Under the pieces are notes generated by a model. The model had not been told where the DNA came from and ran no database searches. It saw only the letters and a list, made by a program, of their open reading frames with translations. From Nitrospira japonica (GTDB lineage: Bacteria > Nitrospirota > Thermodesulfovibrionia > Thermodesulfovibrionales > SM23-35), in assembly GCA_020725385.1 (NCBI GenBank), contig DYFC01000060.1, positions 1 through 64,000 on the forward strand: a stretch of 64,000 nt of DNA, given 5' to 3'. Below, one piece after another: positions 1 through 64,000 of this stretch; the first letter of the stretch is position 1, and every line of letters starts with the position of its first letter. The position numbers were made by a program, and so were the translations under genes.

Positions 1-2
1 AT

Positions 3-116
3 ATTACTAAGCTACAAAATAAACTTATGGGATTGGTTACATCAAAAAACAATATAAAAAAGAAAGGTAATTTCGTTTATAATTTTAATGAGGCAACAGA
101 GAAACTTTTCGTTTAG
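3..116 (+). CDS. C-terminal tail of an unidentified gene cut by the window edge
   Basis: Frame 3 is open from the window edge to a TAG and encodes a lysine- and asparagine-rich tail (begins ITKLQNKLMGL, ends EATEKLFV). The other two plus frames close early, so a real gene tail is plausible, but 37 residues are too few to assign a family. No start is visible because it would lie outside the window. Confidence 0.3.
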   Translation: MTKLQNKLMGLVTSKNNIKKKGNFVYNFNEATEKLFV

Positions 117-136
117 ATTTTTATGTGAGGCAACAG
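90..136. repeat. Two direct copies of GAGGCAACAG
   Basis: The decamer GAGGCAACAG occurs at 90-99 and 127-136, in the end of the partial upstream gene and just after it. It may be chance or the tail of a dispersed repeat. No other copy was noticed. Confidence 0.35.
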
Positions 137-156
137 GGAAAAATATATCATTTTAA

Positions 157-184
157 TTGCATTTTGAGCAATCTAAAATATAAA
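157..184 (+). promoter_or_regulatory. Candidate sigma-70 promoter for the MFS gene
   Basis: TTGCAT (157-162), 16-nt spacer, TATAAA (179-184). The predicted start near 191 gives a leader of about 37 nt and leaves the AAAAGGA ribosome site (216-221) ahead of the CTG proposed as the start. Confidence 0.5.
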
Positions 185-227
185 ATTCTATTTTATTGTT
201 TTAGAAATTAATTAAAAAGGATCGGAT

Positions 228-1475
228 CTGGAGAAAGAAATATTAAATAACCAATACAGGGGGAAAACTTTTCATTATGCATGGATTATTCTTGCTGTTG
301 GAACACTCGTTGTATTCGGCTCTTTAGGTTTGGCCCGGTTTGGTTATACGATGGTTCTGCCTGCCATGCAATCAGAACTCGGGTTAAGTAACACAGAAAC
401 AGGTGGAATTGCAACCGCAAATCTGATTGGTTATTTAATATTATCGGTTTCAGGTGGAGCACTTGCAGCAAGATACGGCCCGCGTATTGTTATCAGCACA
501 GGTCTTGCTATCGCAGGAATTTCAATGATTATGACAGGATTCTCAAATAATTTTGTGACTGTCTCCTTTTGGAGAGCTATTACTGGTATTGGAAGCGGAG
601 CAAGCAATGTTCCTGCAATAGGGTTACTTGCTGCATGGTTTGCACAACATCGTCGTGGACTTGCTTCCGGAATCGGTGTAACAGGTTCATCCTTAGCTTT
701 GATTGTATTGGGTATTTCAGTTCCTTATATACTTAAAATTACAGGAAATGAAGGTTGGCGTATTTGCTGGTTTATTTTTGGAGGGTTTACCATATTGCTC
801 TCAGCACTCTCAATTACTGTTCTAAGGAATAATCCTGCAGAAATGGGTATTCTTCCTGTTGGTGTGACTGAGAAAACCATTACTGAAATCACAGGCAGAG
901 ATAAACTAAAATGGTCAAAAGTTTACCAGTCAGGCAAAGTATGGCATCTTGGAATAATATATATTGCTTTTGGTTTTTCATACATTATCTACATTACTTT
1001 CTTTTCTAAATATCTTATCTCTGAAATTAATTTTACACAGGAAGCAGCTGGAAGATTGTTTATGCTTATGGGATGGTTCAGTCTTTTCTGTGGACTCATA
1101 TGGGGTGCTTTTTCAGATAAATTTGGACGTAAGACAGCACTTATAATTGTTTATTTAATTCAGTCAGCTTCATTTTTAATATTCGCACTTTTTCAAACAT
1201 GTACAGGCGCAATAATTTCTGCTTTTTTATTTGGAATATCAGCATGGAGTATTCCTGCAATTATGGCTGCAACCTGTGGGGATATACTCGGGCCAAAATT
1301 AGCTCCTGCCGGACTTGGTTTTGTTACATTATTTTTTGGAATAGGTCAGGCAACGGGTCCTGGCATTGCAGGGATGCTTGCTGATACATTTCATTCATTT
1401 TCACCTGCGCTGTTGCTTGCATCGCTTGTGGCAATAACAGGAGCAATAGGATCAGCTATGTTGAGAAAAACGTGA
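228..1475 (+). CDS. MFS transporter (YbfB/OFA-like)
   Basis: Twelve-helix major facilitator permease of the inner membrane; substrate unknown. The RFGYTMVLPAM signature in helix 1 and the GAFSDKFGRK loop between the two halves fit YbfB/YjiJ or oxalate/formate-antiporter-like MFS proteins. The ORF track begins at a TTG (330) inside helix 1. The frame is open back to 214 and encodes a sensible cytoplasmic N-terminus (EKEILNNQYRGKTFHYAW). No ATG, GTG or TTG exists there, so I place the start at CTG 228, six nt after AAAAGGA. The start codon is uncertain; the N-terminal extension is well supported. Confidence 0.8.
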   Translation: MEKEILNNQYRGKTFHYAWIILAVGTLVVFGSLGLARFGYTMVLPAMQSELGLSNTETGGIATANLIGYLILSVSGGALAARYGPRIVISTGLAIAGISMIMTGFSNNFVTVSFWRAITGIGSGASNVPAIGLLAAWFAQHRRGLASGIGVTGSSLALIVLGISVPYILKITGNEGWRICWFIFGGFTILLSALSITVLRNNPAEMGILPVGVTEKTITEITGRDKLKWSKVYQSGKVWHLGIIYIAFGFSYIIYITFFSKYLISEINFTQEAAGRLFMLMGWFSLFCGLIWGAFSDKFGRKTALIIVYLIQSASFLIFALFQTCTGAIISAFLFGISAWSIPAIMAATCGDILGPKLAPAGLGFVTLFFGIGQATGPGIAGMLADTFHSFSPALLLASLVAITGAIGSAMLRKT

Positions 1476-1548
1476 TTCTCTAACTGGTCGAACAGTTTAC
1501 AGTTTACGCTTCACGTTATATGAGCAATGTTTGTATTTTTAGTTAACT

Positions 1549-1734
1549 TTATATTTTCAGACAATCTTCACGCCACAAGCATTCGGTCTGATCGCAATAA
1601 TTATTTTGGGCGGTGCCAAAACATTCGAAATTCCCTTCAGCTTTTTGTATAGCACGAATTATATTTTCTTTATTCATTTTCCCGACCTTAACACCTTTTG
1701 ACCTGGCAATTTCCTTTACCTGTTTAAGGTTCAT
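1549..1734 (-). CDS. SAP-like small protein
   Basis: 61 residues. The first half (VKEIARSKGVKVGKMNKENI) has the helix-extended-helix pattern of SAP-type nucleic-acid-binding motifs. The second half has three cysteines and the ending CDQTECLWREDCL. I recall similar short proteins in Deltaproteobacteria and Nitrospirota; their function is unknown. A strong AAAGGAGG site precedes the ATG. It is the last gene of the nadE-to-nadC block, 36 nt past nadC. Confidence 0.8.
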   Translation of the reverse strand: MNLKQVKEIARSKGVKVGKMNKENIIRAIQKAEGNFECFGTAQNNYCDQTECLWREDCLKI

Positions 1735-1770
1735 TGTATAGCCTCCTTTTTGTAAAAAGAATATAGCAGA

Positions 1771-2595
1771 TTACCCTACAATTTTCAAGGAAATATCAGA
1801 AGATGGCGCAGAATGTGTAATTGCTCCAATAGAAATGAGATTAACTCCTGTTTCAGCAATGGACCTGATATTTTTTAATGTTACATTACCTGAAACTTCG
1901 AGTACAACTTTTTTATTAGCTATTCTTACTGCTTTTTTAATATCTTCCAATTTCATATTATCAAGCATAACAACATCTGCTCCTGCATCTATTGCTTCAA
2001 TAAGCTCCTGAACTGACCCAACTTCAACTTCTATTTTCTGAAGATGATTGCAGGATTTTTTTGCAAGCTTTATAGTCTTTTTTATTCCACCTGCTGCTTT
2101 TATGTGATTGTCCTTAATCAAAATTCCATCAAACAGACCGAATCTATGGTTAAAGCCCCCGCCTATTTTAACAGCGTATTTTTCCATGATTCTCAAGCAA
2201 GGAGAAGTTTTTCTTGTATCAACTACTTTTGCATTAGTACCCTGAATTTTCTTTACAAAAAGAGAAGTTAAGGTTGCTACGCCCGATAGCCTTTGGAGAA
2301 TATTGAGACATGTTCGTTCACCATATAGAATTGAACGTGTTCTACCTTGAAGTTCAGCAATTATATCACCTTTTTTTACATCAGCGCCATCATCTATAAA
2401 AGCTTTAAAAGCCAATTCAGGGTCAATAACACTGAAAACTTTTATTGCGAAAGGTATTCCTGCAAGTACGAATCTGGATTTTGCGATTATATGTGCGGTT
2501 GAAACACTATTTTCCGGAATTGTTAGAGATGTTGTAATATCTCCAAACCCTATGTCTTCCTGAAGTGCGTATTTTATTAAATCAGATGGTTCCAT
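1771..2595 (-). CDS. nadC: Nicotinate-nucleotide pyrophosphorylase (carboxylating)
   Basis: Quinolinate phosphoribosyltransferase: turns quinolinate and PRPP into nicotinate mononucleotide, CO2 and PPi in de novo NAD synthesis. The 274-aa length is typical. The N-domain has EDIGFGDITTSL; the alpha/beta barrel has GERTCLNILQRLSG, VVDTRKTSPCLR (substrate arginine), KIGGGFNHRFGLFDGILIKDNH and VMLDNM, then the C-terminal glycine loop LISIGAITHSA. It abuts the 162-aa unknown gene upstream without a gap, so it is cotranscribed with valS. nadE lies 5.5 kb away on the same strand, so two NAD genes share this block. Confidence 0.96.
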   Translation of the reverse strand: MEPSDLIKYALQEDIGFGDITTSLTIPENSVSTAHIIAKSRFVLAGIPFAIKVFSVIDPELAFKAFIDDGADVKKGDIIAELQGRTRSILYGERTCLNILQRLSGVATLTSLFVKKIQGTNAKVVDTRKTSPCLRIMEKYAVKIGGGFNHRFGLFDGILIKDNHIKAAGGIKKTIKLAKKSCNHLQKIEVEVGSVQELIEAIDAGADVVMLDNMKLEDIKKAVRIANKKVVLEVSGNVTLKNIRSIAETGVNLISIGAITHSAPSSDISLKIVG

Positions 2596-3084
2596 TTACT
2601 TTTTTCTCGTTAAGAGTGAGAAAAAGCCCCATAAACCTCCTAAGACAGATCCAAGAGCAAGCGCTGATTTCCAATCAAGCAAGGTAGTTATATTTCCCTC
2701 AACTTTATTACCTATTACCATAAAAGCAGAGGTATTTTCCGATTTTATTTCTTTTGCAGCAATTATTCCAACAGCTGACCTGTTCGATACAGCATTTTCT
2801 CTTGAAATAGTAACAGGGCTTAGGGAATAATTTATGGAAACTTTATCAGCAGCAGTAACTGTACTTATACTTTGGTTAAGATTAACCTCATTTCCTTTAA
2901 GTAAAGCTGTAGCTCCCTGAATTACCTCAACCTTTTCTCCATCAATACTAAGTGCGCCAACTTGCTGAAGTTCAATATGACTACCCTCAACAGAGCGTAT
3001 TGTACTTTGATTAACTTTAACAAATTCGCCTTCAAGAAATTCTATATCACTTTTTTCTATTTCTTTTCCTTTTTTAACTTTCAT
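2596..3084 (-). CDS. Unknown protein with beta-rich repeats and C-terminal membrane anchor
   Basis: 162 residues I cannot assign. About 130 residues of short alternating beta-like segments (VEGSHIELQQVGALSIDGEKVEVIQG style, roughly 20 residues apart) suggest a beta-helix or solenoid. One hydrophobic helix (LALGSVLGGLWGFFSLL) and a basic RKK tail follow, giving a tail-anchored layout with the bulk in the cytoplasm. The ATG overlaps the valS stop (TAATG) and nadC follows directly, so the gene is translationally coupled to valS. A bactofilin-like fold is possible but no motif proves it. Confidence 0.75.
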   Translation of the reverse strand: MKVKKGKEIEKSDIEFLEGEFVKVNQSTIRSVEGSHIELQQVGALSIDGEKVEVIQGATALLKGNEVNLNQSISTVTAADKVSINYSLSPVTISRENAVSNRSAVGIIAAKEIKSENTSAFMVIGNKVEGNITTLLDWKSALALGSVLGGLWGFFSLLTRKK

Positions 3085-5762
3085 TATTTCCCCTCCGCTT
3101 CTTTTAAAAGTTTAATGCTCTCAAAAATTCTGTCCCTTATATGGACAAACTCGTTGTACCTTGCCTTTTCTTTTTCAACTATATCACGTGGCGCTTTTTT
3201 AATAAAATCGTCATTAAAAAGTTTTTTATTGAGAGAGGAGATGGAAGCCTCTACTTTTTTAATCTCTTTAGTAAGTCTTTCTATTTCAGAAGAAATATCA
3301 AGAATGCCTTTAAGCGGGACATAAATTTCCATTTTACTCTTTACAGAAGTAGCTGAACCCTCAGGTTTTTTTATGTCCCTGCCAATAGTAATTTTATCAC
3401 ATTTTGCGAGGCTCTTTATATAATTTAAATTTTCAATAATTATTTTTTCTACATCATCTGAATGAGTCTTAATAAAGACATTCAATTTTGCTGAAGGAGA
3501 TATATTAAGCTCTCCCCTGACCGTTCTTATACCCGTAATAGCATCTATAACAAAAGACATTTTTTCTTCAGCATTTAAATCTCTTTTTAGATTTTCAGGA
3601 AATGAAGAAATCATGATGCTTTCAACCGGTTCGCTTTCCATTAAATGAGGTATTTTCTGCCATATTTCTTCTGTAATAAAGGGCATGAAAGGATGAAGCA
3701 TTTTTAAAGATGCTTCAAGAGAATAAATAAGACACCATGAAGCTTCCTTGTAGTAAATATCATCCTGCAACTGCAATTTTGACATCTCGATATACCAGTC
3801 ACAGAATTCATGCCAGATGAATTGATAAATACTATTGGCAGCATCATTAAAACGATAATCTTCAAGAGATGCATTTACTTCATCTATTGTTAATGCAAGT
3901 CTGCTCAAAATCCATCTGCCGGCAAGACTTAAATTTTCAGGGCATGATAGTTTCTTATCTTGCTTTAAATTCATTAAAATAAATCTCGCTGCATTCCATA
4001 TCTTATTAACAAAATGCCTGTAGCCCTCGACTCTTTCTTCAGAAAATTTAATATCTCTTCCTTGAGCAGCAAAAGCTGCCAACGTAAATCTGAAAGCATC
4101 GGTGCCATATTTGTCCATCATTATCAGAGGATCAATTACATTACCTTTTGATTTAGACATTTTCTGGCCTTTTATATCCCTTACCAGCGCATGTATATAA
4201 ACATCCCTGAAAGGTACATCTTTCATAAATTTTAATCCCATCATTATCATTCTTGCTACCCAGAAGAAGATAATATCAAAACCTGTTACAAGAACACTTG
4301 TTGGATAATAGGTTTTAAGGTCTTCTGTGTTTTCAGGCCATCCAAAAGTTGAAAAAGGCCACAAAGCTGATGAAAACCAGGTGTCAAGAACATCGTCATC
4401 CTGTTTTATTTCTGATGAATTGCAATAAGGGCATTTTTCAGGCGTAACTCTTGATACAATTATCCCTTTTTTCTTCTGGCACTCATCATTTTGCATCTTA
4501 AGGCAATACCAGACAGGAATTCTATGGCCCCACCATATCTGACGTGATATACACCAATCTTTTATGTCTTCCATCCATGCAAAATATGTATTTTCCCATG
4601 AGGATGGAATAATTTTTATTCTGCCTTCTCTTACAGCCTTAATAGCTTCATCAGCAAGTGATTTAACGCTCACATACCATTGTGGTGTTGACAGAGGTTC
4701 GGTGATTGTCTTGCACCTATAACAATGACCGATGGCGTGTTTATGTTCTACCTGTTTTTCTATGAGTCCGAGTTCTTTCAAATCATTCAGAACTGCTTTT
4801 CTGCATTCATATCTGTCAAGACCTGCATATTTCTTACCAGCCAAAGCTGTCATTTTCCCATCATCACCTATTACAGTGATGAATTCAAGTTGTGGACTCT
4901 GTCTTTTTGCCATGGCTTCATCATTAAAATCATGCGCTGGTGTGACTTTAACAGCACCTGTTCCAAAGGAAGGATCGACTGCTGAATCTGATATAACTGG
5001 AATTTTTCTTCCTGTTAATGGTAGCTCAAGAACCAAACCAATATAATCTTTATACCTTTCATCTTCGGGATTTACAGCAACAGCAGTATCTCCAAGCATT
5101 GTTTCAGGTCTTGTGGTTGCAACAATTATATACTTATCAGACTTCCCTGCTATGGGGTATTTTATATAAGTTAATCTTCCATCAATTTCTTCATGTTCAA
5201 CTTCAAGGTCTGAAAGAGCTGTATGGCAGCGAGGACACCAGTTTATCAAACGATTATCACGATATATAAGCCCTTCCTCGTATAATCTTACAAAAACTTC
5301 TCTTACAGCAATGGAAAGACCTTCATCAAGTGTGAATCTTTCTCTTGTCCAGTCACATGATGCCCCAAGTCTTTTTAATTGGTGAATTATTGTCCCGCCT
5401 GACTCAGCTTTCCATTTCCATACTCTTTTTATAAAAGCTTCCCTACCGAGAGAATGTCTATCAAGTCCTTCGGCTGCCAGCTGTTTTTCAACAACATTTT
5501 GTGTCGCTATACCAGCATGGTCTGTTCCGGGGAGCCATAGTACTTTATATCCTTTCATTCTTTTCCATCTTGAAAGAATATCCTGTAAAACAGTATTTAG
5601 CGCATGCCCCATGTGCAGAGAGCCAGTAACATTTGGAGGGGGGATAACCAAAGAATATGGAATGCCGGTATTTTTAGGGTCTGGAGTAAAAAATCCCTTT
5701 AAAACCCAAAAATTATACCAGCTTTCTTCTAAGCCGTGTGGATTAAAACCTTTTTCTAAAAT
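3084..5762 (-). CDS. valS: Valyl-tRNA synthetase
   Basis: Class I aminoacyl-tRNA synthetase charging tRNA-Val. HIGH motif in PPPNVTGSLHMGHALN, editing-domain motifs (TTRPETMLGDTAVAVNP), KMSKSKGN, anticodon-binding domain and a C-terminal coiled coil. The track starts at TTG 5651, which loses a conserved N-terminus: upstream in frame is LEKGFNPHGLEESWYNFWVL, the normal ValRS beginning. There is no ATG/GTG/TTG in that extension; the best start is ATT at 5762, just after AAGG and overlapping the stop of the upstream response regulator. The extended length, about 892 aa, is normal. Start codon uncertain, extension confident. Confidence 0.93.
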   Translation of the reverse strand: MLEKGFNPHGLEESWYNFWVLKGFFTPDPKNTGIPYSLVIPPPNVTGSLHMGHALNTVLQDILSRWKRMKGYKVLWLPGTDHAGIATQNVVEKQLAAEGLDRHSLGREAFIKRVWKWKAESGGTIIHQLKRLGASCDWTRERFTLDEGLSIAVREVFVRLYEEGLIYRDNRLINWCPRCHTALSDLEVEHEEIDGRLTYIKYPIAGKSDKYIIVATTRPETMLGDTAVAVNPEDERYKDYIGLVLELPLTGRKIPVISDSAVDPSFGTGAVKVTPAHDFNDEAMAKRQSPQLEFITVIGDDGKMTALAGKKYAGLDRYECRKAVLNDLKELGLIEKQVEHKHAIGHCYRCKTITEPLSTPQWYVSVKSLADEAIKAVREGRIKIIPSSWENTYFAWMEDIKDWCISRQIWWGHRIPVWYCLKMQNDECQKKKGIIVSRVTPEKCPYCNSSEIKQDDDVLDTWFSSALWPFSTFGWPENTEDLKTYYPTSVLVTGFDIIFFWVARMIMMGLKFMKDVPFRDVYIHALVRDIKGQKMSKSKGNVIDPLIMMDKYGTDAFRFTLAAFAAQGRDIKFSEERVEGYRHFVNKIWNAARFILMNLKQDKKLSCPENLSLAGRWILSRLALTIDEVNASLEDYRFNDAANSIYQFIWHEFCDWYIEMSKLQLQDDIYYKEASWCLIYSLEASLKMLHPFMPFITEEIWQKIPHLMESEPVESIMISSFPENLKRDLNAEEKMSFVIDAITGIRTVRGELNISPSAKLNVFIKTHSDDVEKIIIENLNYIKSLAKCDKITIGRDIKKPEGSATSVKSKMEIYVPLKGILDISSEIERLTKEIKKVEASISSLNKKLFNDDFIKKAPRDIVEKEKARYNEFVHIRDRIFESIKLLKEAEGK

Positions 5763-6745
5763 TCTGACCTTATCCTCTCTATTTCTTTAGAAATCATAGT
5801 CTCAGCAAGGTCAGGAACTGTTTCCCAGATTACCTTTTCAACTTCTTTTGCGAGGGATTCAAGTGAGCCCTTAAGCATATCTTTAAGCATTCTTTCTACG
5901 AGGTCCGGAGCTACTTCCCATAGCACCTTTTCGATAGAATCCTTAAATAAGGGTGTAAGAGTTGATATTATAGATTCTTTAATATCCAGAGAACTTAAAA
6001 AGCTACTAATTCTTTCGTTTACAACTGATTTAAATTGTTCCTCGAATTCTTCTCTGGAAGGAAGACTAATTTCCGCAGGCGCAACTTTTAGTTCCTTAAC
6101 TTCAGGTTTTTCGGGTGTTATAACCGGTTTTTCCTCAACTGCTTCTTCTATCCCAGCGATTACTTCTGCTTCTGCAGCAAAGATTTCTTCTGTGCCAGCA
6201 AATATTTCTTCTCCCTCTTCTTCAACAGGCAAAGCTTCAGTTTTGACTTCTTCAGGTGTCTCTTCAAAAGCCCATAAGTCTTCTTCAATAGCAACTTCAG
6301 AAGTTGGTATTTCTGGAGTTATAGCTTCAGCCTCGATAATAGGCTCTTCTATTGCTTCAGCTTCGGCAAAAGCTGTAGAAGCTGTAAGCAAAGAATTAAT
6401 CTTGCTGATAAGTTCCTGTGATTCAAAAGGTTTTATTATAAAGTCATCTGCCCTGACCTGTTTTGCAAGCTCTTCGTCAATTGGTTCAAAAGCACCTGTA
6501 AGTAATATAACAGGTATATCGGCCATTGCTGGGTCCTGTTTAATCTTTTCACACAATTGATAGCCATTCATCTTGGGCATTTCTATATCGGCAAGTATGA
6601 CATCAGGTTTAAAGGATGCAATAGCATTAAGAGCTTCTTCGCCATTAGAAACAGATTTTATCTCAAAGTCCTCCTCGGCGAGTATAAGCTCTACAACTTT
6701 CTGAATTGTAATACTATCATCTGCCAAAAGAAGTTTGTGTGACAC
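5756..6745 (-). CDS. Response regulator with acidic linker and repeated C-terminal helices
   Basis: Receiver domain (residues 1-120: DD at 9-10, phospho-acceptor Asp53 in LADIEMPKMNG, LLTG, and the IKPF lysine), then a Glu/Ala/Pro-rich linker of about 100 residues, then a helical C-domain. That domain has two related units, EKVLWEVAPDLVERML and EKVIWETVPDLAETMI. No DNA-binding or enzymatic output domain is visible, so it may act by protein contacts; partners are unknown. The start is GTG after AGAGGTGA. valS overlaps its 3' end. No histidine kinase is adjacent. Confidence 0.9.
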   Translation of the reverse strand: MSHKLLLADDSITIQKVVELILAEEDFEIKSVSNGEEALNAIASFKPDVILADIEMPKMNGYQLCEKIKQDPAMADIPVILLTGAFEPIDEELAKQVRADDFIIKPFESQELISKINSLLTASTAFAEAEAIEEPIIEAEAITPEIPTSEVAIEEDLWAFEETPEEVKTEALPVEEEGEEIFAGTEEIFAAEAEVIAGIEEAVEEKPVITPEKPEVKELKVAPAEISLPSREEFEEQFKSVVNERISSFLSSLDIKESIISTLTPLFKDSIEKVLWEVAPDLVERMLKDMLKGSLESLAKEVEKVIWETVPDLAETMISKEIERIRSEF

Positions 6746-6821
6746 TATTCACCTCTTGTTATCTTATTCAAGAATTTTATTGCTAAGTATCAAAAAAGTC
6801 AAGAAAATTTCTCGCAAGGTA

Positions 6822-7646
6822 TTAAATTGATTTGATACTTATGTCATATAGTTCTTTTTTGCTTATACCAAACATCTCGGCAATTTTTTTAGCAGCCTCT
6901 TTTCTACCAAAACCCTTCTTCATCAAGCTATGTAATTCTATGAGAGCTTCATCTATATTTTTGTTTTGTACAGGACTAAGCCCTTCTATAACAAGAACAT
7001 ATTCTCCTGCTATTTTTGTTCCCATAATATTATCTAATATATCCGGAAAATTTCCTCTTATTACCTCTTCATGTAATTTTGTAATTTCTTTAACAATTGC
7101 GGCCTTTCTGCCATGAAAAATTTCCGATATTTCTTTTAGTGTTTCTATAATTCTATGAGGAGCTTCATATATTACAACAGTTCTTTGTTCCCGGGATAAT
7201 TCATTTAATTTTTTCATTTTTTGGCTTTTCTTTGAAGGTAGAAATCCGATGAAAGTAAATTCATCCGTTGGTAGTCCTGAAATTGATAATGCAGCAATGG
7301 CAGCTGTAACTCCGGGAACTGATACAATCTGAATGTTTTCTTCAATTGCCTTATTTATCAGAAAAGAGCCAGGATCTGATATGCCCGGTGTTCCTGCATC
7401 GGAGATAAGTGCTATTGAATTTCCTTCTTTGAGTTTATTAATGATTTCTGCTGCTCTTGATTTTTCTTTCTCTTTCCAGTAGCTGATTAAAGGCTTTTTT
7501 ATACCGTAATGATTTAGTAATTTTAAAGAGTGACGGGTGTCTTCTACTGCTATAATATCTACTGCTTTTAAAATTCTTAAAGCGCGTAAGGTAATATCTT
7601 CAAGATTACCGATAGGTGTTGAAACAATGTATAGTGTACCGCTCAT
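6822..7646 (-). CDS. rsmI: 16S rRNA (cytidine-1402-2'-O)-methyltransferase
   Basis: SAM-dependent methylase of the tetrapyrrole-methylase fold that modifies C1402 in the decoding centre. YIVSTPIGNLEDITLRAL at the N-terminus, VEDTRHS, and the glycine-rich ALISDAGTPGISDPG and VPGVTA loops are diagnostic. 274 aa is the usual size, including the C-terminal helical extension. The ATG overlaps the stop of the preceding 85-aa gene, showing tight coupling within the nadE operon. Confidence 0.96.
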   Translation of the reverse strand: MSGTLYIVSTPIGNLEDITLRALRILKAVDIIAVEDTRHSLKLLNHYGIKKPLISYWKEKEKSRAAEIINKLKEGNSIALISDAGTPGISDPGSFLINKAIEENIQIVSVPGVTAAIAALSISGLPTDEFTFIGFLPSKKSQKMKKLNELSREQRTVVIYEAPHRIIETLKEISEIFHGRKAAIVKEITKLHEEVIRGNFPDILDNIMGTKIAGEYVLVIEGLSPVQNKNIDEALIELHSLMKKGFGRKEAAKKIAEMFGISKKELYDISIKSI

Positions 7647-7903
7647 TATTGAATATCGAGCAATTTTCTGAGACGCTTGTCAGCTTTTACTATTTCATCG
7701 ACATCGTCACCGGTTAGATCCCATGTGTATTTGCCTTCTGTAGTTCTTTTAAGCTTAATCTTTACAGGTTTTTTTGGTTTAATCTGCTGAATTTCAGGTT
7801 GTTTCTTGATCTGAATATTCTTATTTTCGGCTGATAAGCTAAAATTTGTTGTGAAAAATATAATGGTGAAACAAATTCCTATGATTGATAAAATCTTACG
7901 CAT
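7646..7903 (-). CDS. Small secreted protein of unknown function
   Basis: 85 residues: an N-terminal signal peptide (MRKILSIIGICFTIIFFTTNFSLSAEN), a Lys/Gln/Pro-rich stretch (KKPVKIKLKR), then EGKYTWDLTGDDVDEIVKADKRLRKLL. Likely periplasmic or secreted. It overlaps rsmI downstream and the zinc-ribbon gene upstream by single nucleotides, so it belongs to the same transcript. I do not recognise a family. Confidence 0.75.
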   Translation of the reverse strand: MRKILSIIGICFTIIFFTTNFSLSAENKNIQIKKQPEIQQIKPKKPVKIKLKRTTEGKYTWDLTGDDVDEIVKADKRLRKLLDIQ

Positions 7904-8091
7904 CAGTATTTTATCCCCTTTTCTAATTTGAAAGTCTTAATAGTGGAAGTCGTCCACCCGATTGAATATGATTGACCGCATTTAGGGCATATAAGACCTA
8001 TATATGTTTTGCCTTTATTTTTCTTAAAAAAAACATGAAAGCCTTTTTCGTATCCGCATTCAATACAAATTCTTATTTCTTCGAAATTCAT
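7903..8091 (-). CDS. Small zinc-ribbon protein
   Basis: 62 residues with two Cys pairs, CIECGYEKG and CPKCGQS, spaced as in a rubredoxin-like zinc ribbon. No DNA-binding or enzymatic domain is present. It sits 2 nt after nadE and overlaps the secreted-protein gene, so it is part of the nadE-rsmI operon. Function unknown. Confidence 0.75.
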   Translation of the reverse strand: MNFEEIRICIECGYEKGFHVFFKKNKGKTYIGLICPKCGQSYSIGWTTSTIKTFKLEKGIKY

Positions 8092-8093
8092 AA

Positions 8094-9824
8094 TTAAAAC
8101 CCCCTGTATTTATTTGTTATAGGGAATCTCCTGTCCCTCCCAAAGGCACGGGCTGTTATTTTTATGCCCGGAGGAGACTGTCTTCTTTTATATTCGCTTC
8201 TATCTACCATTCTTATAACTTTCTGAACACATTCAATTTCACAACCCATAAGTAAAATTTCCTGAAAACTTTTATCTTCTTCAATGTATGCTTTTAAAAT
8301 AGGGTCAAGTTCATGGTAGGGTGGCAATATATCTGAATCTTTTTGTCCTTTTTTTAATTCAGCAGAAGGTTCTTTTGTAAACATCCTTTCGGGAATGATA
8401 AGTTCGCCTGATTTTTTGTTTCGCCATTTGCAGAGTTTGTAAACCATTGTTTTCGGAACATCTTTAATAACTGCGAAACCTCCAGCCATATCGCCGTAAA
8501 GGGTTGCATATCCAACACTCATTTCGGATTTATTTCCCGTGGTCAGAACAATCCATCCAAATTTATTTGAAAAAGCCATCAGGAGATTACCCCTGATTCT
8601 TGCCTGAAGATTTTCTTCGGTAACATTGCTTTTAAGTCCTTTGAAGAATTTTTTGAGTGATGCAATATAACTGTTAAAAATATCGTTAATCGGTATTTCC
8701 ATAATTTTAATACCGAGTCTTTTTGCAAGTTCATAGGCATCTTCGATACTTTCTTTTGATGTGTATATCGAAGGCATAAAAAGAGCATGGACATTTTCTT
8801 TGCCGAGTGCATCGGTCGCGATTGCAGCAACAAGTGCTGAATCGATTCCACCACTCACTCCTATTACTGCACCTTTAAAATCATTTTTCTTTATATAATC
8901 TGATGTGCCCAGTACGAGAGCACTATAAATTTCTTCCAATGGTTCGAGCGAAGTTTTTTGATATGCTTGAACAAGAAATTTACGTTTTGTAATTTTTAAT
9001 TGAGGTACTTCAATTTTTTCAATAGATGTTTTATCAAGTTTTATTATTTCCTGTCTTCTCAGGGGCGCATGAAGCCTTTTTATCATTGTATTTTCGAGTT
9101 CGAGATCCGCAATAATAAGATCCTCTTCAAACTGTTTTCCTCTGGCAATAATAATCCCGTCCTGATTAAAGATCATGCTATGCCCATCAAAGACAAGTTC
9201 ATCCTGTCCTCCAACAGCATTAAGATAAGCAATAAATACAATATTATCAACTGCACGTGTATGAAGCATCTGTTCTCTGAAATGTGCTTTTCCTATATGA
9301 TATGGCGAAGCGTTTATATTTATAATTACTTCTGCACCTGCAAGAGACTGTGTTCTTGCAGGACCTTCCGGATACCATATATCTTCACAAATATTTACTC
9401 CAAATAATGTCTCACCTTTTAGATAAACCGGACATCTCGAGCCTGCCTGAAAATAACGGTATTCATCAAATACTCCGTAATTGGGAAGATATTTTTTATG
9501 GTAAATATCAATTATTTTTCTATCATGAATTATTGCAGCAGCATTATATATATCATCTTTTCTGTCAACAAAACCTATGATTACAGTAATTCCATCTATT
9601 TTTTTAGTTATTTTTTGAAGAGCATCAAGATTGTCATCAATGAATTGTGTCTTAAGAAGCAAGTCTTCAGGAGGATAGCCTGTTATTGCTAATTCCGGGA
9701 AAGCTACAATATCAGCACTGAAATTTTTTGCTTTCTTTATATAATTAAGAATTTTTGCAACATTTCCATCAAAATCTCCAACTGTAGTATTAATCTGCGC
9801 AAGTGCAATTCTTAGTATTCGCAT
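8094..9824 (-). CDS. nadE: Glutamine-dependent NAD+ synthetase
   Basis: Last step of NAD synthesis: ATP-dependent amidation of deamido-NAD using glutamine. The N-terminal nitrilase-type glutaminase (1-260) shows the Glu-Lys-Cys triad in [27 protein letters not shown] and [13 protein letters not shown]. The C-terminal synthetase (290-576) has the ATP loop [14 protein letters not shown], then TTGNKSE and [13 protein letters not shown]. 576 aa is normal for the two-domain form. First gene of the minus-strand block; a TTGTTG/TATAAT promoter lies upstream. Confidence 0.96.
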
Positions 9825-9870
9825 AATATACTCCGAAACATACCTGTTAAATATTCATATATTTCTGCAT

Positions 9871-9899
9871 ATTATATCATTAGAATAAAAAATCAACAA
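9871..9899 (-). promoter_or_regulatory. Promoter of the nadE operon
   Basis: On the minus strand TTGTTG (9899-9894), a 17-nt spacer and TATAAT (9876-9871). It lies about 45 nt upstream of the nadE ATG in the 96-nt divergent gap shared with the peptidase gene. Confidence 0.55.
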
Positions 9900-9906
9900 A
9901 GATTAT

Positions 9907-9915
9907 TGTTATACT
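9907..9915 (+). promoter_or_regulatory. Extended -10 promoter for the peptidase MA-like gene
   Basis: TGTTATACT, an extended -10 box, ends only 5 nt before the ATG at 9921. Transcription would start at or next to the start codon, giving a leaderless message. No good -35 is visible. Confidence 0.4.
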
Positions 9916-9920
9916 AAATA

Positions 9921-10811
9921 ATGAAAATAAGGGTTATTATTTTATTTAACATTATTATCCTATCTTTAATTAATTCTGTTAATGCCAAAACTCCTGAGCT
10001 TTCAACAGAAGAAGCAATTATTGTTTATGATAATTCATTAAATTCAGTTGCTCAAGAAACAGCAGGAAAGTTACCTTTAATAATCAGGGAATTAGAGATA
10101 AGTCTCGGACTGAAAATACATTCCAGACCCATGATATTTTTAATAAAAGGCAGTAAAAATTTCCAACAAATTACAGGCAGCGATTTAATAGTTGCTTATG
10201 CTGTTCCTCATAGAAATTCTGTTTTTATTGATATATCAAGAGTATTTTCAAAGCCATTTAGTCTTGAGGCAACACTCAAACACGAGTTATGTCATATAGT
10301 GCTTCATCAAAATATTGAGAGCACTAACCTTCCAAGATGGTTCGATGAGGGAGTGTGCCAATGGGTAAGCGGCGGTATATCTGAAATTATCTCTGGTCAG
10401 GATAGTAATGTTCTTGAGAAAGCTATATTATCAGACAGATTGTTCAGCTTTCAGGAACTCTATAAATTTCCTGAAGAGCGAGATTCAATTTTGCTTGCAT
10501 ATCAGGAAAGCAAAAGTTTTATTGAATATATTTCAGATAAATATGGTGATAATAATTTAAAAAAAATTATTCAAAATCTTTCTTCCGGGAAGAATATAAA
10601 TGAATCTTTTCAGAATGGTATCTCAATAAATCTATATGAACTCGAGAAAAACTGGCAATCTTCTTTAAAGAAAAAGCATACATGGTTTTTATTTTTGAGC
10701 AATAATATTTATACAATTATTTTTCTATTTCTCTCTTTTTTAACGATATATGGTTTTTATAGATTGATTAAGAAAAAAAGAGAATATAAAGATGAGGAGG
10801 AAATAGAGTAA
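9921..10811 (+). CDS. Peptidase MA-like metallopeptidase, membrane-anchored
   Basis: 296 residues: signal peptide or anchor (IIILSLINSVNAKT), a catalytic domain outside the membrane with zinc motif HELCH (about 121-125) and downstream acidic ligand in PRWFDEGVCQW, then a C-terminal helix (NIYTIIFLFLSFLTIYGFYRLI) and charged cytoplasmic tail. The HExxH plus PRWFDEG arrangement is typical of the peptidase MA (gluzincin) family; substrate unknown. No ribosome site precedes the ATG, consistent with leaderless expression. The holin-like gene follows 9 nt downstream. Confidence 0.85.
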   Translation: MKIRVIILFNIIILSLINSVNAKTPELSTEEAIIVYDNSLNSVAQETAGKLPLIIRELEISLGLKIHSRPMIFLIKGSKNFQQITGSDLIVAYAVPHRNSVFIDISRVFSKPFSLEATLKHELCHIVLHQNIESTNLPRWFDEGVCQWVSGGISEIISGQDSNVLEKAILSDRLFSFQELYKFPEERDSILLAYQESKSFIEYISDKYGDNNLKKIIQNLSSGKNINESFQNGISINLYELEKNWQSSLKKKHTWFLFLSNNIYTIIFLFLSFLTIYGFYRLIKKKREYKDEEEIE

Positions 10812-10820
10812 AATAAAAAA

Positions 10821-11201
10821 ATGGCTAATATTATTCTTAGAATTATGATTAATGCTTTATCTATTGGTATCGCGGTAAAGGTTATTGATGGAATAACATT
10901 TACAGGTGAGTGGTGGAAAATGATTATAATTGGAGCTGTTTTCGGAATAGTAAATTCTTTTATAAAACCTGTGGTGACTTTTTTTGCATTGCCTTTGATT
11001 ATATTTACACTTGGTTTATTTACATTGTTTGTAAATACTCTGATGTTGATTATAACTGTCGAGCTATCCGAGCCATTTAAACTTGGATTGAGCATAAACG
11101 GATTTCTGCCAGCCTTTAAAGGCGCCATTGTTATAAGTATTGTAAGCATATTGCTTTCATGGATTTCAGGGATAAACAAGATTAAAATTTATAAGAATTA
11201 G
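10821..11201 (+). CDS. Phage-holin-4-like small membrane protein
   Basis: 126 residues with four predicted membrane helices and the conserved GAVFGIVNSFIKPVV and LPLIIFTLGLFTLFVNTLML segments of the Phage_holin_4_2 family. Members are common chromosomal membrane proteins, not necessarily phage-derived; function uncertain. It follows the peptidase gene closely and precedes argS by about 45 nt. Confidence 0.85.
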   Translation: MANIILRIMINALSIGIAVKVIDGITFTGEWWKMIIIGAVFGIVNSFIKPVVTFFALPLIIFTLGLFTLFVNTLMLIITVELSEPFKLGLSINGFLPAFKGAIVISIVSILLSWISGINKIKIYKN

Positions 11202-11247
11202 AGTTTCTGTTGACTTTATACGCTTGCCAAAATTAAACTTAGAGTTT

Positions 11248-12888
11248 ATGAAAAACGAGATTATTAATATTATTATTGATGCAATTAATAAGCTCAGCGT
11301 TTCCCGGATGCCAGCAATTGAACTTGAAATTCCGCCTCAGGAAATAATGGGTGATTTAGCGACTCCGGTGGCCATGAGCCTTGCAAAATCTCTAAAGAAG
11401 AATCCGAGAAAAATTGCAGAGGAACTGATTTCTCATATAGAGAGTAATGATATTTTCGAGAGGATAGAAATAGCAGGTCCCGGATTCATCAATTTTATTT
11501 TTTCTAAAAATTATTTAATCAGTAGAGTGAATGAACTTTTACAAAGTCCTTCGGTGTTTCTGAGAAAAAATATCGGGAAAGGCAAAAAAATACAAATAGA
11601 ATTTGTAAGTGCAAACCCAACAGGCCCATTGCATCTCGGTCATGGAAGAGGTGCAGCAACAGGCGCTGCTCTGTCTAATTTACTCGAAGCAGCGGGCTTT
11701 AGTGTTGTTCGCGAATATTATATTAATGATGCAGGAAGGCAGGTTAGACTTCTTGGACATTCGGTTTTTGCAAAATATCAACAAATACAGGGGATTGAGT
11801 ATCCATTCCCTGAAGATGGGTATAAAGGTCTATATATAGAGGATATAGCAAATGAAATAATTAAAAAAGAAGGTGGAAAATATCTCCAATCAGGTTTTGA
11901 TGAAGTAGCTGAATTTTTTATTGATTATTCTTATAAAAAAATTCTTGATGATATAAGAGAAGACCTTAGAGCATTTGGTATATTGTTCGATGTATGGCAA
12001 AGTGAAAGAGAACTTTTCAACTCCGGAGAGGTTGATAGCGCACTCGGATACTTAGAGGCTAAAGGGTATATTTATGAAAAGGATGGAGCTACTTGGTTTA
12101 GATCTTCTACTTTTGGAGATGAAAAAGATAGAGTAGTTAGAAAACAGGACGGCGAATATACTTATTTTACTTCTGACATAGCATATCATAAGAAAAAGAT
12201 AGAAAAAGAATACGACGAATTAATTGATATATGGGGCGCCGATCATCATGGTTATATTCCAAGAGTAAAAGCTATTATAGAGGCATTTGGTTACCCTAAA
12301 GAGAAATTAAAGGTATTGCTCGTTCAGATGGTTTCACTTCTTAGAGGAGGGAAACCTGTTCAGATGTCAAAAAGAGCAGGTGAATTTATTACACTCAGGG
12401 AAGTTATTGATGAAGTAGGAGCTGATACAACAAAGTTTATTTTTTTAACGAGAAGACCTGATAGCCATCTTGAATTTGATCTTGAAGTAGCTAAACTACA
12501 ATCATCTGAAAACCCGGTATTTTACGTACAATATGCTTATGCCAGGATAAATAGCATTTTTAGAAATGCTTTAGAGAAAGGCATTGATGTAGAGAATTTA
12601 AATTCTAATCTGGAATTTCTTGATGCACCTGAAGAGTTAAGAATCATAAAAAAATTATTAATGTACCCGATGGTTTTTGAGGGAGCTGTAATAACTCATG
12701 AGCCACACAGAATTACTTTCTATCTGCAGGAACTTGCGGGATTGTTTCATCCTTATTACAATAAATATAGAGTTCTTGCAGATAATCCTGATTTAACAAT
12801 TGCAAGACTTTTATTATGTAAAGCTGTAAGAATTGTTTTAGAAGAAGGCTTGAAGATACTTGGTATAAGCACTCCTGAAAAGATGTAA
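11248..12888 (+). CDS. argS: Arginyl-tRNA synthetase
   Basis: Class I synthetase for tRNA-Arg. Add-1 domain at the N-terminus, HIGH-equivalent in SANPTGPLHLGHGRGAA, WGADHHGYIPRVKA, KMSKS-equivalent QMSKRAGEFITL, and a C-terminal DALR anticodon-binding domain ending in the family's usual VLEEGLKILGISTPEKM. The track begins at TTG 11224; I prefer ATG 11248 (MKNEIINIII) because ArgRS normally starts this way, giving 546 aa. Upstream TTGACT at 11210 may be a -35 box. The ilvE promoter begins right after the stop. Confidence 0.95.
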   Translation: MKNEIINIIIDAINKLSVSRMPAIELEIPPQEIMGDLATPVAMSLAKSLKKNPRKIAEELISHIESNDIFERIEIAGPGFINFIFSKNYLISRVNELLQSPSVFLRKNIGKGKKIQIEFVSANPTGPLHLGHGRGAATGAALSNLLEAAGFSVVREYYINDAGRQVRLLGHSVFAKYQQIQGIEYPFPEDGYKGLYIEDIANEIIKKEGGKYLQSGFDEVAEFFIDYSYKKILDDIREDLRAFGILFDVWQSERELFNSGEVDSALGYLEAKGYIYEKDGATWFRSSTFGDEKDRVVRKQDGEYTYFTSDIAYHKKKIEKEYDELIDIWGADHHGYIPRVKAIIEAFGYPKEKLKVLLVQMVSLLRGGKPVQMSKRAGEFITLREVIDEVGADTTKFIFLTRRPDSHLEFDLEVAKLQSSENPVFYVQYAYARINSIFRNALEKGIDVENLNSNLEFLDAPEELRIIKKLLMYPMVFEGAVITHEPHRITFYLQELAGLFHPYYNKYRVLADNPDLTIARLLLCKAVRIVLEEGLKILGISTPEKM

Positions 12889-12918
12889 TTGACAATTATG
12901 CCTTTGTCTTGTTATAAA
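12889..12918 (+). promoter_or_regulatory. Strong promoter for ilvE
   Basis: Perfect TTGACA (12889-12894), 18-nt spacer and extended -10 TGTTATAAA (TATAAA 12913-12918). The -10 ends 8 nt before the ATG, so the message would be leaderless or have a 1-3 nt leader. Confidence 0.65.
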
Positions 12919-12926
12919 AGAAAGTC

Positions 12927-13844
12927 ATGATACCAAAAACAGATAAGATATGGATGGATGGAAAATTTGTTGATTGGGACAATGCCAATATACATGTAAT
13001 GACCCATTCACTTCATTACGGACTTGGAGTCTTTGAAGGTATAAGATGTTATGAAACCCCAAAGGGTCCGGCTATATTCAGACTTGATGAGCATGTTGAA
13101 AGATTATTCAACTCCGCACATATATTTCTTATTGATATTCCTTTTAGTAAAGAAGAAATTAAGAAAGCAATAATAGAAACTGTAAAAATTAACAAAATAA
13201 AGTCCTGTTATATCAGACCGCTTGTTTACATCGGTTACGGAGCTATGGGGCTTTATCCAAAAGGAAATCCTATTAATGTGTCAATAGCTGTCTGGTCATG
13301 GGGAACATATCTCGGAGAAGAAGGTATTGAAAAAGGCATTAGAGTAAAAACTTCATCTTTTATAAGGAATCATGTTAACGCAAACATGACAAGAGGAAAA
13401 GTATGTGGATATTATGTCAACTCCCAGCTTGCAAAAAAGGAAGCCATCTCATGTGGATACGACGAAGCATTGCTTCTTGATACCGAAGGTTATGTCTCTG
13501 AAGGAAGCGGTGAAAATATTTTTATAGTAAGAAATAATGTACTTAAAACTACGCCATTAACTTCGATACTTGAAGGAATTACAAGAAACAGTATAATCAA
13601 GATAGCCGAAGACAATGGTATTACAGTTAAGGAAGAAAGATTTACAAGAGATGAGCTTTATATATCAGAGGAAGCTTTTTTTACAGGGACAGCGGCAGAG
13701 GTTACTCCAATTAGAGAAGCTGATGGGAGAATAATAGGCGAGGGGAAACCGGGCAAAATTACGAAAAAAATTCAAACAATATTTTTTGATATTGTAAAAG
13801 GCAAGAATAAAAAATATAAATCCTGGCTTACTGAAGTAAAGTAA
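12927..13844 (+). CDS. ilvE: Branched-chain amino-acid aminotransferase
   Basis: PLP fold-type IV transaminase for Leu, Ile and Val. [18 protein letters not shown] and [13 protein letters not shown] at the N-terminus; the PLP lysine is probably in [18 protein letters not shown]; then [21 protein letters not shown] and [12 protein letters not shown]. The motifs favour IlvE over D-amino-acid transaminase or aminodeoxychorismate lyase. 305 aa is normal. It has its own strong promoter and a bidirectional terminator, so it is monocistronic. leuA lies 3 kb downstream. Confidence 0.94.
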
Positions 13845-13854
13845 AAAATGATAG

Positions 13855-13890
13855 AAAAAGGGTATGGGAAAATTAAACCATACCCTTTTT
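13855..13890. terminator. Bidirectional terminator between ilvE and the c7 cytochrome
   Basis: AAAAAGGGTATGG (13855-13867), a 10-nt loop, CCATACCCTTTTT (13878-13890). The 13-nt arms are perfect complements, so either strand ends in a U tract. It serves two convergent genes. Confidence 0.9.
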
Positions 13891-13896
13891 TATTAA

Positions 13897-14271
13897 TTAT
13901 TTCTTTTCCGGTTCTGCTACAGGGGCCGTAGCAGCTTCTTTTTTATGGCATTTTGTGCAATCCGAACCTTCTTTCCAGTCAAAACCTTTAGTGCCATTAT
14001 GACAGACACCGCAGAATTTGCCATCAACATGGTCTGCTTTTGTTATCTTTGCAGAACCTTCGGCACCGGGCATCTTCATCCCAAAAGGAATATTGCCTTT
14101 GTGGCATTCCATGCATTTACCGGGCCCAAGTTTGGTATTATGTAATTTGCCATCAAAAGTAACAGGTCCTAAGTCGCCATCCTTATAAACATAGGTCTTC
14201 ATCCCTGCAAATGCTGAAGTTATAAGAACAAGGGATGCAATAACAACCAGAATTAATGTTAAACGTTTCAT
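13897..14271 (-). CDS. Triheme c7-type cytochrome
   Basis: 124 residues: signal peptide (LILVVIASLVLITSAFAG), then three heme sites CMECH, CGVCH and CTKCH plus additional histidines (GKLHN, KADHVDG) that could be distal ligands. The layout (YVYKDGDLGPVTFDG, KCMECHKG, KFCGVCHNGTKGF) fits the periplasmic c(7)-type triheme family of anaerobic metal and sulfur reducers. It would ferry electrons in the periplasm. A GGGGGTGA ribosome site precedes the ATG. Monocistronic, convergent with ilvE; the tail is Ala/Pro/Glu-rich. Confidence 0.93.
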   Translation of the reverse strand: MKRLTLILVVIASLVLITSAFAGMKTYVYKDGDLGPVTFDGKLHNTKLGPGKCMECHKGNIPFGMKMPGAEGSAKITKADHVDGKFCGVCHNGTKGFDWKEGSDCTKCHKKEAATAPVAEPEKK

Positions 14272-14404
14272 TTAATCTCACCCCCTTTCATTTTGTATTT
14301 TTATTACAATTTAAAAATATGCTTTATTTTTATTTTAATATTCCATACATACTATAATCAATAAATATTAAAATTTTATTGCAATTCATTGTAAATTTGT
14401 AAAA

Positions 14405-14475
14405 CTTTAGAATTCCTCGTTTTGCTCGGAATGACAGAGAATGATGGATTCGGAATGATAGGGAAAAAGGTTCGT
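14405..14475. repeat. Dispersed repeat fragment (CGGAATGACAG type)
   Basis: The 362-nt gap 14272-14633 is AT-rich apart from this stretch, with CTCGGAATGACAGAGAATG, GGATTCGGAATGATAGGG and related words. It resembles the palindromic repeats at 41.3-41.6 kb (GGGGAATGAC, GAGAATCCAG). Elsewhere the gap holds only the c7 leader and a possible promoter for the next gene. Confidence 0.5.
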
Positions 14476-14543
14476 ACTATCATTTAGAGATGGGTATAAA
14501 CGACTGAAAAATCTTGACTCTTTTCACCGTGAATAGCAGAAAA

Positions 14544-14552
14544 TGTTATAAT
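14544..14552 (+). promoter_or_regulatory. Extended -10 box ahead of the nucleotidyltransferase pair
   Basis: TGTTATAAT, a consensus extended -10, about 80 nt upstream of the 73-aa gene. A TTGACT at 14514 is too distant (27 nt) to serve as -35; TTCACC gives 18 nt. Confidence 0.4.
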
Positions 14553-14633
14553 TTTAAGAACATGGTCTTAAAAATATTAGCAACATATATATTATTTTAA
14601 TGACTATAAGAACCTATAGAAAAGATGAGTTAA

Positions 14634-14855
14634 ATGATTAAACATTCTGTAACTTTAAAAAAATTTGAAGATAATTTAGCAATCAAAGATGGAATTATTC
14701 CATTCGAAAAGGCAATGCAAATATTTGCCTCTCTCTGGACAGAAGCATACAATCTCGGTATCTTCCCTTTAAAAGAACCTCTTGAAGGAATAGAGACAGA
14801 TATAAGAATTGCCAAAATTTTAAATTCATGTTCGAGCAATTACTATCAAGAATAA
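14634..14855 (+). CDS. Small partner protein of the nucleotidyltransferase
   Basis: 73 residues with the conserved-looking core PFEKAMQIFASLWTEAYNLG and PLEGIETDIRIAKILNSC. I recall similar short proteins directly upstream of AbiEii/MNT-like nucleotidyltransferases in Nitrospirota and Deltaproteobacteria; no function is established. It overlaps the downstream gene by 28 nt, so the two are translationally coupled. It could be an antitoxin-like or accessory partner, which is inference from the gene pair only. Confidence 0.7.
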   Translation: MIKHSVTLKKFEDNLAIKDGIIPFEKAMQIFASLWTEAYNLGIFPLKEPLEGIETDIRIAKILNSCSSNYYQE

Positions 14856-15382
14856 GCCAGGCTTTAACTAATAAGAAAATTCCTTATATGATTATAGGTG
14901 GCCAAGCAGTATTGGTTTATGGCGAACCAAGACTAACAAAAGATATTGATATTACACTGGGGGTTAATACTGAAAGACTCAATGATATTTTACAATTAAT
15001 AAAAGATTTGCCTTTAAAATTGTTGCATAAAAATATTAAGGACTTTGTTAATAGAACTATGGTTCTTCCAGCTATTCATGAAGATACAGGAATTAGAGTC
15101 GATTTTATATTTTCATTTACTCCTTATGTAAGACAGGCAATTAGTCGTTCAAGGAGAATACAAATTTTAGGAACAGATGTTTGTTTTGCAAGTCCCGAGG
15201 ATGTAATTATACATAAAGTTTTTGCTGGAAGACCAAGAGATATTGAGGATGTAAGAATTATTCTGTTAAAAAATCCTGATATTGATAAAAAATATATTGA
15301 AAAGTGGCTTAAAATATTCGACGAATCAAATGAAAGTGGTAATTTTTTAGAGATATTTAAAGAGATACTTAAGAATAAATAG
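14828..15382 (+). CDS. AbiEii/MNT-like nucleotidyltransferase
   Basis: 184 residues. The N-terminal nucleotidyltransferase fold shows the GG...D.D signature (IIGGQAVLVYGEPRLTKDID), a later acidic strand IRVDFIFSF for the third carboxylate, and FASPEDVIIHKVFAGRPRDIED, typical of the AbiEii/DUF6036-like group. Such enzymes transfer nucleotides to RNA or proteins and are often toxins in type IV or MNT-HEPN modules. No HEPN partner is present here; the partner is the overlapping 73-aa protein. Substrate unknown. Confidence 0.82.
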   Translation: MFEQLLSRISQALTNKKIPYMIIGGQAVLVYGEPRLTKDIDITLGVNTERLNDILQLIKDLPLKLLHKNIKDFVNRTMVLPAIHEDTGIRVDFIFSFTPYVRQAISRSRRIQILGTDVCFASPEDVIIHKVFAGRPRDIEDVRIILLKNPDIDKKYIEKWLKIFDESNESGNFLEIFKEILKNK

Positions 15383-15457
15383 CTTTTATGTATTAACTCC
15401 TTCTTTGTTTTCCGGTTTTTCTTAAACAGTTTTCAAGCAAATTATCCTGATTTCAAT

Positions 15458-15463
15458 TATAAT
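15458..15463 (+). promoter_or_regulatory. -10 box of pssA, leaderless geometry
   Basis: A perfect TATAAT ends 6 nt before the pssA ATG at 15470, so the predicted start of transcription coincides with the start codon. No ribosome site is visible. The -35 is poor. Confidence 0.4.
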
Positions 15464-15469
15464 TATTTA

Positions 15470-16201
15470 ATGAGGAAAGGAATATATTTATTACCCAATA
15501 CCTTGACCTTGTGCGGTATGCTCATGGGTTTTTATTCTATACTTGCCTCAATCAAAGGCAATTATATTCATGCTGCATGGGCAATATTTTTTGCAACTAT
15601 ATTTGATGGTCTTGACGGCTGGGTCGCAAGATTAACAAGTAGCACTACAAGATTTGGGATAGAACTTGATTCTTTGTCCGATCTTGTTGCTTTTGGTGTT
15701 GCACCCGCTGTGATGATGTACAAATGGGCCTTGCAACCGTTTGGAAGAATTGGCTGGGCTGTCTGTTTTTGGTTTATGGCATGTGGAGCTTTACGTCTTG
15801 CCCGCTATAATGTTCAGATGGGTTCTACAGAATCAAAAGCGTTTACCGGAATGCCAATACCGGCAGCAGCCTCTATTTTAGCCTCTGTTTTGCTTTTTTA
15901 TAATGAAATCTGGGGTGGAATTCCAGGGAAAAATGTTTATTTACTATTAATTACAATATTATTGGCCTTTCTGATGGTAAGCACATTGCGCTATCATGGA
16001 GCAAAGGAAATAAATTTCAGGGAAAGAAAACCTTTTTGGATACTTGTTGCTTTTGTGATTGTTTTGATGTTAATTATTATTCATCCACCAATATCTCTTT
16101 TCATATTTGCAATGGTTTATTTGTTTGGCGGTATAATTGAAAATATAATTCTTTATTATAAGAAAATGAAGAAAAAGAAGGAGGAACAGATTTTACAATG
16201 A
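15470..16201 (+). CDS. pssA: CDP-diacylglycerol-serine O-phosphatidyltransferase
   Basis: Membrane CDP-alcohol phosphatidyltransferase making phosphatidylserine, precursor of phosphatidylethanolamine. The family motif DG(x2)DG(x2)AR(x8)G(x3)D(x3)D is complete in DGLDGWVARLTSSTTRFGIE. About six to eight helices; 243 aa and the N-terminal LLPNTLTLCGMLMGF are typical of the PssA subgroup. leuA starts inside its stop codon (ATGA). No psd gene is seen nearby. Confidence 0.93.
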   Translation: MRKGIYLLPNTLTLCGMLMGFYSILASIKGNYIHAAWAIFFATIFDGLDGWVARLTSSTTRFGIELDSLSDLVAFGVAPAVMMYKWALQPFGRIGWAVCFWFMACGALRLARYNVQMGSTESKAFTGMPIPAAASILASVLLFYNEIWGGIPGKNVYLLLITILLAFLMVSTLRYHGAKEINFRERKPFWILVAFVIVLMLIIIHPPISLFIFAMVYLFGGIIENIILYYKKMKKKKEEQILQ

Positions 16202-17706
16202 GAATAATAAAAATATTTGATACAACACTTCGAGATGGCGAACAATCTCCAGGAGCATCAATGAATACTGCTGAAAAACTTCTGGTGGCAAAACAACTCG
16301 CCAAGCTCGGAGTTGATGTTATAGAGGCAGGGTTTGCTTATAGCTCACCTGGTGATTTTGAGGCTATAAAAACAATAGGAAATGAAGTGGAAGGACCGGT
16401 CATATGCAGTCTTGCGAGAGCTCGTGAAGAGGATATAAAAAGTGCATATGAAGCATTGAAAGATGCTCCCAAAAAACGTATTCATACTTTTCATTCAACA
16501 TCTGATATTCATTTAAAATATCAGTTTAGAGTAAGCAGGGAAGAAGCCCTGAAGCGTTCTGTGGAGATGGTTAAATTAGCAAGGAGTTTTGTTGATGATG
16601 TTGAATTTTCGCCAATGGATGCTACAAGGACAGATATAAATTATTTATGTGAAGTAGTTGAAGCTGTAATAGAAGCAGGAGCATCAACTGTAAATATACC
16701 GGATACAGTCGGATATATTATACCTGTGGAATTTGGGAATATAATCAAAACTCTTTTCGAGAGAGTTAAAAATATAAATAAAGCGATTATTTCTGTTCAC
16801 TGTCATAATGATCTTGGTCTTTCTACTTCAAATTCTCTGTCAGCAGTTCTAAATGGAGCAGGTCAGATAGAATGCACAATAAATGGCATTGGTGAAAGAG
16901 CAGGAAATTGTTCTCTTGAGGAAGTTGTTATGGCTTTGAGAACAAGAAAAGATCTCTTCAAAGCAGACACCAAAATAAAGACAGAGGAAATTATTCGTAC
17001 AAGCAGATTAATTACAAAGATAACAGGTATAGCAGTCCAGCCAAATAAAGCAATTGTTGGAGCAAATGCTTTTGCTCATGAATCAGGCATACATCAGGAT
17101 GGGCTTTTAAAAGAAAAATCAACCTATGAAATAATTAGACCGGAAAGCATAGGTCTTTATTCAACAAAACTTGTTCTTGGAAAGCATTCAGGAAGACATG
17201 CTTTCAAGACCCGGCTTAAAGAACTTGGGTATGTACTTTCAGACGAGGAATTAAACAAGGTATTCGAAAAGTTCAAGAAACTCGCTGACCAAAAGAAAGA
17301 CATTTTTGATGAGGATATTGAAGCACTGGTATCAGAGGGTTCTGTTGAAGTGCCTGAATTTTATAGTCTTGTTGATCTTTATATAGCAAGTGGAGTGAAC
17401 CAAAAACCAACCGCAGCTATAAAACTTAAAGCCGGCGAGGAGATAATTGATAAATTAGAGCATGGCGACGGACCAGTTGATGCTACATATAAAGCAATTT
17501 CTGCTATAACAGGCACAAAGAGCAAACTCTTGAAATTTGAAGTAAAAGGAATTACAGGTGGCACCGATGCTCTTGGTGAAGTTATAGTTTCTCTTGAGGA
17601 AGATAATAGAACTGTAAGAGGTCATGGAGCCGATACAGATATTATAGTTGCAGCAGCAAAAGCTTACATTAATGCGCTTAATAAACTGGCAGCAAGAAAA
17701 AAATAG
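16198..17706 (+). CDS. leuA: 2-isopropylmalate synthase
   Basis: First committed step of leucine synthesis: acetyl-CoA plus 2-oxoisovalerate. The TIM barrel has DTTLRDGEQSPGASM, the metal-binding HCHNDLGLSTSNSL and the GIGERAGNCSLEEVVMALRTR signature. A linker follows, then the C-terminal regulatory LeuA dimer domain (about 390-500), so feedback by leucine is likely. 502 aa is normal. Coupled to pssA; nrdJ begins 14 nt later. No leuBCD here. Confidence 0.95.
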   Translation: MRIIKIFDTTLRDGEQSPGASMNTAEKLLVAKQLAKLGVDVIEAGFAYSSPGDFEAIKTIGNEVEGPVICSLARAREEDIKSAYEALKDAPKKRIHTFHSTSDIHLKYQFRVSREEALKRSVEMVKLARSFVDDVEFSPMDATRTDINYLCEVVEAVIEAGASTVNIPDTVGYIIPVEFGNIIKTLFERVKNINKAIISVHCHNDLGLSTSNSLSAVLNGAGQIECTINGIGERAGNCSLEEVVMALRTRKDLFKADTKIKTEEIIRTSRLITKITGIAVQPNKAIVGANAFAHESGIHQDGLLKEKSTYEIIRPESIGLYSTKLVLGKHSGRHAFKTRLKELGYVLSDEELNKVFEKFKKLADQKKDIFDEDIEALVSEGSVEVPEFYSLVDLYIASGVNQKPTAAIKLKAGEEIIDKLEHGDGPVDATYKAISAITGTKSKLLKFEVKGITGGTDALGEVIVSLEEDNRTVRGHGADTDIIVAAAKAYINALNKLAARKK

Positions 17707-17720
17707 TAAGATTAAATACC

Positions 17721-19460
17721 ATGAATTTGTCGGAGAATGCATTAACAGTTCTTAAAGCCCGTTATCTTCTCAAAGATGAGGCCGGAAATATTATTGAAAC
17801 ACCAGAGCAAATGTTTGGAAGGGTTGCAAGGACAATTTCATCAGCAGAAGAAAATTATTCCGGGAATTTATCCTTCTGGGAAGAAAAATTTTTCCGCATC
17901 ATGACAGATTTGAGATTTCTCCCGAATTCTCCTGCATTAATGAACGCCGGCAAAGAAATTGGTCAACTTGCTGCCTGTTTTGTGCTCCCTGTAGATGATT
18001 CAATGGAAGGTATCTTTAATACACTTAAATATGCTGCTTTAATTCTACAAAGCGGCGGAGGCACAGGTTTTTCGTTTTCAAAACTAAGGCCAAGAGCAGA
18101 TAAAGTTCGTTCAACAGGTGGTGTTGCAAGCGGACCTGTCTCGTTTATGAAAGTATATAATTCAGCAACCGAAGTAATAAAGCAGGGTGGGGCAAGAAGG
18201 GGAGCTAATATGGGTATTTTACGAATTGACCATCCTGACATATTGGAATTTATAAAAATTAAAAGAGAAGAGAAAGAACTCGCTAATTTCAATATTTCTG
18301 TCGCGGTAACAGATGCTTTCATGCAAGCTCTCAAGAACAACGGAGAGTATGAACTTGTTAATCCCCGCACCAGGAAAGTTTCGGGTAGAATAAAGGCAAA
18401 AGAAATTTTCAATGAACTTATAGAAAGCGCATGGAGAACAGGCGATCCAGGGATAATATTCATAGACAGAATTAATGCTGCAAACCCTACACCTCATATA
18501 GGTACGATAGAATCTACAAATCCATGTGGAGAACAACCTTTACTTCCTTATGAAGCATGTGTATTGGGCTCTTTAAATATCTCAAAATATGTAAAAGAAA
18601 GAAAGTTCCATCAAAATAAATCATATGCAATTGATGTAAATAATTTTAACTGGGATGTGCTGCAGGATGATATTAAAACAGCCGTAAGGTTTCTTGATAA
18701 TTCAATTGATGTTAATAAATATCCGGTTCCCGAAATAGAGGAAATGCATAAGGGGAACAGAAAAATAGGCATAGGTGTGATGGGATGGGCAGATGCTTTA
18801 ATACTTCTTGGAATTCCTTATGACCATAAATCAGCCTTAGATTTTGCCGGAACTGTAATGAAGTTTATACGTGATAAAGCAAGAGAAGCTTCAATTGAGC
18901 TCGCATCCCAAAGAGGTTCTTTTCCTAATTTTAAGGGTTCAATTTATGACCAGCAAGGATTGCCCGGCATAAGAAATGCAACTACTACAACAATTGCGCC
19001 TACAGGTACTTTGTCTATTATTGCCGATTGTTCAAGCGGAATTGAGCCCTTGTTTGCTATTGCATATAAAAGATATGCTCTTGAAATGGAACTTACCGAG
19101 ATAAACAAATATTTCCTTGAAATCATAAATAAAGAAGGATTGTATAATGAGACTTTAATGGAAAAGGTTAAAAGAACAGGTTCTTTGAAAGGAATAAAAG
19201 AGATACCTCTTAAAATTAAAAAGCTTTTCAAGACTGCTCATGAAATATCTCCTGAAAAACATATTGAAATGCAGGCTCGTTTTCAAGAATTTACAGACAA
19301 TGCTGTTTCAAAAACTATAAATATGCCACACAAAGCAAAAAAAGAAGATGTTGCCCGTGCTTTTATGCTTGCTTATGAAAAAGGTTGTAAAGGCATAACA
19401 ATATTTAGATACGGCACTGCAAAAAAGGGTACACTCATGAAATTTGCCGACACTGATTGA
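17721..19460 (+). CDS. nrdJ: Adenosylcobalamin-dependent ribonucleotide reductase (class II)
   Basis: Makes deoxyribonucleotides with a B12-generated thiyl radical, without oxygen. Motifs: RFLPNSPALMNAG, AACFVLPVDDSMEGIF (first redox Cys), GGGTGFSFSKLRP, GGARRGANMGIL, STNPCGEQPLLPYEAC (radical and partner Cys), and TTTIAPTGTLSIIADCSSG. 579 aa, ending soon after GCKGITIFRYG; a C-terminal Cys pair for re-reduction is not present. The following gene encodes a small Cys-rich protein 6 nt away. Confidence 0.94.
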   Translation: MNLSENALTVLKARYLLKDEAGNIIETPEQMFGRVARTISSAEENYSGNLSFWEEKFFRIMTDLRFLPNSPALMNAGKEIGQLAACFVLPVDDSMEGIFNTLKYAALILQSGGGTGFSFSKLRPRADKVRSTGGVASGPVSFMKVYNSATEVIKQGGARRGANMGILRIDHPDILEFIKIKREEKELANFNISVAVTDAFMQALKNNGEYELVNPRTRKVSGRIKAKEIFNELIESAWRTGDPGIIFIDRINAANPTPHIGTIESTNPCGEQPLLPYEACVLGSLNISKYVKERKFHQNKSYAIDVNNFNWDVLQDDIKTAVRFLDNSIDVNKYPVPEIEEMHKGNRKIGIGVMGWADALILLGIPYDHKSALDFAGTVMKFIRDKAREASIELASQRGSFPNFKGSIYDQQGLPGIRNATTTTIAPTGTLSIIADCSSGIEPLFAIAYKRYALEMELTEINKYFLEIINKEGLYNETLMEKVKRTGSLKGIKEIPLKIKKLFKTAHEISPEKHIEMQARFQEFTDNAVSKTINMPHKAKKEDVARAFMLAYEKGCKGITIFRYGTAKKGTLMKFADTD

Positions 19461-19466
19461 TGATTT

Positions 19467-19856
19467 ATGGAAGAGAAAAAAGCAATTAAAGAATTTGTTC
19501 AGAAAACACTTGGTTGCGGTTGTCCTGAGGAAGTGTTTAAAATTATTGAGTGTCAAGATAATATTCAATGCGGCGATTTAATTGTAAGAAGAAAAATTAA
19601 TATTGGCAACAGACTCCTTGTATATATTTTTGATTTAAGTAAGAATGCTATCCTTACAGAAATACTTCCTTTACTCTTAGAGTCAGGCAAAGAGGAAAGA
19701 GATAATAATAGATACAATAGATTCAGACTTGTTCTATCTGTTGACAATGTTGGAAGTATTGAAAGAACTGTTTTTGATCTGTTTAATAAAATTAATACAG
19801 ATGAGAAGATTCACCTTCATGTAATAGAGAAAAAGCTATGTAAAATAGCCCTCTAA
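19467..19856 (+). CDS. Unknown protein with CGCP motif, downstream of nrdJ
   Basis: 129 residues. The N-terminus has FVQKTLGCGCPEEVFKIIEC, then a beta/alpha-looking body (RLLVYIFDLS, RFRLVLSVDN). I recall the LGCGCPEEVF motif from small conserved proteins of anaerobes, without known role. It sits 6 nt after nrdJ and is probably cotranslated. The three clustered cysteines could bind metal or act as thiols; this is not shown by the sequence. Confidence 0.72.
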   Translation: MEEKKAIKEFVQKTLGCGCPEEVFKIIECQDNIQCGDLIVRRKINIGNRLLVYIFDLSKNAILTEILPLLLESGKEERDNNRYNRFRLVLSVDNVGSIERTVFDLFNKINTDEKIHLHVIEKKLCKIAL

Positions 19857-19915
19857 CTACCTTATAAAAAAAGAGGGTTGTTTAATGGAGGTATGAGGTA
19901 AATCCGAGAGCGAAA

Positions 19916-19944
19916 TTGTCTTTGAAGTCTGAAAGAAGTATAAT
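19916..19944 (+). promoter_or_regulatory. Promoter for the MBL hydrolase/permease pair
   Basis: TTGTCT (19916-19921), 17-nt spacer, TATAAT (19939-19944), 18 nt before the ATG. A short inverted repeat CCCTCT (19849) / AGAGGG (19872) just upstream may end the nrdJ transcript. Confidence 0.6.
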
Positions 19945-19962
19945 AATCAGGTATTAGATATT

Positions 19963-20730
19963 ATGAAAATAAATGTAATAGGATGTTCAGGAGCCGAAAT
20001 ACCGGGGCATAATGCTCCAAGTTTTTTACTTAATAATGAGATTGTTTTTGACGCAGGAAGTATTACGAGTGCACTAAATATCAAATCGCAATTAAGAATA
20101 AAACATATTTTTATAACACACGCTCATCTTGATCATATAAGAAGTATTCCATTCCTTACCGATAATATTATTCTTGGAAAAAACAGACACACCATTAATT
20201 TATATAGTATAAATCCTGTTATATCTACCATAAAAAAACATCTTTTCAATAGTTCAATGTGGCCTGATTTTACATTGATACCAGATCCTGAAAATGCTAT
20301 TCTTAATCTGTCGAAATTGAGAACTAATAAACCTGTTAAAATAAATGACTATACAGTAACTCCGTATAGAGTAAATCACCCTGTACCAGCGGTCGGGTAT
20401 CTTGTGGAGGATAAGAAAAGCAGGAAATTATTCTATACAGGCGATACAGGTCCGACACCTAAAACATGGGAAAAAATCAAATCAAAAAAATTGAACTGTC
20501 TCATAATAGATGTTTCATTCCCTGATAGAATGAGAGAATTGGCAATAAGTACCGGACATCTTACTCCTCAATTACTGAAAGAAGAAATAGCTACAATGTA
20601 TAATTTGCCGGAAAAAATCTGTATTACCCATCCTAAACCACAATATTTTAAAGTTATTCAATCAGAATTGAAAAAGACCGGCCTGAAAAATGTTCATATT
20701 TTAAAAGAAGGGGAAATAATAAGAGTTTAG
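19963..20730 (+). CDS. MBL-fold metallohydrolase, class II cyclic-nucleotide phosphodiesterase-like
   Basis: 255 residues with metallo-beta-lactamase metal sites: THAHLDHIRSIP (HxHxDH), HPVPAVGYL, FYTGDTGP and a late CITHPKP. The N-terminus VIGCSGAEIPGHNAPSFLL resembles the cAMP phosphodiesterase class II/CpdP group. It probably hydrolyses a phosphodiester; the substrate cannot be read from the sequence. It is followed after 6 nt by the permease gene. Confidence 0.85.
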   Translation: MKINVIGCSGAEIPGHNAPSFLLNNEIVFDAGSITSALNIKSQLRIKHIFITHAHLDHIRSIPFLTDNIILGKNRHTINLYSINPVISTIKKHLFNSSMWPDFTLIPDPENAILNLSKLRTNKPVKINDYTVTPYRVNHPVPAVGYLVEDKKSRKLFYTGDTGPTPKTWEKIKSKKLNCLIIDVSFPDRMRELAISTGHLTPQLLKEEIATMYNLPEKICITHPKPQYFKVIQSELKKTGLKNVHILKEGEIIRV

Positions 20731-20736
20731 GTTAAA

Positions 20737-21798
20737 TTGATCGAACAAAAAGATAAATATATAGAACATCTTGTCAGCGCACTCGTACTTTCAATAGTAA
20801 TAATAGGTTGTTTTTTTGTTTTACGTCCTTTTTTATCTCCATTATTATGGGCTGTAATTCTTTCTTTTTCTACATGGCCAATTTATAAGTGGTGGGAAAA
20901 ATTACTAAAAGGAAAGAAAACTCTTGCTGCAACTATTATGACTTTCTTACTATCCGCAGCTTTTGTATTACCAATTTTAATAATTGGACTAAGTTTAGCA
21001 AGCCAGGCATCTACTCTTACAGGCAATATTCGTGAAATGCTTGAAAAAGGCCCTCCAAAACTTCCTTTATGGATTAGTGCTATCCCCATTGTAGGACCTG
21101 AAATTCAAAACTACTGGAATGAATGGACCATTGATCATGAAAGACTTGCTGATATTCTTTTACCCTATATTAAAACTCTCAAAGGAGTAATTATAGAAAA
21201 AGGTGCACTAATGGGCCAGGCTATTTTTCAAATTGTACTTAGTATTATTGTTTGCTTTTTCTTTTATCGTGACGGTGAAAAAACTGCTCAAAGTTTTGCG
21301 AATTTTCTAAGGAGAATAGCAGGAACAAGAGCTGATAGACTTATAAACGTTGCCGCTTCCACCACGAAGGGTGTTGTTTATGGAGTTCTTGGAACCGCTG
21401 CTGTTCAGGGAACACTTGCCGGAGTCGGTTTTTTTATTGCAGGCGTGCCGGCATCTCTATTACTTGGTCTATTCACTTTTTTTCTTGCCCTTATACCTAT
21501 GGGTCCACCTTTGTTATGGATACCGGTAACAATATGGTTATTTTATTATAAAAGTACAATAGCATGGATATTCATGTTATTATGGGGAACCTTTATAATT
21601 AGCGGTATCGATAATATAGTAAAACCAATACTTATAAGCCAGGGGATAGATCTTCCATTCATACTCATTCTTCTTGGAGTATTCGGGGGAATATTTGCTT
21701 TTGGATTTATAGGAATTTTTCTCGGTCCTACACTTCTTGCACTCGGGTATTCTCTTATTTCAGAATGGACTTCCTCTAAGGATATTTCAGCGGGTTAA
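20737..21798 (+). CDS. AI-2E family transporter (PerM/YdiK-like)
   Basis: 353 residues with eight predicted helices and family signatures: FFVLRPFLSPLLWAVILSF near the N-terminus, GVVYGVLGTAAVQGTLAG, and PFILILLGVFGGIFAFGFIGIFLGP near the C-terminus. The family includes the AI-2 exporter TqsA and Na+/H+ antiporters, so the substrate is open. It starts with TTG, 6 nt after the MBL gene. A perfect palindrome CGGGTTAACCCG overlaps its stop codon. Confidence 0.88.
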   Translation: MIEQKDKYIEHLVSALVLSIVIIGCFFVLRPFLSPLLWAVILSFSTWPIYKWWEKLLKGKKTLAATIMTFLLSAAFVLPILIIGLSLASQASTLTGNIREMLEKGPPKLPLWISAIPIVGPEIQNYWNEWTIDHERLADILLPYIKTLKGVIIEKGALMGQAIFQIVLSIIVCFFFYRDGEKTAQSFANFLRRIAGTRADRLINVAASTTKGVVYGVLGTAAVQGTLAGVGFFIAGVPASLLLGLFTFFLALIPMGPPLLWIPVTIWLFYYKSTIAWIFMLLWGTFIISGIDNIVKPILISQGIDLPFILILLGVFGGIFAFGFIGIFLGPTLLALGYSLISEWTSSKDISAG

Positions 21799-21827
21799 CC
21801 CGGATAATATATCTATAAGTTCAATCA

Positions 21828-21843
21828 AGTCAATTAATTGACT
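21828..21843. repeat. 16-nt perfect palindrome ahead of fliL
   Basis: AGTCAATTAATTGACT in the 158-nt gap between the permease and fliL. It could be a protein-binding site or a weak terminator hairpin; a T-rich stretch (ATTTTAATCTTTT) follows. Confidence 0.45.
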
Positions 21844-21904
21844 ATTTTAATCTTTTCCCTGATACCATCAATAAATAATCTTTAAAAAACAATATATTAG
21901 CTTC

Positions 21905-21920
21905 TGGCATATTCTTTGAT
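21905..21920 (+). promoter_or_regulatory. Possible sigma-54 promoter for the flagellar operon
   Basis: TGGCAT-N5-TTGAT resembles the -24/-12 consensus TGGCAC-N5-TTGCW; GG is present but the -12 GC reads GA. It lies 37 nt before the fliL ATG. Sigma-54 control of early flagellar genes is common, but no other support exists here. Confidence 0.35.
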
Positions 21921-21956
21921 TATATTTAAAAAAAAGAATTGTAAAAGGAGGTTTTT

Positions 21957-22463
21957 ATGGCAGAGAATGTGCTTGATGGTCAAGCTGCTGGCATTAACGA
22001 TGTTCATGATGACAGACCCAAAAAAGGGAAATTGAAATTAATTATTATTGCTGCAATTGTACTCATTATCGGACTTGGCAGCGGTTTTGCTGCTTATACA
22101 ATGTTTTTAAGTAAAAAAGGAAAAACAGCCGAGACTTCTCATGAAAAAACTGTAGCAGAGACAAAAAAGATTGAATTACTCGCGCTTGACCCTTTTGTTA
22201 TGAATTTAGCAGAGCAAAATCGTTTTCTTAAATTATCGGTACAATTCGAACTTGCGGATAAAGCATATCAACAAATGGCTATGGAAAAAATTCCTTTATT
22301 AAGGGATGCAATTATTATTCTTGTAAGCAGTAAATCATATACGTCGGTGACAACACCAGAGGGTAAATTTCAGCTTAAAGATGAAATTTTGCTGAGAGCG
22401 AATCAGGCAATGGGTAAAGATGTTTTTAAGAACCTTTATTTTACAGAGTTTGTAACACAATGA
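21957..22463 (+). CDS. fliL: Flagellar basal-body-associated protein FliL
   Basis: 168 residues: cytoplasmic N-terminus, one membrane helix (LIIIAAIVLIIGLGSGFAAY, about 28-48), periplasmic domain with LLALDPFVMNLAEQNRFLKLSVQFEL and RDAIIILVSSKSY of the FliL family. It surrounds the stator and tunes motor torque. A strong AAAGGAGG site precedes the ATG. First gene of the operon; fliM overlaps its stop (ATGA). Confidence 0.93.
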   Translation: MAENVLDGQAAGINDVHDDRPKKGKLKLIIIAAIVLIIGLGSGFAAYTMFLSKKGKTAETSHEKTVAETKKIELLALDPFVMNLAEQNRFLKLSVQFELADKAYQQMAMEKIPLLRDAIIILVSSKSYTSVTTPEGKFQLKDEILLRANQAMGKDVFKNLYFTEFVTQ

Positions 22464-23455
22464 ACGATATACTTTCACAGGATGAAGTTGATGCCCTGTT
22501 AAAAGGGGTTCAATCAGGAGAGATTGATACAGAAGTAGCACGGGACAGGATTCTTTCAGGTATAAGAAATTATGATTTTACGAACCAGGAAAGAATCATA
22601 CGTGGAAGAATGCCCGGTCTTGAACTTGCAAATGAAAAATTCTCACGTTTTTTTAGAAATTCTATTTCAAATCTCTTAATGAAATTTGTTGATACAGGCA
22701 TTAGCAATGTTGAGGTCACAAAATTTGGTGAGTTTATGAAGATAATCCCGTTTCCTTCGAGTATAAATATTTTCAAGATGGAACCTTTGAAAGGTTATGC
22801 TCTATTTGTAGTCGAAGCTCCTCTGGTATTTGCTTTTGTTGAATTTTTTTTCGGAAGTTCGAATGCTCGTTATGTGAAATCCGAGGGAAGATCATTTACC
22901 CATATTGAGCAGAACGTTATAAGAAAGATAGTGAATATTGCCCTGAAAGATATGGCGAGTGCATGGAGTGGAATATCCCAGATAACCCCTGAATTTGTTA
23001 GCTCTGAGATGAATCCACAGTTTGTTACTATCGTAACGCCAAGCGAGCTTGTTATTAAGGTTGAGATACATATAGAACTTGAGAATTTTACAGGGAAGCT
23101 TTTTTTCTGCATCCCTTATTCAATGGTAGAACCTGTTAAAGAAATACTTTATTCGGGTATTCAGACTGATAAATATGATTTGGATCAGAATTGGGTCACT
23201 TATCTCAAAGAACTATTAAAAGACTCTTATGTAGAAGTAAAAGCAGAAATAGGAAGAGTTCATCTAACTCTTGGTGAATTGGTCGGCTTGGAAGTGGGAA
23301 GTGTTGTAAATCTCGGCAAAGCTTCAAATTCCGAGATACCGGTAAAAGTAGAAGGTATTACAAAATTTTATGGAGTGCCGGGATATAGCAGGGGAAGTCA
23401 GGCTATAAAACTAACAAAGGTTGTAAAAGGAGAAAATTATGCTTCAAAATCTTGA
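22460..23455 (+). CDS. fliM: Flagellar motor switch protein FliM
   Basis: C-ring component receiving CheY-P. The N-terminal CheY-binding peptide ILSQDEVDALL is present, then the CheC-like middle domain (RFFRNSISNLLMKFVDT to about residue 230) and the C-terminal SpoA domain (LTLGELVGLEVGSVVNL). 331 aa, typical. Overlaps fliL by 4 nt and fliN by 17 nt. Confidence 0.96.
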   Translation: MNDILSQDEVDALLKGVQSGEIDTEVARDRILSGIRNYDFTNQERIIRGRMPGLELANEKFSRFFRNSISNLLMKFVDTGISNVEVTKFGEFMKIIPFPSSINIFKMEPLKGYALFVVEAPLVFAFVEFFFGSSNARYVKSEGRSFTHIEQNVIRKIVNIALKDMASAWSGISQITPEFVSSEMNPQFVTIVTPSELVIKVEIHIELENFTGKLFFCIPYSMVEPVKEILYSGIQTDKYDLDQNWVTYLKELLKDSYVEVKAEIGRVHLTLGELVGLEVGSVVNLGKASNSEIPVKVEGITKFYGVPGYSRGSQAIKLTKVVKGENYASKS

Positions 23456-23777
23456 ACAAAAAACCGAAGAAGCAGGCTTTGAAGAATTCAAAGAAGAGAA
23501 GAAGGAAAGCAACTCAAAAAAAGATATTGACTTTATTCTTGATATACCATTGGAACTTACTGTTCAGCTCGGGATGACAAAAATGTTAATTAGAGATTTG
23601 CTCCAGCTTGGACAGGGTTCGGTAATCGAGCTCGATAAGCTTGCAGGAGAACCTATGGAAATTTTGATTAATAACAAACTTGTTGCCAGGGGAGAGGTTG
23701 TTGTTGTAAATGAAAAATTCGGCGTCAGATTAACAGATATTATAAGTCCGGCAGAAAGGATAAATCAGTTAAGATGA
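23439..23777 (+). CDS. fliN: Flagellar motor switch protein FliN
   Basis: 112 residues. An acidic N-terminal tail is followed by the SpoA domain: IPLELTVQLGMTKMLIRDLLQLGQGSVIELDKLAGEP and RGEVVVVNEKFGVRLTDI. Forms the base of the C-ring with FliM. Begins within the 3' end of fliM and ends in an ATGA overlap with fliO. Confidence 0.95.
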   Translation: MLQNLEQKTEEAGFEEFKEEKKESNSKKDIDFILDIPLELTVQLGMTKMLIRDLLQLGQGSVIELDKLAGEPMEILINNKLVARGEVVVVNEKFGVRLTDIISPAERINQLR

Positions 23778-24094
23778 CAGAGCAGTATATTCAAATGATA
23801 GCAGCGCTTGGAGGAGTAATCCTCTTAATAATTCTTTTTGGATATTTGATGAAAAAAAGGCAGACAAAATCGGGTGTTCTAATAAATGTGGTTTCATACC
23901 AGCCTTTTGGACCGAGAAAAGGAGTTGCTGCACTTAAGATGGGAAGAGAAGTATTGCTTCTTGGTATAACTCAAAATGATATTAAACTTTTGAAGACTTT
24001 TAATGAAAATGAATTCGAGGAGAAAACAACAGCCGAGATAAACACAAAAATTAGAATGCTAAAAAATATGAAGGAACGCTTAAATGAATCTTAA
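23774..24094 (+). CDS. fliO: Flagellar export protein FliO
   Basis: 106 residues: one N-terminal membrane helix (MIAALGGVILLIILFGYLM) and a small cytoplasmic domain with GPRKGVAALKMGREVLLLGIT, the weakly conserved FliO pattern. It assists assembly of FliP. Identification rests on size, topology and position between fliN and fliP; the 11-nt overlap with fliP fits coupling. Confidence 0.88.
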   Translation: MTEQYIQMIAALGGVILLIILFGYLMKKRQTKSGVLINVVSYQPFGPRKGVAALKMGREVLLLGITQNDIKLLKTFNENEFEEKTTAEINTKIRMLKNMKERLNES

Positions 24095-24716
24095 TGATCC
24101 GGCAATTGAGGTTTTTCTTCTTATAAGCTTTCTCTCGCTACTGCCTGCTATACTTATAATGTTCACTTCATTTACAAGAATAGTAGTAGTTCTCGCACTT
24201 TTAAGGCAGGCTCTCGGTGGCCAGCAAATGCCTCCTAATCCTGTAATTATTGGACTATCTTTATTCCTCACTTTTTTCATAATGTCTCCAACTATTGATG
24301 TTATTAATAAGGAAGCTCTTAATCCTTATATTGAGAAAAAAATTGATATGAAAGAAGCATTTAAAAGAGCGGAACCTGCGATAAAAAGTTTTATGCTTAA
24401 ACAGACCCGTGAAAAAGATATAGCTTTGTTTCTTAAAGTATCAAAACAGGATGTGCCGGAAAAACCTGAGGAATTACCAATAAGGGTTGTAGTTCCTGCG
24501 TTTGCAATAAGCGAATTAAAGACAGCATTTGAGATGGGAGTTCTGATTTTCTTGCCTTTTCTGATTATAGATATGATTGTATCAAGTGTGCTTCTTTCAA
24601 TGGGTATGATGATGCTTCCTCCTGTCATGATTTCACTTCCTTTTAAACTTCTGCTTTTTGTTCTTGTAGATGGCTGGAATCTTGTGGTTGGAACAATAAT
24701 AAGGAGTTTTCAATGA
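24084..24716 (+). CDS. fliP: Flagellar export gate protein FliP
   Basis: Core of the FliPQR export gate. SLLPAILIMFTSFTRIVVVLALLRQALGGQQMPPN and SVLLSMGMMMLPPVMISLPFKLLLFVLVDGW are family hallmarks. At 210 aa it is shorter than the usual roughly 245 and lacks the cleavable signal peptide: it starts MNLNDPAIEVFLLISF, corresponding to the mature N-terminus. No longer in-frame start was seen; the gene begins inside fliO. Confidence 0.95.
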   Translation: MNLNDPAIEVFLLISFLSLLPAILIMFTSFTRIVVVLALLRQALGGQQMPPNPVIIGLSLFLTFFIMSPTIDVINKEALNPYIEKKIDMKEAFKRAEPAIKSFMLKQTREKDIALFLKVSKQDVPEKPEELPIRVVVPAFAISELKTAFEMGVLIFLPFLIIDMIVSSVLLSMGMMMLPPVMISLPFKLLLFVLVDGWNLVVGTIIRSFQ

Positions 24717-24982
24717 CACCTGATATAGTAAGAGAAATCTCCGGGGATGTTTTCAGAACAATATTGCTCGTTTCTGCACCGCCTTTAATGGTAAGTCTTT
24801 TTGTGGGGCTACTTGTAAGTTTATTCCAGGCAGTTACCCAGATTCAGGAATTCACTTTAACTTTTGTCCCGAAGGTAATCGCTGTTTTTGTTTGCCTTTT
24901 TATATTCTTCCCGTGGCTCTCAAAAGTTTTGATAGCTTTCACAACAAATCTTATTGAAAAAATTCCGGTGTATATAAAATGA
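24713..24982 (+). CDS. fliQ: Flagellar export gate protein FliQ
   Basis: 89 residues with two membrane helices and the LVSLFQAVTQIQEFTLTFVPK loop that defines FliQ/SctS. Four copies wrap around FliP in the gate. ATGA overlaps with fliP and fliR at both ends. Confidence 0.95.
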   Translation: MTPDIVREISGDVFRTILLVSAPPLMVSLFVGLLVSLFQAVTQIQEFTLTFVPKVIAVFVCLFIFFPWLSKVLIAFTTNLIEKIPVYIK

Positions 24983-25740
24983 CAGATAATCTTATTTCTT
25001 CATATATCTCATCTTTTGTTTTTGTTCTGCTCAGGACAGGAATAGTAATAATGCTTCTTCCTTTTTTCGGAAGCAGAAATTTCCCGGCCCAAATGAAGAT
25101 AGGCTTATCTGTTGCGATTGCAATAATTTTAACTCCTTTAATTGAAATAAAAATAACTGATAATGGGTTAATACCTTTAATCGTGATGCGCGAAATAATT
25201 CTTGGTATTGCATTTGGTTTTACAGCAAGATTTGTATTTTTCGCGATAGAGATGGCAGGACAGATGATTAGCAATGCGATGGGTATTTCAATTGCCCAAT
25301 CTTTCAATCCCGAGATAGGCCAATCTACTGAAATGTCCCAGCTTTTTGGATTTATTGCAATGTTATTGTTTCTTAGCATAGATGCACATCACGATTTGAT
25401 ATATGCATTTGTTAAAAGTTATGAGTTGCTTCCGGGCGGACAGATATCAATAAGCGGACTTCTAACTTCTGTTATATCAATCATGAAAGCCATGTTTATA
25501 ATCGCCCTGAAGCTTAGCGCACCTGTTGTTATGACAATGGTTGTATCACATGTATTGCTTGGCTTTGTTTATAAAGCAGCTCCACAGATAAACATTTTTT
25601 TTGTTGCATATCCTGTATATATTTTTGTCGGACTGATAGTTTTATTGATAGGTATGCCAATGATTCTAACGGTAACAAATAACTATCTTGGCTCGATTAC
25701 AGAAGAAATTACAAAAGTGTTAAGCGCTTTAAGAGGATAA
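24979..25740 (+). CDS. fliR: Flagellar export gate protein FliR
   Basis: 253 residues, about six helices. RTGIVIMLLPFFGSRNFPAQMKIGLSVAIA, EMAGQMISNAMGISIAQSFNP and APQINIFFVAYPVYIFVGL match FliR/SctT. Completes the gate with FliP and FliQ. Overlaps fliQ and stops 2 nt before flhB. Confidence 0.95.
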   Translation: MTDNLISSYISSFVFVLLRTGIVIMLLPFFGSRNFPAQMKIGLSVAIAIILTPLIEIKITDNGLIPLIVMREIILGIAFGFTARFVFFAIEMAGQMISNAMGISIAQSFNPEIGQSTEMSQLFGFIAMLLFLSIDAHHDLIYAFVKSYELLPGGQISISGLLTSVISIMKAMFIIALKLSAPVVMTMVVSHVLLGFVYKAAPQINIFFVAYPVYIFVGLIVLLIGMPMILTVTNNYLGSITEEITKVLSALRG

Positions 25741-25742
25741 AG

Positions 25743-26777
25743 ATGGCTGAATTTCAGGAAAAAACCGAGAAAGCTACTCCAAGGAGAAAACAGAAGGCAA
25801 GAGAAAAAGGACAGATTGCCCGGAGCCGTGAGCTTATTTCCATGGCAGCGACAGCAGGAATGGTTTTGATGTTTTATTTTTCCGGAAATACATTCATCAG
25901 CAGAATTGAAGAAATGATGAGAAAATTGCTCGGTTTTCAATATGGAAGAAATCCTGAAATAGCAATGAAATTTGCATTATCCGAAATGATCTGGATACTG
26001 ATGCCTTTTTTAGGAATTGCCTTTACCTTTGCTTTATTTACCGGTGCGTTGCAAGGTGGATTTGTATTAAAACCGCTTAATATAGAGCTTGAGAGGCTGA
26101 ATCCTCTCGGTGGTATGAAAAGGCTATTTTCATATACAGGTTTGGTTGAATTCTTGAAAAGCCTTTTTAAATTTATAATCGGCGGCTTTATTATGTATCT
26201 TATACTTAAAAACCTTATGAATTTCCTTCCATTTGCCTCGTCTCTTGAGATTCAGGAAATAACTCCTGTAACTGGGAAAATTCTCTTTAAAACAATCTTA
26301 ATTATTTTTACCACTTTCTTTATTTTTGCTGTTCTTGATTATATTTACCAGAGATGGAGTTTTGAACGTTCTCTCAGAATGACACGTGAGGAAGTCAAAC
26401 AGGAATATAAAGAAACCGAAGGAGATCCTATTGTTAAATCAAGAATAAGAAGCATTCAGAGGGAACTTGCAAGAAGAAGGATGATGCAGGAGGTACCGAA
26501 AGCAACAGTAGTTATAACAAACCCTACGCATCTGGCAGTAGCCTTACGTTATGAAAAAGAAGGAATGACAGCTCCTTTAGTCGTAGCCAAAGGTGCAGGA
26601 TATATTGCAGAAAAAATCAGAGAAATAGCAAAAAATCATAGGATACCGATCATAGAGGATAAACCGCTCGCAAGGGCACTTTATAAACTTGACATAGGTA
26701 ATTTTATCCCGCCGGAACTTTATAGAGCAGTCGCAAAAATACTTGCCTATATTTACAAATTAAGAGGCGCTGCATGA
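25743..26777 (+). CDS. flhB: Flagellar export switch protein FlhB
   Basis: 344 residues: four helices, then the cytoplasmic switch domain with self-cleavage motif NPTH in VVITNPTHLAVALRYEK, which changes export from rod/hook to filament proteins. ATPRRKQKAREKGQIARSREL at the N-terminus is typical. A second stand-alone copy of the C-domain, lacking NPTH, is encoded at 39.6 kb next to a FliK-like gene. Confidence 0.96.
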   Translation: MAEFQEKTEKATPRRKQKAREKGQIARSRELISMAATAGMVLMFYFSGNTFISRIEEMMRKLLGFQYGRNPEIAMKFALSEMIWILMPFLGIAFTFALFTGALQGGFVLKPLNIELERLNPLGGMKRLFSYTGLVEFLKSLFKFIIGGFIMYLILKNLMNFLPFASSLEIQEITPVTGKILFKTILIIFTTFFIFAVLDYIYQRWSFERSLRMTREEVKQEYKETEGDPIVKSRIRSIQRELARRRMMQEVPKATVVITNPTHLAVALRYEKEGMTAPLVVAKGAGYIAEKIREIAKNHRIPIIEDKPLARALYKLDIGNFIPPELYRAVAKILAYIYKLRGAA

Positions 26778-28807
26778 ATATAAAAGCAATCTTAAAACAG
26801 CATCAGGATATTGTAATTGCTTTAAGTGTAGTGTCGGTTCTCGGGATTATGATACTTCCTATCCCGACATTTATGCTTGATATTCTTTTGTCTTTATCAA
26901 TTTCGTTATCAATAATAGTATTAATAACAGGAATATTTATTGGCAAACCATTGGATTTTTCAGTGTTCCCTTCAATTCTTTTGTTGTCGACATTATTCAG
27001 GCTTTCTTTGAATATTGCATCAACAAGACTTATATTGTTGAATGGTAATGAGGGAATCGAAGCAGCAGGTCAGGTAATAAAATCATTTGGAAATTTTGTT
27101 GTTGGAGGTAATTATGCAGTAGGTTTTATATTGTTTTTAATTCTTGTTGTAATTAATTTTGTTGTCATTACTAAAGGTTCAGGGAGAATAGCCGAGGTAG
27201 CAGCAAGATTTACACTTGATGCAATGCCGGGTAAGCAGATGGCTATAGATGCTGATCTTAATTCCGGTCTTATTGATGAATCCGAAGCCCGTAGAAGGAG
27301 AGCTATAATTGCGCAGGAAGCTGATTTTTATGGAGCAATGGATGGAGCGAGTAAATTCGTACGAGGAGATGCTATAGCAGGTCTTATTATAACAGGCATA
27401 AATATTATAGGAGGTTTGCTTATAGGTGTAATTCAAAAAGGCATACCTGTAGGTGAAGCTGCAAAAACATATACAATCCTGACAATCGGTGATGGCCTTG
27501 TCTCACAGATACCTGCTTTGCTCATTTCAACAGCAGCAGGTATAGTCGTTAGCCGTGCAGGGACAGATTCAAATCTCGGGAAAGATATAACAAAACAAAT
27601 AATATTCAATCCAAAAGCTCTTGGTACAGCTTCTGGAATTATGGTGGTTCTTGGAATTATACCTGGACTTCCCCATATTCCTTTTTTAATGCTCTCGGCA
27701 GCATCCGGGGTATTGGCTTATGTAATATCCACTGCATCAAAAGTTGATACAATTCAGGAACAAGAAATTCAGCCTATATCTCAAGAACCCGCGATAGAGA
27801 CGTTTATTGAGATTGAACCTTTAACTCTTGAAATTGGATATGGACTAATTCCTTTTGTTGAAGGAGAAAAACCTTCTTTGTTGAATAAGATTAAAGCAAT
27901 GAGAAGACAGCTTGCTACAGATCTTGGATTTATTGTGCCTTCTATTCATATTAAGGATAATCTTCAATTTAGACCACATGAATATTGTTTTTATATAAGG
28001 GGAATTGAGATTGCAAGAAGTGAAATAATGGCAGATCATTATCTTGCTGTTGCATCAGGAACAGCAGAACCAATAGATGGGATTCCAACAAAAGAGCAAG
28101 CTTTTGGATTACCTGCGTACTGGATAAATGGAAAAGACGTGGAAAAAGCACAGGCAAAAGGTTATACAGTAGTTGATCCATCAACTGTAATCGCAACCCA
28201 TATAACAGAATTAATAAAGAATCATGCGTGGGAACTTCTTAATAGAACCGAGGTTCAGAATTTGCTCGATAATGTTTCAAAGAATTATCCAAAAATTGTT
28301 GATGAACTTATTCCTTCACATCTTAGTCTGGGAGGAGTTCAGAGAGTGCTCCAGAATCTGCTAAGGGAGAAAGTTCCTATAAATGACCTTGTCACAATAC
28401 TCGAGACTCTGCTTGATTATTCGCCTTCTGTAAAGGATATCGAGCTTCTTACTGAATTTGTGAGACAGGCATTGTCAAGATATATAACAAAGCAATACAC
28501 AATAGATAACAGTGTTTATGTAATGATGCTTGACCCGCGATTTGAGAAAGAACTTTCAAGTGCAATGGAATCCGGCGGTGCAATAAGTCCTGAAGTTGTA
28601 AACAAACTTGCACGCAGTATTGAAAATGCTCTCAAAGAAGATAAATTTAAGGGCATTCAGCCGATAATATTGTGTTCGGCACATGTTCGGAGATTTTTAA
28701 GAAAGATTACCGAAAGATATTTCCCATCAATAGTTGTTATTTCGAATGCTGAACTTTCTCAATCGGTGAAACTTTATACAACAGGAGTTTTGAGGTATGA
28801 AGATTAA
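26774..28807 (+). CDS. flhA: Flagellar export protein FlhA
   Basis: 677 residues: eight N-terminal helices, the conserved loop RIAEVAARFTLDAMPGKQMAIDADLNSGLID, then a large cytoplasmic domain forming the nonameric docking ring for chaperone-substrate complexes. Length and motif order are normal. ATGA overlap with flhB, 11-nt overlap with flhF. Confidence 0.97.
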   Translation: MNIKAILKQHQDIVIALSVVSVLGIMILPIPTFMLDILLSLSISLSIIVLITGIFIGKPLDFSVFPSILLLSTLFRLSLNIASTRLILLNGNEGIEAAGQVIKSFGNFVVGGNYAVGFILFLILVVINFVVITKGSGRIAEVAARFTLDAMPGKQMAIDADLNSGLIDESEARRRRAIIAQEADFYGAMDGASKFVRGDAIAGLIITGINIIGGLLIGVIQKGIPVGEAAKTYTILTIGDGLVSQIPALLISTAAGIVVSRAGTDSNLGKDITKQIIFNPKALGTASGIMVVLGIIPGLPHIPFLMLSAASGVLAYVISTASKVDTIQEQEIQPISQEPAIETFIEIEPLTLEIGYGLIPFVEGEKPSLLNKIKAMRRQLATDLGFIVPSIHIKDNLQFRPHEYCFYIRGIEIARSEIMADHYLAVASGTAEPIDGIPTKEQAFGLPAYWINGKDVEKAQAKGYTVVDPSTVIATHITELIKNHAWELLNRTEVQNLLDNVSKNYPKIVDELIPSHLSLGGVQRVLQNLLREKVPINDLVTILETLLDYSPSVKDIELLTEFVRQALSRYITKQYTIDNSVYVMMLDPRFEKELSSAMESGGAISPEVVNKLARSIENALKEDKFKGIQPIILCSAHVRRFLRKITERYFPSIVVISNAELSQSVKLYTTGVLRYED

Positions 28808-29882
28808 AAAATTTCGTGCAAAAAGCTTTTCAGAGGCTTTGACACTGGTTAAAAAAGAACTGAGTGAAGATGCTATAATTCTCTCATCGGAAGAGAAAAA
28901 AGGGTTAAGACCTTATGTTGAGGTAACCGCAGCAGTGGATTATGAAAGCTGTCAGGTTAATCAACAAGAAAATGTTCTTAGCCAGAATACCAACAGCAAA
29001 CCTATAAATAATTCAAAATCTTCTAATGATAATTCCCCTATGATTGATAGTACACTTTCATATTTGAAAAACGAGATTGGAAGCCTTAAAGAGACGATAT
29101 TGAATATGAAAAATGCTGGTTATAGTATTTATCTGCCACCTGAAAAAAGAGCTGTTATAAATTACCTTACAGAACGTGCTATCCTTGAGGAATTTGCTAT
29201 GCGTATAACCGAGAAAGCTACAAATATTGAACAAATCCCTGCTTTAATTGAAAAGGATATTAAAGTAAAATCAGCACAGGGAAGCAAAAAAGCTATTATG
29301 CTTGCAGGCCCAACAGGAGTTGGTAAAACAACTACAATCGCAAAATTATCCGCACGTGACATCAAAGCAGGGAAAAGGGTAGCAATAATAAATCTTGACA
29401 CTTATAGAATAGGTGCTGTTGAGCAAATAAGAATTTATTCAAGAATTATGGGGATACCTTTGTCAATAGTATCAAGTCCCAAGGAACTTGAGGAAACCCT
29501 TTTAAGATATATGCAAACAAGGGACATTGTATATATTGATACCACGGGCAGAAATCCGCGCGATGAGACACATATTGAAGAATTACTATCAGTCTGTGAG
29601 ATCAATGTGCAAATTGAACTTCATTTGCTCATGAGTGCAAGCTGCGATGATTTTTTTATGATAGATGCTTACCGGTTTTATAGAAAATTACCGCTTGATT
29701 ATATAGACTTTACAAAGATTGATGAAGCTGTAAGATTTGGTTCGATTTATAATCTTATTCTTACATATCAAAAACCTGTTTCATTCATAACCACGGGACA
29801 AAAGGTCCCGGGTGATATTGAGTTTGTTACACCTGAAAAACTTTCAAGCCTCATTTTGCATAAAAGGAGTTATACATGTTGA
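28797..29882 (+). CDS. flhF: Flagellar biosynthesis GTPase FlhF
   Basis: SRP-type GTPase that sets flagellar position and number, usually polar. N-terminal region beginning MKIKKFRAKSFSEALTLVKKEL, variable linker, then NG domain with P-loop AGPTGVGKTTTIAKLSA, DTYRIGAVEQ and DTTGRNPRD. 361 aa. Followed by flhG with a 7-nt overlap, the standard pair for polar flagellation. Confidence 0.95.
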   Translation: MKIKKFRAKSFSEALTLVKKELSEDAIILSSEEKKGLRPYVEVTAAVDYESCQVNQQENVLSQNTNSKPINNSKSSNDNSPMIDSTLSYLKNEIGSLKETILNMKNAGYSIYLPPEKRAVINYLTERAILEEFAMRITEKATNIEQIPALIEKDIKVKSAQGSKKAIMLAGPTGVGKTTTIAKLSARDIKAGKRVAIINLDTYRIGAVEQIRIYSRIMGIPLSIVSSPKELEETLLRYMQTRDIVYIDTTGRNPRDETHIEELLSVCEINVQIELHLLMSASCDDFFMIDAYRFYRKLPLDYIDFTKIDEAVRFGSIYNLILTYQKPVSFITTGQKVPGDIEFVTPEKLSSLILHKRSYTC

Positions 29883-30721
29883 TAGAAGAATCATCAAAAG
29901 AAAGATCAGTTAAAACAATTGCTATAACAAGTGGTAAAGGTGGCGTTGGCAAAACCAATATTACAGCCAATCTTGCAATGGAAATCAGAAAAAAAGGATT
30001 CAGTGTAATGATTCTTGATGCTGATCTTGGATTAAGTAATATAGACATTCTTTTCCAGATTGCTCCGAAATATAATCTTCAGCATGTACTTAACGGACAG
30101 ATGGACCTGCAGGACATTATTGTAGAAGGTCCGATGGGAATTAAGATACTTCCTGCAAGTTCAGGTGTACAGGAACTTACAGCTCTTAACGAATTCCAGA
30201 GATTAAAACTTTTAGAAGGCTTTGATTCATATAATATTGATATTGACTATTTTCTTATAGATACTGCGGCAGGCATTTCAGAAAATGTCGCATTTTTCTG
30301 TGTCGCGGCACAGGAAATTGTAATTGTTACAACTCCGGAACCAACTTCATTGACAGATGCTTATGCATTGATTAAAGTCCTTTTTACAAGGTATCAAGAA
30401 AAAGAGTTTAAGGTTCTTGTGAATTTTGCAAAAAATCCTGAAGAAGGATTCGGGGTTTTTAAAAATCTTTCAAGAGTTGCTGAAAGATTTCTTAGCATAT
30501 CTCTTGATTATATAGGTTATATCCCTTTTGATAATGCATTAAAAAAATCAGTAAAGGCACAGAAGCCTGTTGTTGATATTTTCCCTGATTCGGTTTCGGC
30601 AAGACAATTCAGTGCAATTGCTGAAAGGTTTTTAAATAAAAAGAGCACAGTTAAAGGCTCACTCCAGTTTTTCATAGGAAATCTTTTAACAACAAAAAGT
30701 ATGTCATTACAAAAAGCATAG
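29876..30721 (+). CDS. flhG: Flagellar number regulator FlhG (MinD-like ATPase)
   Basis: 281 residues. Deviant Walker A SGKGGVGKTNITANLA, LDADLGLSNIDIL, IDTAAGISENV and TTPEPTSLTDAYALIKVL mark the FlhG/FleN branch. Acts with FlhF to limit flagellum number. The C-terminus (KKSTVKGSLQFFIGNLL) could serve as a membrane-targeting helix. 33 nt before fliA. Confidence 0.94.
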   Translation: MLIEESSKERSVKTIAITSGKGGVGKTNITANLAMEIRKKGFSVMILDADLGLSNIDILFQIAPKYNLQHVLNGQMDLQDIIVEGPMGIKILPASSGVQELTALNEFQRLKLLEGFDSYNIDIDYFLIDTAAGISENVAFFCVAAQEIVIVTTPEPTSLTDAYALIKVLFTRYQEKEFKVLVNFAKNPEEGFGVFKNLSRVAERFLSISLDYIGYIPFDNALKKSVKAQKPVVDIFPDSVSARQFSAIAERFLNKKSTVKGSLQFFIGNLLTTKSMSLQKA

Positions 30722-30754
30722 AAAGTGTCAATAAAAGATTGAGAAGGAAATATA

Positions 30755-31525
30755 ATGAAGGCCTATAAGAAGGAAATAAGTGAAGAAGAAAAAGAAAAAA
30801 TTGTAAATGAATTTTTACCTTTTATTAAATATACAGCTCACAGACTCTCGTGGGGATTACCTCCCCAGCTTTCGGTGGATGATTTAATAAGTGTTGGTGT
30901 AATGGGATTGCTCGATGCATTGCAAAGATATACTGAGGGTAGGGTAAAGTTAAACACATTTGTTCAGTTCAGGATAAAAGGCGCAATGCTTGATGAATTA
31001 AGGGCTCATAATTGGGTGCCTAAGTCAATGAATAAAAAAATAAGTAATGTAAAAAATGCTCATTTAAAACTTGAAAAAGAACTCGGAAGAGTTCCGGAAG
31101 ATATAGAAATAATAGATTATCTTGGAATTTCAAACGACGAATATTACGAAATACTTCGTATTGCAAATACCCAGATGACATATAGATTCGAAGACTTCAA
31201 TGATAGGAATCATAATAATGAGGAGCTGGATGCGCTGGAATGCATATCTGATCCCGAGGCAAAAACACCTCTTGATATATTTGAAGAAAATGAGTTGAAA
31301 CAAAAACTTGCATCTGTAATAGAAAAAATGCCTGAAAAAGAAAAGCTTGTTTTGTCTTTATATTACTGGGAAGAAATGACTATGAAAGAAATAGCATATG
31401 TAATGAATCTAACGGAGGGAAGGGTATGTCAGTTGCATAGTCAGGCGGTAGCAAGACTTAAAAGTAAATTAACCGATGATGGAGCAAAGGTCGGAGACAG
31501 AAGCGTTGTTGCTGCGGTTAAATAA
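30755..31525 (+). CDS. fliA: Flagellar sigma factor (sigma-28)
   Basis: 256 residues with sigma-70 regions 2 (LSVDDLISVGVMGLLDALQRY, KLNTFVQFRIKGAMLDELRAHNWVPKSM), 3 (KLEKELGRVPEDIEI) and 4 (KLVLSLYYWEEMTMKEIAYVMNLTEGRVCQLHSQA). The WVPKS sequence and the position after flhG fit FliA. No flgM is seen in the window. A sigma-28-type promoter lies 96 nt after the gene, in front of the chemotaxis operon. Confidence 0.94.
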   Translation: MKAYKKEISEEEKEKIVNEFLPFIKYTAHRLSWGLPPQLSVDDLISVGVMGLLDALQRYTEGRVKLNTFVQFRIKGAMLDELRAHNWVPKSMNKKISNVKNAHLKLEKELGRVPEDIEIIDYLGISNDEYYEILRIANTQMTYRFEDFNDRNHNNEELDALECISDPEAKTPLDIFEENELKQKLASVIEKMPEKEKLVLSLYYWEEMTMKEIAYVMNLTEGRVCQLHSQAVARLKSKLTDDGAKVGDRSVVAAVK

Positions 31526-31550
31526 GGTACGGGATTAACGTGAGAGGGAA

Positions 31551-31582
31551 CAAAATCCGGTTTGAAATTAATGGATTTTTGG
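31551..31582 (+). terminator. Probable terminator after fliA
   Basis: AAAATCC (31552-31558) and GGATTTTT (31573-31580) form an A/T-rich stem with the T run in the descending arm. Modest stability; it separates fliA from the chemotaxis operon. Confidence 0.45.
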
Positions 31583-31620
31583 TCAAGCCAGAGAATGACT
31601 ATCTGATAGTATTTTAATTT

Positions 31621-31648
31621 TAAAGAATTAAACAATTAATTCCGATAT
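31621..31648 (+). promoter_or_regulatory. Candidate sigma-28 (FliA) promoter of the chemotaxis operon
   Basis: TAAA (31621-31624), 16-nt spacer, TCCGATAT (31641-31648), close to the FliA consensus TAAA-N15-GCCGATAA. It lies 42 nt upstream of the HEAT-repeat gene, with AGAGG as ribosome site. Confidence 0.55.
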
Positions 31649-31689
31649 AAGATGAGAATACTTATGTTTGAATAGAAGAGGTAAATAAT

Positions 31690-33579
31690 ATGTCAATCTC
31701 GAATAGAAAAATAACAAGATTAATAAAAGACCTTTTTGATATTGATGCACAAAAAAGACATATGGCTGCAGAAGTTCTTGGTGAAGGAGATGAAAGAGTA
31801 ATTTATCCATTAATTCGGGCTCTTAAAGATGATAATCCCGGTGTTCAGGATGCTGCAATGCGTTCATTGATTCGCATAGGTGGTGAAGTAACTGCTTATA
31901 TGATTATTCCTTTACTTAGAGACGAGCCATTATTAAGAAATACTGCTTTAATAATTCTGAAAGAAATAGGTGAGGTTACCGTACCTTTACTCAAGCCGCT
32001 ACTAAAGGATAAAGATTATGATATTCGCAAGTTCGCTCTTGATCTTATATCTGAAATTAAGAAATGTGACTATCCTGAAGAAATAAAAAGGTTATTAAAA
32101 GAAGACCCGAACCCCAATGTACGTGCTTCTGCTGCAAAGGTAATAGGACTTCTCCAATATAAAGAAGCAGTATCTTCTCTCCTGGATGCTCTTAATGATG
32201 AGGAGTGGGTTTGTTTCTCTGCACTGGAATCTTTATCAATGTTCAAGGATGACTCAACAATAAACTCTATAATAGCATTACTCAATAATTCATCCGAGTC
32301 AATAAGATATGCAGCAATTGATACTTTAGGAAAGATTGGTTTTCCGGAAGCTGGAAAAGCATTATTGGAATACTTTAAAAGAGCCAATGAATTCGAAAAA
32401 GAGGCGATTCTAAAAAGTCTTGTCCGGATAGGAATGACTCCAACCTTCCCTGAATCATCGGAAATCCTAAAAAATATTCTTAAAAATGGTGATTGGGATG
32501 AAAAGATGATAGCTCTTAAGGGTATCGCCGATATTAAAGATGTAAGCGCAATTAAAGATATTGTTGACCTTGCAGGTTCTTTAGATTCATCAGAGCCTGA
32601 TGATGAAGATAAACTTATTTTTATTAAACATATTCTAATGATTATAGGAAGTAATGATTCATTAATAGATGTTTTGAATGATCCCGGAATTCGTTACAGG
32701 GGTCGGAGAATAGCGGTTGAAGTTCTCGGGGAACTCGGGTATAGGAATGCTGTCCCGTATATAATAAATTTGCTCGGGATAGATTTTAGAGATGTGAGAA
32801 GAGCTGCTGCAAAAGCGCTAGTTGATATGCCAGATAAGAATATAGGTAATATCTTACTTGATGCCATTGATGATGAAGATGGACATGTTAGAAAAGAGGC
32901 GATAATTGCACTCGGAAAGATTGGCGACAAAACAGCTTTTCTACCTTTAATGAATTGTCTTTTAAAAGAACCTTATAAGGATGTTGTTGAAGAAATAATT
33001 AAAACTCTTCTTATTCTCGATGCAGAATCCGTTTATAAATATTTAAATGAATTCCCGGATTCCATTAAGGAAATAGTAGCAAGATATTCGGATGATATTG
33101 ATATGTTAATTAAGCTTTCGGAAGAAGGAAACAAAGATATTAGAACCGCAGCAATTATTAGTTTGGGGAATTTCAATGAAGAAAAAGTATTTAATAGGTT
33201 ATCTAATGCACTAAAAGATAGCGAACCCGAGGTTAGAAAAGCAGCTGTAATGGCTATGGGAAATATGAATTGTAGTTGTGATGGTATAAAAACCGCGCTT
33301 AATGACCCTGATATGTGGGTAAGGATTTATGCTGTAAAGACATTAAGCCGTACACTTAAACAAGATACGGTTAACTCGCTAAAAAACATGCTTTCAGACA
33401 GAGATATTCCTGTAGTTTTGTCAGCTATAGACGCTATTTCACAGCTTAATAAAGAAGATTCATTCGCAATATTGAGACCTTTACTTGAGCATCATGAAGA
33501 AGAAATAAGAGAAAAAGTTCACAATATTATATTTGGAAATTGTGAATATGAAGACAAAAATATGGTGGTAGTGAGATGA
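31690..33579 (+). CDS. HEAT-repeat protein of the chemotaxis operon
   Basis: 629 residues made almost entirely of HEAT/PBS-lyase-like helical repeats of about 31 residues (e.g. RVIYPLIRALKDDNPGVQDA, YIINLLGIDFRDVRRAAAKA, DGHVRKEAIIALGKIGDKTA). No catalytic motif, signal peptide or membrane helix, so it is a cytoplasmic scaffold or adaptor. It is first in the operon behind the sigma-28-like promoter and overlaps cheR (ATGA), pointing to a chemotaxis or motor role. Function unknown. Confidence 0.88.
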   Translation: MSISNRKITRLIKDLFDIDAQKRHMAAEVLGEGDERVIYPLIRALKDDNPGVQDAAMRSLIRIGGEVTAYMIIPLLRDEPLLRNTALIILKEIGEVTVPLLKPLLKDKDYDIRKFALDLISEIKKCDYPEEIKRLLKEDPNPNVRASAAKVIGLLQYKEAVSSLLDALNDEEWVCFSALESLSMFKDDSTINSIIALLNNSSESIRYAAIDTLGKIGFPEAGKALLEYFKRANEFEKEAILKSLVRIGMTPTFPESSEILKNILKNGDWDEKMIALKGIADIKDVSAIKDIVDLAGSLDSSEPDDEDKLIFIKHILMIIGSNDSLIDVLNDPGIRYRGRRIAVEVLGELGYRNAVPYIINLLGIDFRDVRRAAAKALVDMPDKNIGNILLDAIDDEDGHVRKEAIIALGKIGDKTAFLPLMNCLLKEPYKDVVEEIIKTLLILDAESVYKYLNEFPDSIKEIVARYSDDIDMLIKLSEEGNKDIRTAAIISLGNFNEEKVFNRLSNALKDSEPEVRKAAVMAMGNMNCSCDGIKTALNDPDMWVRIYAVKTLSRTLKQDTVNSLKNMLSDRDIPVVLSAIDAISQLNKEDSFAILRPLLEHHEEEIREKVHNIIFGNCEYEDKNMVVVR

Positions 33580-34412
33580 GTTTGAATATGACATCATCTA
33601 ATATAAAACTCCGCGATGAGACCTTCAAACAATTAAGGGATATTATCTATGAAAAAAGCGGAATATTTATTCCGGACAATAAAAAGTATTTTCTTGAAAA
33701 TAAGCTTATCCGGAGGATTCAGGAAAAAAATTTTAACAGCTTTGAAGATTATCTATATTTAATTCGCTATAATTCAAACGGGAACGAACTATCCTCGCTT
33801 TTTGACCTTGTGACTACCAATGAAACATTCTTTTTCAGAGAACCATTACAATTTGATATTCTTTTTGATTTTATAATGCCGGAAATATCGAGGGGTAAGG
33901 GAAATAATAACTTTAAAATATGGTCTGCAGCATGTTCTACCGGTGAAGAGCCATATACAATTGTATTAATAAAAACAGAGAAAAAACCTGATATGAAACT
34001 CGATGTTTATGCTTCGGATATAAGTGAAGGTGTTATTAATGCTGCCAAAGCCGGTATTTATTCTTCCTATTCTGTGAGAAACATTCCGGAAACATATTTG
34101 AGAAAGTATTTCAAGCAAAACGGACAGGGATTTGAGTTAGATCAAAATATTAAAAATTCAGTGAGATTTTTAAATATAAATCTCAATGACGAAAAAAAAA
34201 TGAGATCAATGTATGACTTTGATGTTATATTCTGCCGTAATGTTCTTATATATTTTGATGATAAAGCAAAGCAAAAAGTGGTTTCACTTTTATATAACAG
34301 TCTTAGACCGGGGGGTTATCTAATAACAGGTTCAACTGAAAGTTTACACAATGTTACAAGGGCTTTTAAACCTGTTGTTATTAACAAAGCAATTGTTTAC
34401 AGGAGGACATAA
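33576..34412 (+). CDS. cheR: Chemotaxis protein methyltransferase CheR
   Basis: SAM-dependent glutamate methylase of chemoreceptors. N-terminal helical domain (1-80), then TTNETFFFREPLQFDILFD, SAM site IWSAACSTGEEPYTIV, VYASDISEGVINAAKAGIY and FDVIFCRNVLIYFD. 278 aa, standard. Opposes CheB, encoded 3.7 kb downstream in the same operon. Confidence 0.96.
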   Translation: MSLNMTSSNIKLRDETFKQLRDIIYEKSGIFIPDNKKYFLENKLIRRIQEKNFNSFEDYLYLIRYNSNGNELSSLFDLVTTNETFFFREPLQFDILFDFIMPEISRGKGNNNFKIWSAACSTGEEPYTIVLIKTEKKPDMKLDVYASDISEGVINAAKAGIYSSYSVRNIPETYLRKYFKQNGQGFELDQNIKNSVRFLNINLNDEKKMRSMYDFDVIFCRNVLIYFDDKAKQKVVSLLYNSLRPGGYLITGSTESLHNVTRAFKPVVINKAIVYRRT

Positions 34413-34414
34413 AA

Positions 34415-34804
34415 ATGAAAATACTGGTAGTTGATGATTGTCCTACTACGAGAAAATTGATTAGCCTTTATCTTAAATCAAAGGGTTTCTTAGTAGTCAC
34501 GGCAGAGAATGGATTGGATGCTATAGAAAAGCTTGGAGCCGGAGATATTAATTTGATACTTTCTGATATAAATATGCCTTATATGGATGGGATTGAATTC
34601 TTAAAAACAGTAAGATCGGATCCAAATTCTTCCCATATCCCGATTTTTATGGTAACAACCGAGTCTGATCCCGAAGAGAAAGAAAGGGCATTTAAAATTG
34701 GTGCAACTGGTTATATGGTTAAACCTGTGACAGCGGAACAGGTAGTTACTGCTGTTAAGCAGATTCTTAAACAAACTTTTATAAAGGCGGGTTGCAATGT
34801 ATAA
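34415..34804 (+). CDS. CheY-like single-domain response regulator (first copy)
   Basis: 129 residues, receiver domain only: [12 protein letters not shown], phospho-acceptor Asp51 in [30 protein letters not shown] and MVKPVT. TTES in the fourth strand and the E-P-E loop are typical of CheY relatives that act as phosphate sinks or adaptation regulators. Overlaps the second cheY by 8 nt. Confidence 0.93.
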
Positions 34805-35186
34805 CTACAAAATGAAGATACTAATTGTGGATGATTTCCCAACGATGAGAAGAATCATTAAAAATCTTTTCAAACAGCTTGGTTTTGAAAATATTGAAGA
34901 AGCTGAAGATGGAGCAATTGCTTATTCAAAGTTAAAAAGCGGTGGATTCGAATTTGTATGTTCTGATTGGAACATGCCTAATATGGATGGTTTTGAACTT
35001 CTCCAGAAAGTCCGATCCGATAACGAACTTAAAGGCATGCCTTTTCTTATGGTTACCGCAGAGGCTGAGAAGCAAAAAGTAATAGAAGCAATTAAAGCCG
35101 GGGTCAATAATTATATTGTGAAACCATTCACTGCAGAAACATTAAAAGAAAAATTAGACAAGATATTTGAAAAATTAGGTAAATAG
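34797..35186 (+). CDS. cheY: Chemotaxis response regulator CheY
   Basis: 129 residues. [24 protein letters not shown] and Asp57 in [14 protein letters not shown] are very close to enterobacterial Che[28 protein letters not shown] carries the conserved Thr and Lys. This is the better candidate of the two for the motor-binding CheY. GTATAA in the first copy's stop overlaps its ATG. Confidence 0.95.
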
Positions 35187-35195
35187 GGAGAATTT

Positions 35196-36926
35196 ATGTC
35201 CGATGATTTTGATGAGATAATATCCGAATTTCTTACAGAAGCTGAAGAATCTCTTGATAAAATAGACCCTTTATTTGTTGAGATAGAAAAAAAGGGATAT
35301 GATAAAGATTTACTCAATGAAATATTCAGAATAATGCATACCATTAAAGGTGCTGCCGGTTTCCTTGGCTTCCAGCAAGTTGTTGATGTAGCTCATAGTG
35401 CAGAAAATGTCTTGAAAAAACTTCGTGACGGAGAGATTACTTTTACAAAAGAACTCATAGATGTAATACTTCATAGCGTAGACATGTTGCGGATACTTCT
35501 CGAACATATAAAATTAAAAGACGGGGAGCAAGAAGATATATCGTCTTTATTGAAAGATCTGGATGCTCTGTTGACAGACGGTCAGGAAGCTTGCGAGGTT
35601 CACTGTCAAACTATTGAAACTGAAAGCACAGTTGAGAATACAACGGAACAGGCTTCTGTTTCCGGTGAAATAGTTGAAAAGATTTGCCACGTTAATGAAA
35701 CAAAGGAAAAAGTACAACCCGAAAGAAGGGAAAGCCAACAGACTTTAAGGGTGGATGTAAGCAAACTTGATAAGGTTATGGATCTTACGGGTGAAGTTGT
35801 TCTCGTGAGGAACAGGTTGCTTAACATTGTAAGTTATCTTGAACTCAAATATTCGGATGATCCTTTTGTGCACAATCTTTTTGAGACAGTTTCTTTTCTT
35901 GATCTTGTAACATCTGATATGCAAATCGCAGTAATGAAAATGAGAATGCAACCGATAAAAAAAGTCTTCGGCAAATTTCCGCGCCTTGTCAGGGATATAT
36001 CGGGAAGTCTCGGGAAAGAAGTTAATCTAAAAATATCTGGAGAAGACACCGAAGTTGATAAATCAGTAATCGAACATATAGGAGATCCACTTGTTCATAT
36101 TATTAGAAATTCTATCGATCATGGTATAGAACCTATGGATGATAGAAGACTGAAAGGTAAAGATGAAAAAGGCTTGATCGAGATTATGGCCTATCAAAAA
36201 GGTAACCAGATAGTTATTGAAGTCAGGGATGATGGTAAAGGTATAGATTTGAATAAAGTAAAAGAAAAAGCAATTTCAAAAGGACTTATTACCCTTGAAG
36301 AAGCAGGAAGAATGAGCGAGAACGAAATTATTAATTTAATCTTTCAGCCCGGCTTTTCAACAGTTGATGTTGCGACCGAATTGAGCGGACGCGGGGTCGG
36401 AATGGATGTGGTTAAGACAAATATTTCAAGGTTAAATGGATATGTAGAAGTCAATACCAAGAAAGGCGAAGGAACATGTTTCAAAATAATTATTCCTTTG
36501 ACCCTTGCAATTATTCAGGTTCTCATGGTTGGAGCCGGGAAAGCCCAATATGCAATACCCCTCACAAATATTGAAGAAACCTTAAAAATATCAAAAAAGG
36601 ATATTACCGGTGTTGCAGGAACCAATGTAATAAATATCAGGGGAAGAGTACTTCCAATTTACGAGCTATCGTTAATTACGGGTATAAACGGGTCAAACGA
36701 TGACCCTTATCGTTATGTTGTTGTTGTTTCGATAGGTGAGGTAAAATTTTGCCTTGCACTTGATGAATTGCTCGGTCAGGAAGAGATTGTAATAAAAAAT
36801 ATTGACGGGTTACAAACCGATTCATCTTATGTGCTTGGTGCGACTATAACGGGGGAAGGGAAGGTAGTCCTCATATTGGATCCCGCAGGGATATCAAGGT
36901 ATAAACTCGGATTGATTAAAAACTGA
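35196..36926 (+). CDS. cheA: Chemotaxis histidine kinase CheA
   Basis: 576 residues: Hpt domain with phospho-His48 in IMHTIKGAAGFLGF, a poorly conserved linker (about 112-185) with no evident P2 CheY-binding domain, dimerization P3 (LRVDVSKLDKVMDLTGEVVL), ATPase P4 (HIIRNSIDHGIEP, VRDDGKGID, LSGRGVGMDVVK) and CheW-like P5. Shorter than the roughly 650-aa enterobacterial form because P2 is missing. Central kinase of the operon. Confidence 0.95.
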   Translation: MSDDFDEIISEFLTEAEESLDKIDPLFVEIEKKGYDKDLLNEIFRIMHTIKGAAGFLGFQQVVDVAHSAENVLKKLRDGEITFTKELIDVILHSVDMLRILLEHIKLKDGEQEDISSLLKDLDALLTDGQEACEVHCQTIETESTVENTTEQASVSGEIVEKICHVNETKEKVQPERRESQQTLRVDVSKLDKVMDLTGEVVLVRNRLLNIVSYLELKYSDDPFVHNLFETVSFLDLVTSDMQIAVMKMRMQPIKKVFGKFPRLVRDISGSLGKEVNLKISGEDTEVDKSVIEHIGDPLVHIIRNSIDHGIEPMDDRRLKGKDEKGLIEIMAYQKGNQIVIEVRDDGKGIDLNKVKEKAISKGLITLEEAGRMSENEIINLIFQPGFSTVDVATELSGRGVGMDVVKTNISRLNGYVEVNTKKGEGTCFKIIIPLTLAIIQVLMVGAGKAQYAIPLTNIEETLKISKKDITGVAGTNVINIRGRVLPIYELSLITGINGSNDDPYRYVVVVSIGEVKFCLALDELLGQEEIVIKNIDGLQTDSSYVLGATITGEGKVVLILDPAGISRYKLGLIKN

Positions 36927-36953
36927 TTTTCTGGTTAAAAGAAAGGATTTAAA

Positions 36954-38144
36954 ATGCAATATATAGCATTCAATCTAAATAAGGCTGAATATTCTATCCC
37001 GATTCTAAAGGTGAGAGAGATAATTAAAACACCATCGATAACAAAAATGCCCCAGACACCAATTTATGTTGAAGGAATTACAAATATTCGCGGGACGGTA
37101 ATCCCTATAATTAATCTGAAAGAACTTATTAATTCGAATGGCAACGGTAATAAAGGAGATAATGTGATTGTTATCTCTTCAGGAAAAGTACTATTCGGAA
37201 TACTGGTCGATGAAATTACAGGTGTTATTGATATCGATGAAACATTGATTGAACCTGCGCAAAAATTTCTTAACGGAAATTCCGAGCAAATAGAAGGAAT
37301 TGCAAAGTTGCCCGATAGACTTATTGTTATGCTCGATACAAGGAACCTTCTTCCACTTAATGACATTAGTTTGTTTGATGATATTGTATCCGAGTTTAAA
37401 GAAAAGGGAGAAGAAGTAGTAGAAGTGACAAAATCAGTTCAGACAATGGCGGGAGAAGTTAAAGTTAAGGAGATATGCGATGCCAAGACTTTTTTTGAAC
37501 AAAGGGGTATAAATTCCAGCGATTCAAGATATGTTATATTCGATGACATTATAAATTTTATAGATGCACTTTCAGAGCACGATTACCAAAAAGCAGACCT
37601 TGCGGTACAGAAAATTATAAAAAAAGGGCAAAATAATCTTTATACTGAAGTTGGAAGAATTACCAGAAAATTACATGATTCTCTCAGGAATTTCAAGGAA
37701 GCAATTGATCCAAGAGTAAAGGAGATGGCTACTGTTGATATGCCAAATGCCATAGATCGATTGCAGTTTGTGATAGAAAAAACAGAAGAGGCTGCAAATA
37801 AAACTCTCGGGATTGTTGAACAATATATATTGAAAATGGATGATCTTTCTTTGCATTTGCGTAACATCGAGGGTTCCGGGGAGTCATTAAAATATCTTAA
37901 AGATTTCAAGAGCAAGCTTGAAGATGATCTTACAGAAATAATAACCACACAATCTTTTCAAGATATTACGGGACAGATTCTTAAAAAAGTTATTAGTCTC
38001 GTTGGTGATATAGAAGAGGAACTCGTAAGTCTTATAACTAATTTTGGTGTAAAAATAGATCAGGGTGTAAAAGCGGATTCTGAAAAATCTGAACAAGTGT
38101 CCCAGAATGATGTTGATGAATTGTTAAAGGAATTTGGCTTCTAA
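36954..38144 (+). CDS. CheW-CheZ fusion protein
   Basis: 396 residues. Residues 1-145 are a CheW coupling domain (YSIPILKVREIIKTPSITKM, IRGTVIPIINLKE, GILVDEITGVIDI). After a linker, about 190-396 is a CheZ phosphatase: long helical hairpin (IDRLQFVIEKTEEAANKTL), the catalytic glutamine in TTQSFQDITGQILKKVI, and the C-terminal CheY-binding peptide QNDVDELLKEFGF. It would place the CheY-P phosphatase directly in the receptor-kinase array. No separate cheW or cheZ was seen in this window. cheB starts at its stop codon. Confidence 0.9.
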   Translation: MQYIAFNLNKAEYSIPILKVREIIKTPSITKMPQTPIYVEGITNIRGTVIPIINLKELINSNGNGNKGDNVIVISSGKVLFGILVDEITGVIDIDETLIEPAQKFLNGNSEQIEGIAKLPDRLIVMLDTRNLLPLNDISLFDDIVSEFKEKGEEVVEVTKSVQTMAGEVKVKEICDAKTFFEQRGINSSDSRYVIFDDIINFIDALSEHDYQKADLAVQKIIKKGQNNLYTEVGRITRKLHDSLRNFKEAIDPRVKEMATVDMPNAIDRLQFVIEKTEEAANKTLGIVEQYILKMDDLSLHLRNIEGSGESLKYLKDFKSKLEDDLTEIITTQSFQDITGQILKKVISLVGDIEEELVSLITNFGVKIDQGVKADSEKSEQVSQNDVDELLKEFGF

Positions 38145-39202
38145 TGGTAAATGTATTGATTGTTGATGATTCAGCTTTTATGCGCAATGCGCTTTCAAGT
38201 ATGTTGTCTTCGGATCCTGAGATAAAAATAATAGGAACCGCAAAAGATGGTATGGAAGCCATAGAAAAGGTACAACTACTTAAACCCGATGTTGTGACAA
38301 TGGATATCGAAATGCCTCGAATGGATGGTCTTACTGCTTTAAAAAATATTATGGAAAAAAATCCTGTTCCGGTGATTATGGTAAGTTCAATCACAACAGA
38401 AGGAGCTAAAGTAACTCTTGATGCGCTTGATCTTGGAGCCGCTGATTTTATTCCAAAGAACCTTTCCGAACTTTCGGTTAACATCGTAAAAATAAAGGGA
38501 ATCCTTACAGAAAAAGTAAAAACCATAGCCAGAAAAGGAATAATAAGAAATCGTATCAAGAAAACATCAAATATACAAAAACTACCGGAAGTTTCAAAGC
38601 ATATAGGTTCAAATGTTATTGGTGAACGAAGAATAGCTATTGTATCTATTGGGACTTCAACAGGTGGTCCTAAAGCACTCCAGGAAGTAATTCCTAAAAT
38701 ACCAAAGGATTTTCCCGTTCCTATTGTGGTAGCACAACATATGCCGCCAAACTTTACAAAACCTTTTGCGGAAAGACTGGATCAATTAAGTCTTTTAACA
38801 GTCAAAGAAGCAGAGGAGGGCGAACCGTTAAAACCCGGTCTGGTATTTGTTGCACCCGGAAAAGGTAATATGAGAATTGCACGTAAGAAAGGGATAGAAA
38901 CTGTTGTTAATATTACGGAATATCATGAAGAAGAATTTCTTTATCGTCCTTCGGTTGACGCATTAATGCTCTCTGTCGCAGAGTGTTTTCCGGGCAGAGC
39001 CCTTGGAGTAATACTTACTGGTATGGGAAATGATGGTCTTAAAGGACTAATTATGATTAAAAGAACCGGCGGTAGAATTTTTGCACAGAATGAAGAAACC
39101 TGTGTTGTCTATGGAATGCCGAAAGCTGTCATAGAAGCAGGTCTTGCAGACAAAGTTCTTCCCGTTGAACAAATTGCAGGAGAGATTATTAATGCTGTAT
39201 AG
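38144..39202 (+). CDS. cheB: Protein-glutamate methylesterase/deamidase CheB
   Basis: 352 residues: receiver domain (VLIVDDSAFMRNALSSML, VVTMDIEMPRMDG) linked to the methylesterase domain with catalytic Ser in IGTSTGGPKALQEVI, His in AQHMPPNFTKPFAERLD and Asp in LTGMGNDGLKG. Removes receptor methyl groups when phosphorylated by CheA. Last gene of the operon; a hairpin follows. Confidence 0.96.
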   Translation: MVNVLIVDDSAFMRNALSSMLSSDPEIKIIGTAKDGMEAIEKVQLLKPDVVTMDIEMPRMDGLTALKNIMEKNPVPVIMVSSITTEGAKVTLDALDLGAADFIPKNLSELSVNIVKIKGILTEKVKTIARKGIIRNRIKKTSNIQKLPEVSKHIGSNVIGERRIAIVSIGTSTGGPKALQEVIPKIPKDFPVPIVVAQHMPPNFTKPFAERLDQLSLLTVKEAEEGEPLKPGLVFVAPGKGNMRIARKKGIETVVNITEYHEEEFLYRPSVDALMLSVAECFPGRALGVILTGMGNDGLKGLIMIKRTGGRIFAQNEETCVVYGMPKAVIEAGLADKVLPVEQIAGEIINAV

Positions 39203-39220
39203 ATTAGAAAAATCTAATCT
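39201..39220. terminator. Hairpin between convergent cheB and 74-aa gene
   Basis: AGATTAGA-AAAA-TCTAATCT: 8-bp stem with 4-nt loop right at the cheB stop, followed by TTCATATTCTT. Could stop transcription from both sides, though the U tract is poor. Confidence 0.5.
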
Positions 39221-39438
39221 TCATATTCTTCAAATGTCTCTTCAAGCTCAAAGAGTAAGTCTCTAATTTCGTCTATCTTTTCAAATATCTTGTCAGCGGT
39301 ATCTGAAATATTTGCTGTATCGTCAATATTAGTTATTTCTTTTGTCTGTGTGATACCTTCTTCACAAAGATTTTCTATTTCTGAAAAACAATTTATTATT
39401 TCACTTTGCAGATCAGATTTTTTTCTAAGTTCAGCCAT
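39214..39438 (-). CDS. Small acidic coiled-coil protein
   Basis: 74 residues, strongly acidic and helical (FEKIDEIRDLLFELEETFEEYED), with no recognised domain. A good AAGGAG site lies before the ATG. It is convergent with cheB and upstream is the FlhB-C/FliK-like pair on the same strand. It might be a flagellar chaperone-like protein by size and charge, but nothing proves this. Confidence 0.65.
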   Translation of the reverse strand: MAELRKKSDLQSEIINCFSEIENLCEEGITQTKEITNIDDTANISDTADKIFEKIDEIRDLLFELEETFEEYED

Positions 39439-39521
39439 ACTATCTCCTTCCGGTTAATTTTAATTTTTTATTTTATCATATAGGCTAAATAAAAAGCTTC
39501 AAGCATTTTATTATAGCACGC

Positions 39522-39647
39522 ATGATTAAAATAAATTTTTGGATAATTTTTTTTGTATTATTCACACTGGGTTGTGTCAATACACGATTATCTGGTTCCC
39601 TCTATCAGAGAAAGGGGTATCATCACGTCTTTTTTGAGACCCAGTAA
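39522..39647 (+). CDS. Possible 41-aa lipoprotein
   Basis: Too short for the track: basic start, hydrophobic stretch and lipobox FTLGC (MIKINFWIIFFVLFTLGC), then CVNTRLSGSLYQRKGYHHVF. A TATTAT box ends 7 nt before the ATG and no ribosome site is present, matching the leaderless pattern seen at other starts here. Its end overlaps the antisense FlhB-C gene by 25 nt. It may be a chance ORF. Confidence 0.4.
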   Translation: MIKINFWIIFFVLFTLGCVNTRLSGSLYQRKGYHHVFFETQ

Positions 39648-39886
39648 ATGAAAGCAAGGATTTCCGCGACAGCCCTGTACAGTTCGGGTGGAATTTCCTG
39701 ATATAATTCAAGCGTTGAAAGGATTTCAACAAGTTTTACATCTTCTTTTATAGGGATATTATGCTCTTTCGCTATTTGTATTATTTTTTCGGCTATAGAG
39801 CCACTTCCTTTGGCAATAATCTTCGGAGCAGAATCTTTATGATGTTCATAACTTAATGCAGCGGCTTTTTTTCGTTGATTTTTCAT
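39623..39886 (-). CDS. FlhB C-terminal-domain-like protein (FhlB)
   Basis: 87 residues matching the switch domain of FlhB after the cleavage site: KIIAKGSGSIAEKIIQIAKEHNIPI and IPPELYRAVAEILAFIYWVSK, parallel to VVAKGAGYIAEKIREIAKNH and IPPELYRAVAKILAYIYK in this genome's FlhB. The NPTH motif and membrane part are absent. Such stand-alone copies often accompany fliK and may affect hook-length switching. Overlaps the FliK-like gene by 4 nt. Confidence 0.9.
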   Translation of the reverse strand: MKNQRKKAAALSYEHHKDSAPKIIAKGSGSIAEKIIQIAKEHNIPIKEDVKLVEILSTLELYQEIPPELYRAVAEILAFIYWVSKKT

Positions 39887-41127
39887 ATCTTAATATTTAG
39901 TTTTCCCTCAAAATTACTGATTTTATCCAATTCAGAAACAGAGAATTTTTTATCAATTAAAATAGTATTTCCAAGATTTAGTCCTGATTCTTTAAATCTT
40001 TTATCGAGTTCATTAATATGAGAGCGTAGTTGTTTTAGAAAAGTATCATTTTCAGCCCTAAAATAAACAGTGAAAGATTTATTGTTCATTAAAACCATGA
40101 TATTCAAAATACCTTGTTCTTCAAGGTCAAGATCTATGCGGCAGGAAAAAGTATTTTCTGAAATATCTTTTTTATTCTTTTTAAATCTAATATCACTGTT
40201 TATTAGTCTGTCCCAGAAAATTGGTATGAAAGTGTAAAAAGAGTCTGTTAACTTGGATAGAACCTGATAAGTCTCAATGTCTTTAATAAGACCATTTACT
40301 AACTCTAAGGAATCTTCCTTATTTTCTGATATTAATATGCTTTTTAGTTGTAGTAATTGTGCCTTTAGATCAAGCCTGGTTTCTGATATATCAATTTGTT
40401 GTTTTGAAATATCAGGGGGTACGATTTTATTTAAAATATGACTGATTAATTTTAGTTTTGTTTCAAGAATTACGCCGGTACCTTGAAGTGAATTCTTAAG
40501 ATTTATGTAATGAAATTTTTCAATATCAATAATCATATTTTTTTTATAGAGTTCAAAAGTTTTTAAAAATGATTCTTTTGAAACAAGATTATCAGGCAAT
40601 TTCTGTAGCAACTCTGTAAATCTTGAGATAATGCTTTTGCCACTTGAGCCAAGACTTTGTTTGAGTATTTCTTGAAATTGAGTTTTAATATTTGAAGACA
40701 GATTATTCAAATTATCCGGTAACTCTTTTATAAAATGTTCAAGTAATTCGAGACATTTTTGAGAAGAAATATTATTTTTAGGAAATAACTTTCCAATGTC
40801 CTGAATAATTTTATTTAAAGCATTATTGTCCGATGGTATTACTTTTTGTGGAGGTATTTCTTCTTGTACATACCCGAGAAATTGCAATTTCAATTCAGTG
40901 CCTTCTTTATTGCTTCCAAGAACCTTAAAGATAACATCGGTATTATTTTTAATCGGTATATCGGTCTTGGCAGTAAGAGTACTGCCTTTTATTTTTAAGG
41001 TTATAGCGCCGGAAGCAAGAATATCCAATATCTCAGCTTTAATTAATTCTCCAATTTTAAAAGACAAAGGTTTTCCGAGGGGTTTTATAACAGTCAAAAT
41101 ATCAGGGTTTATTCTAAAATTATCCAT
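39883..41127 (-). CDS. FliK-like hook-length control protein
   Basis: 414 residues, low conservation, many helical Leu/Lys/Asn-rich segments. An N-terminal beta domain (GELIKAEILDILASGAITLKIKG) and a C-terminal FliK-type domain (CRIDLDLEEQGILNIMVLMNN, TVYFRAENDTFLKQLRSHINELDKRFKESGL). It would measure hook length and trigger the FlhB switch; pairing with the FlhB-C gene supports this. TATAAT ends 6 nt before the ATG, suggesting a leaderless message. Confidence 0.82.
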   Translation of the reverse strand: MDNFRINPDILTVIKPLGKPLSFKIGELIKAEILDILASGAITLKIKGSTLTAKTDIPIKNNTDVIFKVLGSNKEGTELKLQFLGYVQEEIPPQKVIPSDNNALNKIIQDIGKLFPKNNISSQKCLELLEHFIKELPDNLNNLSSNIKTQFQEILKQSLGSSGKSIISRFTELLQKLPDNLVSKESFLKTFELYKKNMIIDIEKFHYINLKNSLQGTGVILETKLKLISHILNKIVPPDISKQQIDISETRLDLKAQLLQLKSILISENKEDSLELVNGLIKDIETYQVLSKLTDSFYTFIPIFWDRLINSDIRFKKNKKDISENTFSCRIDLDLEEQGILNIMVLMNNKSFTVYFRAENDTFLKQLRSHINELDKRFKESGLNLGNTILIDKKFSVSELDKISNFEGKLNIKI

Positions 41128-41133
41128 ATACTT

Positions 41134-41139
41134 ATTATA
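41134..41139 (-). promoter_or_regulatory. -10 box of the FliK-like gene, leaderless geometry
   Basis: Minus-strand TATAAT ends 6 nt before the ATG at 41127, the same spacing as at pssA. No ribosome site is evident and the -35 is weak. Confidence 0.4.
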
Positions 41140-41315
41140 CCCATTCGGCGTATTTAATATTCCTGCATATCTGGCGACGGAGTTGCGGTAACGGCGTCAA
41201 TCAGATTTACAAAAAGTCTTTAGATATGTTTTCTTGAATTAAAATTAATGATATAAATATTGATTCTTCTCCAATTTAGTTGCTCTAAAACTCTCTTTTG
41301 TCACTCCTCCGAAAA

Positions 41316-41580
41316 CCTTCTGTGTCATTCTCTGGCCCTCTGGGCAAGCAAGAGGATGAACTTGAGCAGAGAATCCATTAGTTACCTGTCATACCGCGAC
41401 TTGATCATGGTATCCAGAAAGCTTAATTTCTGGATTCCCCGATTAAATCGGGGAATGACTCTTTTTTCTGTCATTCTCGGGCTTGACACGAGAATCCAGA
41501 AGATTTAAATAATGATTCCCCGATTCCGCCACAAAAACGGGGGGCAGGCAAGTATGGGAATGACAGTGTGTCTATTTATT
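41316..41580. repeat. Cluster of REP-like palindromic repeats
   Basis: The 559-nt gap 41128-41686 contains several degenerate units built from TGTCATTC...GAATCCAG: CATTCTCTGG...GAGAATCCAT, TCTGGATTCCCCGATT...AATCGGGGAATGAC, TGTCATTCTCGG...CGAGAATCCAG and GATTCCCCGATT...GGGAATGACAG. Each can fold as a hairpin. They match the style of dispersed intergenic repeats in many bacterial genomes; a remnant lies at 14.4 kb. The 41260-41508 track ORF is made of this repeat. Confidence 0.75.
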
Positions 41581-41618
41581 CAGCAACTTTTTTGGAGAAG
41601 AATCTTATTTTTTTAATC

Positions 41619-41647
41619 TTGCTATTGACTCTCTTTTTATCTATAAT
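41619..41647 (+). promoter_or_regulatory. Promoter of the lipoprotein gene
   Basis: TTGCTA (41619-41624), 17-nt spacer, perfect TATAAT (41642-41647). The leader is about 33 nt and contains ACAGGAGG ahead of the ATG. Confidence 0.6.
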
Positions 41648-41686
41648 GATATGTTTTTAGATTAATTTTTACAGGAGGTATCAGTT

Positions 41687-42271
41687 ATGAAAAAGGCATT
41701 TTGGAAATTTGGTATGGTTTTATTTGTATTAACAGTCTCTTTAATTTTCGCATGTTCCAAGCCGCCTACGGAAGAAATGGCAAAAGCTGAGAAAGCTGTT
41801 GCAGATGCGAAAGCAAAAGAAGCTGATTTATACGTTCCTGATATTTTTGCAAAAGCTCAGGATGAGATGAAAAAAGCTAATGATTTTGTTGCTGCAAAAA
41901 AATATAAAGAGGCTAAAACAGCGGCTCTCGAGGTTGTAAAATTAGCACAAGAATCTGTTACACTCATCGAACAAAACAAACAGAAGATGAAGGAAGAGCT
42001 TGAAAAAATGCTTCCTGATGTACAAAAAGCACTTGATGAAACAAAATCTGCTGCAACAGCAGCTATAAAAAAGAAAGCTGTATCATCAAAAGAAGAACTT
42101 CAATCTACAATTGGTAAACTTGAGCTTGATATGACATCCGTGAAAGAGCAACTTCAGGCAGGTAAAATCAGGCAGGCAAGCGATCTGGCCAGGACACTTT
42201 CAGAGGAGATAAAAGCTCAAAGACAAAACCTTGCCGATTTGATGGCACAACAAAAACCGGCAAAGAAATAA
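41687..42271 (+). CDS. Coiled-coil lipoprotein
   Basis: 194 residues: signal peptide with lipobox IFAC (Cys23), then Ala/Lys/Glu-rich helices (MAKAEKAVADAKAKEADLYV, DEMKKANDFVAAKKYKEAKT) as in DUF4398-type lipoproteins. Probably periplasmic, outer-membrane anchored; may contact the cell wall. Own promoter and terminator, monocistronic. Confidence 0.85.
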   Translation: MKKAFWKFGMVLFVLTVSLIFACSKPPTEEMAKAEKAVADAKAKEADLYVPDIFAKAQDEMKKANDFVAAKKYKEAKTAALEVVKLAQESVTLIEQNKQKMKEELEKMLPDVQKALDETKSAATAAIKKKAVSSKEELQSTIGKLELDMTSVKEQLQAGKIRQASDLARTLSEEIKAQRQNLADLMAQQKPAKK

Positions 42272-42292
42272 ACTTATTTTTTGCTAATTCTT

Positions 42293-42328
42293 AACAAAGG
42301 GGTGAATATAATCTGTAACCCCTTTGTT
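42293..42328 (+). terminator. Terminator of the lipoprotein gene
   Basis: AACAAAGGGGT (42293-42303) and ACCCCTTTGTT (42318-42328) form an 11-bp stem with a 14-nt loop, followed by AGTTTTGG. The stem is strong and the U run short. Confidence 0.7.
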
Positions 42329-42411
42329 AGTTTTGGCAAAGAATTTTTTGTATTCACGGAATCTATCAAAAGGAATTAAGGAATATTATTAATCCGTAAA
42401 TTTATAAGAAC

Positions 42412-42723
42412 CTATTCAGATTTTATAGCTTTTTGTAGAATTTCAACAGATGGGACATTCGAGAGTCTTCCTGACTCATCAACGAACATTCTTCAGTTAA
42501 ATCCTGCATTACCTAATGGTTGTAATTCTTTGCCATTTATGAAAATTGATGGCGAACCAGAGACTTTTAATGATATGGCTTCCTCCTGAGTAATTCTATG
42601 AAATTTGAGATCAGCCTGTTTATTTTCTTTTTCAATCGCAAGAATAATATTTGTTTTTAAAGCCTCTTCTGTTGGACAGTTTGATGAAAAGTAACAGTCT
42701 ATTTTTAGTCTCTCTTTATTCAT
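42412..42723 (-). CDS. Thioredoxin-like protein with in-frame TGA, candidate selenoprotein
   Basis: The track stops at TGA 42493-42495 after 76 residues (PLGNAGFN-stop), but the frame continues for 26 more codons to TAG: RMFVDESGRLSNVPSVEILQ. The joined 103-aa product matches small thioredoxin-like proteins of the type GSPTxxxxG...GxxCRxY...VPSxExL, with TGA exactly at the conserved Cys of the CR motif. An N-terminal pair Cys10/Cys16 (DCYFSSNC) is present. A hairpin with an AGGAA loop follows at bSECIS distance. Selenocysteine is the best reading; a nonsense mutation or sequencing error is the alternative. ATGA overlap with the radical-SAM gene. Confidence 0.7.
42455..42489 (-). promoter_or_regulatory. 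bSECIS-like hairpin after the TGA
   Basis: Minus strand: GAGTC-AGGAA-GACTC upper stem, with ATGTTCG/CGAATGT (two G-U pairs) as lower stem and an internal bulge. The apical loop begins 21 nt after TGA and has G in its second position; both fit the published bacterial SECIS rule (16-37 nt, G in the first two loop positions). Confidence 0.6.
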
Positions 42724-44426
42724 TCTTTGGATTTTACCGTTTCATTATCGCCTAAAGCTCTATAACAGGCTTCTGAGTAGCTTAAGGCAGTCTGTGAATC
42801 TGGAAAAGCCTGAAAACATTTGAGCGCATCTTCAAATTTGCCAATATTCATATAGCTTATTCCAAGACATGTGGCAATATGTTCGCTTTCAGGATAATGT
42901 TTTCTTGCTTCTTCAAGAATAGTAATTGACTCCATATATTCTCTATTCTTTTGCTTTATAATTCCTAATCCGAGAAATGCCCGGTGATCTGGAAAATATG
43001 ATAAAGCTTTAAAGAAAAGTGTTTCAGCAATTTTTTCTTTATCGGGTATCTCTTTTATATTTGCATAATCTCCATGACTAAATGTCATAGCAAGCCTTGA
43101 GAGAAAATCAGCATGATATTTATATAAATCGCTCTTGTCAACAAGGTTAATCGAACTCGCATTTTCAGGCAGGCTTTTATAAAATTCTGTTCTAAGTTTG
43201 TTTCCATAAGAAAGTATTTTTTCTTTCGAAAGGCTGCTGTCGGTCTCAAAATACATTATATCTTCTATTTTTTTCAGCCATATATCATCTCCTGTTTTGT
43301 TTCTACTCTGGAAGTCTTCGTAAAGAGCAGTGCCCGGAAAAATATCGAGAATATAAAATATTGAATTGAGTGGTTTAATTTCTTTTATTAAAGTTATAGT
43401 TTCATCGATGGTTTCTTCAGTTTCTCCGGGAGAACCATATATAAAATAAGCACGGGGTAAAATACCATATTTAACTGTCAAAGAAAATGCTCTCTTTATA
43501 TCATCTGTCTTTATGTTTTTGTTAAGAACGTGTCTGATTTTTTCAGAGCCGCTTTCAATACCGTAGCTTATTTGAATACAGCCGGCTTTTCTCATCCAGT
43601 AAAGCATTTCATCGTTTACTAAATTCACACGTGATATAGCAAACCAGTTTATTTTTAAATCTCTTTCAATTATATTTTTACAAATCTCAATTACACGATC
43701 TTCTCTCATTGTAAAAGTGTCATCAGAAACATAAAAAAAAGAGACACCTTTTTTGTTTAATAATTCTAATTGTTCAACAAAATATTCAGGAGAGTGAAAC
43801 CTGACCCTTCTTCCCCAGAATTTTGGTGAACCACAAAAGGCGCAATTAGAAGGACAACCACGTGATGAAATCAAATGTTGGAATATAAAATATTTTGCAG
43901 GCATTGGTAGATTATCAATATTTTCTATAAAATCTGAAGATCCGGTCTTAAATAATTTTCCATCTCTAATAAAGGCTATGCCTTTATTAGAACTAATTCT
44001 TTCTTCTTCTTTTCTATCAATGTATTGAATGAGATTTAAAAATGTATATTCTCCTTCACCAAGAACAATATAGTCTATTTGTTTGAAATTTCTAAGAAGG
44101 TGTTCCCACAAAAAAGTTGCTCCAATTCCTCCAAAAACAATCTTGACATTGTTCAATGTTTTTTTGGCAATCTTTGCAATCTCAATGGCACCCCATCTAT
44201 TAGCATTGACAATGGAAAAACCAATTACATCAGGGCTTTTTTCTTTGAATACTTTTCTGATTTCAAAAGAATTCTTATTAAAATTATGCCAGTTTAGAAT
44301 TTCAACATCATATCCATTTTGTTTGAGTAATGCACCAATATAGTATAAACCTATCGGTACAACACTAACGTCTTCAGCATGAATTCTCTGGTCCAGAAAA
44401 TAAGGATAAATTAGCAATACTTTCAT
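42720..44426 (-). CDS. B12-binding radical SAM protein with TPR tail
   Basis: 568 residues: N-terminal cobalamin-binding domain (MKVLLIYPYFLDQRI, VVPIGLYYIGALLKQNGYDV), radical SAM barrel with CxxxCxxC in SSRGCPSNCAFCGSP and YGIESGSEKIRH, then C-terminal tetratricopeptide-like helices (HRAFLGLGIIKQKNREYMES, IATCLGISYMNIGKFEDALK). This subgroup includes methylases and peptide- or lipid-modifying enzymes; the substrate is unknown. The overlapping thioredoxin-like gene suggests a shared pathway, perhaps a redox partner. Confidence 0.88.
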   Translation of the reverse strand: MKVLLIYPYFLDQRIHAEDVSVVPIGLYYIGALLKQNGYDVEILNWHNFNKNSFEIRKVFKEKSPDVIGFSIVNANRWGAIEIAKIAKKTLNNVKIVFGGIGATFLWEHLLRNFKQIDYIVLGEGEYTFLNLIQYIDRKEEERISSNKGIAFIRDGKLFKTGSSDFIENIDNLPMPAKYFIFQHLISSRGCPSNCAFCGSPKFWGRRVRFHSPEYFVEQLELLNKKGVSFFYVSDDTFTMREDRVIEICKNIIERDLKINWFAISRVNLVNDEMLYWMRKAGCIQISYGIESGSEKIRHVLNKNIKTDDIKRAFSLTVKYGILPRAYFIYGSPGETEETIDETITLIKEIKPLNSIFYILDIFPGTALYEDFQSRNKTGDDIWLKKIEDIMYFETDSSLSKEKILSYGNKLRTEFYKSLPENASSINLVDKSDLYKYHADFLSRLAMTFSHGDYANIKEIPDKEKIAETLFFKALSYFPDHRAFLGLGIIKQKNREYMESITILEEARKHYPESEHIATCLGISYMNIGKFEDALKCFQAFPDSQTALSYSEACYRALGDNETVKSKE

Positions 44427-44464
44427 TACTTGCTCTATATTCTTAGCTCTTTGCTCTTCGCTTT

Positions 44465-44941
44465 TTAAAACCTTAAAGTCGCTTTTAATCTTTTAGGATG
44501 CAACAAAAGATCAAGACCTGCATTTGCATTAGGCACGTGAATATTAGATGCCATGATTGCTTCAACAGCACAGCCTTCTCCCTCGGAAACCGAGATACCG
44601 ATTTTTGCTGACTTCAACATTTTTCTGTCATTATTACCATTTCCGAAAGCAACAACAGTTTCGGTCCCGAGGTTTTTTATATATTCTTCTTTCTGAATGT
44701 CATGTCTTTTACCTTTAAGAATATATATTGTGCATTTAATGCCTTCAAGCTCTTTTCTTGCTTTTCCAAAAGTATCGGCAGTAAGAATATGCACTTTGAG
44801 AAATTTTGAGATTTCGTTTAATTGAGTTCTAACACCAGGTAATAGTACACCGTTTACTGAAAGAGTTCCTGTAAAATCAGAAACAAGATGTTCAAGTTTA
44901 ACCAGACCAAATCCCGGTATTTTAAGCTTAAACATAACCAC
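44465..44941 (-). CDS. HAD-family hydrolase resembling a soluble P-type ATPase domain
   Basis: 158 residues. Motif I DFTGTLSVNG (nucleophile Asp), motif II HILTADTFG, motif IV AFGNGNNDRKMLKSAKIGIS. These match the phosphorylation domain of P-type ATPases without membrane segments, a known small HAD group. A phosphatase role is likely, substrate unknown. Good AAGGAGG ribosome site. Upstream of the radical-SAM gene on the same strand. Confidence 0.85.
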   Translation of the reverse strand: MVMFKLKIPGFGLVKLEHLVSDFTGTLSVNGVLLPGVRTQLNEISKFLKVHILTADTFGKARKELEGIKCTIYILKGKRHDIQKEEYIKNLGTETVVAFGNGNNDRKMLKSAKIGISVSEGEGCAVEAIMASNIHVPNANAGLDLLLHPKRLKATLRF

Positions 44942-45003
44942 CTCCTTGAAAATAAATTACAATTCAATTATATATAATGTGGTAATATTTTTGTATTAAC
45001 CGG

Positions 45004-45075
45004 ACTGTTAGTTTGAACCGCTTGAACCGTTTAAACCATGTAATCTATGTAAACCGTGTGAACTATTTGAACAAG
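45004..45075. repeat. Degenerate short repeats GAACCGTTTAAACC type
   Basis: Successive words GAACCGCTTGAACC, GTTTAAACCATG, GTAAACCGTGTGAAC and TTTGAACAAG give a loose roughly 9-10-nt periodicity in the 167-nt gap between the MFS and HAD genes. Function unknown; no terminator is clear. Confidence 0.4.
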
Positions 45076-45108
45076 TCTTTGTTTTTCGGCAAGTTTATAT
45101 TTCATGTA

Positions 45109-46302
45109 TTACTTTTTACGATTATTTATGACAATAATGAATATGATAAAAAACCCGGCAGATAAACTTGCTGTTATCGAGCCAAAATAAAAGGTTGCTG
45201 AGGGTGAAATCTTATCCCATAACCACCCCCCTATAAAACTTGCCGGAAACATGGCTAAACCGATTGCAGTATTATAAACTCCAAATGCTGTTGCCTTAAA
45301 ATCAGGCGGGATAATTGTTGCAAGAAAAGCTTTCTGTATTCCTTCTGTAAGTCCCATAAAAAGCCCGTAAAAACCGAATAATAACCATATGGTACTTGTG
45401 TCTTTAGCCACTGCAAAACCATAATAGAGCATAGCAAAGAGAATGAATCCGATTAGTATCACTCTTTTTCTTCCGAACCTGTCTGCTGCTATTCCTGCTG
45501 GAATTGCAGATAAAGAATATATGAGATTGAACATAAGATATACAACAGGAATCATGAGGGCTGAAATCCCTATTTGTTGGGCTCTGAGAATAAGGAATAC
45601 GTCACTTGAATTTCCCAAAGCAAACAAGGTTGCTATTGCCACAAAAAATTTAAACTTCCAGTCAAAATGTTTAAGAGTCAGTTTCGGCCTTTCTGAGGGC
45701 ATTTTAATAGCTTGCTTCTTTTCCTTGATAAATAAGATTATCAACAATACAGCTATTGCTCCGGGAATCATAGAGAGCCAGAATACCCATCTATAATTGT
45801 TTGAAAAAATACCCAGCAAAAAAAATGCAAGAGCTGGTCCAATTACAGCACCCATTGTATCCATCGAACGGTGAAAACCGAATGCTCTACCAAGATGTGT
45901 TTTTTCAGTTGACTCTGCAATAATAGCATCGCGTGGTGCCGTGCGTACCCCTTTGCCGAATCTGTCCATAAAACGAGAGCCCATTACATGGTGCCAACCT
46001 GTAGCAAGAGCAACAATAGGTCTGCTCAAAGTAGATATTCCGTATCCTGCAGCCATTAACCACTTCCGATTACCTATTCTGTCTGAAAACCATCCTGAAA
46101 ATACTTTCAATAAACTCGCGGTAGATTCTGCTATGCCTTCTATTAAACCTATAACAGATTTATTTACACCAAGCACATTAGCAAGAAATAATGGCACAAG
46201 TGGATATATCATCTCAGAACTGACATCCATAAAAAAACTGACGAGCCCTGCAATAAATACATTCTGTCCAAAACCAAAAAATTTTCTATTATCCTTTGTC
46301 AC
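45109..46302 (-). CDS. MFS transporter
   Basis: 397 residues, twelve helices. GLVSFFMDVSSEMIYPLVPLFL, GLIEGIAESTASLLKVFSGWFSDRIGNRKWL and the RDAIIAESTEKTHLGRAFGFHRSMDTMGAVIGP loop match a bacterial MFS group often found with stress or metal genes; substrate unknown. Starts with GTG after GGAAAGGA, 20 nt behind the ChrB-like gene, so probably in its operon. Related in its loop sequence to the MFS gene at 46.9 kb and to the remnant at 62.8 kb. Confidence 0.88.
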   Translation of the reverse strand: MTKDNRKFFGFGQNVFIAGLVSFFMDVSSEMIYPLVPLFLANVLGVNKSVIGLIEGIAESTASLLKVFSGWFSDRIGNRKWLMAAGYGISTLSRPIVALATGWHHVMGSRFMDRFGKGVRTAPRDAIIAESTEKTHLGRAFGFHRSMDTMGAVIGPALAFFLLGIFSNNYRWVFWLSMIPGAIAVLLIILFIKEKKQAIKMPSERPKLTLKHFDWKFKFFVAIATLFALGNSSDVFLILRAQQIGISALMIPVVYLMFNLIYSLSAIPAGIAADRFGRKRVILIGFILFAMLYYGFAVAKDTSTIWLLFGFYGLFMGLTEGIQKAFLATIIPPDFKATAFGVYNTAIGLAMFPASFIGGWLWDKISPSATFYFGSITASLSAGFFIIFIIVINNRKK

Positions 46303-46322
46303 CTGTATTGTCCTTTCCTTAA

Positions 46323-46856
46323 CTATATATTTTTTTTCTGGCTCTTTTCATAAACCTTTTTTGAAAAATCATCAAACATCTTTTCACATTCTTTTATTTT
46401 CTCTATAGCCTGTTTTCTCAACGGAGCTTTTACTAAATCTCTTTTTTCAATTTTTTTCAACCAATGTTTTAACTTATCAAGTTCTTCTTCATTTTCTTCA
46501 ACCTCAGCGAAAATAAAATTCTTCCTTTCAATCTCAAACTTTATTTCTTTAAAAAAGTCTTCGCATTTTTCTATCACTTCCTGATATTCTTCATTTCTTG
46601 AGTCCATGAATACTTTAATGATTCTTTCTTCCTGTTTTTTATCTACTGCCTTACCTTCAACCAGCATCCCTTCACCCTTATATCCTTCGATTGTTTCGAC
46701 AAGTTTTTTTAGTTCATTTATATTTTCATTAGAATAAGGTATAACCCAGACTGTCTGATAATTTACAGCACCGAGCTTTTTTAATTGACGCCAGACGTAC
46801 ACCCTGGCTTTAGATGGCTCGGCCGGTAGACTATATGAAAAAAATAGCCATTTCAT
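46323..46856 (-). CDS. ChrB N-terminal-domain-like protein
   Basis: 177 residues beginning MKWLFFSYSLPAEPSKARVY, with RQLKKLGAVNYQTVWVIPY, the pattern of the ChrB N-terminal (PaaX-like) domain, followed by charged helices. The 366-aa track ORF starts at 47423, but its first half is a shadow of the MFS gene in another frame; the real ATG is 46856. Family members are linked to metal or oxyanion stress. The ATG lies inside the palindrome CATGTAACTATTGTTACATG, so self-control is plausible. Between two MFS genes. Confidence 0.8.
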   Translation of the reverse strand: MKWLFFSYSLPAEPSKARVYVWRQLKKLGAVNYQTVWVIPYSNENINELKKLVETIEGYKGEGMLVEGKAVDKKQEERIIKVFMDSRNEEYQEVIEKCEDFFKEIKFEIERKNFIFAEVEENEEELDKLKHWLKKIEKRDLVKAPLRKQAIEKIKECEKMFDDFSKKVYEKSQKKNI

Positions 46857-46892
46857 GTAACTATTGTTACATGAATATCTCTTCGAAGTCAA
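46854..46892 (-). promoter_or_regulatory. Promoter with operator palindrome of the ChrB-like gene
   Basis: Minus strand: TTGACT (46892-46887, overlapping the MFS stop), 17-nt spacer, TAACAA (46869-46864). The perfect 20-nt palindrome CATGTAAC-TATT-GTTACATG (46854-46873) covers the -10 box and the ATG. A 19-nt identical element with the same geometry is at 50.2 kb. Confidence 0.65.
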
Positions 46893-48100
46893 TGCAGTAT
46901 TGACCTGGTCTTTTTGACCATAAGGAGTAAGGGCACGGAGGCCAATTGAGCTGCTATAGAAAATGCGATCAGAAGTGGAATAGAAAAATCGTATAGGAAC
47001 CCTATCAATGCACTCCCCAGAAACCAAAACACACCATAACCTGTATTGAAGATGCCATAAGCAGAAGCACGCTTGTCGCGAGGTGCCATTCCAGCGACAG
47101 CTGCCCGCATGACTGATTCGTGGGCACCCATTCCTATGCCCCAAAGGGCCATGCCGGCAAGGCTCAGATAGAAGCCTCCCAGGAATACCAAAGGTGCAAA
47201 GAATGAGGATAATAGAACTGCTATAATAACTATCGGTATGCCTTTTCGATCGAAAATTCGACCGAATACCAGAGCAGCAATAGCTGCAGTTCCCATTGAG
47301 ACAGAGTAAAAAATAGGGATCCAGTTTCCGGGAACTACCAATGTCTTTTGAAAATGGTAGGCGATAACAGGAAAATCCGCATACCCTGCGGCAATTAAGG
47401 CCATTGCTGTAAGATAAATCCAATAGACTCTGGGCAGTCCTTTTGTCTCGACTTCCGGCTTGGTCGCCTCCAGGTCACGGGGATGTGGATAAAGGAAACG
47501 CGCAAAGATAAGAACACCTATTGTAAGGAGTGCTGGTATCAACAAAAATGCAAACCCCATCTGATAAGTCCCCTTGAAATAAAGCACAGCCGCAACTATC
47601 AGGGGACCAAGCATTGCACCGGTTGTGTCCATGGCTTCGTGCAATCCGAATCCCCAGCCCCTTCCTATTTCATGAGTGGCATGCGAGAGCATCGCGTCGC
47701 GAACCGGGTTACGTATTGCTTTTCCAGCCCTTTCTGCAATGATGAAAAAAGCTGCCACTTCCCAGCGGCCTGCCAGTGCCATGGCAGGCACAGCCAGCAT
47801 ATTGATTAAGTAGCCAATGATAGTAATAGTCCAGTATTTCGCAGTCTTGTCGGTGACATAACCGGAGACAAGACGAAGCGCATATCCGACTAACTCCCCA
47901 AACCCTGAAACTATTCCCACTATGGTGGCATTTGCTCCAAGGAAGGCGAGGAACGGGCCGTAAATGCTTCGTGCTCCTTCGTGTGTCATATCTGCAAAGA
48001 GGCTAACAATACCAAGCAAAACTATGAACAGCACGGTAGATCGCTTGGTTGTTACTATAGGATGTATTCTTTCGTCCGAAACAACGTTTTGTTTATCCAT
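46889..48100 (-). CDS. MFS transporter (second copy)
   Basis: 403 residues, twelve helices. LFADMTHEGARSIYGPFLAFLGANATIVGIVSGFGELVGYALRLVSG and PVRDAMLSHATHEIGRGWGFGLHEAMDTTGAMLGP share the loop pattern of the 45.1-kb MFS gene but with clearly higher G+C, so the gene was probably acquired separately. Substrate unknown. A ribosome site AAAAGGAG precedes the ATG. Upstream of the ChrB-like gene in one direction. Confidence 0.88.
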   Translation of the reverse strand: MDKQNVVSDERIHPIVTTKRSTVLFIVLLGIVSLFADMTHEGARSIYGPFLAFLGANATIVGIVSGFGELVGYALRLVSGYVTDKTAKYWTITIIGYLINMLAVPAMALAGRWEVAAFFIIAERAGKAIRNPVRDAMLSHATHEIGRGWGFGLHEAMDTTGAMLGPLIVAAVLYFKGTYQMGFAFLLIPALLTIGVLIFARFLYPHPRDLEATKPEVETKGLPRVYWIYLTAMALIAAGYADFPVIAYHFQKTLVVPGNWIPIFYSVSMGTAAIAALVFGRIFDRKGIPIVIIAVLLSSFFAPLVFLGGFYLSLAGMALWGIGMGAHESVMRAAVAGMAPRDKRASAYGIFNTGYGVFWFLGSALIGFLYDFSIPLLIAFSIAAQLASVPLLLMVKKTRSILH

Positions 48101-48248
48101 AATGCACTCCTTTTCATCAGCTTCTTAAAAATAATGTACATATAAAACACTCCACTGTATTACGTCGAACCCGGCTCTGACGGCGAGCCAACATAGCGAT
48201 CCGGATAACAGGGGAGAGTTGGGGCGATAATCTCATTGATGTTACATC

Positions 48249-49097
48249 CTATTTCACTACAAGCACAGGTTTTTCGCTGTATTCAACAACCCTTTGCGAG
48301 ACACTGCCCCAGAAAATAGCCTCTGTAAAACCTTTTCCATGAGAGCCCATTACAATCAATGAAACATCTTCTTCAGTGGCAATTTTGTTAATCTCAGCAT
48401 AAGGCTTGCCCTTGATAAGCTGCACCGATACCTTAAAACCTTGTGACTGGAACTCCTGCTCCAAGTTTGCTAATTTTTCTTTTATGCCAAGATCGAAATC
48501 TGTCTCCAGAACATGAACAACGATAATTTCAGAGGCTCCTACTTTATGAAGTGTAGGGATATATTGTTTAGCGCGCTCTGCACTCGAAGACCAATCAGTG
48601 GGATAGAGTATCTTTCTGAACATATTGGTACAATATTGTTCGGTGGTCTCACCTGCTGTTTCTTTTAGAACATGGTATTTTGCCACCAGAACAGGAACCG
48701 CTGATTTTCTTATAATGCGGTCTGTTGTGGAGCCGACAAAAAGTTCTCCAAGAATATCCCTCTTCTGCCTGCCTGCAACAATGAGGGATACATCTTCTTC
48801 ATTTGCTGCCTTCAATATTTCAGAAACCAGTGAGCCCTCGACAATTTTTGTCTTGACAGCAACACCTTCGGTTTCCAGATATTCCGCAAATCTATTAATT
48901 TCTTTCTGAGCTTTATCGCGGATTCGATCGAAATCAATCGGAAACCCTGAATCCCTTATTATAAAAAGAGCTTCTGTTTCTATAACATTCATAAGAATGA
49001 CCTCTTCCAGACCAGCTGCTTTCAAACACGTCAAATTTTTCAGTATCGGCAATGCAAATTCTTCAAATTTTGTTGGATAGAGAATTTTCTTAAACAT
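48249..49097 (-). CDS. Tandem universal stress protein
   Basis: 282 residues with two Usp domains, each starting FKKILYPT or FRKILYPTDWS. The second has the complete ATP-binding pattern GSHGKGFTEAIFWGSVSQ (G-2x-G-9x-GS); the first has GRQK in place of GxxG, so it may not bind ATP. Cytoplasmic stress protein. 24 nt after the PiT gene on the same strand, presumably cotranscribed with it. Confidence 0.92.
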   Translation of the reverse strand: MFKKILYPTKFEEFALPILKNLTCLKAAGLEEVILMNVIETEALFIIRDSGFPIDFDRIRDKAQKEINRFAEYLETEGVAVKTKIVEGSLVSEILKAANEEDVSLIVAGRQKRDILGELFVGSTTDRIIRKSAVPVLVAKYHVLKETAGETTEQYCTNMFRKILYPTDWSSSAERAKQYIPTLHKVGASEIIVVHVLETDFDLGIKEKLANLEQEFQSQGFKVSVQLIKGKPYAEINKIATEEDVSLIVMGSHGKGFTEAIFWGSVSQRVVEYSEKPVLVVK

Positions 49098-49121
49098 TTG
49101 TCTTCCTCCTCTTTGAAAATA

Positions 49122-50084
49122 TTATTTGACTCCCAGTAAAGGCGACAGCACTGAATATAAGACAAAAGCTACGACTGCTCCTATGAGGGGAGTTAGAAAC
49201 CACGATACAACGATCTCCTTTATAGTTTTCATGTTAATTGCATTAATGCCCCGCGATAATCCGGCGCCTGCTATTCCGCCTATCATTGCCTGATTCATAG
49301 AAGTAGGGTAGCCAAGAGAAGCAGCAATATGAGCAGTAATTCCCTGTGCCAACTGGGCACCAACAGCACTATTAATATCAAGTGAAACAATATGAAGGCC
49401 TACTTTTTCTAAAAGAGGGCGTCCCCATGTAAGAGCACCGATCGCCATGACAATGCCTCCGATAAAACCGGCCAGCATCTTTGACGGAATTGCACCTGTA
49501 CCAAAGAAGACACCTACTGCATTCCCTGTGTTGTTACAACCAAGAGTATAGGCAGCATAGCAGCATACGAGAAGGAGAAGGTATTTTTTAGCTTTATCAA
49601 ATTTCGTTAATGCTGATATATCCATAACCTTGGTCAGGATAAAACCAAGAATCGCCCCTACAATAGGTGTGCCTACCCATGTGATGGCCAGAGCAAGAAT
49701 AGTCGTTTCCCATTGGACTTGAGCTTTCATCCCTATTGCAGCGCCTACAACTGAAAAGATGGCCAACTGAGAGGTCGAAACCGGAAGTTTAAGCCAGGTA
49801 TTTGCAGCAGTCACAAGTGCTGCTGTGAGCATCATAATCATTGCCCCAAATATTGTCATATACTTTGCTTCAATAACTCCTGTACCGACTGTTTTGACAA
49901 CATTATGGCTTTCCAGAGTAGCACCCAGAAGTACAAAAATTGCGATCAGGATTGTTGCATTCCTTGGTTTGATAAGTTTCGCACCAAAAGCCGTTCCCAT
50001 TACCGCCCCTGTGTAATGTGATCCGATAGTCCATCCGAAAAAAAGCCCTGACAAAACCATGCCGATTAAATAAACCGTATCCAT
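49122..50084 (-). CDS. PiT-family inorganic phosphate permease
   Basis: 320 residues, about ten helices, low-affinity H+ or Na+-driven phosphate (or sulfate) uptake. GWTIGSHYTGAVMGTAFGAKLIKPRNATIL and CNNTGNAVGVFFGTGAIPSKMLAG are the duplicated family signature in slightly altered form. The track starts at 50102; GGGAGGTG followed by ATG 50084 (MDTVYLIG) is the better start. A 38-aa membrane ORF ends at the ribosome site. Confidence 0.88.
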   Translation of the reverse strand: MDTVYLIGMVLSGLFFGWTIGSHYTGAVMGTAFGAKLIKPRNATILIAIFVLLGATLESHNVVKTVGTGVIEAKYMTIFGAMIMMLTAALVTAANTWLKLPVSTSQLAIFSVVGAAIGMKAQVQWETTILALAITWVGTPIVGAILGFILTKVMDISALTKFDKAKKYLLLLVCCYAAYTLGCNNTGNAVGVFFGTGAIPSKMLAGFIGGIVMAIGALTWGRPLLEKVGLHIVSLDINSAVGAQLAQGITAHIAASLGYPTSMNQAMIGGIAGAGLSRGINAINMKTIKEIVVSWFLTPLIGAVVAFVLYSVLSPLLGVK

Positions 50085-50089
50085 TCTTT

Positions 50090-50206
50090 TCACCTCCCGC
50101 ATTTCTTTAGCTTCATTGATATGAAGCGAATTAAAATCAATCCAATATTCCAGCCTAATATAAATCCTGAAACAATAATTCCGATGAACAATATCATTTT
50201 TATCAT
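50090..50206 (-). CDS. Possible 38-aa membrane protein upstream of the PiT gene
   Basis: Not in the track. MIKMILFIGIIVSGFILGWN, then a second hydrophobic stretch and the basic end MKLKKCGR. The first ATG (50206) lies in the operator palindrome with the -10 ending 7 nt before it; the second (50197) is an alternative. Its stop overlaps the GGGAGGTGA ribosome site of the PiT gene, so the two would be translationally coupled. A regulatory leader peptide or small PiT partner are possible. Confidence 0.5.
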   Translation of the reverse strand: MIKMILFIGIIVSGFILGWNIGLILIRFISMKLKKCGR

Positions 50207-50242
50207 GTAACTATTGTTACATTTTATAATAATTTTTGTCAA
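50204..50242 (-). promoter_or_regulatory. Promoter with operator palindrome of the PiT operon
   Basis: Minus strand: TTGACA (50242-50237), 17-nt spacer, TAACAA (50219-50214). CATGTAACTATTGTTACAT (50204-50222) covers the -10 and the first ATG, identical over 19 nt to the site at the ChrB-like gene. A further half site, ATGTAACAT, lies upstream near 50260. Confidence 0.65.
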
Positions 50243-50419
50243 GCTTTAAAATAGTTATTTATGTTACATTAAAAATTATTTAGATTTTTACAAGCTCCTC
50301 TTATTTGGTTAATAAAAGAAATGGGAATTTTTTATAACAGGAAACTGGTTAAAATATTCGTTTTATTTTTTTCAACTTATTGATATATACTATTTAAACT
50401 TAAAAAGGAGAAAGAATAT

Positions 50420-50545
50420 ATGGATAGTTCTGACGGATGTTGTAGTCAATGTTTTAATCAAAGAATAATTAATAATAAAAAAGAAGAAATGAAACTGTAT
50501 AGATTAAATTATGCAGTCCTGAATTTGAATCGTTCCAGCCAATAA
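50420..50545 (+). CDS. Possible 41-aa Cys-rich ORF in the mgtA leader
   Basis: Not in the track. MDSSDGCCSQCFNQRIINNK, ending NLNRSSQ, preceded by a strong AAAAAGGAG site 9 nt before the ATG; a TATACT box lies at 50386. The CCSQC cluster is unusual for a random ORF. It may be a leader ORF for mgtA or a small metal-binding protein. Confidence 0.5.
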   Translation: MDSSDGCCSQCFNQRIINNKKEEMKLYRLNYAVLNLNRSSQ

Positions 50546-50564
50546 TATTTTTATAAACGATTCT

Positions 50565-50599
50565 CCTCTGGATTGCATAGATTAGATTAAAACCAGAGG
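50565..50599 (+). promoter_or_regulatory. Hairpin hiding the ribosome site of the mgtA leader ORF
   Basis: CCTCTGG (50565-50571) pairs with CCAGAGG (50593-50599); the second arm contains the AGAGG ribosome site of the 28-aa ORF starting at 50606. Formation would block its translation. Confidence 0.5.
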
Positions 50600-50605
50600 T
50601 GAATC

Positions 50606-50692
50606 ATGAAAAATCTTTTATGTGACTTTCCAATTAGTGATTCTATTAAATTTCATAGTATCCATTCAATAATAGGAGGCCATAGTGTTTAA
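50606..50692 (+). CDS. 28-aa leader ORF overlapping the mgtA start
   Basis: MKNLLCDFPISDSIKFHSIH, ending IGGHSV. AGAGGTG lies ahead of the ATG. Its TAA overlaps the GTG of mgtA (GTGTTTAA), so ribosomes finishing it are delivered to mgtA; mgtA also has its own AGGAGG site. Known mgtA genes in enterobacteria use a leader peptide (MgtL), though of different sequence. Confidence 0.55.
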   Translation: MKNLLCDFPISDSIKFHSIHSIIGGHSV

Positions 50693-53348
50693 ATTCTTGT
50701 ACAACTTATTCATTCCTTCATGGATACGTGATATGGCGAGTGCTCCCCATGCCCGTACAGATGATGAAAAACGACTTTTTGAAGTCTGCTCGGTTCCGGT
50801 AGAGAAAGCTTTACAGATTATGGACAGCAATATCCGGGGATTAAGCTCGAAAGAAGCTGAGAGACTTTTGGAAAAATATGGGCGCAATGAAATAACACAT
50901 ACCAGACGTCTTAATTTTTTTCAAGATATACTCCGACGTTTTAAAAGCCCTCTGGTAATTCAACTTATAATTATTGCAATCGTGTCTTTAGTAATTGGAG
51001 AGTTGAAATCAACGATTATTGTTTTCTCTATGATTCTGCTCAGTGTCGGGTTGTCTTATGCATTGGACAGGCGTTCAAATAATGCGGTTGAAGCCCTTGG
51101 CAAAAGGGTACAATCACGCTCAATTGTTCTTAGAGATGGCAAAGAGATAGAGTTGCCCTTGGCTGAACTAGTGCCCGGCGACATTATTCTTCTTCAAGCA
51201 GGTTCAATTATACCTGCAGATCTAAGAATAGTTTCAGCTAAAGATTTTTTTGTAAGTCAGGCAACACTTACAGGTGAATCAATTCCTGTCGAGAAAAATG
51301 CTGAAATTTCAGAAAATAGCGGAAAAGAATTATTTGAGTTAAGTAACGCTTGTTTCCAGGGTAGCAGTGTAAGCAGCGGTACAGCACGCGGGCTAGTTGT
51401 AAATACGGGTAGCCACACATATTTTGGTGCAATTGCTGAAAGGCTTTCTGCAACAGCAATCCAAACCAGTTTTGATCTCGGTGTTCGCTCATTCACATGG
51501 CTTATGATCAAATTCATGATAATAATGGTTTCTTTCTGTTTTGTGATTGTCGGGCTTACAAAGGGTAACTGGCTTGAAGCACTTCTGTTCGGGTTAGCTG
51601 TTGCTGTAGGGCTAACACCTGAAATGCTGCCGATGATAGTTACTGTGAATCTTGCAAAAGGTGCAATTTCTATGTCAAAGAAAAAAGTAATTGTCAAAAG
51701 ACTTTCTGCTATACAAAATTTTGGAGCAATTGACATACTCTGCATGGATAAGACCGGAACATTAACTCAGGATAAGGTTATCATGGAAAAACATGTAGAC
51801 GTTACAGGAGAAGACAGTGAAAATGTGCTCCGTTATGCATATCTAAACAGTTATTATCAGACAGGGCTAAGAAATCTGCTTGACAGGGCAGTGCTCGAAC
51901 ATAGGGAATTCGATGTTGAAGGTGCGTGCCGGCTGGTAGATGAACTACCATTTGATTTTCAGCGCAGGCGTATGTCTGTTGTAGTAGAATTTGAAGGAGA
52001 TCATGTCCTGATTTGCAAGGGTGCGGTAGAAGAGATTTATTCTTGCTGTAGTTACTACCAGTTGGATGATGAAATTTATCCTCTTATAGATATGATCAGA
52101 GATGATCTTTTTGATGAAGTTGCACGTTTGAACAATGAAGGATACCGAACCCTTGCTGTTGCTTACAGAGAGTTTCCACGCGAAAAGATACGTTTTTCTA
52201 CAAAAGATGAATCATCTTTAATACTTCTTGGTTATTTAGCTTTTCTCGATCCACCAAAGGATTCTTCTTCCAGAGCCATAAAACTTTTAAAGGAAAACGG
52301 GGTTGGGGTTAAAATTCTGACAGGTGATAATGCTCTTGTTACCGGTAAAATATGCCGCCAGGTTGGGTTTGAGGTCAATCACATTGTTACCGGAGAAGAA
52401 TTGGAACGTATGTCCCGGAAGGAATTTGAAAAGTCTGTTGCAGAAGCGAATGTAATGGTTAAACTATCACCATTACAAAAAGAAAGAGTAATAGAATCAT
52501 TACGCATAGATAGCAAGCATGTAGTAGGCTATATTGGTGATGGTATTAATGATGCACCGGCTTTGCGTGCTGCTGATGTGGGGATTTCTGTCGATTCTGC
52601 TGTTGATGTGGCAAAGGAATCCGCTGATATAGTACTTTTAGAAAAAAGCCTATTAGTCCTCGAAGATGGAATTATTGAAGGCAGAAAGGTTTTCTCTAAT
52701 ATTATAAAATATATCCGCATGGGAGCAAGTTCCAATTTCGGCAATATGTTTAGTGTGCTCGGAGCAAGTTATCTTCTTCCTTTTCTGCCAATGCAGCCTG
52801 TACAGATTCTTTTGAATAACCTGTTATATGATTTTTCACAAACAGGCATCCCTACTGATAATGTAGATGAGGAACAGATTGCAAAACCACGAAAATGGGA
52901 TATCGGAAACATAAAATGGTTTATGATCGTAATCGGACCGATAAGCTCAATTTTTGATTATGCAACATTTGCTTTAATGTGGTTTATTTTCAATACCCGG
53001 GCATTTCTTGAAGTAGCAACCGGTACAGCCGGACGGGAGATATATGCACAACTTTTTCAGACAGGGTGGTTTGTGGAATCTCTGCTTACACAAACACTAA
53101 TTGTTCATATTATTCGAACAAAACGCATTCCTTTTATTCAGAGCCGTGCTTCCATGACTATGACACTAACCACGCTTGCTGTTATGGCAATCGGGGCATG
53201 GTTGCCTTATTCTCCATTTGCATCAACATTCGGATTTGTGCCTCTACCGCTTAGCTATTGGGGTTGGATAGCCGTGTTTCTTTTTATGTATATTATTATT
53301 ACACATAAGATCAAAAAGTGGTTTTTCAAAAAATTTGGAGGTGAATAA
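50685..53348 (+). CDS. mgtA: Magnesium-translocating P-type ATPase
   Basis: 887 residues, P3B-type. Actuator LTGESIPVEKN, phosphorylation DKTGTLTQ, ATP site KGAVEEIYSCC, GDGINDAPALRAADVGISV, and the Mg-ATPase hallmark SYLLPFLPMQPVQILLNNLLYDFSQ with PTDNVD. Ten helices; imports Mg2+ when external supply is low. GTG start within the leader ORF's end, strong AGGAGG. The EIIA-like gene follows 3 nt after the stop. Confidence 0.95.
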   Translation: MFKFLYNLFIPSWIRDMASAPHARTDDEKRLFEVCSVPVEKALQIMDSNIRGLSSKEAERLLEKYGRNEITHTRRLNFFQDILRRFKSPLVIQLIIIAIVSLVIGELKSTIIVFSMILLSVGLSYALDRRSNNAVEALGKRVQSRSIVLRDGKEIELPLAELVPGDIILLQAGSIIPADLRIVSAKDFFVSQATLTGESIPVEKNAEISENSGKELFELSNACFQGSSVSSGTARGLVVNTGSHTYFGAIAERLSATAIQTSFDLGVRSFTWLMIKFMIIMVSFCFVIVGLTKGNWLEALLFGLAVAVGLTPEMLPMIVTVNLAKGAISMSKKKVIVKRLSAIQNFGAIDILCMDKTGTLTQDKVIMEKHVDVTGEDSENVLRYAYLNSYYQTGLRNLLDRAVLEHREFDVEGACRLVDELPFDFQRRRMSVVVEFEGDHVLICKGAVEEIYSCCSYYQLDDEIYPLIDMIRDDLFDEVARLNNEGYRTLAVAYREFPREKIRFSTKDESSLILLGYLAFLDPPKDSSSRAIKLLKENGVGVKILTGDNALVTGKICRQVGFEVNHIVTGEELERMSRKEFEKSVAEANVMVKLSPLQKERVIESLRIDSKHVVGYIGDGINDAPALRAADVGISVDSAVDVAKESADIVLLEKSLLVLEDGIIEGRKVFSNIIKYIRMGASSNFGNMFSVLGASYLLPFLPMQPVQILLNNLLYDFSQTGIPTDNVDEEQIAKPRKWDIGNIKWFMIVIGPISSIFDYATFALMWFIFNTRAFLEVATGTAGREIYAQLFQTGWFVESLLTQTLIVHIIRTKRIPFIQSRASMTMTLTTLAVMAIGAWLPYSPFASTFGFVPLPLSYWGWIAVFLFMYIIITHKIKKWFFKKFGGE

Positions 53349-53351
53349 ATT

Positions 53352-54149
53352 ATGCTGCATACAATTCTTCAGGCATTGGAAGATGGCCGGGTAATTGAGC
53401 TACCTGACAACGATAAAAAAGATGCTTTTGAAGTTTTAGCAAGCTTGCTGGAGGCCGTGCCATCTATTCCGGCTGGAACAGATATTGTTGGCGCGGTCCT
53501 GTCACGTGAGAGTATTTCTAACACTTCTCTGGGCAATGGATGGGCATGTCCCCATGCTCCTGTCCCATTTGATGGTGAGTTATTATGTGCTATAGGCTGG
53601 AGCCCGCAGGGAATAAAATATGGTAAACAGGACGAACCTCTTGTAAGGTTGATTATAATGTTTGTTGTCCCTGAAAATCAGAGAAGTCGTTATATTAAGG
53701 AAGTCTCAACTCTTGTTAAGGTAATTGAAAAACATCCTGAATGTAGAAATCTTGAAAATGTAGAGAATTTAAACGCTATACGTCTAAGATTGCTGGATAT
53801 GGCAAATTTTGCTATGGAAAATGGCGGACCGGATACCCGTGCTAAGATGATTGAATTGAAGACAAAGGCTGCTGTTATTCCAGCGATTGTACCAGAATTC
53901 GAAAACATGATAATTGAACCACTCATGATTATATCGGGACCCGGGATTGAACCTATTGTTCTAACACAGAACAAAGAATTATTTGATATTACTAAAGAAG
54001 ATAAAATACTTGCTACAGTTATTGCAGAAAAAAACTGGCATACTCTGAATGGATGGCGAATTGTGCGTAGGAGCAGTACAAATTATCAAGCGGATATAGT
54101 AGTTTATGATTGCTTTGCTATAAGGTCGGCCAGGAATAGTACAGTATGA
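53352..54149 (+). CDS. PTS EIIA (fructose/nitrogen type)-like protein
   Basis: 265 residues. Residues 1-150 match the PTS EIIA-2 fold: LASLLEAVPSIPAG, and the phospho-histidine site in NGWACPHAPVPFDGEL, as in EIIA-Ntr relatives. The C-terminal about 100 residues (FENMIIEPLMIISGPG onward) are not assigned. It probably modulates MgtA post-translationally; no PTS permease is near. Cotranslated with mgtA (3-nt gap). Confidence 0.82.
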   Translation: MLHTILQALEDGRVIELPDNDKKDAFEVLASLLEAVPSIPAGTDIVGAVLSRESISNTSLGNGWACPHAPVPFDGELLCAIGWSPQGIKYGKQDEPLVRLIIMFVVPENQRSRYIKEVSTLVKVIEKHPECRNLENVENLNAIRLRLLDMANFAMENGGPDTRAKMIELKTKAAVIPAIVPEFENMIIEPLMIISGPGIEPIVLTQNKELFDITKEDKILATVIAEKNWHTLNGWRIVRRSSTNYQADIVVYDCFAIRSARNSTV

Positions 54150-54269
54150 CAAGTAAATAATTTTCATCCGGATTAAAAACATACTTAAGTAAATGCATTC
54201 TTATTGGTTATAAATTTATTGAACTCTTCATTTCTTTAAATGCCTTCTCAACGCTTCTTTTTTAATCGT

Positions 54270-56420
54270 TTATCCGGCTACTGTCAGCACCAGCACAAGT
54301 GAAAGAACCAGGGTTAGAAGACCATAGCCAACATATGCATTGAGCCGTCCATGGTGCATAGCAGCTAACGCGTAAGCGATTTTTAAAGCACCTGACCGCA
54401 AAGGCGTAATGACTGAGCGATCAACGATATGAACTTCCTCCCTGCGCCGGCGAATAGCAGCGCGGAAATGGGCTTCAACAGTAGCCTGTGTATCTTGAGT
54501 GGTAGGTCGCAGGATAGTATCGAAAATCACCCTAACAGGGTTGGAGAATCCTGTAGCAGTGTAAGTCATTTCAGGGAGCAAGCGCCGGATGCCACCATCC
54601 CAGCGTTGGTTGCGTATCACGCAACGGTCTCGCGCCAAACCAAATCGTACCACAACGAATACAATTGCAAGAAGAATGATCAATACAGGAAACATATACG
54701 AGGTTGACATAGCGAAGACAACCGGATTGTGCTCGCCACCACGATGCATTACAACCAATCCTTGTCCCGGGAAAACCTCCTGTCCAACCTGTGCTCCAAG
54801 ATCACGGAACTCAGCTGCGAATTCAGGCTTTAGTTTTATATGATCCGGACTCGTAGCGAAAAAAGGCGGTGTAAGCGCTTCCACAGCACTCGCCTGTGTG
54901 ATCGGTTTGAGGACACCATCAAGCGCTGAAATTACAAATGTCGGTAACACACCGAGCAGGAGGCAGAACACCATTAACACTACCATTGGCGAGGTCATTG
55001 ATCGTGCGGCCTCGGTAGTTTTTTCTGCATGAGCCGAACGTGATATCCCAAGAAAGCCCATAGCAAAAGCTTTTACAAAACATGTAACTGCAAGAGCAGC
55101 AGTAAGTGCTAATATGGCGCCACAGAGTGCAAAAACCACTTTCACGCTTACTGATGAAAGTTCGGCGCTTCGCAGCATTGTTTGCAGTGTGAGCCATTCG
55201 CTCACAAAGCCATTAAAAGGCGGAAGGGCTGAAATAGAAAGAGCACCTGCAAGAAAACAAAGAGCGGTTAATGGCATACGACGGATTAATCCACCAAGTT
55301 GGTCAAGGTGACGGACACCCACCTTCATATCTACTGTAGCTGCGCTGAGAAACAGAAGGGCCTTGTAAAACGAGTGATTGGCCATATGATAGAAAGCAGC
55401 AACAAAAGCGATAGTCGCAATTAGAGTATGACCTGTTGCGGTAAACACAAAACCCGCGCCCAATCCTGCAGTGACTATACCTATGTTTTCTATAGAACTA
55501 TGGGCAAGCATCACCTTCAGGTCGTTTTTTGTCGTCGCGTAAAGAATACCGACAAAGGCAGAGACTGTGCCGATAATCAATGTAATCAAACCGGGACCAG
55601 TCATTGTCATTGGCAATATATCCATATTAATACGCACAATGCCGTAAAGCCCCAGATTCAAAATGACGCTGGAGAGCAGCGCTGAAATATTGCCTGGCGC
55701 AACAGGATGTGCGCGCGGCAGCCATGCATTAAAAGGTGCCAGTCCTGCTTTTACTCCAAACCCGAAAAAAGAAAGCAGAAAAATAGCCCATTGTAATCCT
55801 TCCGACATACCCCGGGATGTACTTTTGAGAGCAGGGAAAGACAAACTATCTGCAGGAATAGCGAGTAGAAGCAGCGCAATGGCAGCGGCCAATGTTCCGG
55901 CCTCGCCCATTGCCAGCATCAAGTAGCCAGCTGCTGTATGCTCTTCATCCCTGTGCTCAAAATTAACGAGAAGATAGCTCAGGATAGACATCGCTTCCCA
56001 TGCAAGCAAAAACATCAACACATCACTTGCGAACAGGATTAAACCAATCGATAAAAAAAGTGACAGATACCAAATATTGAAAACTTTCAAACTGTAATGG
56101 CCCAGATAGTGTTTCAAATAACCAGAGGAAAAGACGGAGACCGGCAAAAAAATCAGAGCAGTGACAACAAGAAAAAGAGCTGAAAGCTTGTCCAATGAAA
56201 GTTCTAACGTTCCCAGCACAGGTATAGTCCAAAGCGAAAACCGGAATGTGTCTCCCCCAAGCAGAACCGTCCCGGCGCTCAAGAGAAGTGCAAGCGCAGC
56301 AACTGACCCGAACCATGCAAGCACATTAGGACACCATCGCTCCGGGATAAGAATAGTCGTTACGACTCCAGTGACTAACAGCCAAAAAAAGATTTGAAAC
56401 AAAATATCCGAGCTTATCAT
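54270..56420 (-). CDS. HyfB/NuoL-like antiporter subunit of the Ehr complex
   Basis: 716 residues, about sixteen helices. Proton-antiporter core: LAWEAMSILSYLLVNFEHRDEEHTAAGYLML, GFGVKAGLAPFNAWLPRAHPVAPGNISALLSS, VMLAHSSIENIGIVTAGLG and FYHMANHSFYKALLFLSAAT, with the membrane Glu/Lys/His residues of MrpD/NuoL proteins. It is the ion-pumping subunit most distal to the cofactor site. Last gene of the operon; ATGA overlap with the small subunit. Higher G+C than the flagellar region. Confidence 0.9.
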   Translation of the reverse strand: MISSDILFQIFFWLLVTGVVTTILIPERWCPNVLAWFGSVAALALLLSAGTVLLGGDTFRFSLWTIPVLGTLELSLDKLSALFLVVTALIFLPVSVFSSGYLKHYLGHYSLKVFNIWYLSLFLSIGLILFASDVLMFLLAWEAMSILSYLLVNFEHRDEEHTAAGYLMLAMGEAGTLAAAIALLLLAIPADSLSFPALKSTSRGMSEGLQWAIFLLSFFGFGVKAGLAPFNAWLPRAHPVAPGNISALLSSVILNLGLYGIVRINMDILPMTMTGPGLITLIIGTVSAFVGILYATTKNDLKVMLAHSSIENIGIVTAGLGAGFVFTATGHTLIATIAFVAAFYHMANHSFYKALLFLSAATVDMKVGVRHLDQLGGLIRRMPLTALCFLAGALSISALPPFNGFVSEWLTLQTMLRSAELSSVSVKVVFALCGAILALTAALAVTCFVKAFAMGFLGISRSAHAEKTTEAARSMTSPMVVLMVFCLLLGVLPTFVISALDGVLKPITQASAVEALTPPFFATSPDHIKLKPEFAAEFRDLGAQVGQEVFPGQGLVVMHRGGEHNPVVFAMSTSYMFPVLIILLAIVFVVVRFGLARDRCVIRNQRWDGGIRRLLPEMTYTATGFSNPVRVIFDTILRPTTQDTQATVEAHFRAAIRRRREEVHIVDRSVITPLRSGALKIAYALAAMHHGRLNAYVGYGLLTLVLSLVLVLTVAG

Positions 56421-57190
56421 TGTTTTTTTACCTCTTCATGCTTTAGGCTCACGGACTGTGTAATCAGTGATGCCGGAGGTTTGAGTCCAGCAACTACGAG
56501 TAGCGCGTGCAAGATAGCAAGAGGAGGAGGAGGTTGACCGGGAACTTCAACATCAACCGGAAGAAACTCGCTTATATTTTCATCACATACGAAACTCGGG
56601 CTGAAGACACCTCCTGATAGCGCACATGCTCCCACGGCTATTACCCACTTTGGCATTGGTATTGCGTCATATACTTTCCGGAGCGGTTCCCGCATGTGGT
56701 CAGTAAGTGGCCCAACTATAAGTAATACATCAGCTTCCCGTGGGGTCGGTGTGATGAAGAAGCCCAGGCGATGCATATTATAATAAGGATTGTTCAACTG
56801 ACGAACTTCATTCAGACATGCACCACAATCACCGGTGTCAACAACAATAATGTTAAGAGACCGATCAAAAGCCCGAACAAATTTTTTCCTTGTTTCTATG
56901 ATATTTGTGTCTGTAGCCCATTCATAACCTTGCTGCCAAGCTATGGGCAATGTTACACCACGAATGCATCTGTAACAGTGCACACAGCGGCGGTAATCAA
57001 CCACAAGCTTGTGATTTTGAAAGCTGAGTGCACCAACCGTACAGCGTTTGACAAGCTCACTGGCTTGTTTTTCTGGATAATCCCCGCCAAGTGGCAAGCC
57101 TGGAGATACTCCTGGTGCTGTTTCCTCTCGGCCTGGATAACAAGTTGTTTTGATACCGGTTGCCAATCCTTTTCTAACCCACTGGCTCAT
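56417..57190 (-). CDS. HycG/NuoB-like small subunit fused to a one-cluster ferredoxin domain
   Basis: 257 residues. N-terminal ferredoxin-like part with Cys50 and CVHCYRC (69/72/75) for one 4Fe-4S cluster. C-terminal NuoB/HycG domain: DCGAC (122/125), Cys189 in GACALSGGVF, but the fourth ligand is Gln219 in VPGQPPPP where VPGCPP is expected. The proximal cluster is therefore altered or bound otherwise (Cys202 is nearby). Sits between the large subunit and the HyfB-like gene. Confidence 0.88.
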   Translation of the reverse strand: MSQWVRKGLATGIKTTCYPGREETAPGVSPGLPLGGDYPEKQASELVKRCTVGALSFQNHKLVVDYRRCVHCYRCIRGVTLPIAWQQGYEWATDTNIIETRKKFVRAFDRSLNIIVVDTGDCGACLNEVRQLNNPYYNMHRLGFFITPTPREADVLLIVGPLTDHMREPLRKVYDAIPMPKWVIAVGACALSGGVFSPSFVCDENISEFLPVDVEVPGQPPPPLAILHALLVVAGLKPPASLITQSVSLKHEEVKKQ

Positions 57191-57214
57191 ATCTCTTTTC
57201 TCCCATTTATCGTT

Positions 57215-58792
57215 TTATCGATCGTTTTCAGCTACCGAAAGATCGAATGTTGCCAGAATAATCGGGAAATCCTGAAAAGCGAAATTTTCCGCAGCCACGT
57301 GAAAACCATGCCAATTTACAAACGAAGGTGTAATGAGGCGGTACCGGGAAACACGCCCATCTTCTCCTATGCGTAACCAATGAAAAGCCGCACCACGTGG
57401 TGCCTCGACCCATCCCAGTGCTGAACCGGGTTTGATTCGTACCTCAGAAAAAACCGGACCTCCCGGCAACGAAGCTGTTGCCTGCTCCATAATTTTTACC
57501 GACTGCCGTGCTTCTTCAAACAGGACACGCAGCCGGGCATAACCGTCGCCTTCCTGCTCACATGGCACCTCAAAAGTATATGCTTCGTAACCCGAGTATG
57601 GTTGAACTTTACGCAAGTCACGTGTAATTCCTGATGCACGGGCAACAGGCCCTACAAGGCCGTGTTTCATAGCCTCCAGTTGATTTACAATTCCGACTTC
57701 TTCCAGCCGGTCGAGAAAGCTACTGGAAACTCGCAGCATTTCTTCCAGTCTGTCAAAGCGCTTAAGAATAGCCTTTGCCTGTTGAACTGCCTCGTGGCAG
57801 ACTGAATCGTCAAACTCCTTGTTTAATCCTCCAGGAACTGCCAGGCCAAAGAGATATCGGTGTCCTGTAAACCAACCTGAAAGCCGCAGCAATTCCTCCT
57901 CCATTATTGCGGCCTGACTGGTGGCTACAGCCAGAGCGGTTGACTCGCAGATTTCCTGTACAGCGCCTACATGATGACGTAGTCGCTCCAGTTCTGCTAA
58001 AAGAACGCGGAGAACTTGTGCCCGCTCAGGAACTTTTATACCACAAATATTTTCGATCGACTGGACAAATGCAAGCGAATGGGCAAAAGCTGTAGTTGCT
58101 GCAAAACGTTCGGCCAGCAGCAAAGTGCTTTCAGTTGTAAGCCTCTCAGCAATTTTTTCGATAGCTCGATATTTATAAAATAGGCGGGGTATTGTACGTA
58201 TCACATCTTCACCAACGGTTTCCAGCAAGAAATGCACTGGTTCAGTTACACCGGAAAATTTCGGCCCAATCGTCATGCCAAAAGCCCCGGGTGCTTTTAC
58301 AATGAGATTGGGCTTCCACTCGAGATCAGGCATTCGATGCTCTACTGATTTTTTTCCATCAAAGCTATGGAGCATCGGTCTTAGTTTTTCCTGCCACCTC
58401 TCATTGTGAAGCACAAAATCTCCGAGACGTGGATGACCGGCAAAATATAGTCCAAAGAGGTCTTCTGCTTCACGTTCATGCCAGTCAGCAGCATGTAAGA
58501 AACCGCTAATGCTGGGAAAAGCGGGATCAGATAGCGGCTGGTGTGTTAGAATGTATATCCAACCCGGCTCGTGGTCGCTATAAAATACATAGCGTAGCTC
58601 CCAGTCCGAAGAACCTTCCTCAACTATCAGACCGGCGAAGACGTAATGCATTTCTAAACTCAACCATTTACAAACATCTGGAATATCCTCTAACTCACAT
58701 TCCATTTCACATAATGAATGACTGAGATCAAGGCGGGGCTTAATGTCCGGCCAATGTCTGATAGCAATTTCCTGAATGTTATCTAATGTCAT
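57215..58792 (-). CDS. HycE-like large subunit lacking the NiFe ligands
   Basis: 525 residues: NuoC-like first 170 (HAADWHEREAEDLFGLYFAGHPR), then NuoD/HycE domain. The N-terminal NiFe motif RxCGxC reads ERFAATTAFAHS and the C-terminal DPCxxC reads FDLSVAENDR, so all four cysteines are absent while the surrounding fold (NICGIKVPERAQVLRVLLAE) is kept. The protein cannot bind NiFe as hydrogenases do. This defines the energy-converting hydrogenase-related (Ehr) type. The track start TTG 58810 is replaced by ATG 58792 after GAGAGGTG. Confidence 0.92.
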   Translation of the reverse strand: MTLDNIQEIAIRHWPDIKPRLDLSHSLCEMECELEDIPDVCKWLSLEMHYVFAGLIVEEGSSDWELRYVFYSDHEPGWIYILTHQPLSDPAFPSISGFLHAADWHEREAEDLFGLYFAGHPRLGDFVLHNERWQEKLRPMLHSFDGKKSVEHRMPDLEWKPNLIVKAPGAFGMTIGPKFSGVTEPVHFLLETVGEDVIRTIPRLFYKYRAIEKIAERLTTESTLLLAERFAATTAFAHSLAFVQSIENICGIKVPERAQVLRVLLAELERLRHHVGAVQEICESTALAVATSQAAIMEEELLRLSGWFTGHRYLFGLAVPGGLNKEFDDSVCHEAVQQAKAILKRFDRLEEMLRVSSSFLDRLEEVGIVNQLEAMKHGLVGPVARASGITRDLRKVQPYSGYEAYTFEVPCEQEGDGYARLRVLFEEARQSVKIMEQATASLPGGPVFSEVRIKPGSALGWVEAPRGAAFHWLRIGEDGRVSRYRLITPSFVNWHGFHVAAENFAFQDFPIILATFDLSVAENDR

Positions 58793-58799
58793 GTGCTGT

Positions 58800-60242
58800 T
58801 CACCTCTCAAGGGCAGATGCTCCGAGGCGCAATAACTGATGAAGGGGTTCAGGAAGATAAAAGCCTAACCAGATCACAAGCAAAGCTGTTACGAGGAGCA
58901 CCACCAAACAACTTGCCGGCAAGCGTACCTTTAGCTTTGCATCGCTATTGCTTCCACCAAAAACCATTTGGTTAATGTGCTGTAAAATTCCAAAGAACCC
59001 GATTGCTATAAATAAAACCAGCAGCGCCATTTCTATAAAACGGCCTTCAGACAGACCTGCTCTGAAGATAGAAAACTCGCTCAGGAATACTACAAAAGGC
59101 GGAGCACCGGCGATAGCCAGTCCACCCAGGAGCAGGCTCGCACCGGCAACAGGCGATGTGCGAATGAGACCGCGTACCAGGGAGATTTCGCGAGTGCCGA
59201 CTGCCAGGAGTGCTGCGCCTGCAGCGAAAAAACAAAATGATTTGGTAAGCGTATGGCTAAAAGCTTGATATAAAGCTCCATAGTGTGCAGAAGAAGTGCC
59301 AAGGCCTGCAGCCAGCAGAATAATACCCATGTGTTCCACTGTGGAAAATGCAAACATCCTTTTGTAATCGCTAACTTGTAGCAAAAGAAATGCAGCAGCT
59401 CCAACCGATAGCAGACCGAAGACGATCGCATACACCTCTGCATGAGTTCCAGGAGCAGCCTTGAGAACCGGGAAAAGTCGCAGAATCACATAGAGCACAG
59501 CAGTAGTCTCAACACCGGACAACAAGGCACAGACTGGCGACGGCGCCTGACTGTGAGCATCGGGTAGCCAGGTATGCATCGGTACGAGCCCGGCTTTTGT
59601 ACCAAGTCCTACCAGAATCATTACGAACGCTACCTCTAACAGGACAGCAGGCATTCGCGGCGCAGCAGCAACGAGACCATCCCATGTATAAGTGCCACCG
59701 CCTGCAGCCTGCATTGTGGCGAAAAGCATCAAAAAACCAAGCAAACCCACAGCAGCGCCCATAAGTGAGAGCACAACATATTTCCATGCTGCTTCAAGTG
59801 CTTCGTGTGTATTTTCAAAGCACACCAAAAGGGCTGAGCATAGTGTTGTCAATTCCACAACGATCCAGACCAGAGTCGGTTCTACCAGAACAGGGATGGC
59901 AAGCATCGAAAAGATGAAGAGATTGAAATTCGCGTAATAAAGGCGCAGACGTCCGGGTTTATGAGAATTCATCGACATGTAGCCTAACGAAAAGAAAGCT
60001 GCCATTGCTCCGACAAAGGCGATCATGAGAAGCATAAGCACACTTAACCCGTCTACCGCAATCCATTTCGGGAACACTGATATAGGCTGGCCTGTGCTCA
60101 CAACCTGTTCGGCGAGTTGCAGACTTATAAAAAATATTGCTGAGGACGAAGCGACGGTAACAACTGATGCAAGCCGTGGCAAAGGCAGGAAGGACAGGGC
60201 TGCAGCTGCTAAAGGTAGAATAAGAAGAATAATTACATTCAT
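58800..60242 (-). CDS. HyfF/NuoN-like antiporter subunit of the Ehr complex
   Basis: 480 residues, about fourteen helices. WIVVELTTLCSALLVCFENTHEALEAAWKYVVL, GLGTKAGLVPMHTWLPDAHSQAPSPVCALLSGV and AFSTVEHMGIILLAAG match the HyfF/HyfD antiporter branch. Second ion-channel subunit. ATGA overlap with the HyfE-like gene; its stop forms part of the next gene's ribosome site. Confidence 0.9.
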   Translation of the reverse strand: MNVIILLILPLAAAALSFLPLPRLASVVTVASSSAIFFISLQLAEQVVSTGQPISVFPKWIAVDGLSVLMLLMIAFVGAMAAFFSLGYMSMNSHKPGRLRLYYANFNLFIFSMLAIPVLVEPTLVWIVVELTTLCSALLVCFENTHEALEAAWKYVVLSLMGAAVGLLGFLMLFATMQAAGGGTYTWDGLVAAAPRMPAVLLEVAFVMILVGLGTKAGLVPMHTWLPDAHSQAPSPVCALLSGVETTAVLYVILRLFPVLKAAPGTHAEVYAIVFGLLSVGAAAFLLLQVSDYKRMFAFSTVEHMGIILLAAGLGTSSAHYGALYQAFSHTLTKSFCFFAAGAALLAVGTREISLVRGLIRTSPVAGASLLLGGLAIAGAPPFVVFLSEFSIFRAGLSEGRFIEMALLVLFIAIGFFGILQHINQMVFGGSNSDAKLKVRLPASCLVVLLVTALLVIWLGFYLPEPLHQLLRLGASALER

Positions 60243-60958
60243 TGACCTGTCTCCTCCAGCGCTTCATCGGTTGTACGTTCTTTAAGCCTTGCCATTGCAC
60301 CAACTTCGGTAGTGCCGATATGCTGATGGACTGCACGGATAAGGACGCCTGTAATAAAAACGATGATTAGGCCGTCTGTGGCAATAGCAAGTTCCACAAG
60401 GAGTGGCAATGTACGGGCTAGACTTATACCCGCAAAAAAAGCGCCGTTTTCCATCGCCAATAAGCCGATAAGTAGAGGCACCGCTTCACGCCGTACTGCG
60501 AGCGTATAAGCTCCCAGAAAAAGCACAGCAAATCCGATTGGAATATTCGGCCCGCGAAATTCAACCGCTATTGCTTGCTGCAACGGGATAGTAAGAAAAT
60601 AGGCTATGATTACAAGCGCCAGCGAAATAAGAAGTGATGAAGGGATATTCAATACCTGGTCGATCTCGCGGCGGGTATAGACTTCTTCATGCACTGTTTT
60701 CCGTAGAACCCAGGGAATTAAAATTGCTTTTGCGACCACATTCACAAGAGCAACGCCATAAAGATGCAAAGAGGAGTGCCGAAGTCCAAGCAGGAAAGCG
60801 GATACTGCCAGCAGCAATGATTGTGTGATAAAAAGTGTTAGTGTCCCCTTTGCCTGACGTGTAGCGACAATGCCGAAAGCAGTGAGTAGAAATAGACCAC
60901 CTGCGAGCATATTCAGTGAATCCAGAATTGAAACTGCTATTAAATTATCATTTATCAT
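60239..60958 (-). CDS. HyfE-like membrane subunit
   Basis: 239 residues, about seven helices. TLTLFITQSLLLAVSAFLLG, RREIDQVLNIPSSLLISLAL and RREAVPLLIGLLAMENGAFFAGISLA match HyfE, with the NuoK-like glutamate region in LAMENGAFF. Links the antiporter subunits. Begins 7 nt after the HyfC-like stop. Confidence 0.88.
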   Translation of the reverse strand: MINDNLIAVSILDSLNMLAGGLFLLTAFGIVATRQAKGTLTLFITQSLLLAVSAFLLGLRHSSLHLYGVALVNVVAKAILIPWVLRKTVHEEVYTRREIDQVLNIPSSLLISLALVIIAYFLTIPLQQAIAVEFRGPNIPIGFAVLFLGAYTLAVRREAVPLLIGLLAMENGAFFAGISLARTLPLLVELAIATDGLIIVFITGVLIRAVHQHIGTTEVGAMARLKERTTDEALEETGQ

Positions 60959-60965
60959 GGTTTCA

Positions 60966-61916
60966 TCAAAGAGAAAATAACCTCATAAGCATTGCTGCCA
61001 CCGATGTAACGAAGGCGCTACCCAGAAATTCGGTAATGCGAAACAAACGAAGTTTGGCCAGCGATGATTCGATGATAACGAGCACCAGAATAAAAATAAA
61101 TATTTTGAAAAGGACAAGTGGAACAGCTAATAGCACATTACCAAACGTCTGTTTGTAGGCAAGCCCCCATGGTGTGACGAGAACGTTGAGAAAAATACAT
61201 AGCAGCACAAACAACTTCATATAACCACCCCATTTTATCAGGGCTGCACCTTTGCCCGAGTATTCCAGCATTTTAGACTCGTCGATCATAGCTAATTCAA
61301 AGTGTCCGGAAGGATTGTCAACCGGAATACGCCCGGTCTCTGCGAGGATTAGCATGAAGAAAGCAGCCATCAGGAGCACATGTGATGGTTCCAGAAAATT
61401 TGATGGTGGCGACATCCAGCGTTTTTGTACAATATAGGGGATGGTAGAATCAGCAACAAAAGCAACCGTGAAGAATACAATAATAAACACAGGTTCTGCC
61501 AGGAAACCAACCATACGTGTCCGGCTTGCACCCATAGGGCCATAAGGGTTAGCAGTGTCAACTGCAGCTAGTGTTTTAAAAAATCCACCGAGTGCCAGCA
61601 CAAAGCCGCCACCCACCATATCAGCCATAAACGCAAAAAAGAGTGGATAATCTGTGAGAACCGGGATGAGTAGTGTGACAAAAATAGGAGTGATAAATGC
61701 AATATACGGTGTAGCACGGAAAATCCAGGAACTTTCCTCAGAGATTACCTCATCTTTTTGGAAGAATTTCCACAGATCGCGATAAGGCTGGAAAATACTG
61801 GGACCACGCTTTGATTGTACAATTTCCTTTAGGCGATTTATCACGCCTGCAACAAGCGGCGAGAAAACAAGTACTACCAGTACTTGTAAGAGGTTGAAAA
61901 AAATGCGCTCAATCAC
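60966..61916 (-). CDS. HyfC/NuoH-like membrane subunit
   Basis: 316 residues, eight helices. VINRLKEIVQSKRGPSIFQPYRDLWKFFQKDEVI and FMLILAETGRIPVDNPSGHFELAMIDE are diagnostic of the NuoH/HyfC anchor at the membrane interface. Starts with GTG inside the TGA of the preceding short frame (GTGA). First full gene of the operon behind the fluoride riboswitch. Confidence 0.92.
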   Translation of the reverse strand: MIERIFFNLLQVLVVLVFSPLVAGVINRLKEIVQSKRGPSIFQPYRDLWKFFQKDEVISEESSWIFRATPYIAFITPIFVTLLIPVLTDYPLFFAFMADMVGGGFVLALGGFFKTLAAVDTANPYGPMGASRTRMVGFLAEPVFIIVFFTVAFVADSTIPYIVQKRWMSPPSNFLEPSHVLLMAAFFMLILAETGRIPVDNPSGHFELAMIDESKMLEYSGKGAALIKWGGYMKLFVLLCIFLNVLVTPWGLAYKQTFGNVLLAVPLVLFKIFIFILVLVIIESSLAKLRLFRITEFLGSAFVTSVAAMLMRLFSL

Positions 61917-62053
61917 GGACCGACTTCTCTGACCGTTACTTTGCCAGACGGTCTTTTATACTGAGCGTTATAGGCAGCCACCAATGAGCGTTCCATAACC
62001 TTCCCAAGTTTGTTTCTGATGGGATCGTCGGGCTTACCGACTCCCGCATTTTC
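61913..62053 (-). pseudogene. Open frame between riboswitch and hyfC-like gene, possible remnant
   Basis: Open frame without a good start: GKPDDPIRNKLGKVMERSLV, then AAYNAQYKRPSGKVTVREVG. Composition looks coding and its TGA overlaps the next gene's GTG. ATG 61999ff. (MERSL) sits 2 nt from GGGAAGG, too close. Either the tail of a larger deleted gene or a small protein with an unusual start. No family recognised. Confidence 0.45.
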
Positions 62054-62060
62054 TCAAACT

Positions 62061-62113
62061 ATAGGAGTTATCAGCCCCAGGAGGGCGGCGCTTCAAGGCG
62101 AACTCCATCGCCT
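62061..62113 (-). promoter_or_regulatory. Fluoride riboswitch (crcB motif)
   Basis: Minus strand: AGGCGATGGAGTTCGCCTT gives the first hairpin; a central stem (GCGCCGCCCTCCTGGGGC) follows, then TGATAACTCCTATAG. GGAGTT in the first loop can pair with AACTCC to form the characteristic pseudoknot. Sequence and spacing match the fluoride riboswitch consensus. A GGGA/GTCGG...CCGAC/TCCC hairpin follows (about 62045-62010) and may carry the switch. It leads into the Ehr operon; hydrogenase-like operons are among the known fluoride-riboswitch targets as I recall. Confidence 0.9.
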
Positions 62114-62125
62114 ACGATAAAAAGA

Positions 62126-62154
62126 ATACTACCACAATTTTGATCAATGTGCAA
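62126..62154 (-). promoter_or_regulatory. Promoter of the riboswitch-Ehr transcript
   Basis: TTGCAC (62154-62149), 17-nt spacer, TAGTAT (62131-62126) on the minus strand, 13 nt before the aptamer. Predicted start about 62119. Confidence 0.7.
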
Positions 62155-62171
62155 GTTTTTTTTAAACCGGT

Positions 62172-62594
62172 TTACTTTACTACAATTACCGAGCATGGAG
62201 CGAGCTTCGTAATGTTCTGTGATGTCGAGCCCCACACCCTTCCAAATATCTTAGAATGCCCCATGAATCCGATTACAAGAAGGTCGAAATTACCTTCTTT
62301 TGCATATTGTACTATTGTTTCAACTTCATGGCCTGCCAGAATCTTTGTGTGAAGTTCAATACCCTCTTTTGTTGCTTCTTCGATTGCTTCCTCATTGAGT
62401 TTCTTAAAGAACCCGTTTGCCTCTTCTTTGTATTCAACTACTTCGCCTATAGTTGCTGCATAATGTGGAATTTTTTCTTCCACTGAGAGGCTGTAAAGTT
62501 TTGCATCATATTGCTTTGCAAGATCTATTGCAACTTTCAGTGCATGTTTAGATCCTTCTGAGCCATCGTATGCAATCAATATCTTTTTATACAT
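62172..62594 (-). CDS. Universal stress protein
   Basis: 140 residues, single Usp domain: YKKILIAYDGSEGSKHALKVAIDLAKQ at the start and the ATP-binding pattern GFMGHSKIFGRVWGSTSQNI near the end. The track starts 33 residues too early; ATG 62594 after AGGAGGGG is right. It ends 18 nt before the riboswitch promoter. Universal stress genes recur next to fluoride-response genes. Confidence 0.92.
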   Translation of the reverse strand: MYKKILIAYDGSEGSKHALKVAIDLAKQYDAKLYSLSVEEKIPHYAATIGEVVEYKEEANGFFKKLNEEAIEEATKEGIELHTKILAGHEVETIVQYAKEGNFDLLVIGFMGHSKIFGRVWGSTSQNITKLAPCSVIVVK

Positions 62595-62803
62595 CAATCC
62601 CCTCCTGTCCCTATTGATGTTTTTGAAATTTGGCCTTATCGATACCTCCGTCAAAAGGTCAGATAAAACCGCACATTCCCCCATAAAAATCATGCCAAGA
62701 AATCAAAATTTTCATTGTAAAAAATCCTTTTTTATAGTCTCTCTTGCCTTTTTTCTGACAATGCCTTCTTCTGAATCGGGCAAGTCTATTGTAATTAATT
62801 ACA

Positions 62804-63196
62804 TTAATGGGTTTTCCCTTGCTTTAATGTAATCAGAAAAATGCCACCGATCAGAGTCAGGAAACCCGCGTATAAAAATCCTGCAGCTGGTGAAACCTTT
62901 GTCCACAAAATACCGACTACAAAGCTCGATATAAAATCTCCAACTCCGTTAACCATTGATAGTGCTCCATAGCCGGTGCCTCTCAAATTTTCTGGCAAGA
63001 GGTCACCTGACAAAGCCCTTTCCATGGAATCAACGATTGCTATATAAATGCCAGCGAGAGAAAATAGTATGAACATAGCCCAAAGCTTGGGAGGTTCAAA
63101 AATAAAACCCAGACACATCAAAGAGAACCCATAATCACTTAATAGGCTTGTTAGACCTATTCCCAAAATGCTTTTAGTCAGCCATTTATTTTTCAC
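62804..63196 (-). pseudogene. MFS transporter with large internal deletion
   Basis: 130 residues. The first 20 (KNKWLTKSILGIGLTSLLSD) resemble helix 1 of the neighbouring MFS proteins; the rest (FIFEPPKLWAMFILFSLAGI, SMERALSGDLLPENLRGTGYGALSMVNGVGD) matches the C-terminal half, so about half the protein is gone but the frame is kept. Start is GTG 63196, preceded by GGAG and overlapping the ATPase stop. Probably non-functional as a transporter. Confidence 0.75.
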
Positions 63197-63950
63197 AGGC
63201 TTTCTCCATTTTGAGATCAATATCAATCAATTTCAGGTTCACGCGACCTCCTGTAAGATATTTCGGCAAAACAGCTTTATTAGCAAATTTTTTTGTCAAT
63301 CCTGGATTACCGTTTGTGATGTCATATATATCCGGGAAGACCTCTTCTACTAAAGCGTTGGCTTCGCCTATGGTTTGCATGGTTAATAAGAATGAGTCGT
63401 ACTTTGATAGATTTTTTATCCGCACTTTTGGCAAAAGCCAGAGACAGTATTCAAGACATGCTGTAAAATTGTAATCAGACATCTCCCAGCTCTGCCGGCT
63501 TGCTGTAATTATGATTGCAAGGTCTTTTAAGGGTGTCAAAAATGCGTTAATTCTGGGAGTCACAGATTCAAGGTGGTCAAGTATTATACAGAATTTCTTA
63601 TGTCCGATATTATTAAATATCATATTTTTCATTTCCCTTGAATTTACCTCTTTTAGATCGCTTTGACGACAAATCTCTCTAATTCTTTTATATTTGTCTA
63701 TATTTGCAAGGGTTCTGGAACGTTGCAGCAGAACCTCGGCGATGGGCAGGAGGATTTCTTTAAGTGTCCTGCTTTCCCTGCAAAATACAGGTATTAATGA
63801 AGTATTCATATCCATCCAATTTTGATATATATGTTCAAGAATTGCAGTTTTACCGACTCCCTCTGGCCCGTAGATATGAAAGGATTTCATTTTGTTGATA
63901 TATGATTTAATTAGACTGATTTCATTATCTCTTCCAATAAGTTTACTCAT
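63186..63950 (-). CDS. STAND/AAA-like ATPase
   Basis: 254 residues: Walker A GPEGVGKTAILEH (about 28-40), Walker B-like KFCIILDHLE, sensor region IIITASRQSWEM, and C-terminal helices. Resembles the small ATP-binding proteins of the ATPase_2/STAND group; no output domain is present. Start chosen at ATG 63950 (MSKLIGRDNEI) rather than 63983, which lies in a terminator. Overlaps the MFS remnant. Role unknown. Confidence 0.78.
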   Translation of the reverse strand: MSKLIGRDNEISLIKSYINKMKSFHIYGPEGVGKTAILEHIYQNWMDMNTSLIPVFCRESRTLKEILLPIAEVLLQRSRTLANIDKYKRIREICRQSDLKEVNSREMKNMIFNNIGHKKFCIILDHLESVTPRINAFLTPLKDLAIIITASRQSWEMSDYNFTACLEYCLWLLPKVRIKNLSKYDSFLLTMQTIGEANALVEEVFPDIYDITNGNPGLTKKFANKAVLPKYLTGGRVNLKLIDIDLKMEKACEK

Positions 63951-63971
63951 AAAGCAAATCTTTAAATAAAA

Positions 63972-64000
63972 AACTCCTACCAATTTTATTAGTAGGAGTT
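63972..64000 (-). terminator. Terminator of a gene beyond the window edge
   Basis: Minus strand: AACTCCTAC (64000-63992), loop, GTAGGAGTT (63980-63972), then TTTTTATTT. It would end transcription entering from the right, so the ATPase gene needs its own promoter or read-through. Confidence 0.8.

Follow-up and report, generated by a model that had tools for sequence, protein, structure and literature searches.

A 19-nt palindrome at two promoters as the probable operator of a ChrB_N-only protein

We examined a 64-kb window (the whole stretch of DNA that was analysed) in which a 19-nt palindrome, CATGTAACTATTGTTACAT, occurs in exactly two copies. Both are, with high probability, operators of the ChrB_N-only protein encoded in the same gene cluster (Table 1). 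In the mechanism that we propose, a dimer of this protein, predicted to be Cas2-like, would bind TGTAAC-N4-GTTACA across the -10 element and the start site, and the bound dimer would block RNA polymerase at two promoters. The first would be its own, so that the chrB-MFS transcript would be autoregulated and probably leaderless, and the second would be that of the operon just upstream, which encodes a small ORF, a CysP-like permease, a universal stress protein (Usp), and an MFS transporter. ChrB is used in chromate biosensors, and its operator has so far only been guessed. Comparison across loci now specifies such an operator base by base, in two promoter layouts and several phyla, and a poorly understood family gains a testable binding code.

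Two copies of the palindrome and their promoters

The 19-mer is present at both of the positions given for it in the earlier note, and none of 100 shuffles reached 4 hits. The same note had suggested a genome-wide scan for ATGTAAC-N4-GTTACAT; in our pattern searches of the 2.46-Mb genome, TGTAAC-N4-GTTACA (TGTAACNNNNGTTACA) had two exact matches, both in the window, and no scattered repeat was found, while the number of chance copies of the 19-mer expected in 2.46 Mb is ∼5e-5. Sites with one mismatch numbered seven in the genome (reversed control, three) and all fell within open frames that are 99 codons or longer; we excluded them as regulon members because of this location and because their number was close to that of the control. 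Two identical copies near each other could also represent a small repeat or a mobile palindrome without a regulatory role, but the lack of further genomic copies, the exact promoter spacing, and the conservation across phyla leave that reading almost no probability, and a repeat element was ruled out by the genome scan, which returned two copies only.

Both palindromes are oriented toward minus-strand genes. The order on that strand is operator 2, a 38-aa ORF, the PiT-family permease, Usp, and an MFS transporter, followed by operator 1, the ChrB_N protein, and another MFS transporter. Each copy overlaps the -10 element of a TTGAC(A/T) promoter. The spacing proposed earlier, TTGAC(A/T)-N17-TAACAA with the -10 inside the palindrome, is present at both sites (TTGACT before chrB and TTGACA before the permease operon), with the refinement that AACAAT makes a better -10 (4/6 to TATAAT; spacer, 18) than TAACAA (3/6). 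An ATG had also been described at the far end of each palindrome. It is found at both sites, and comparison with relatives indicates that it is a conserved start, predicted to be leaderless, for chrB only and not for the permease. In eight relatives (loci L010, L011, L012, L016, L020, L021, L034, and L036), just as in the window, the last bases of the palindrome are the ATG of chrB (offset, -15). The chrB mRNA is predicted to be leaderless because no Shine-Dalgarno (SD) sequence precedes this ATG and the start site is expected at about its A. At the permease site the ATG is not conserved: the palindrome of a close relative (G243) has the end TTACAATAAAATG, and other relatives have the permease, with its own GGAGG, directly after the operator.

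Table 1. Coordinates of the operators, promoter elements, and neighboring genes in the window
Feature	Position	Strand	Remark
MFS transporter 1	45109..46302	-	Pfam MFS_1; downstream of chrB; order kept in L010, L011, L012, L021
ChrB_N-only protein, 177 aa, proposed repressor	46323..46856	-	Pfam ChrB_N 1e-39; predicted leaderless start
Operator 1 (putative), core TGTAACAATAGTTACA at 46871-46856	46854..46872	-	Overlaps -10 and ATG of the ChrB-like gene
-35 TTGACT, chrB promoter	46887..46892	-	Falls where the upstream MFS gene stops; from sequence
MFS transporter 2	46889..48100	-	Conserved cluster member
Tandem universal stress protein	48249..49097	-	
PiT-family permease, CysP-like	49122..50084	-	GSHYTGA and GCNNTGNA replacing GANDVANA
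38-aa ORF, single hydrophobic segment	50090..50206	-	Resembles permease N terminus; stop overlaps permease SD
Operator 2 (putative), core TGTAACAATAGTTACA at 50221-50206	50204..50222	-	Overlaps -10 of permease operon; position kept in relatives
-35 TTGACA, permease operon	50237..50242	-	From sequence
Degenerate second operator (putative), TGTAACATAAATAACT	50253..50268	-	47 bp upstream of operator 2

Conservation of the site with ChrB_N genes

Scanning one genome per species with the ChrB-like protein yielded 35 loci, most of them in MAGs, that belong to Nitrospirota, Desulfobacterota, and Bacillota. In the 431 kb around these ChrB_N loci, 41 sites had no more than one mismatch, and the reversed motif gave none. 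Upstream of chrB, at least 11 of 12 matches were found for 12 of the 35 N-only genes (shuffle mean, 0.02) and 12 of 27 full-length genes (shuffle mean, 0.00); all of these counts overstate independence because many loci are close Nitrospirota relatives and some contigs are in both genome collections. The sites of relatives precede the permease operon, chrB, or another transporter gene heading the chrB cluster, and the operator is found before chrB even in clusters without the permease. About 10 of the 35 N-only loci had no site at up to one mismatch, several of them on truncated contigs. In Thermodesulfovibrio, internal chrB genes have no nearby site, and the operator stands at the head of the operon instead.

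The exact 18-mer occurs in 20 of 295 Nitrospirota genomes, and 19 of these 20 carry ChrB_N, compared with 66 of the 295 overall (Fisher P = 8e-13); the remaining one of the 20, G250, has no ChrB_N. Because the strict 18-mer was found in 0 of 297 Desulfobacterota genomes, its background is near zero. The Desulfobacterota ChrB_N genomes that were sampled have looser sites, none with the strict 18-mer. In eleven genomes other than that of the window, the site count is 0 to 3 each. By sequence comparison, the site and a ChrB_N gene travel together in Nitrospirota, Desulfobacterota, and Bacillota and also with canonical chrB, including that of some proteobacterial plasmids. This co-occurrence across phyla strongly backs the suggestion of the earlier note that a single repressor, perhaps the ChrB-like protein itself, serves both promoters.

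A different regulator, of the CRP/FNR or PadR type, might bind the palindrome instead, with ChrB merely one of its targets. The 16-bp two-fold site with a 6-bp center (TGTAA-N6-TTACA) is similar in size to CRP sites, and the ends of the 18-mer, ATGT...ACAT, resemble those of PadR sites. We consider such a regulator quite improbable. Global regulators have many sites, but here there are two in the genome, both in this cluster; the site accompanies ChrB_N genes from phylum to phylum, also where the neighboring genes are unrelated; and we saw no further DNA-binding gene or family common to the clusters. Further, the spacing here is ATGT-N10-ACAT, whereas that of PadR sites is usually given as N8. 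A PadR-type regulator, left as an option earlier, is not required, since the TGTAA-N6-TTACA geometry is common to canonical chrB promoters.

Around sites attributed here to ChrB_N proteins, two promoter layouts were found. In the N-only regulon, the distance from the start of TTGACA to TGTAAC is mostly 20 to 22 nt, which places the operator over the -10; for full-length chrB this distance is 11 nt (13 cases), which places the operator in the promoter spacer, filling it. Operators are also paired, with 12 pairs 44 to 46 bp apart (nine at exactly 45) that flank the -35. The permease promoters of relatives often have a second, intact operator 45 bp upstream (44 to 46 bp), such as TGTAACAGAGATTACA in G243, 45 bp away. 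Degeneracy of the corresponding site in this genome (Table 1) explains why it was overlooked earlier. In many relatives, this second operator probably makes binding cooperative. In Bacillota loci, two palindromes 16 to 33 bp apart lie upstream of chrB, and full-length chrB genes (∼330 aa) have the same palindrome, often doubled, 17 to 18 bp apart. In one locus (L081), the full-length chrB is followed by a frame read as ChrA-like.

Several loci have other neighbors. In L014, L015, L019, and L023, the operator lies before a gene of the Na/Ca-exchanger family at the head of the chrB cluster. A dynamin-like GTPase is divergent in L015, and similar frames are present in L017 and L019. A Peptococcaceae MAG (L042) has two operators at its ChrB_N gene and a gene for a cation P-type ATPase immediately downstream.

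The ChrB_N-only protein and canonical ChrB

The 177-aa protein matched ChrB_N (PF20229) with 136.5 bits (cut-off, 23) and ends after this domain, without a match to ChrB_C (PF09828). Because ChrB_C is absent, we filed it as a ChrB_N-only relative and not as a chromate-sensing ChrB. An NCBIfam search gave no named family for it, and a sequence search gave no solved structure. Its AlphaFold2 model (pLDDT, 93) consists of a beta-alpha-beta ferredoxin-like domain (residues 1 to 70) and three long helices; it begins with the Cas2-like domain, with no N-terminal winged helix ahead. Foldseek returned PaaX as the top match, followed by Cas2 proteins, with weak E-values (0.009 and above). For the Cas2-like central domain of PaaX (PF20803), the window protein scored below the threshold (E = 0.004) and the protein of L044 above the cut-off, and the PaaX winged helix (PF07848) had no match in the protein or the genome. 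PaaX (PDB 8a39) and the PaaX-like Rv0674 (3kfw) resemble the predicted fold of the window protein, with a Cas2-like domain and then a helical domain, and residues 87 to 236 of Rv0674, i.e., without its N-terminal part, align over residues 1 to 174 of the model. In contrast to the window protein, PaaX has a winged helix at its N terminus, and its ligand and operator are different. If ChrB_N alone binds, DNA would be read without a helix-turn-helix, via a fold that also occurs in CRISPR Cas2 and PaaX.

Two arginines, R18 and R23, are located in helix 1 of the model and are invariant, with the same numbers, in 33 N-only proteins as well as in the full-length sequences aligned with ChrB of Ochrobactrum tritici. 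The O. tritici protein binds and represses its own promoter, and its R18A and R23A variants are constitutive (PMC3817168). Helix 1, with R18 and R23, is a likely DNA contact. TnOtChr ChrB and the window protein are alike in having ChrB_N with both arginines at identical positions, and the O. tritici site lies on or near the -10 and the start codon (PMC3817168), as at the window chrB. They differ in that TnOtChr ChrB has a ChrB_C domain with the chromate-sensing residues R180, R187, and H229 and controls ChrA, whereas the window protein lacks ChrB_C and its gene sits with a CysP-like permease in a genome from which ChrA is absent.

The repeat published for O. tritici, GTAGAT...ATCTAC, is wider than the window palindrome and different from it, and a mutated copy still bound ChrB (PMC3817168). 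In a TnOtChr-like chrB copy we found TGTAGTAACATCTACG (TGTAG-N6-CTACG, at -18), which falls inside the region shown to be bound by O. tritici ChrB (PMC3817168). We propose that this sequence, narrower than the published repeat, is an alternative O. tritici site that would fit the family. Plasmid-annotated chrB genes have TGTAACTAGATCTACA (L105) and TGTAGAGGTCTCTACA (L106) upstream of the start, and the chrB of pTTS12 (L108) has TGTTGAGTTTTCTACATG, again with an offset of -15. Of 16 plasmid chrB genes, only 6 matched the degenerate consensus, and the genes on alphaproteobacterial plasmids have a drifted motif that lies outside it. Among open-licence papers, we found none naming this operator or a link among ChrB, PaaX, and Cas2; searches with the motif letters gave unrelated matches only, and the literature searched held no wet-lab work on the N-only branch.

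The permease and the candidate signal

The target of operator 2 had been taken for a PiT transporter. The family assignment held, while a phosphate-type carrier is less likely, given its CysP-like changes from Asp to Tyr and Asn. Operator-linked PiT homologues have GSHYTGA and NNTG or NNSG, where the motif is covered, compared with GANDVANA in phosphate carriers, and a second PiT paralogue in the same genome retains both Asp residues. Substitution of the Asp is a criterion for calling CysP-type sulfate permeases, and Tyr at the N-motif position is reported for a Thermodesulfovibrio protein grouped with Bacillus subtilis CysP (PMC5840216). The window permease shares with B. subtilis CysP and THEYE_A1808 of T. 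yellowstonii the PiT fold with the conserved Asp replaced; its N motif has Tyr, as does that of THEYE_A1808, and its C motif has Asn. In contrast to CysP, its substrate is predicted only, and its CysP-type identity is a prediction because the NCBIfam CysP model matched with 132 bits, below its cut-off of 400. We expect a sulfate rather than a phosphate permease.

The genome also has dsrA. Genomes with N-only ChrB have dsrA in 10 of 12 cases (P = 0.008); because the taxonomic order concerned commonly has dsrA, we did not treat this association as proof. The Asp changes of the permease, the presence of dsrA, and the absence of ChrA favor sulfate uptake over phosphate as the theme and make chromate efflux unlikely in this genome. 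Since it has no ChrB_C, the ChrB_N-only protein probably does not sense chromate; plausible signals are sulfate or a metabolite of sulfur. An acidic run, FAEVEENEEEL (residues 116 to 126), is invariant in the N-only branch and absent from full-length ChrB, and our guess is that it is the sensing element.

The same operator and repressor could instead control a regulon for divalent cations or phosphate, in which FAEVEENEEEL would bind metal. The restriction of the invariant Glu cluster to the N-only branch, the Na/Ca-exchanger-like genes and the P-type ATPase in the loci named above, and, by position, the MgtA gene that is divergent in the window would all suit such a regulon, but the commonest target is a PiT homologue without both of the Asp residues that are essential for phosphate, and we regard this alternative as rather unlikely. 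With sulfate as the preferred theme, a wider reading can be put forward tentatively, as a serious possibility: a Cas2-like repressor class without a helix-turn-helix, in which the ChrB_N-only branch would serve sulfate uptake and the other branch chromate efflux, with one TGTAR-N6-YTACA code. The sulfate-uptake branch would be that of dissimilatory sulfur bacteria, and the invariant acidic motif would replace the chromate domain. If true, the N-only branch would be a candidate sulfate-uptake regulator in sulfate-reducing lineages, and the handling of chromate and that of sulfate would be linked within a single family.

The 38-aa ORF ahead of the permease is identical to the permease N terminus at 8 of 21 positions (E = 2e-4) and has a homologue in a second genus (G243, L132), METMLIIGIIVSGFVVGWNLG...; it may have arisen by duplication of the 5' end and been retained either as a small membrane peptide or for coupling. 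Divergent from the permease operon, an MgtA-type Mg-translocating P-type ATPase (1,097 bits) and a PTS EIIA-like protein are encoded at 50685-54149 (+). An RNA leader element near the permease and MgtA was dropped, as no riboswitch or other RNA element there matched Rfam. Beyond these, six genes at 54270-61916 (-) are mostly complex-I or membrane-bound hydrogenase-like (Proton_antipo_M twice, Oxidored_q6, 30/49 kDa, and NADHdh), and ordinary genes in the window include those for a ribonucleotide reductase large subunit at 17721-19460 (+) and an FlhA-type FHIPEP protein at 26774-28807 (+).
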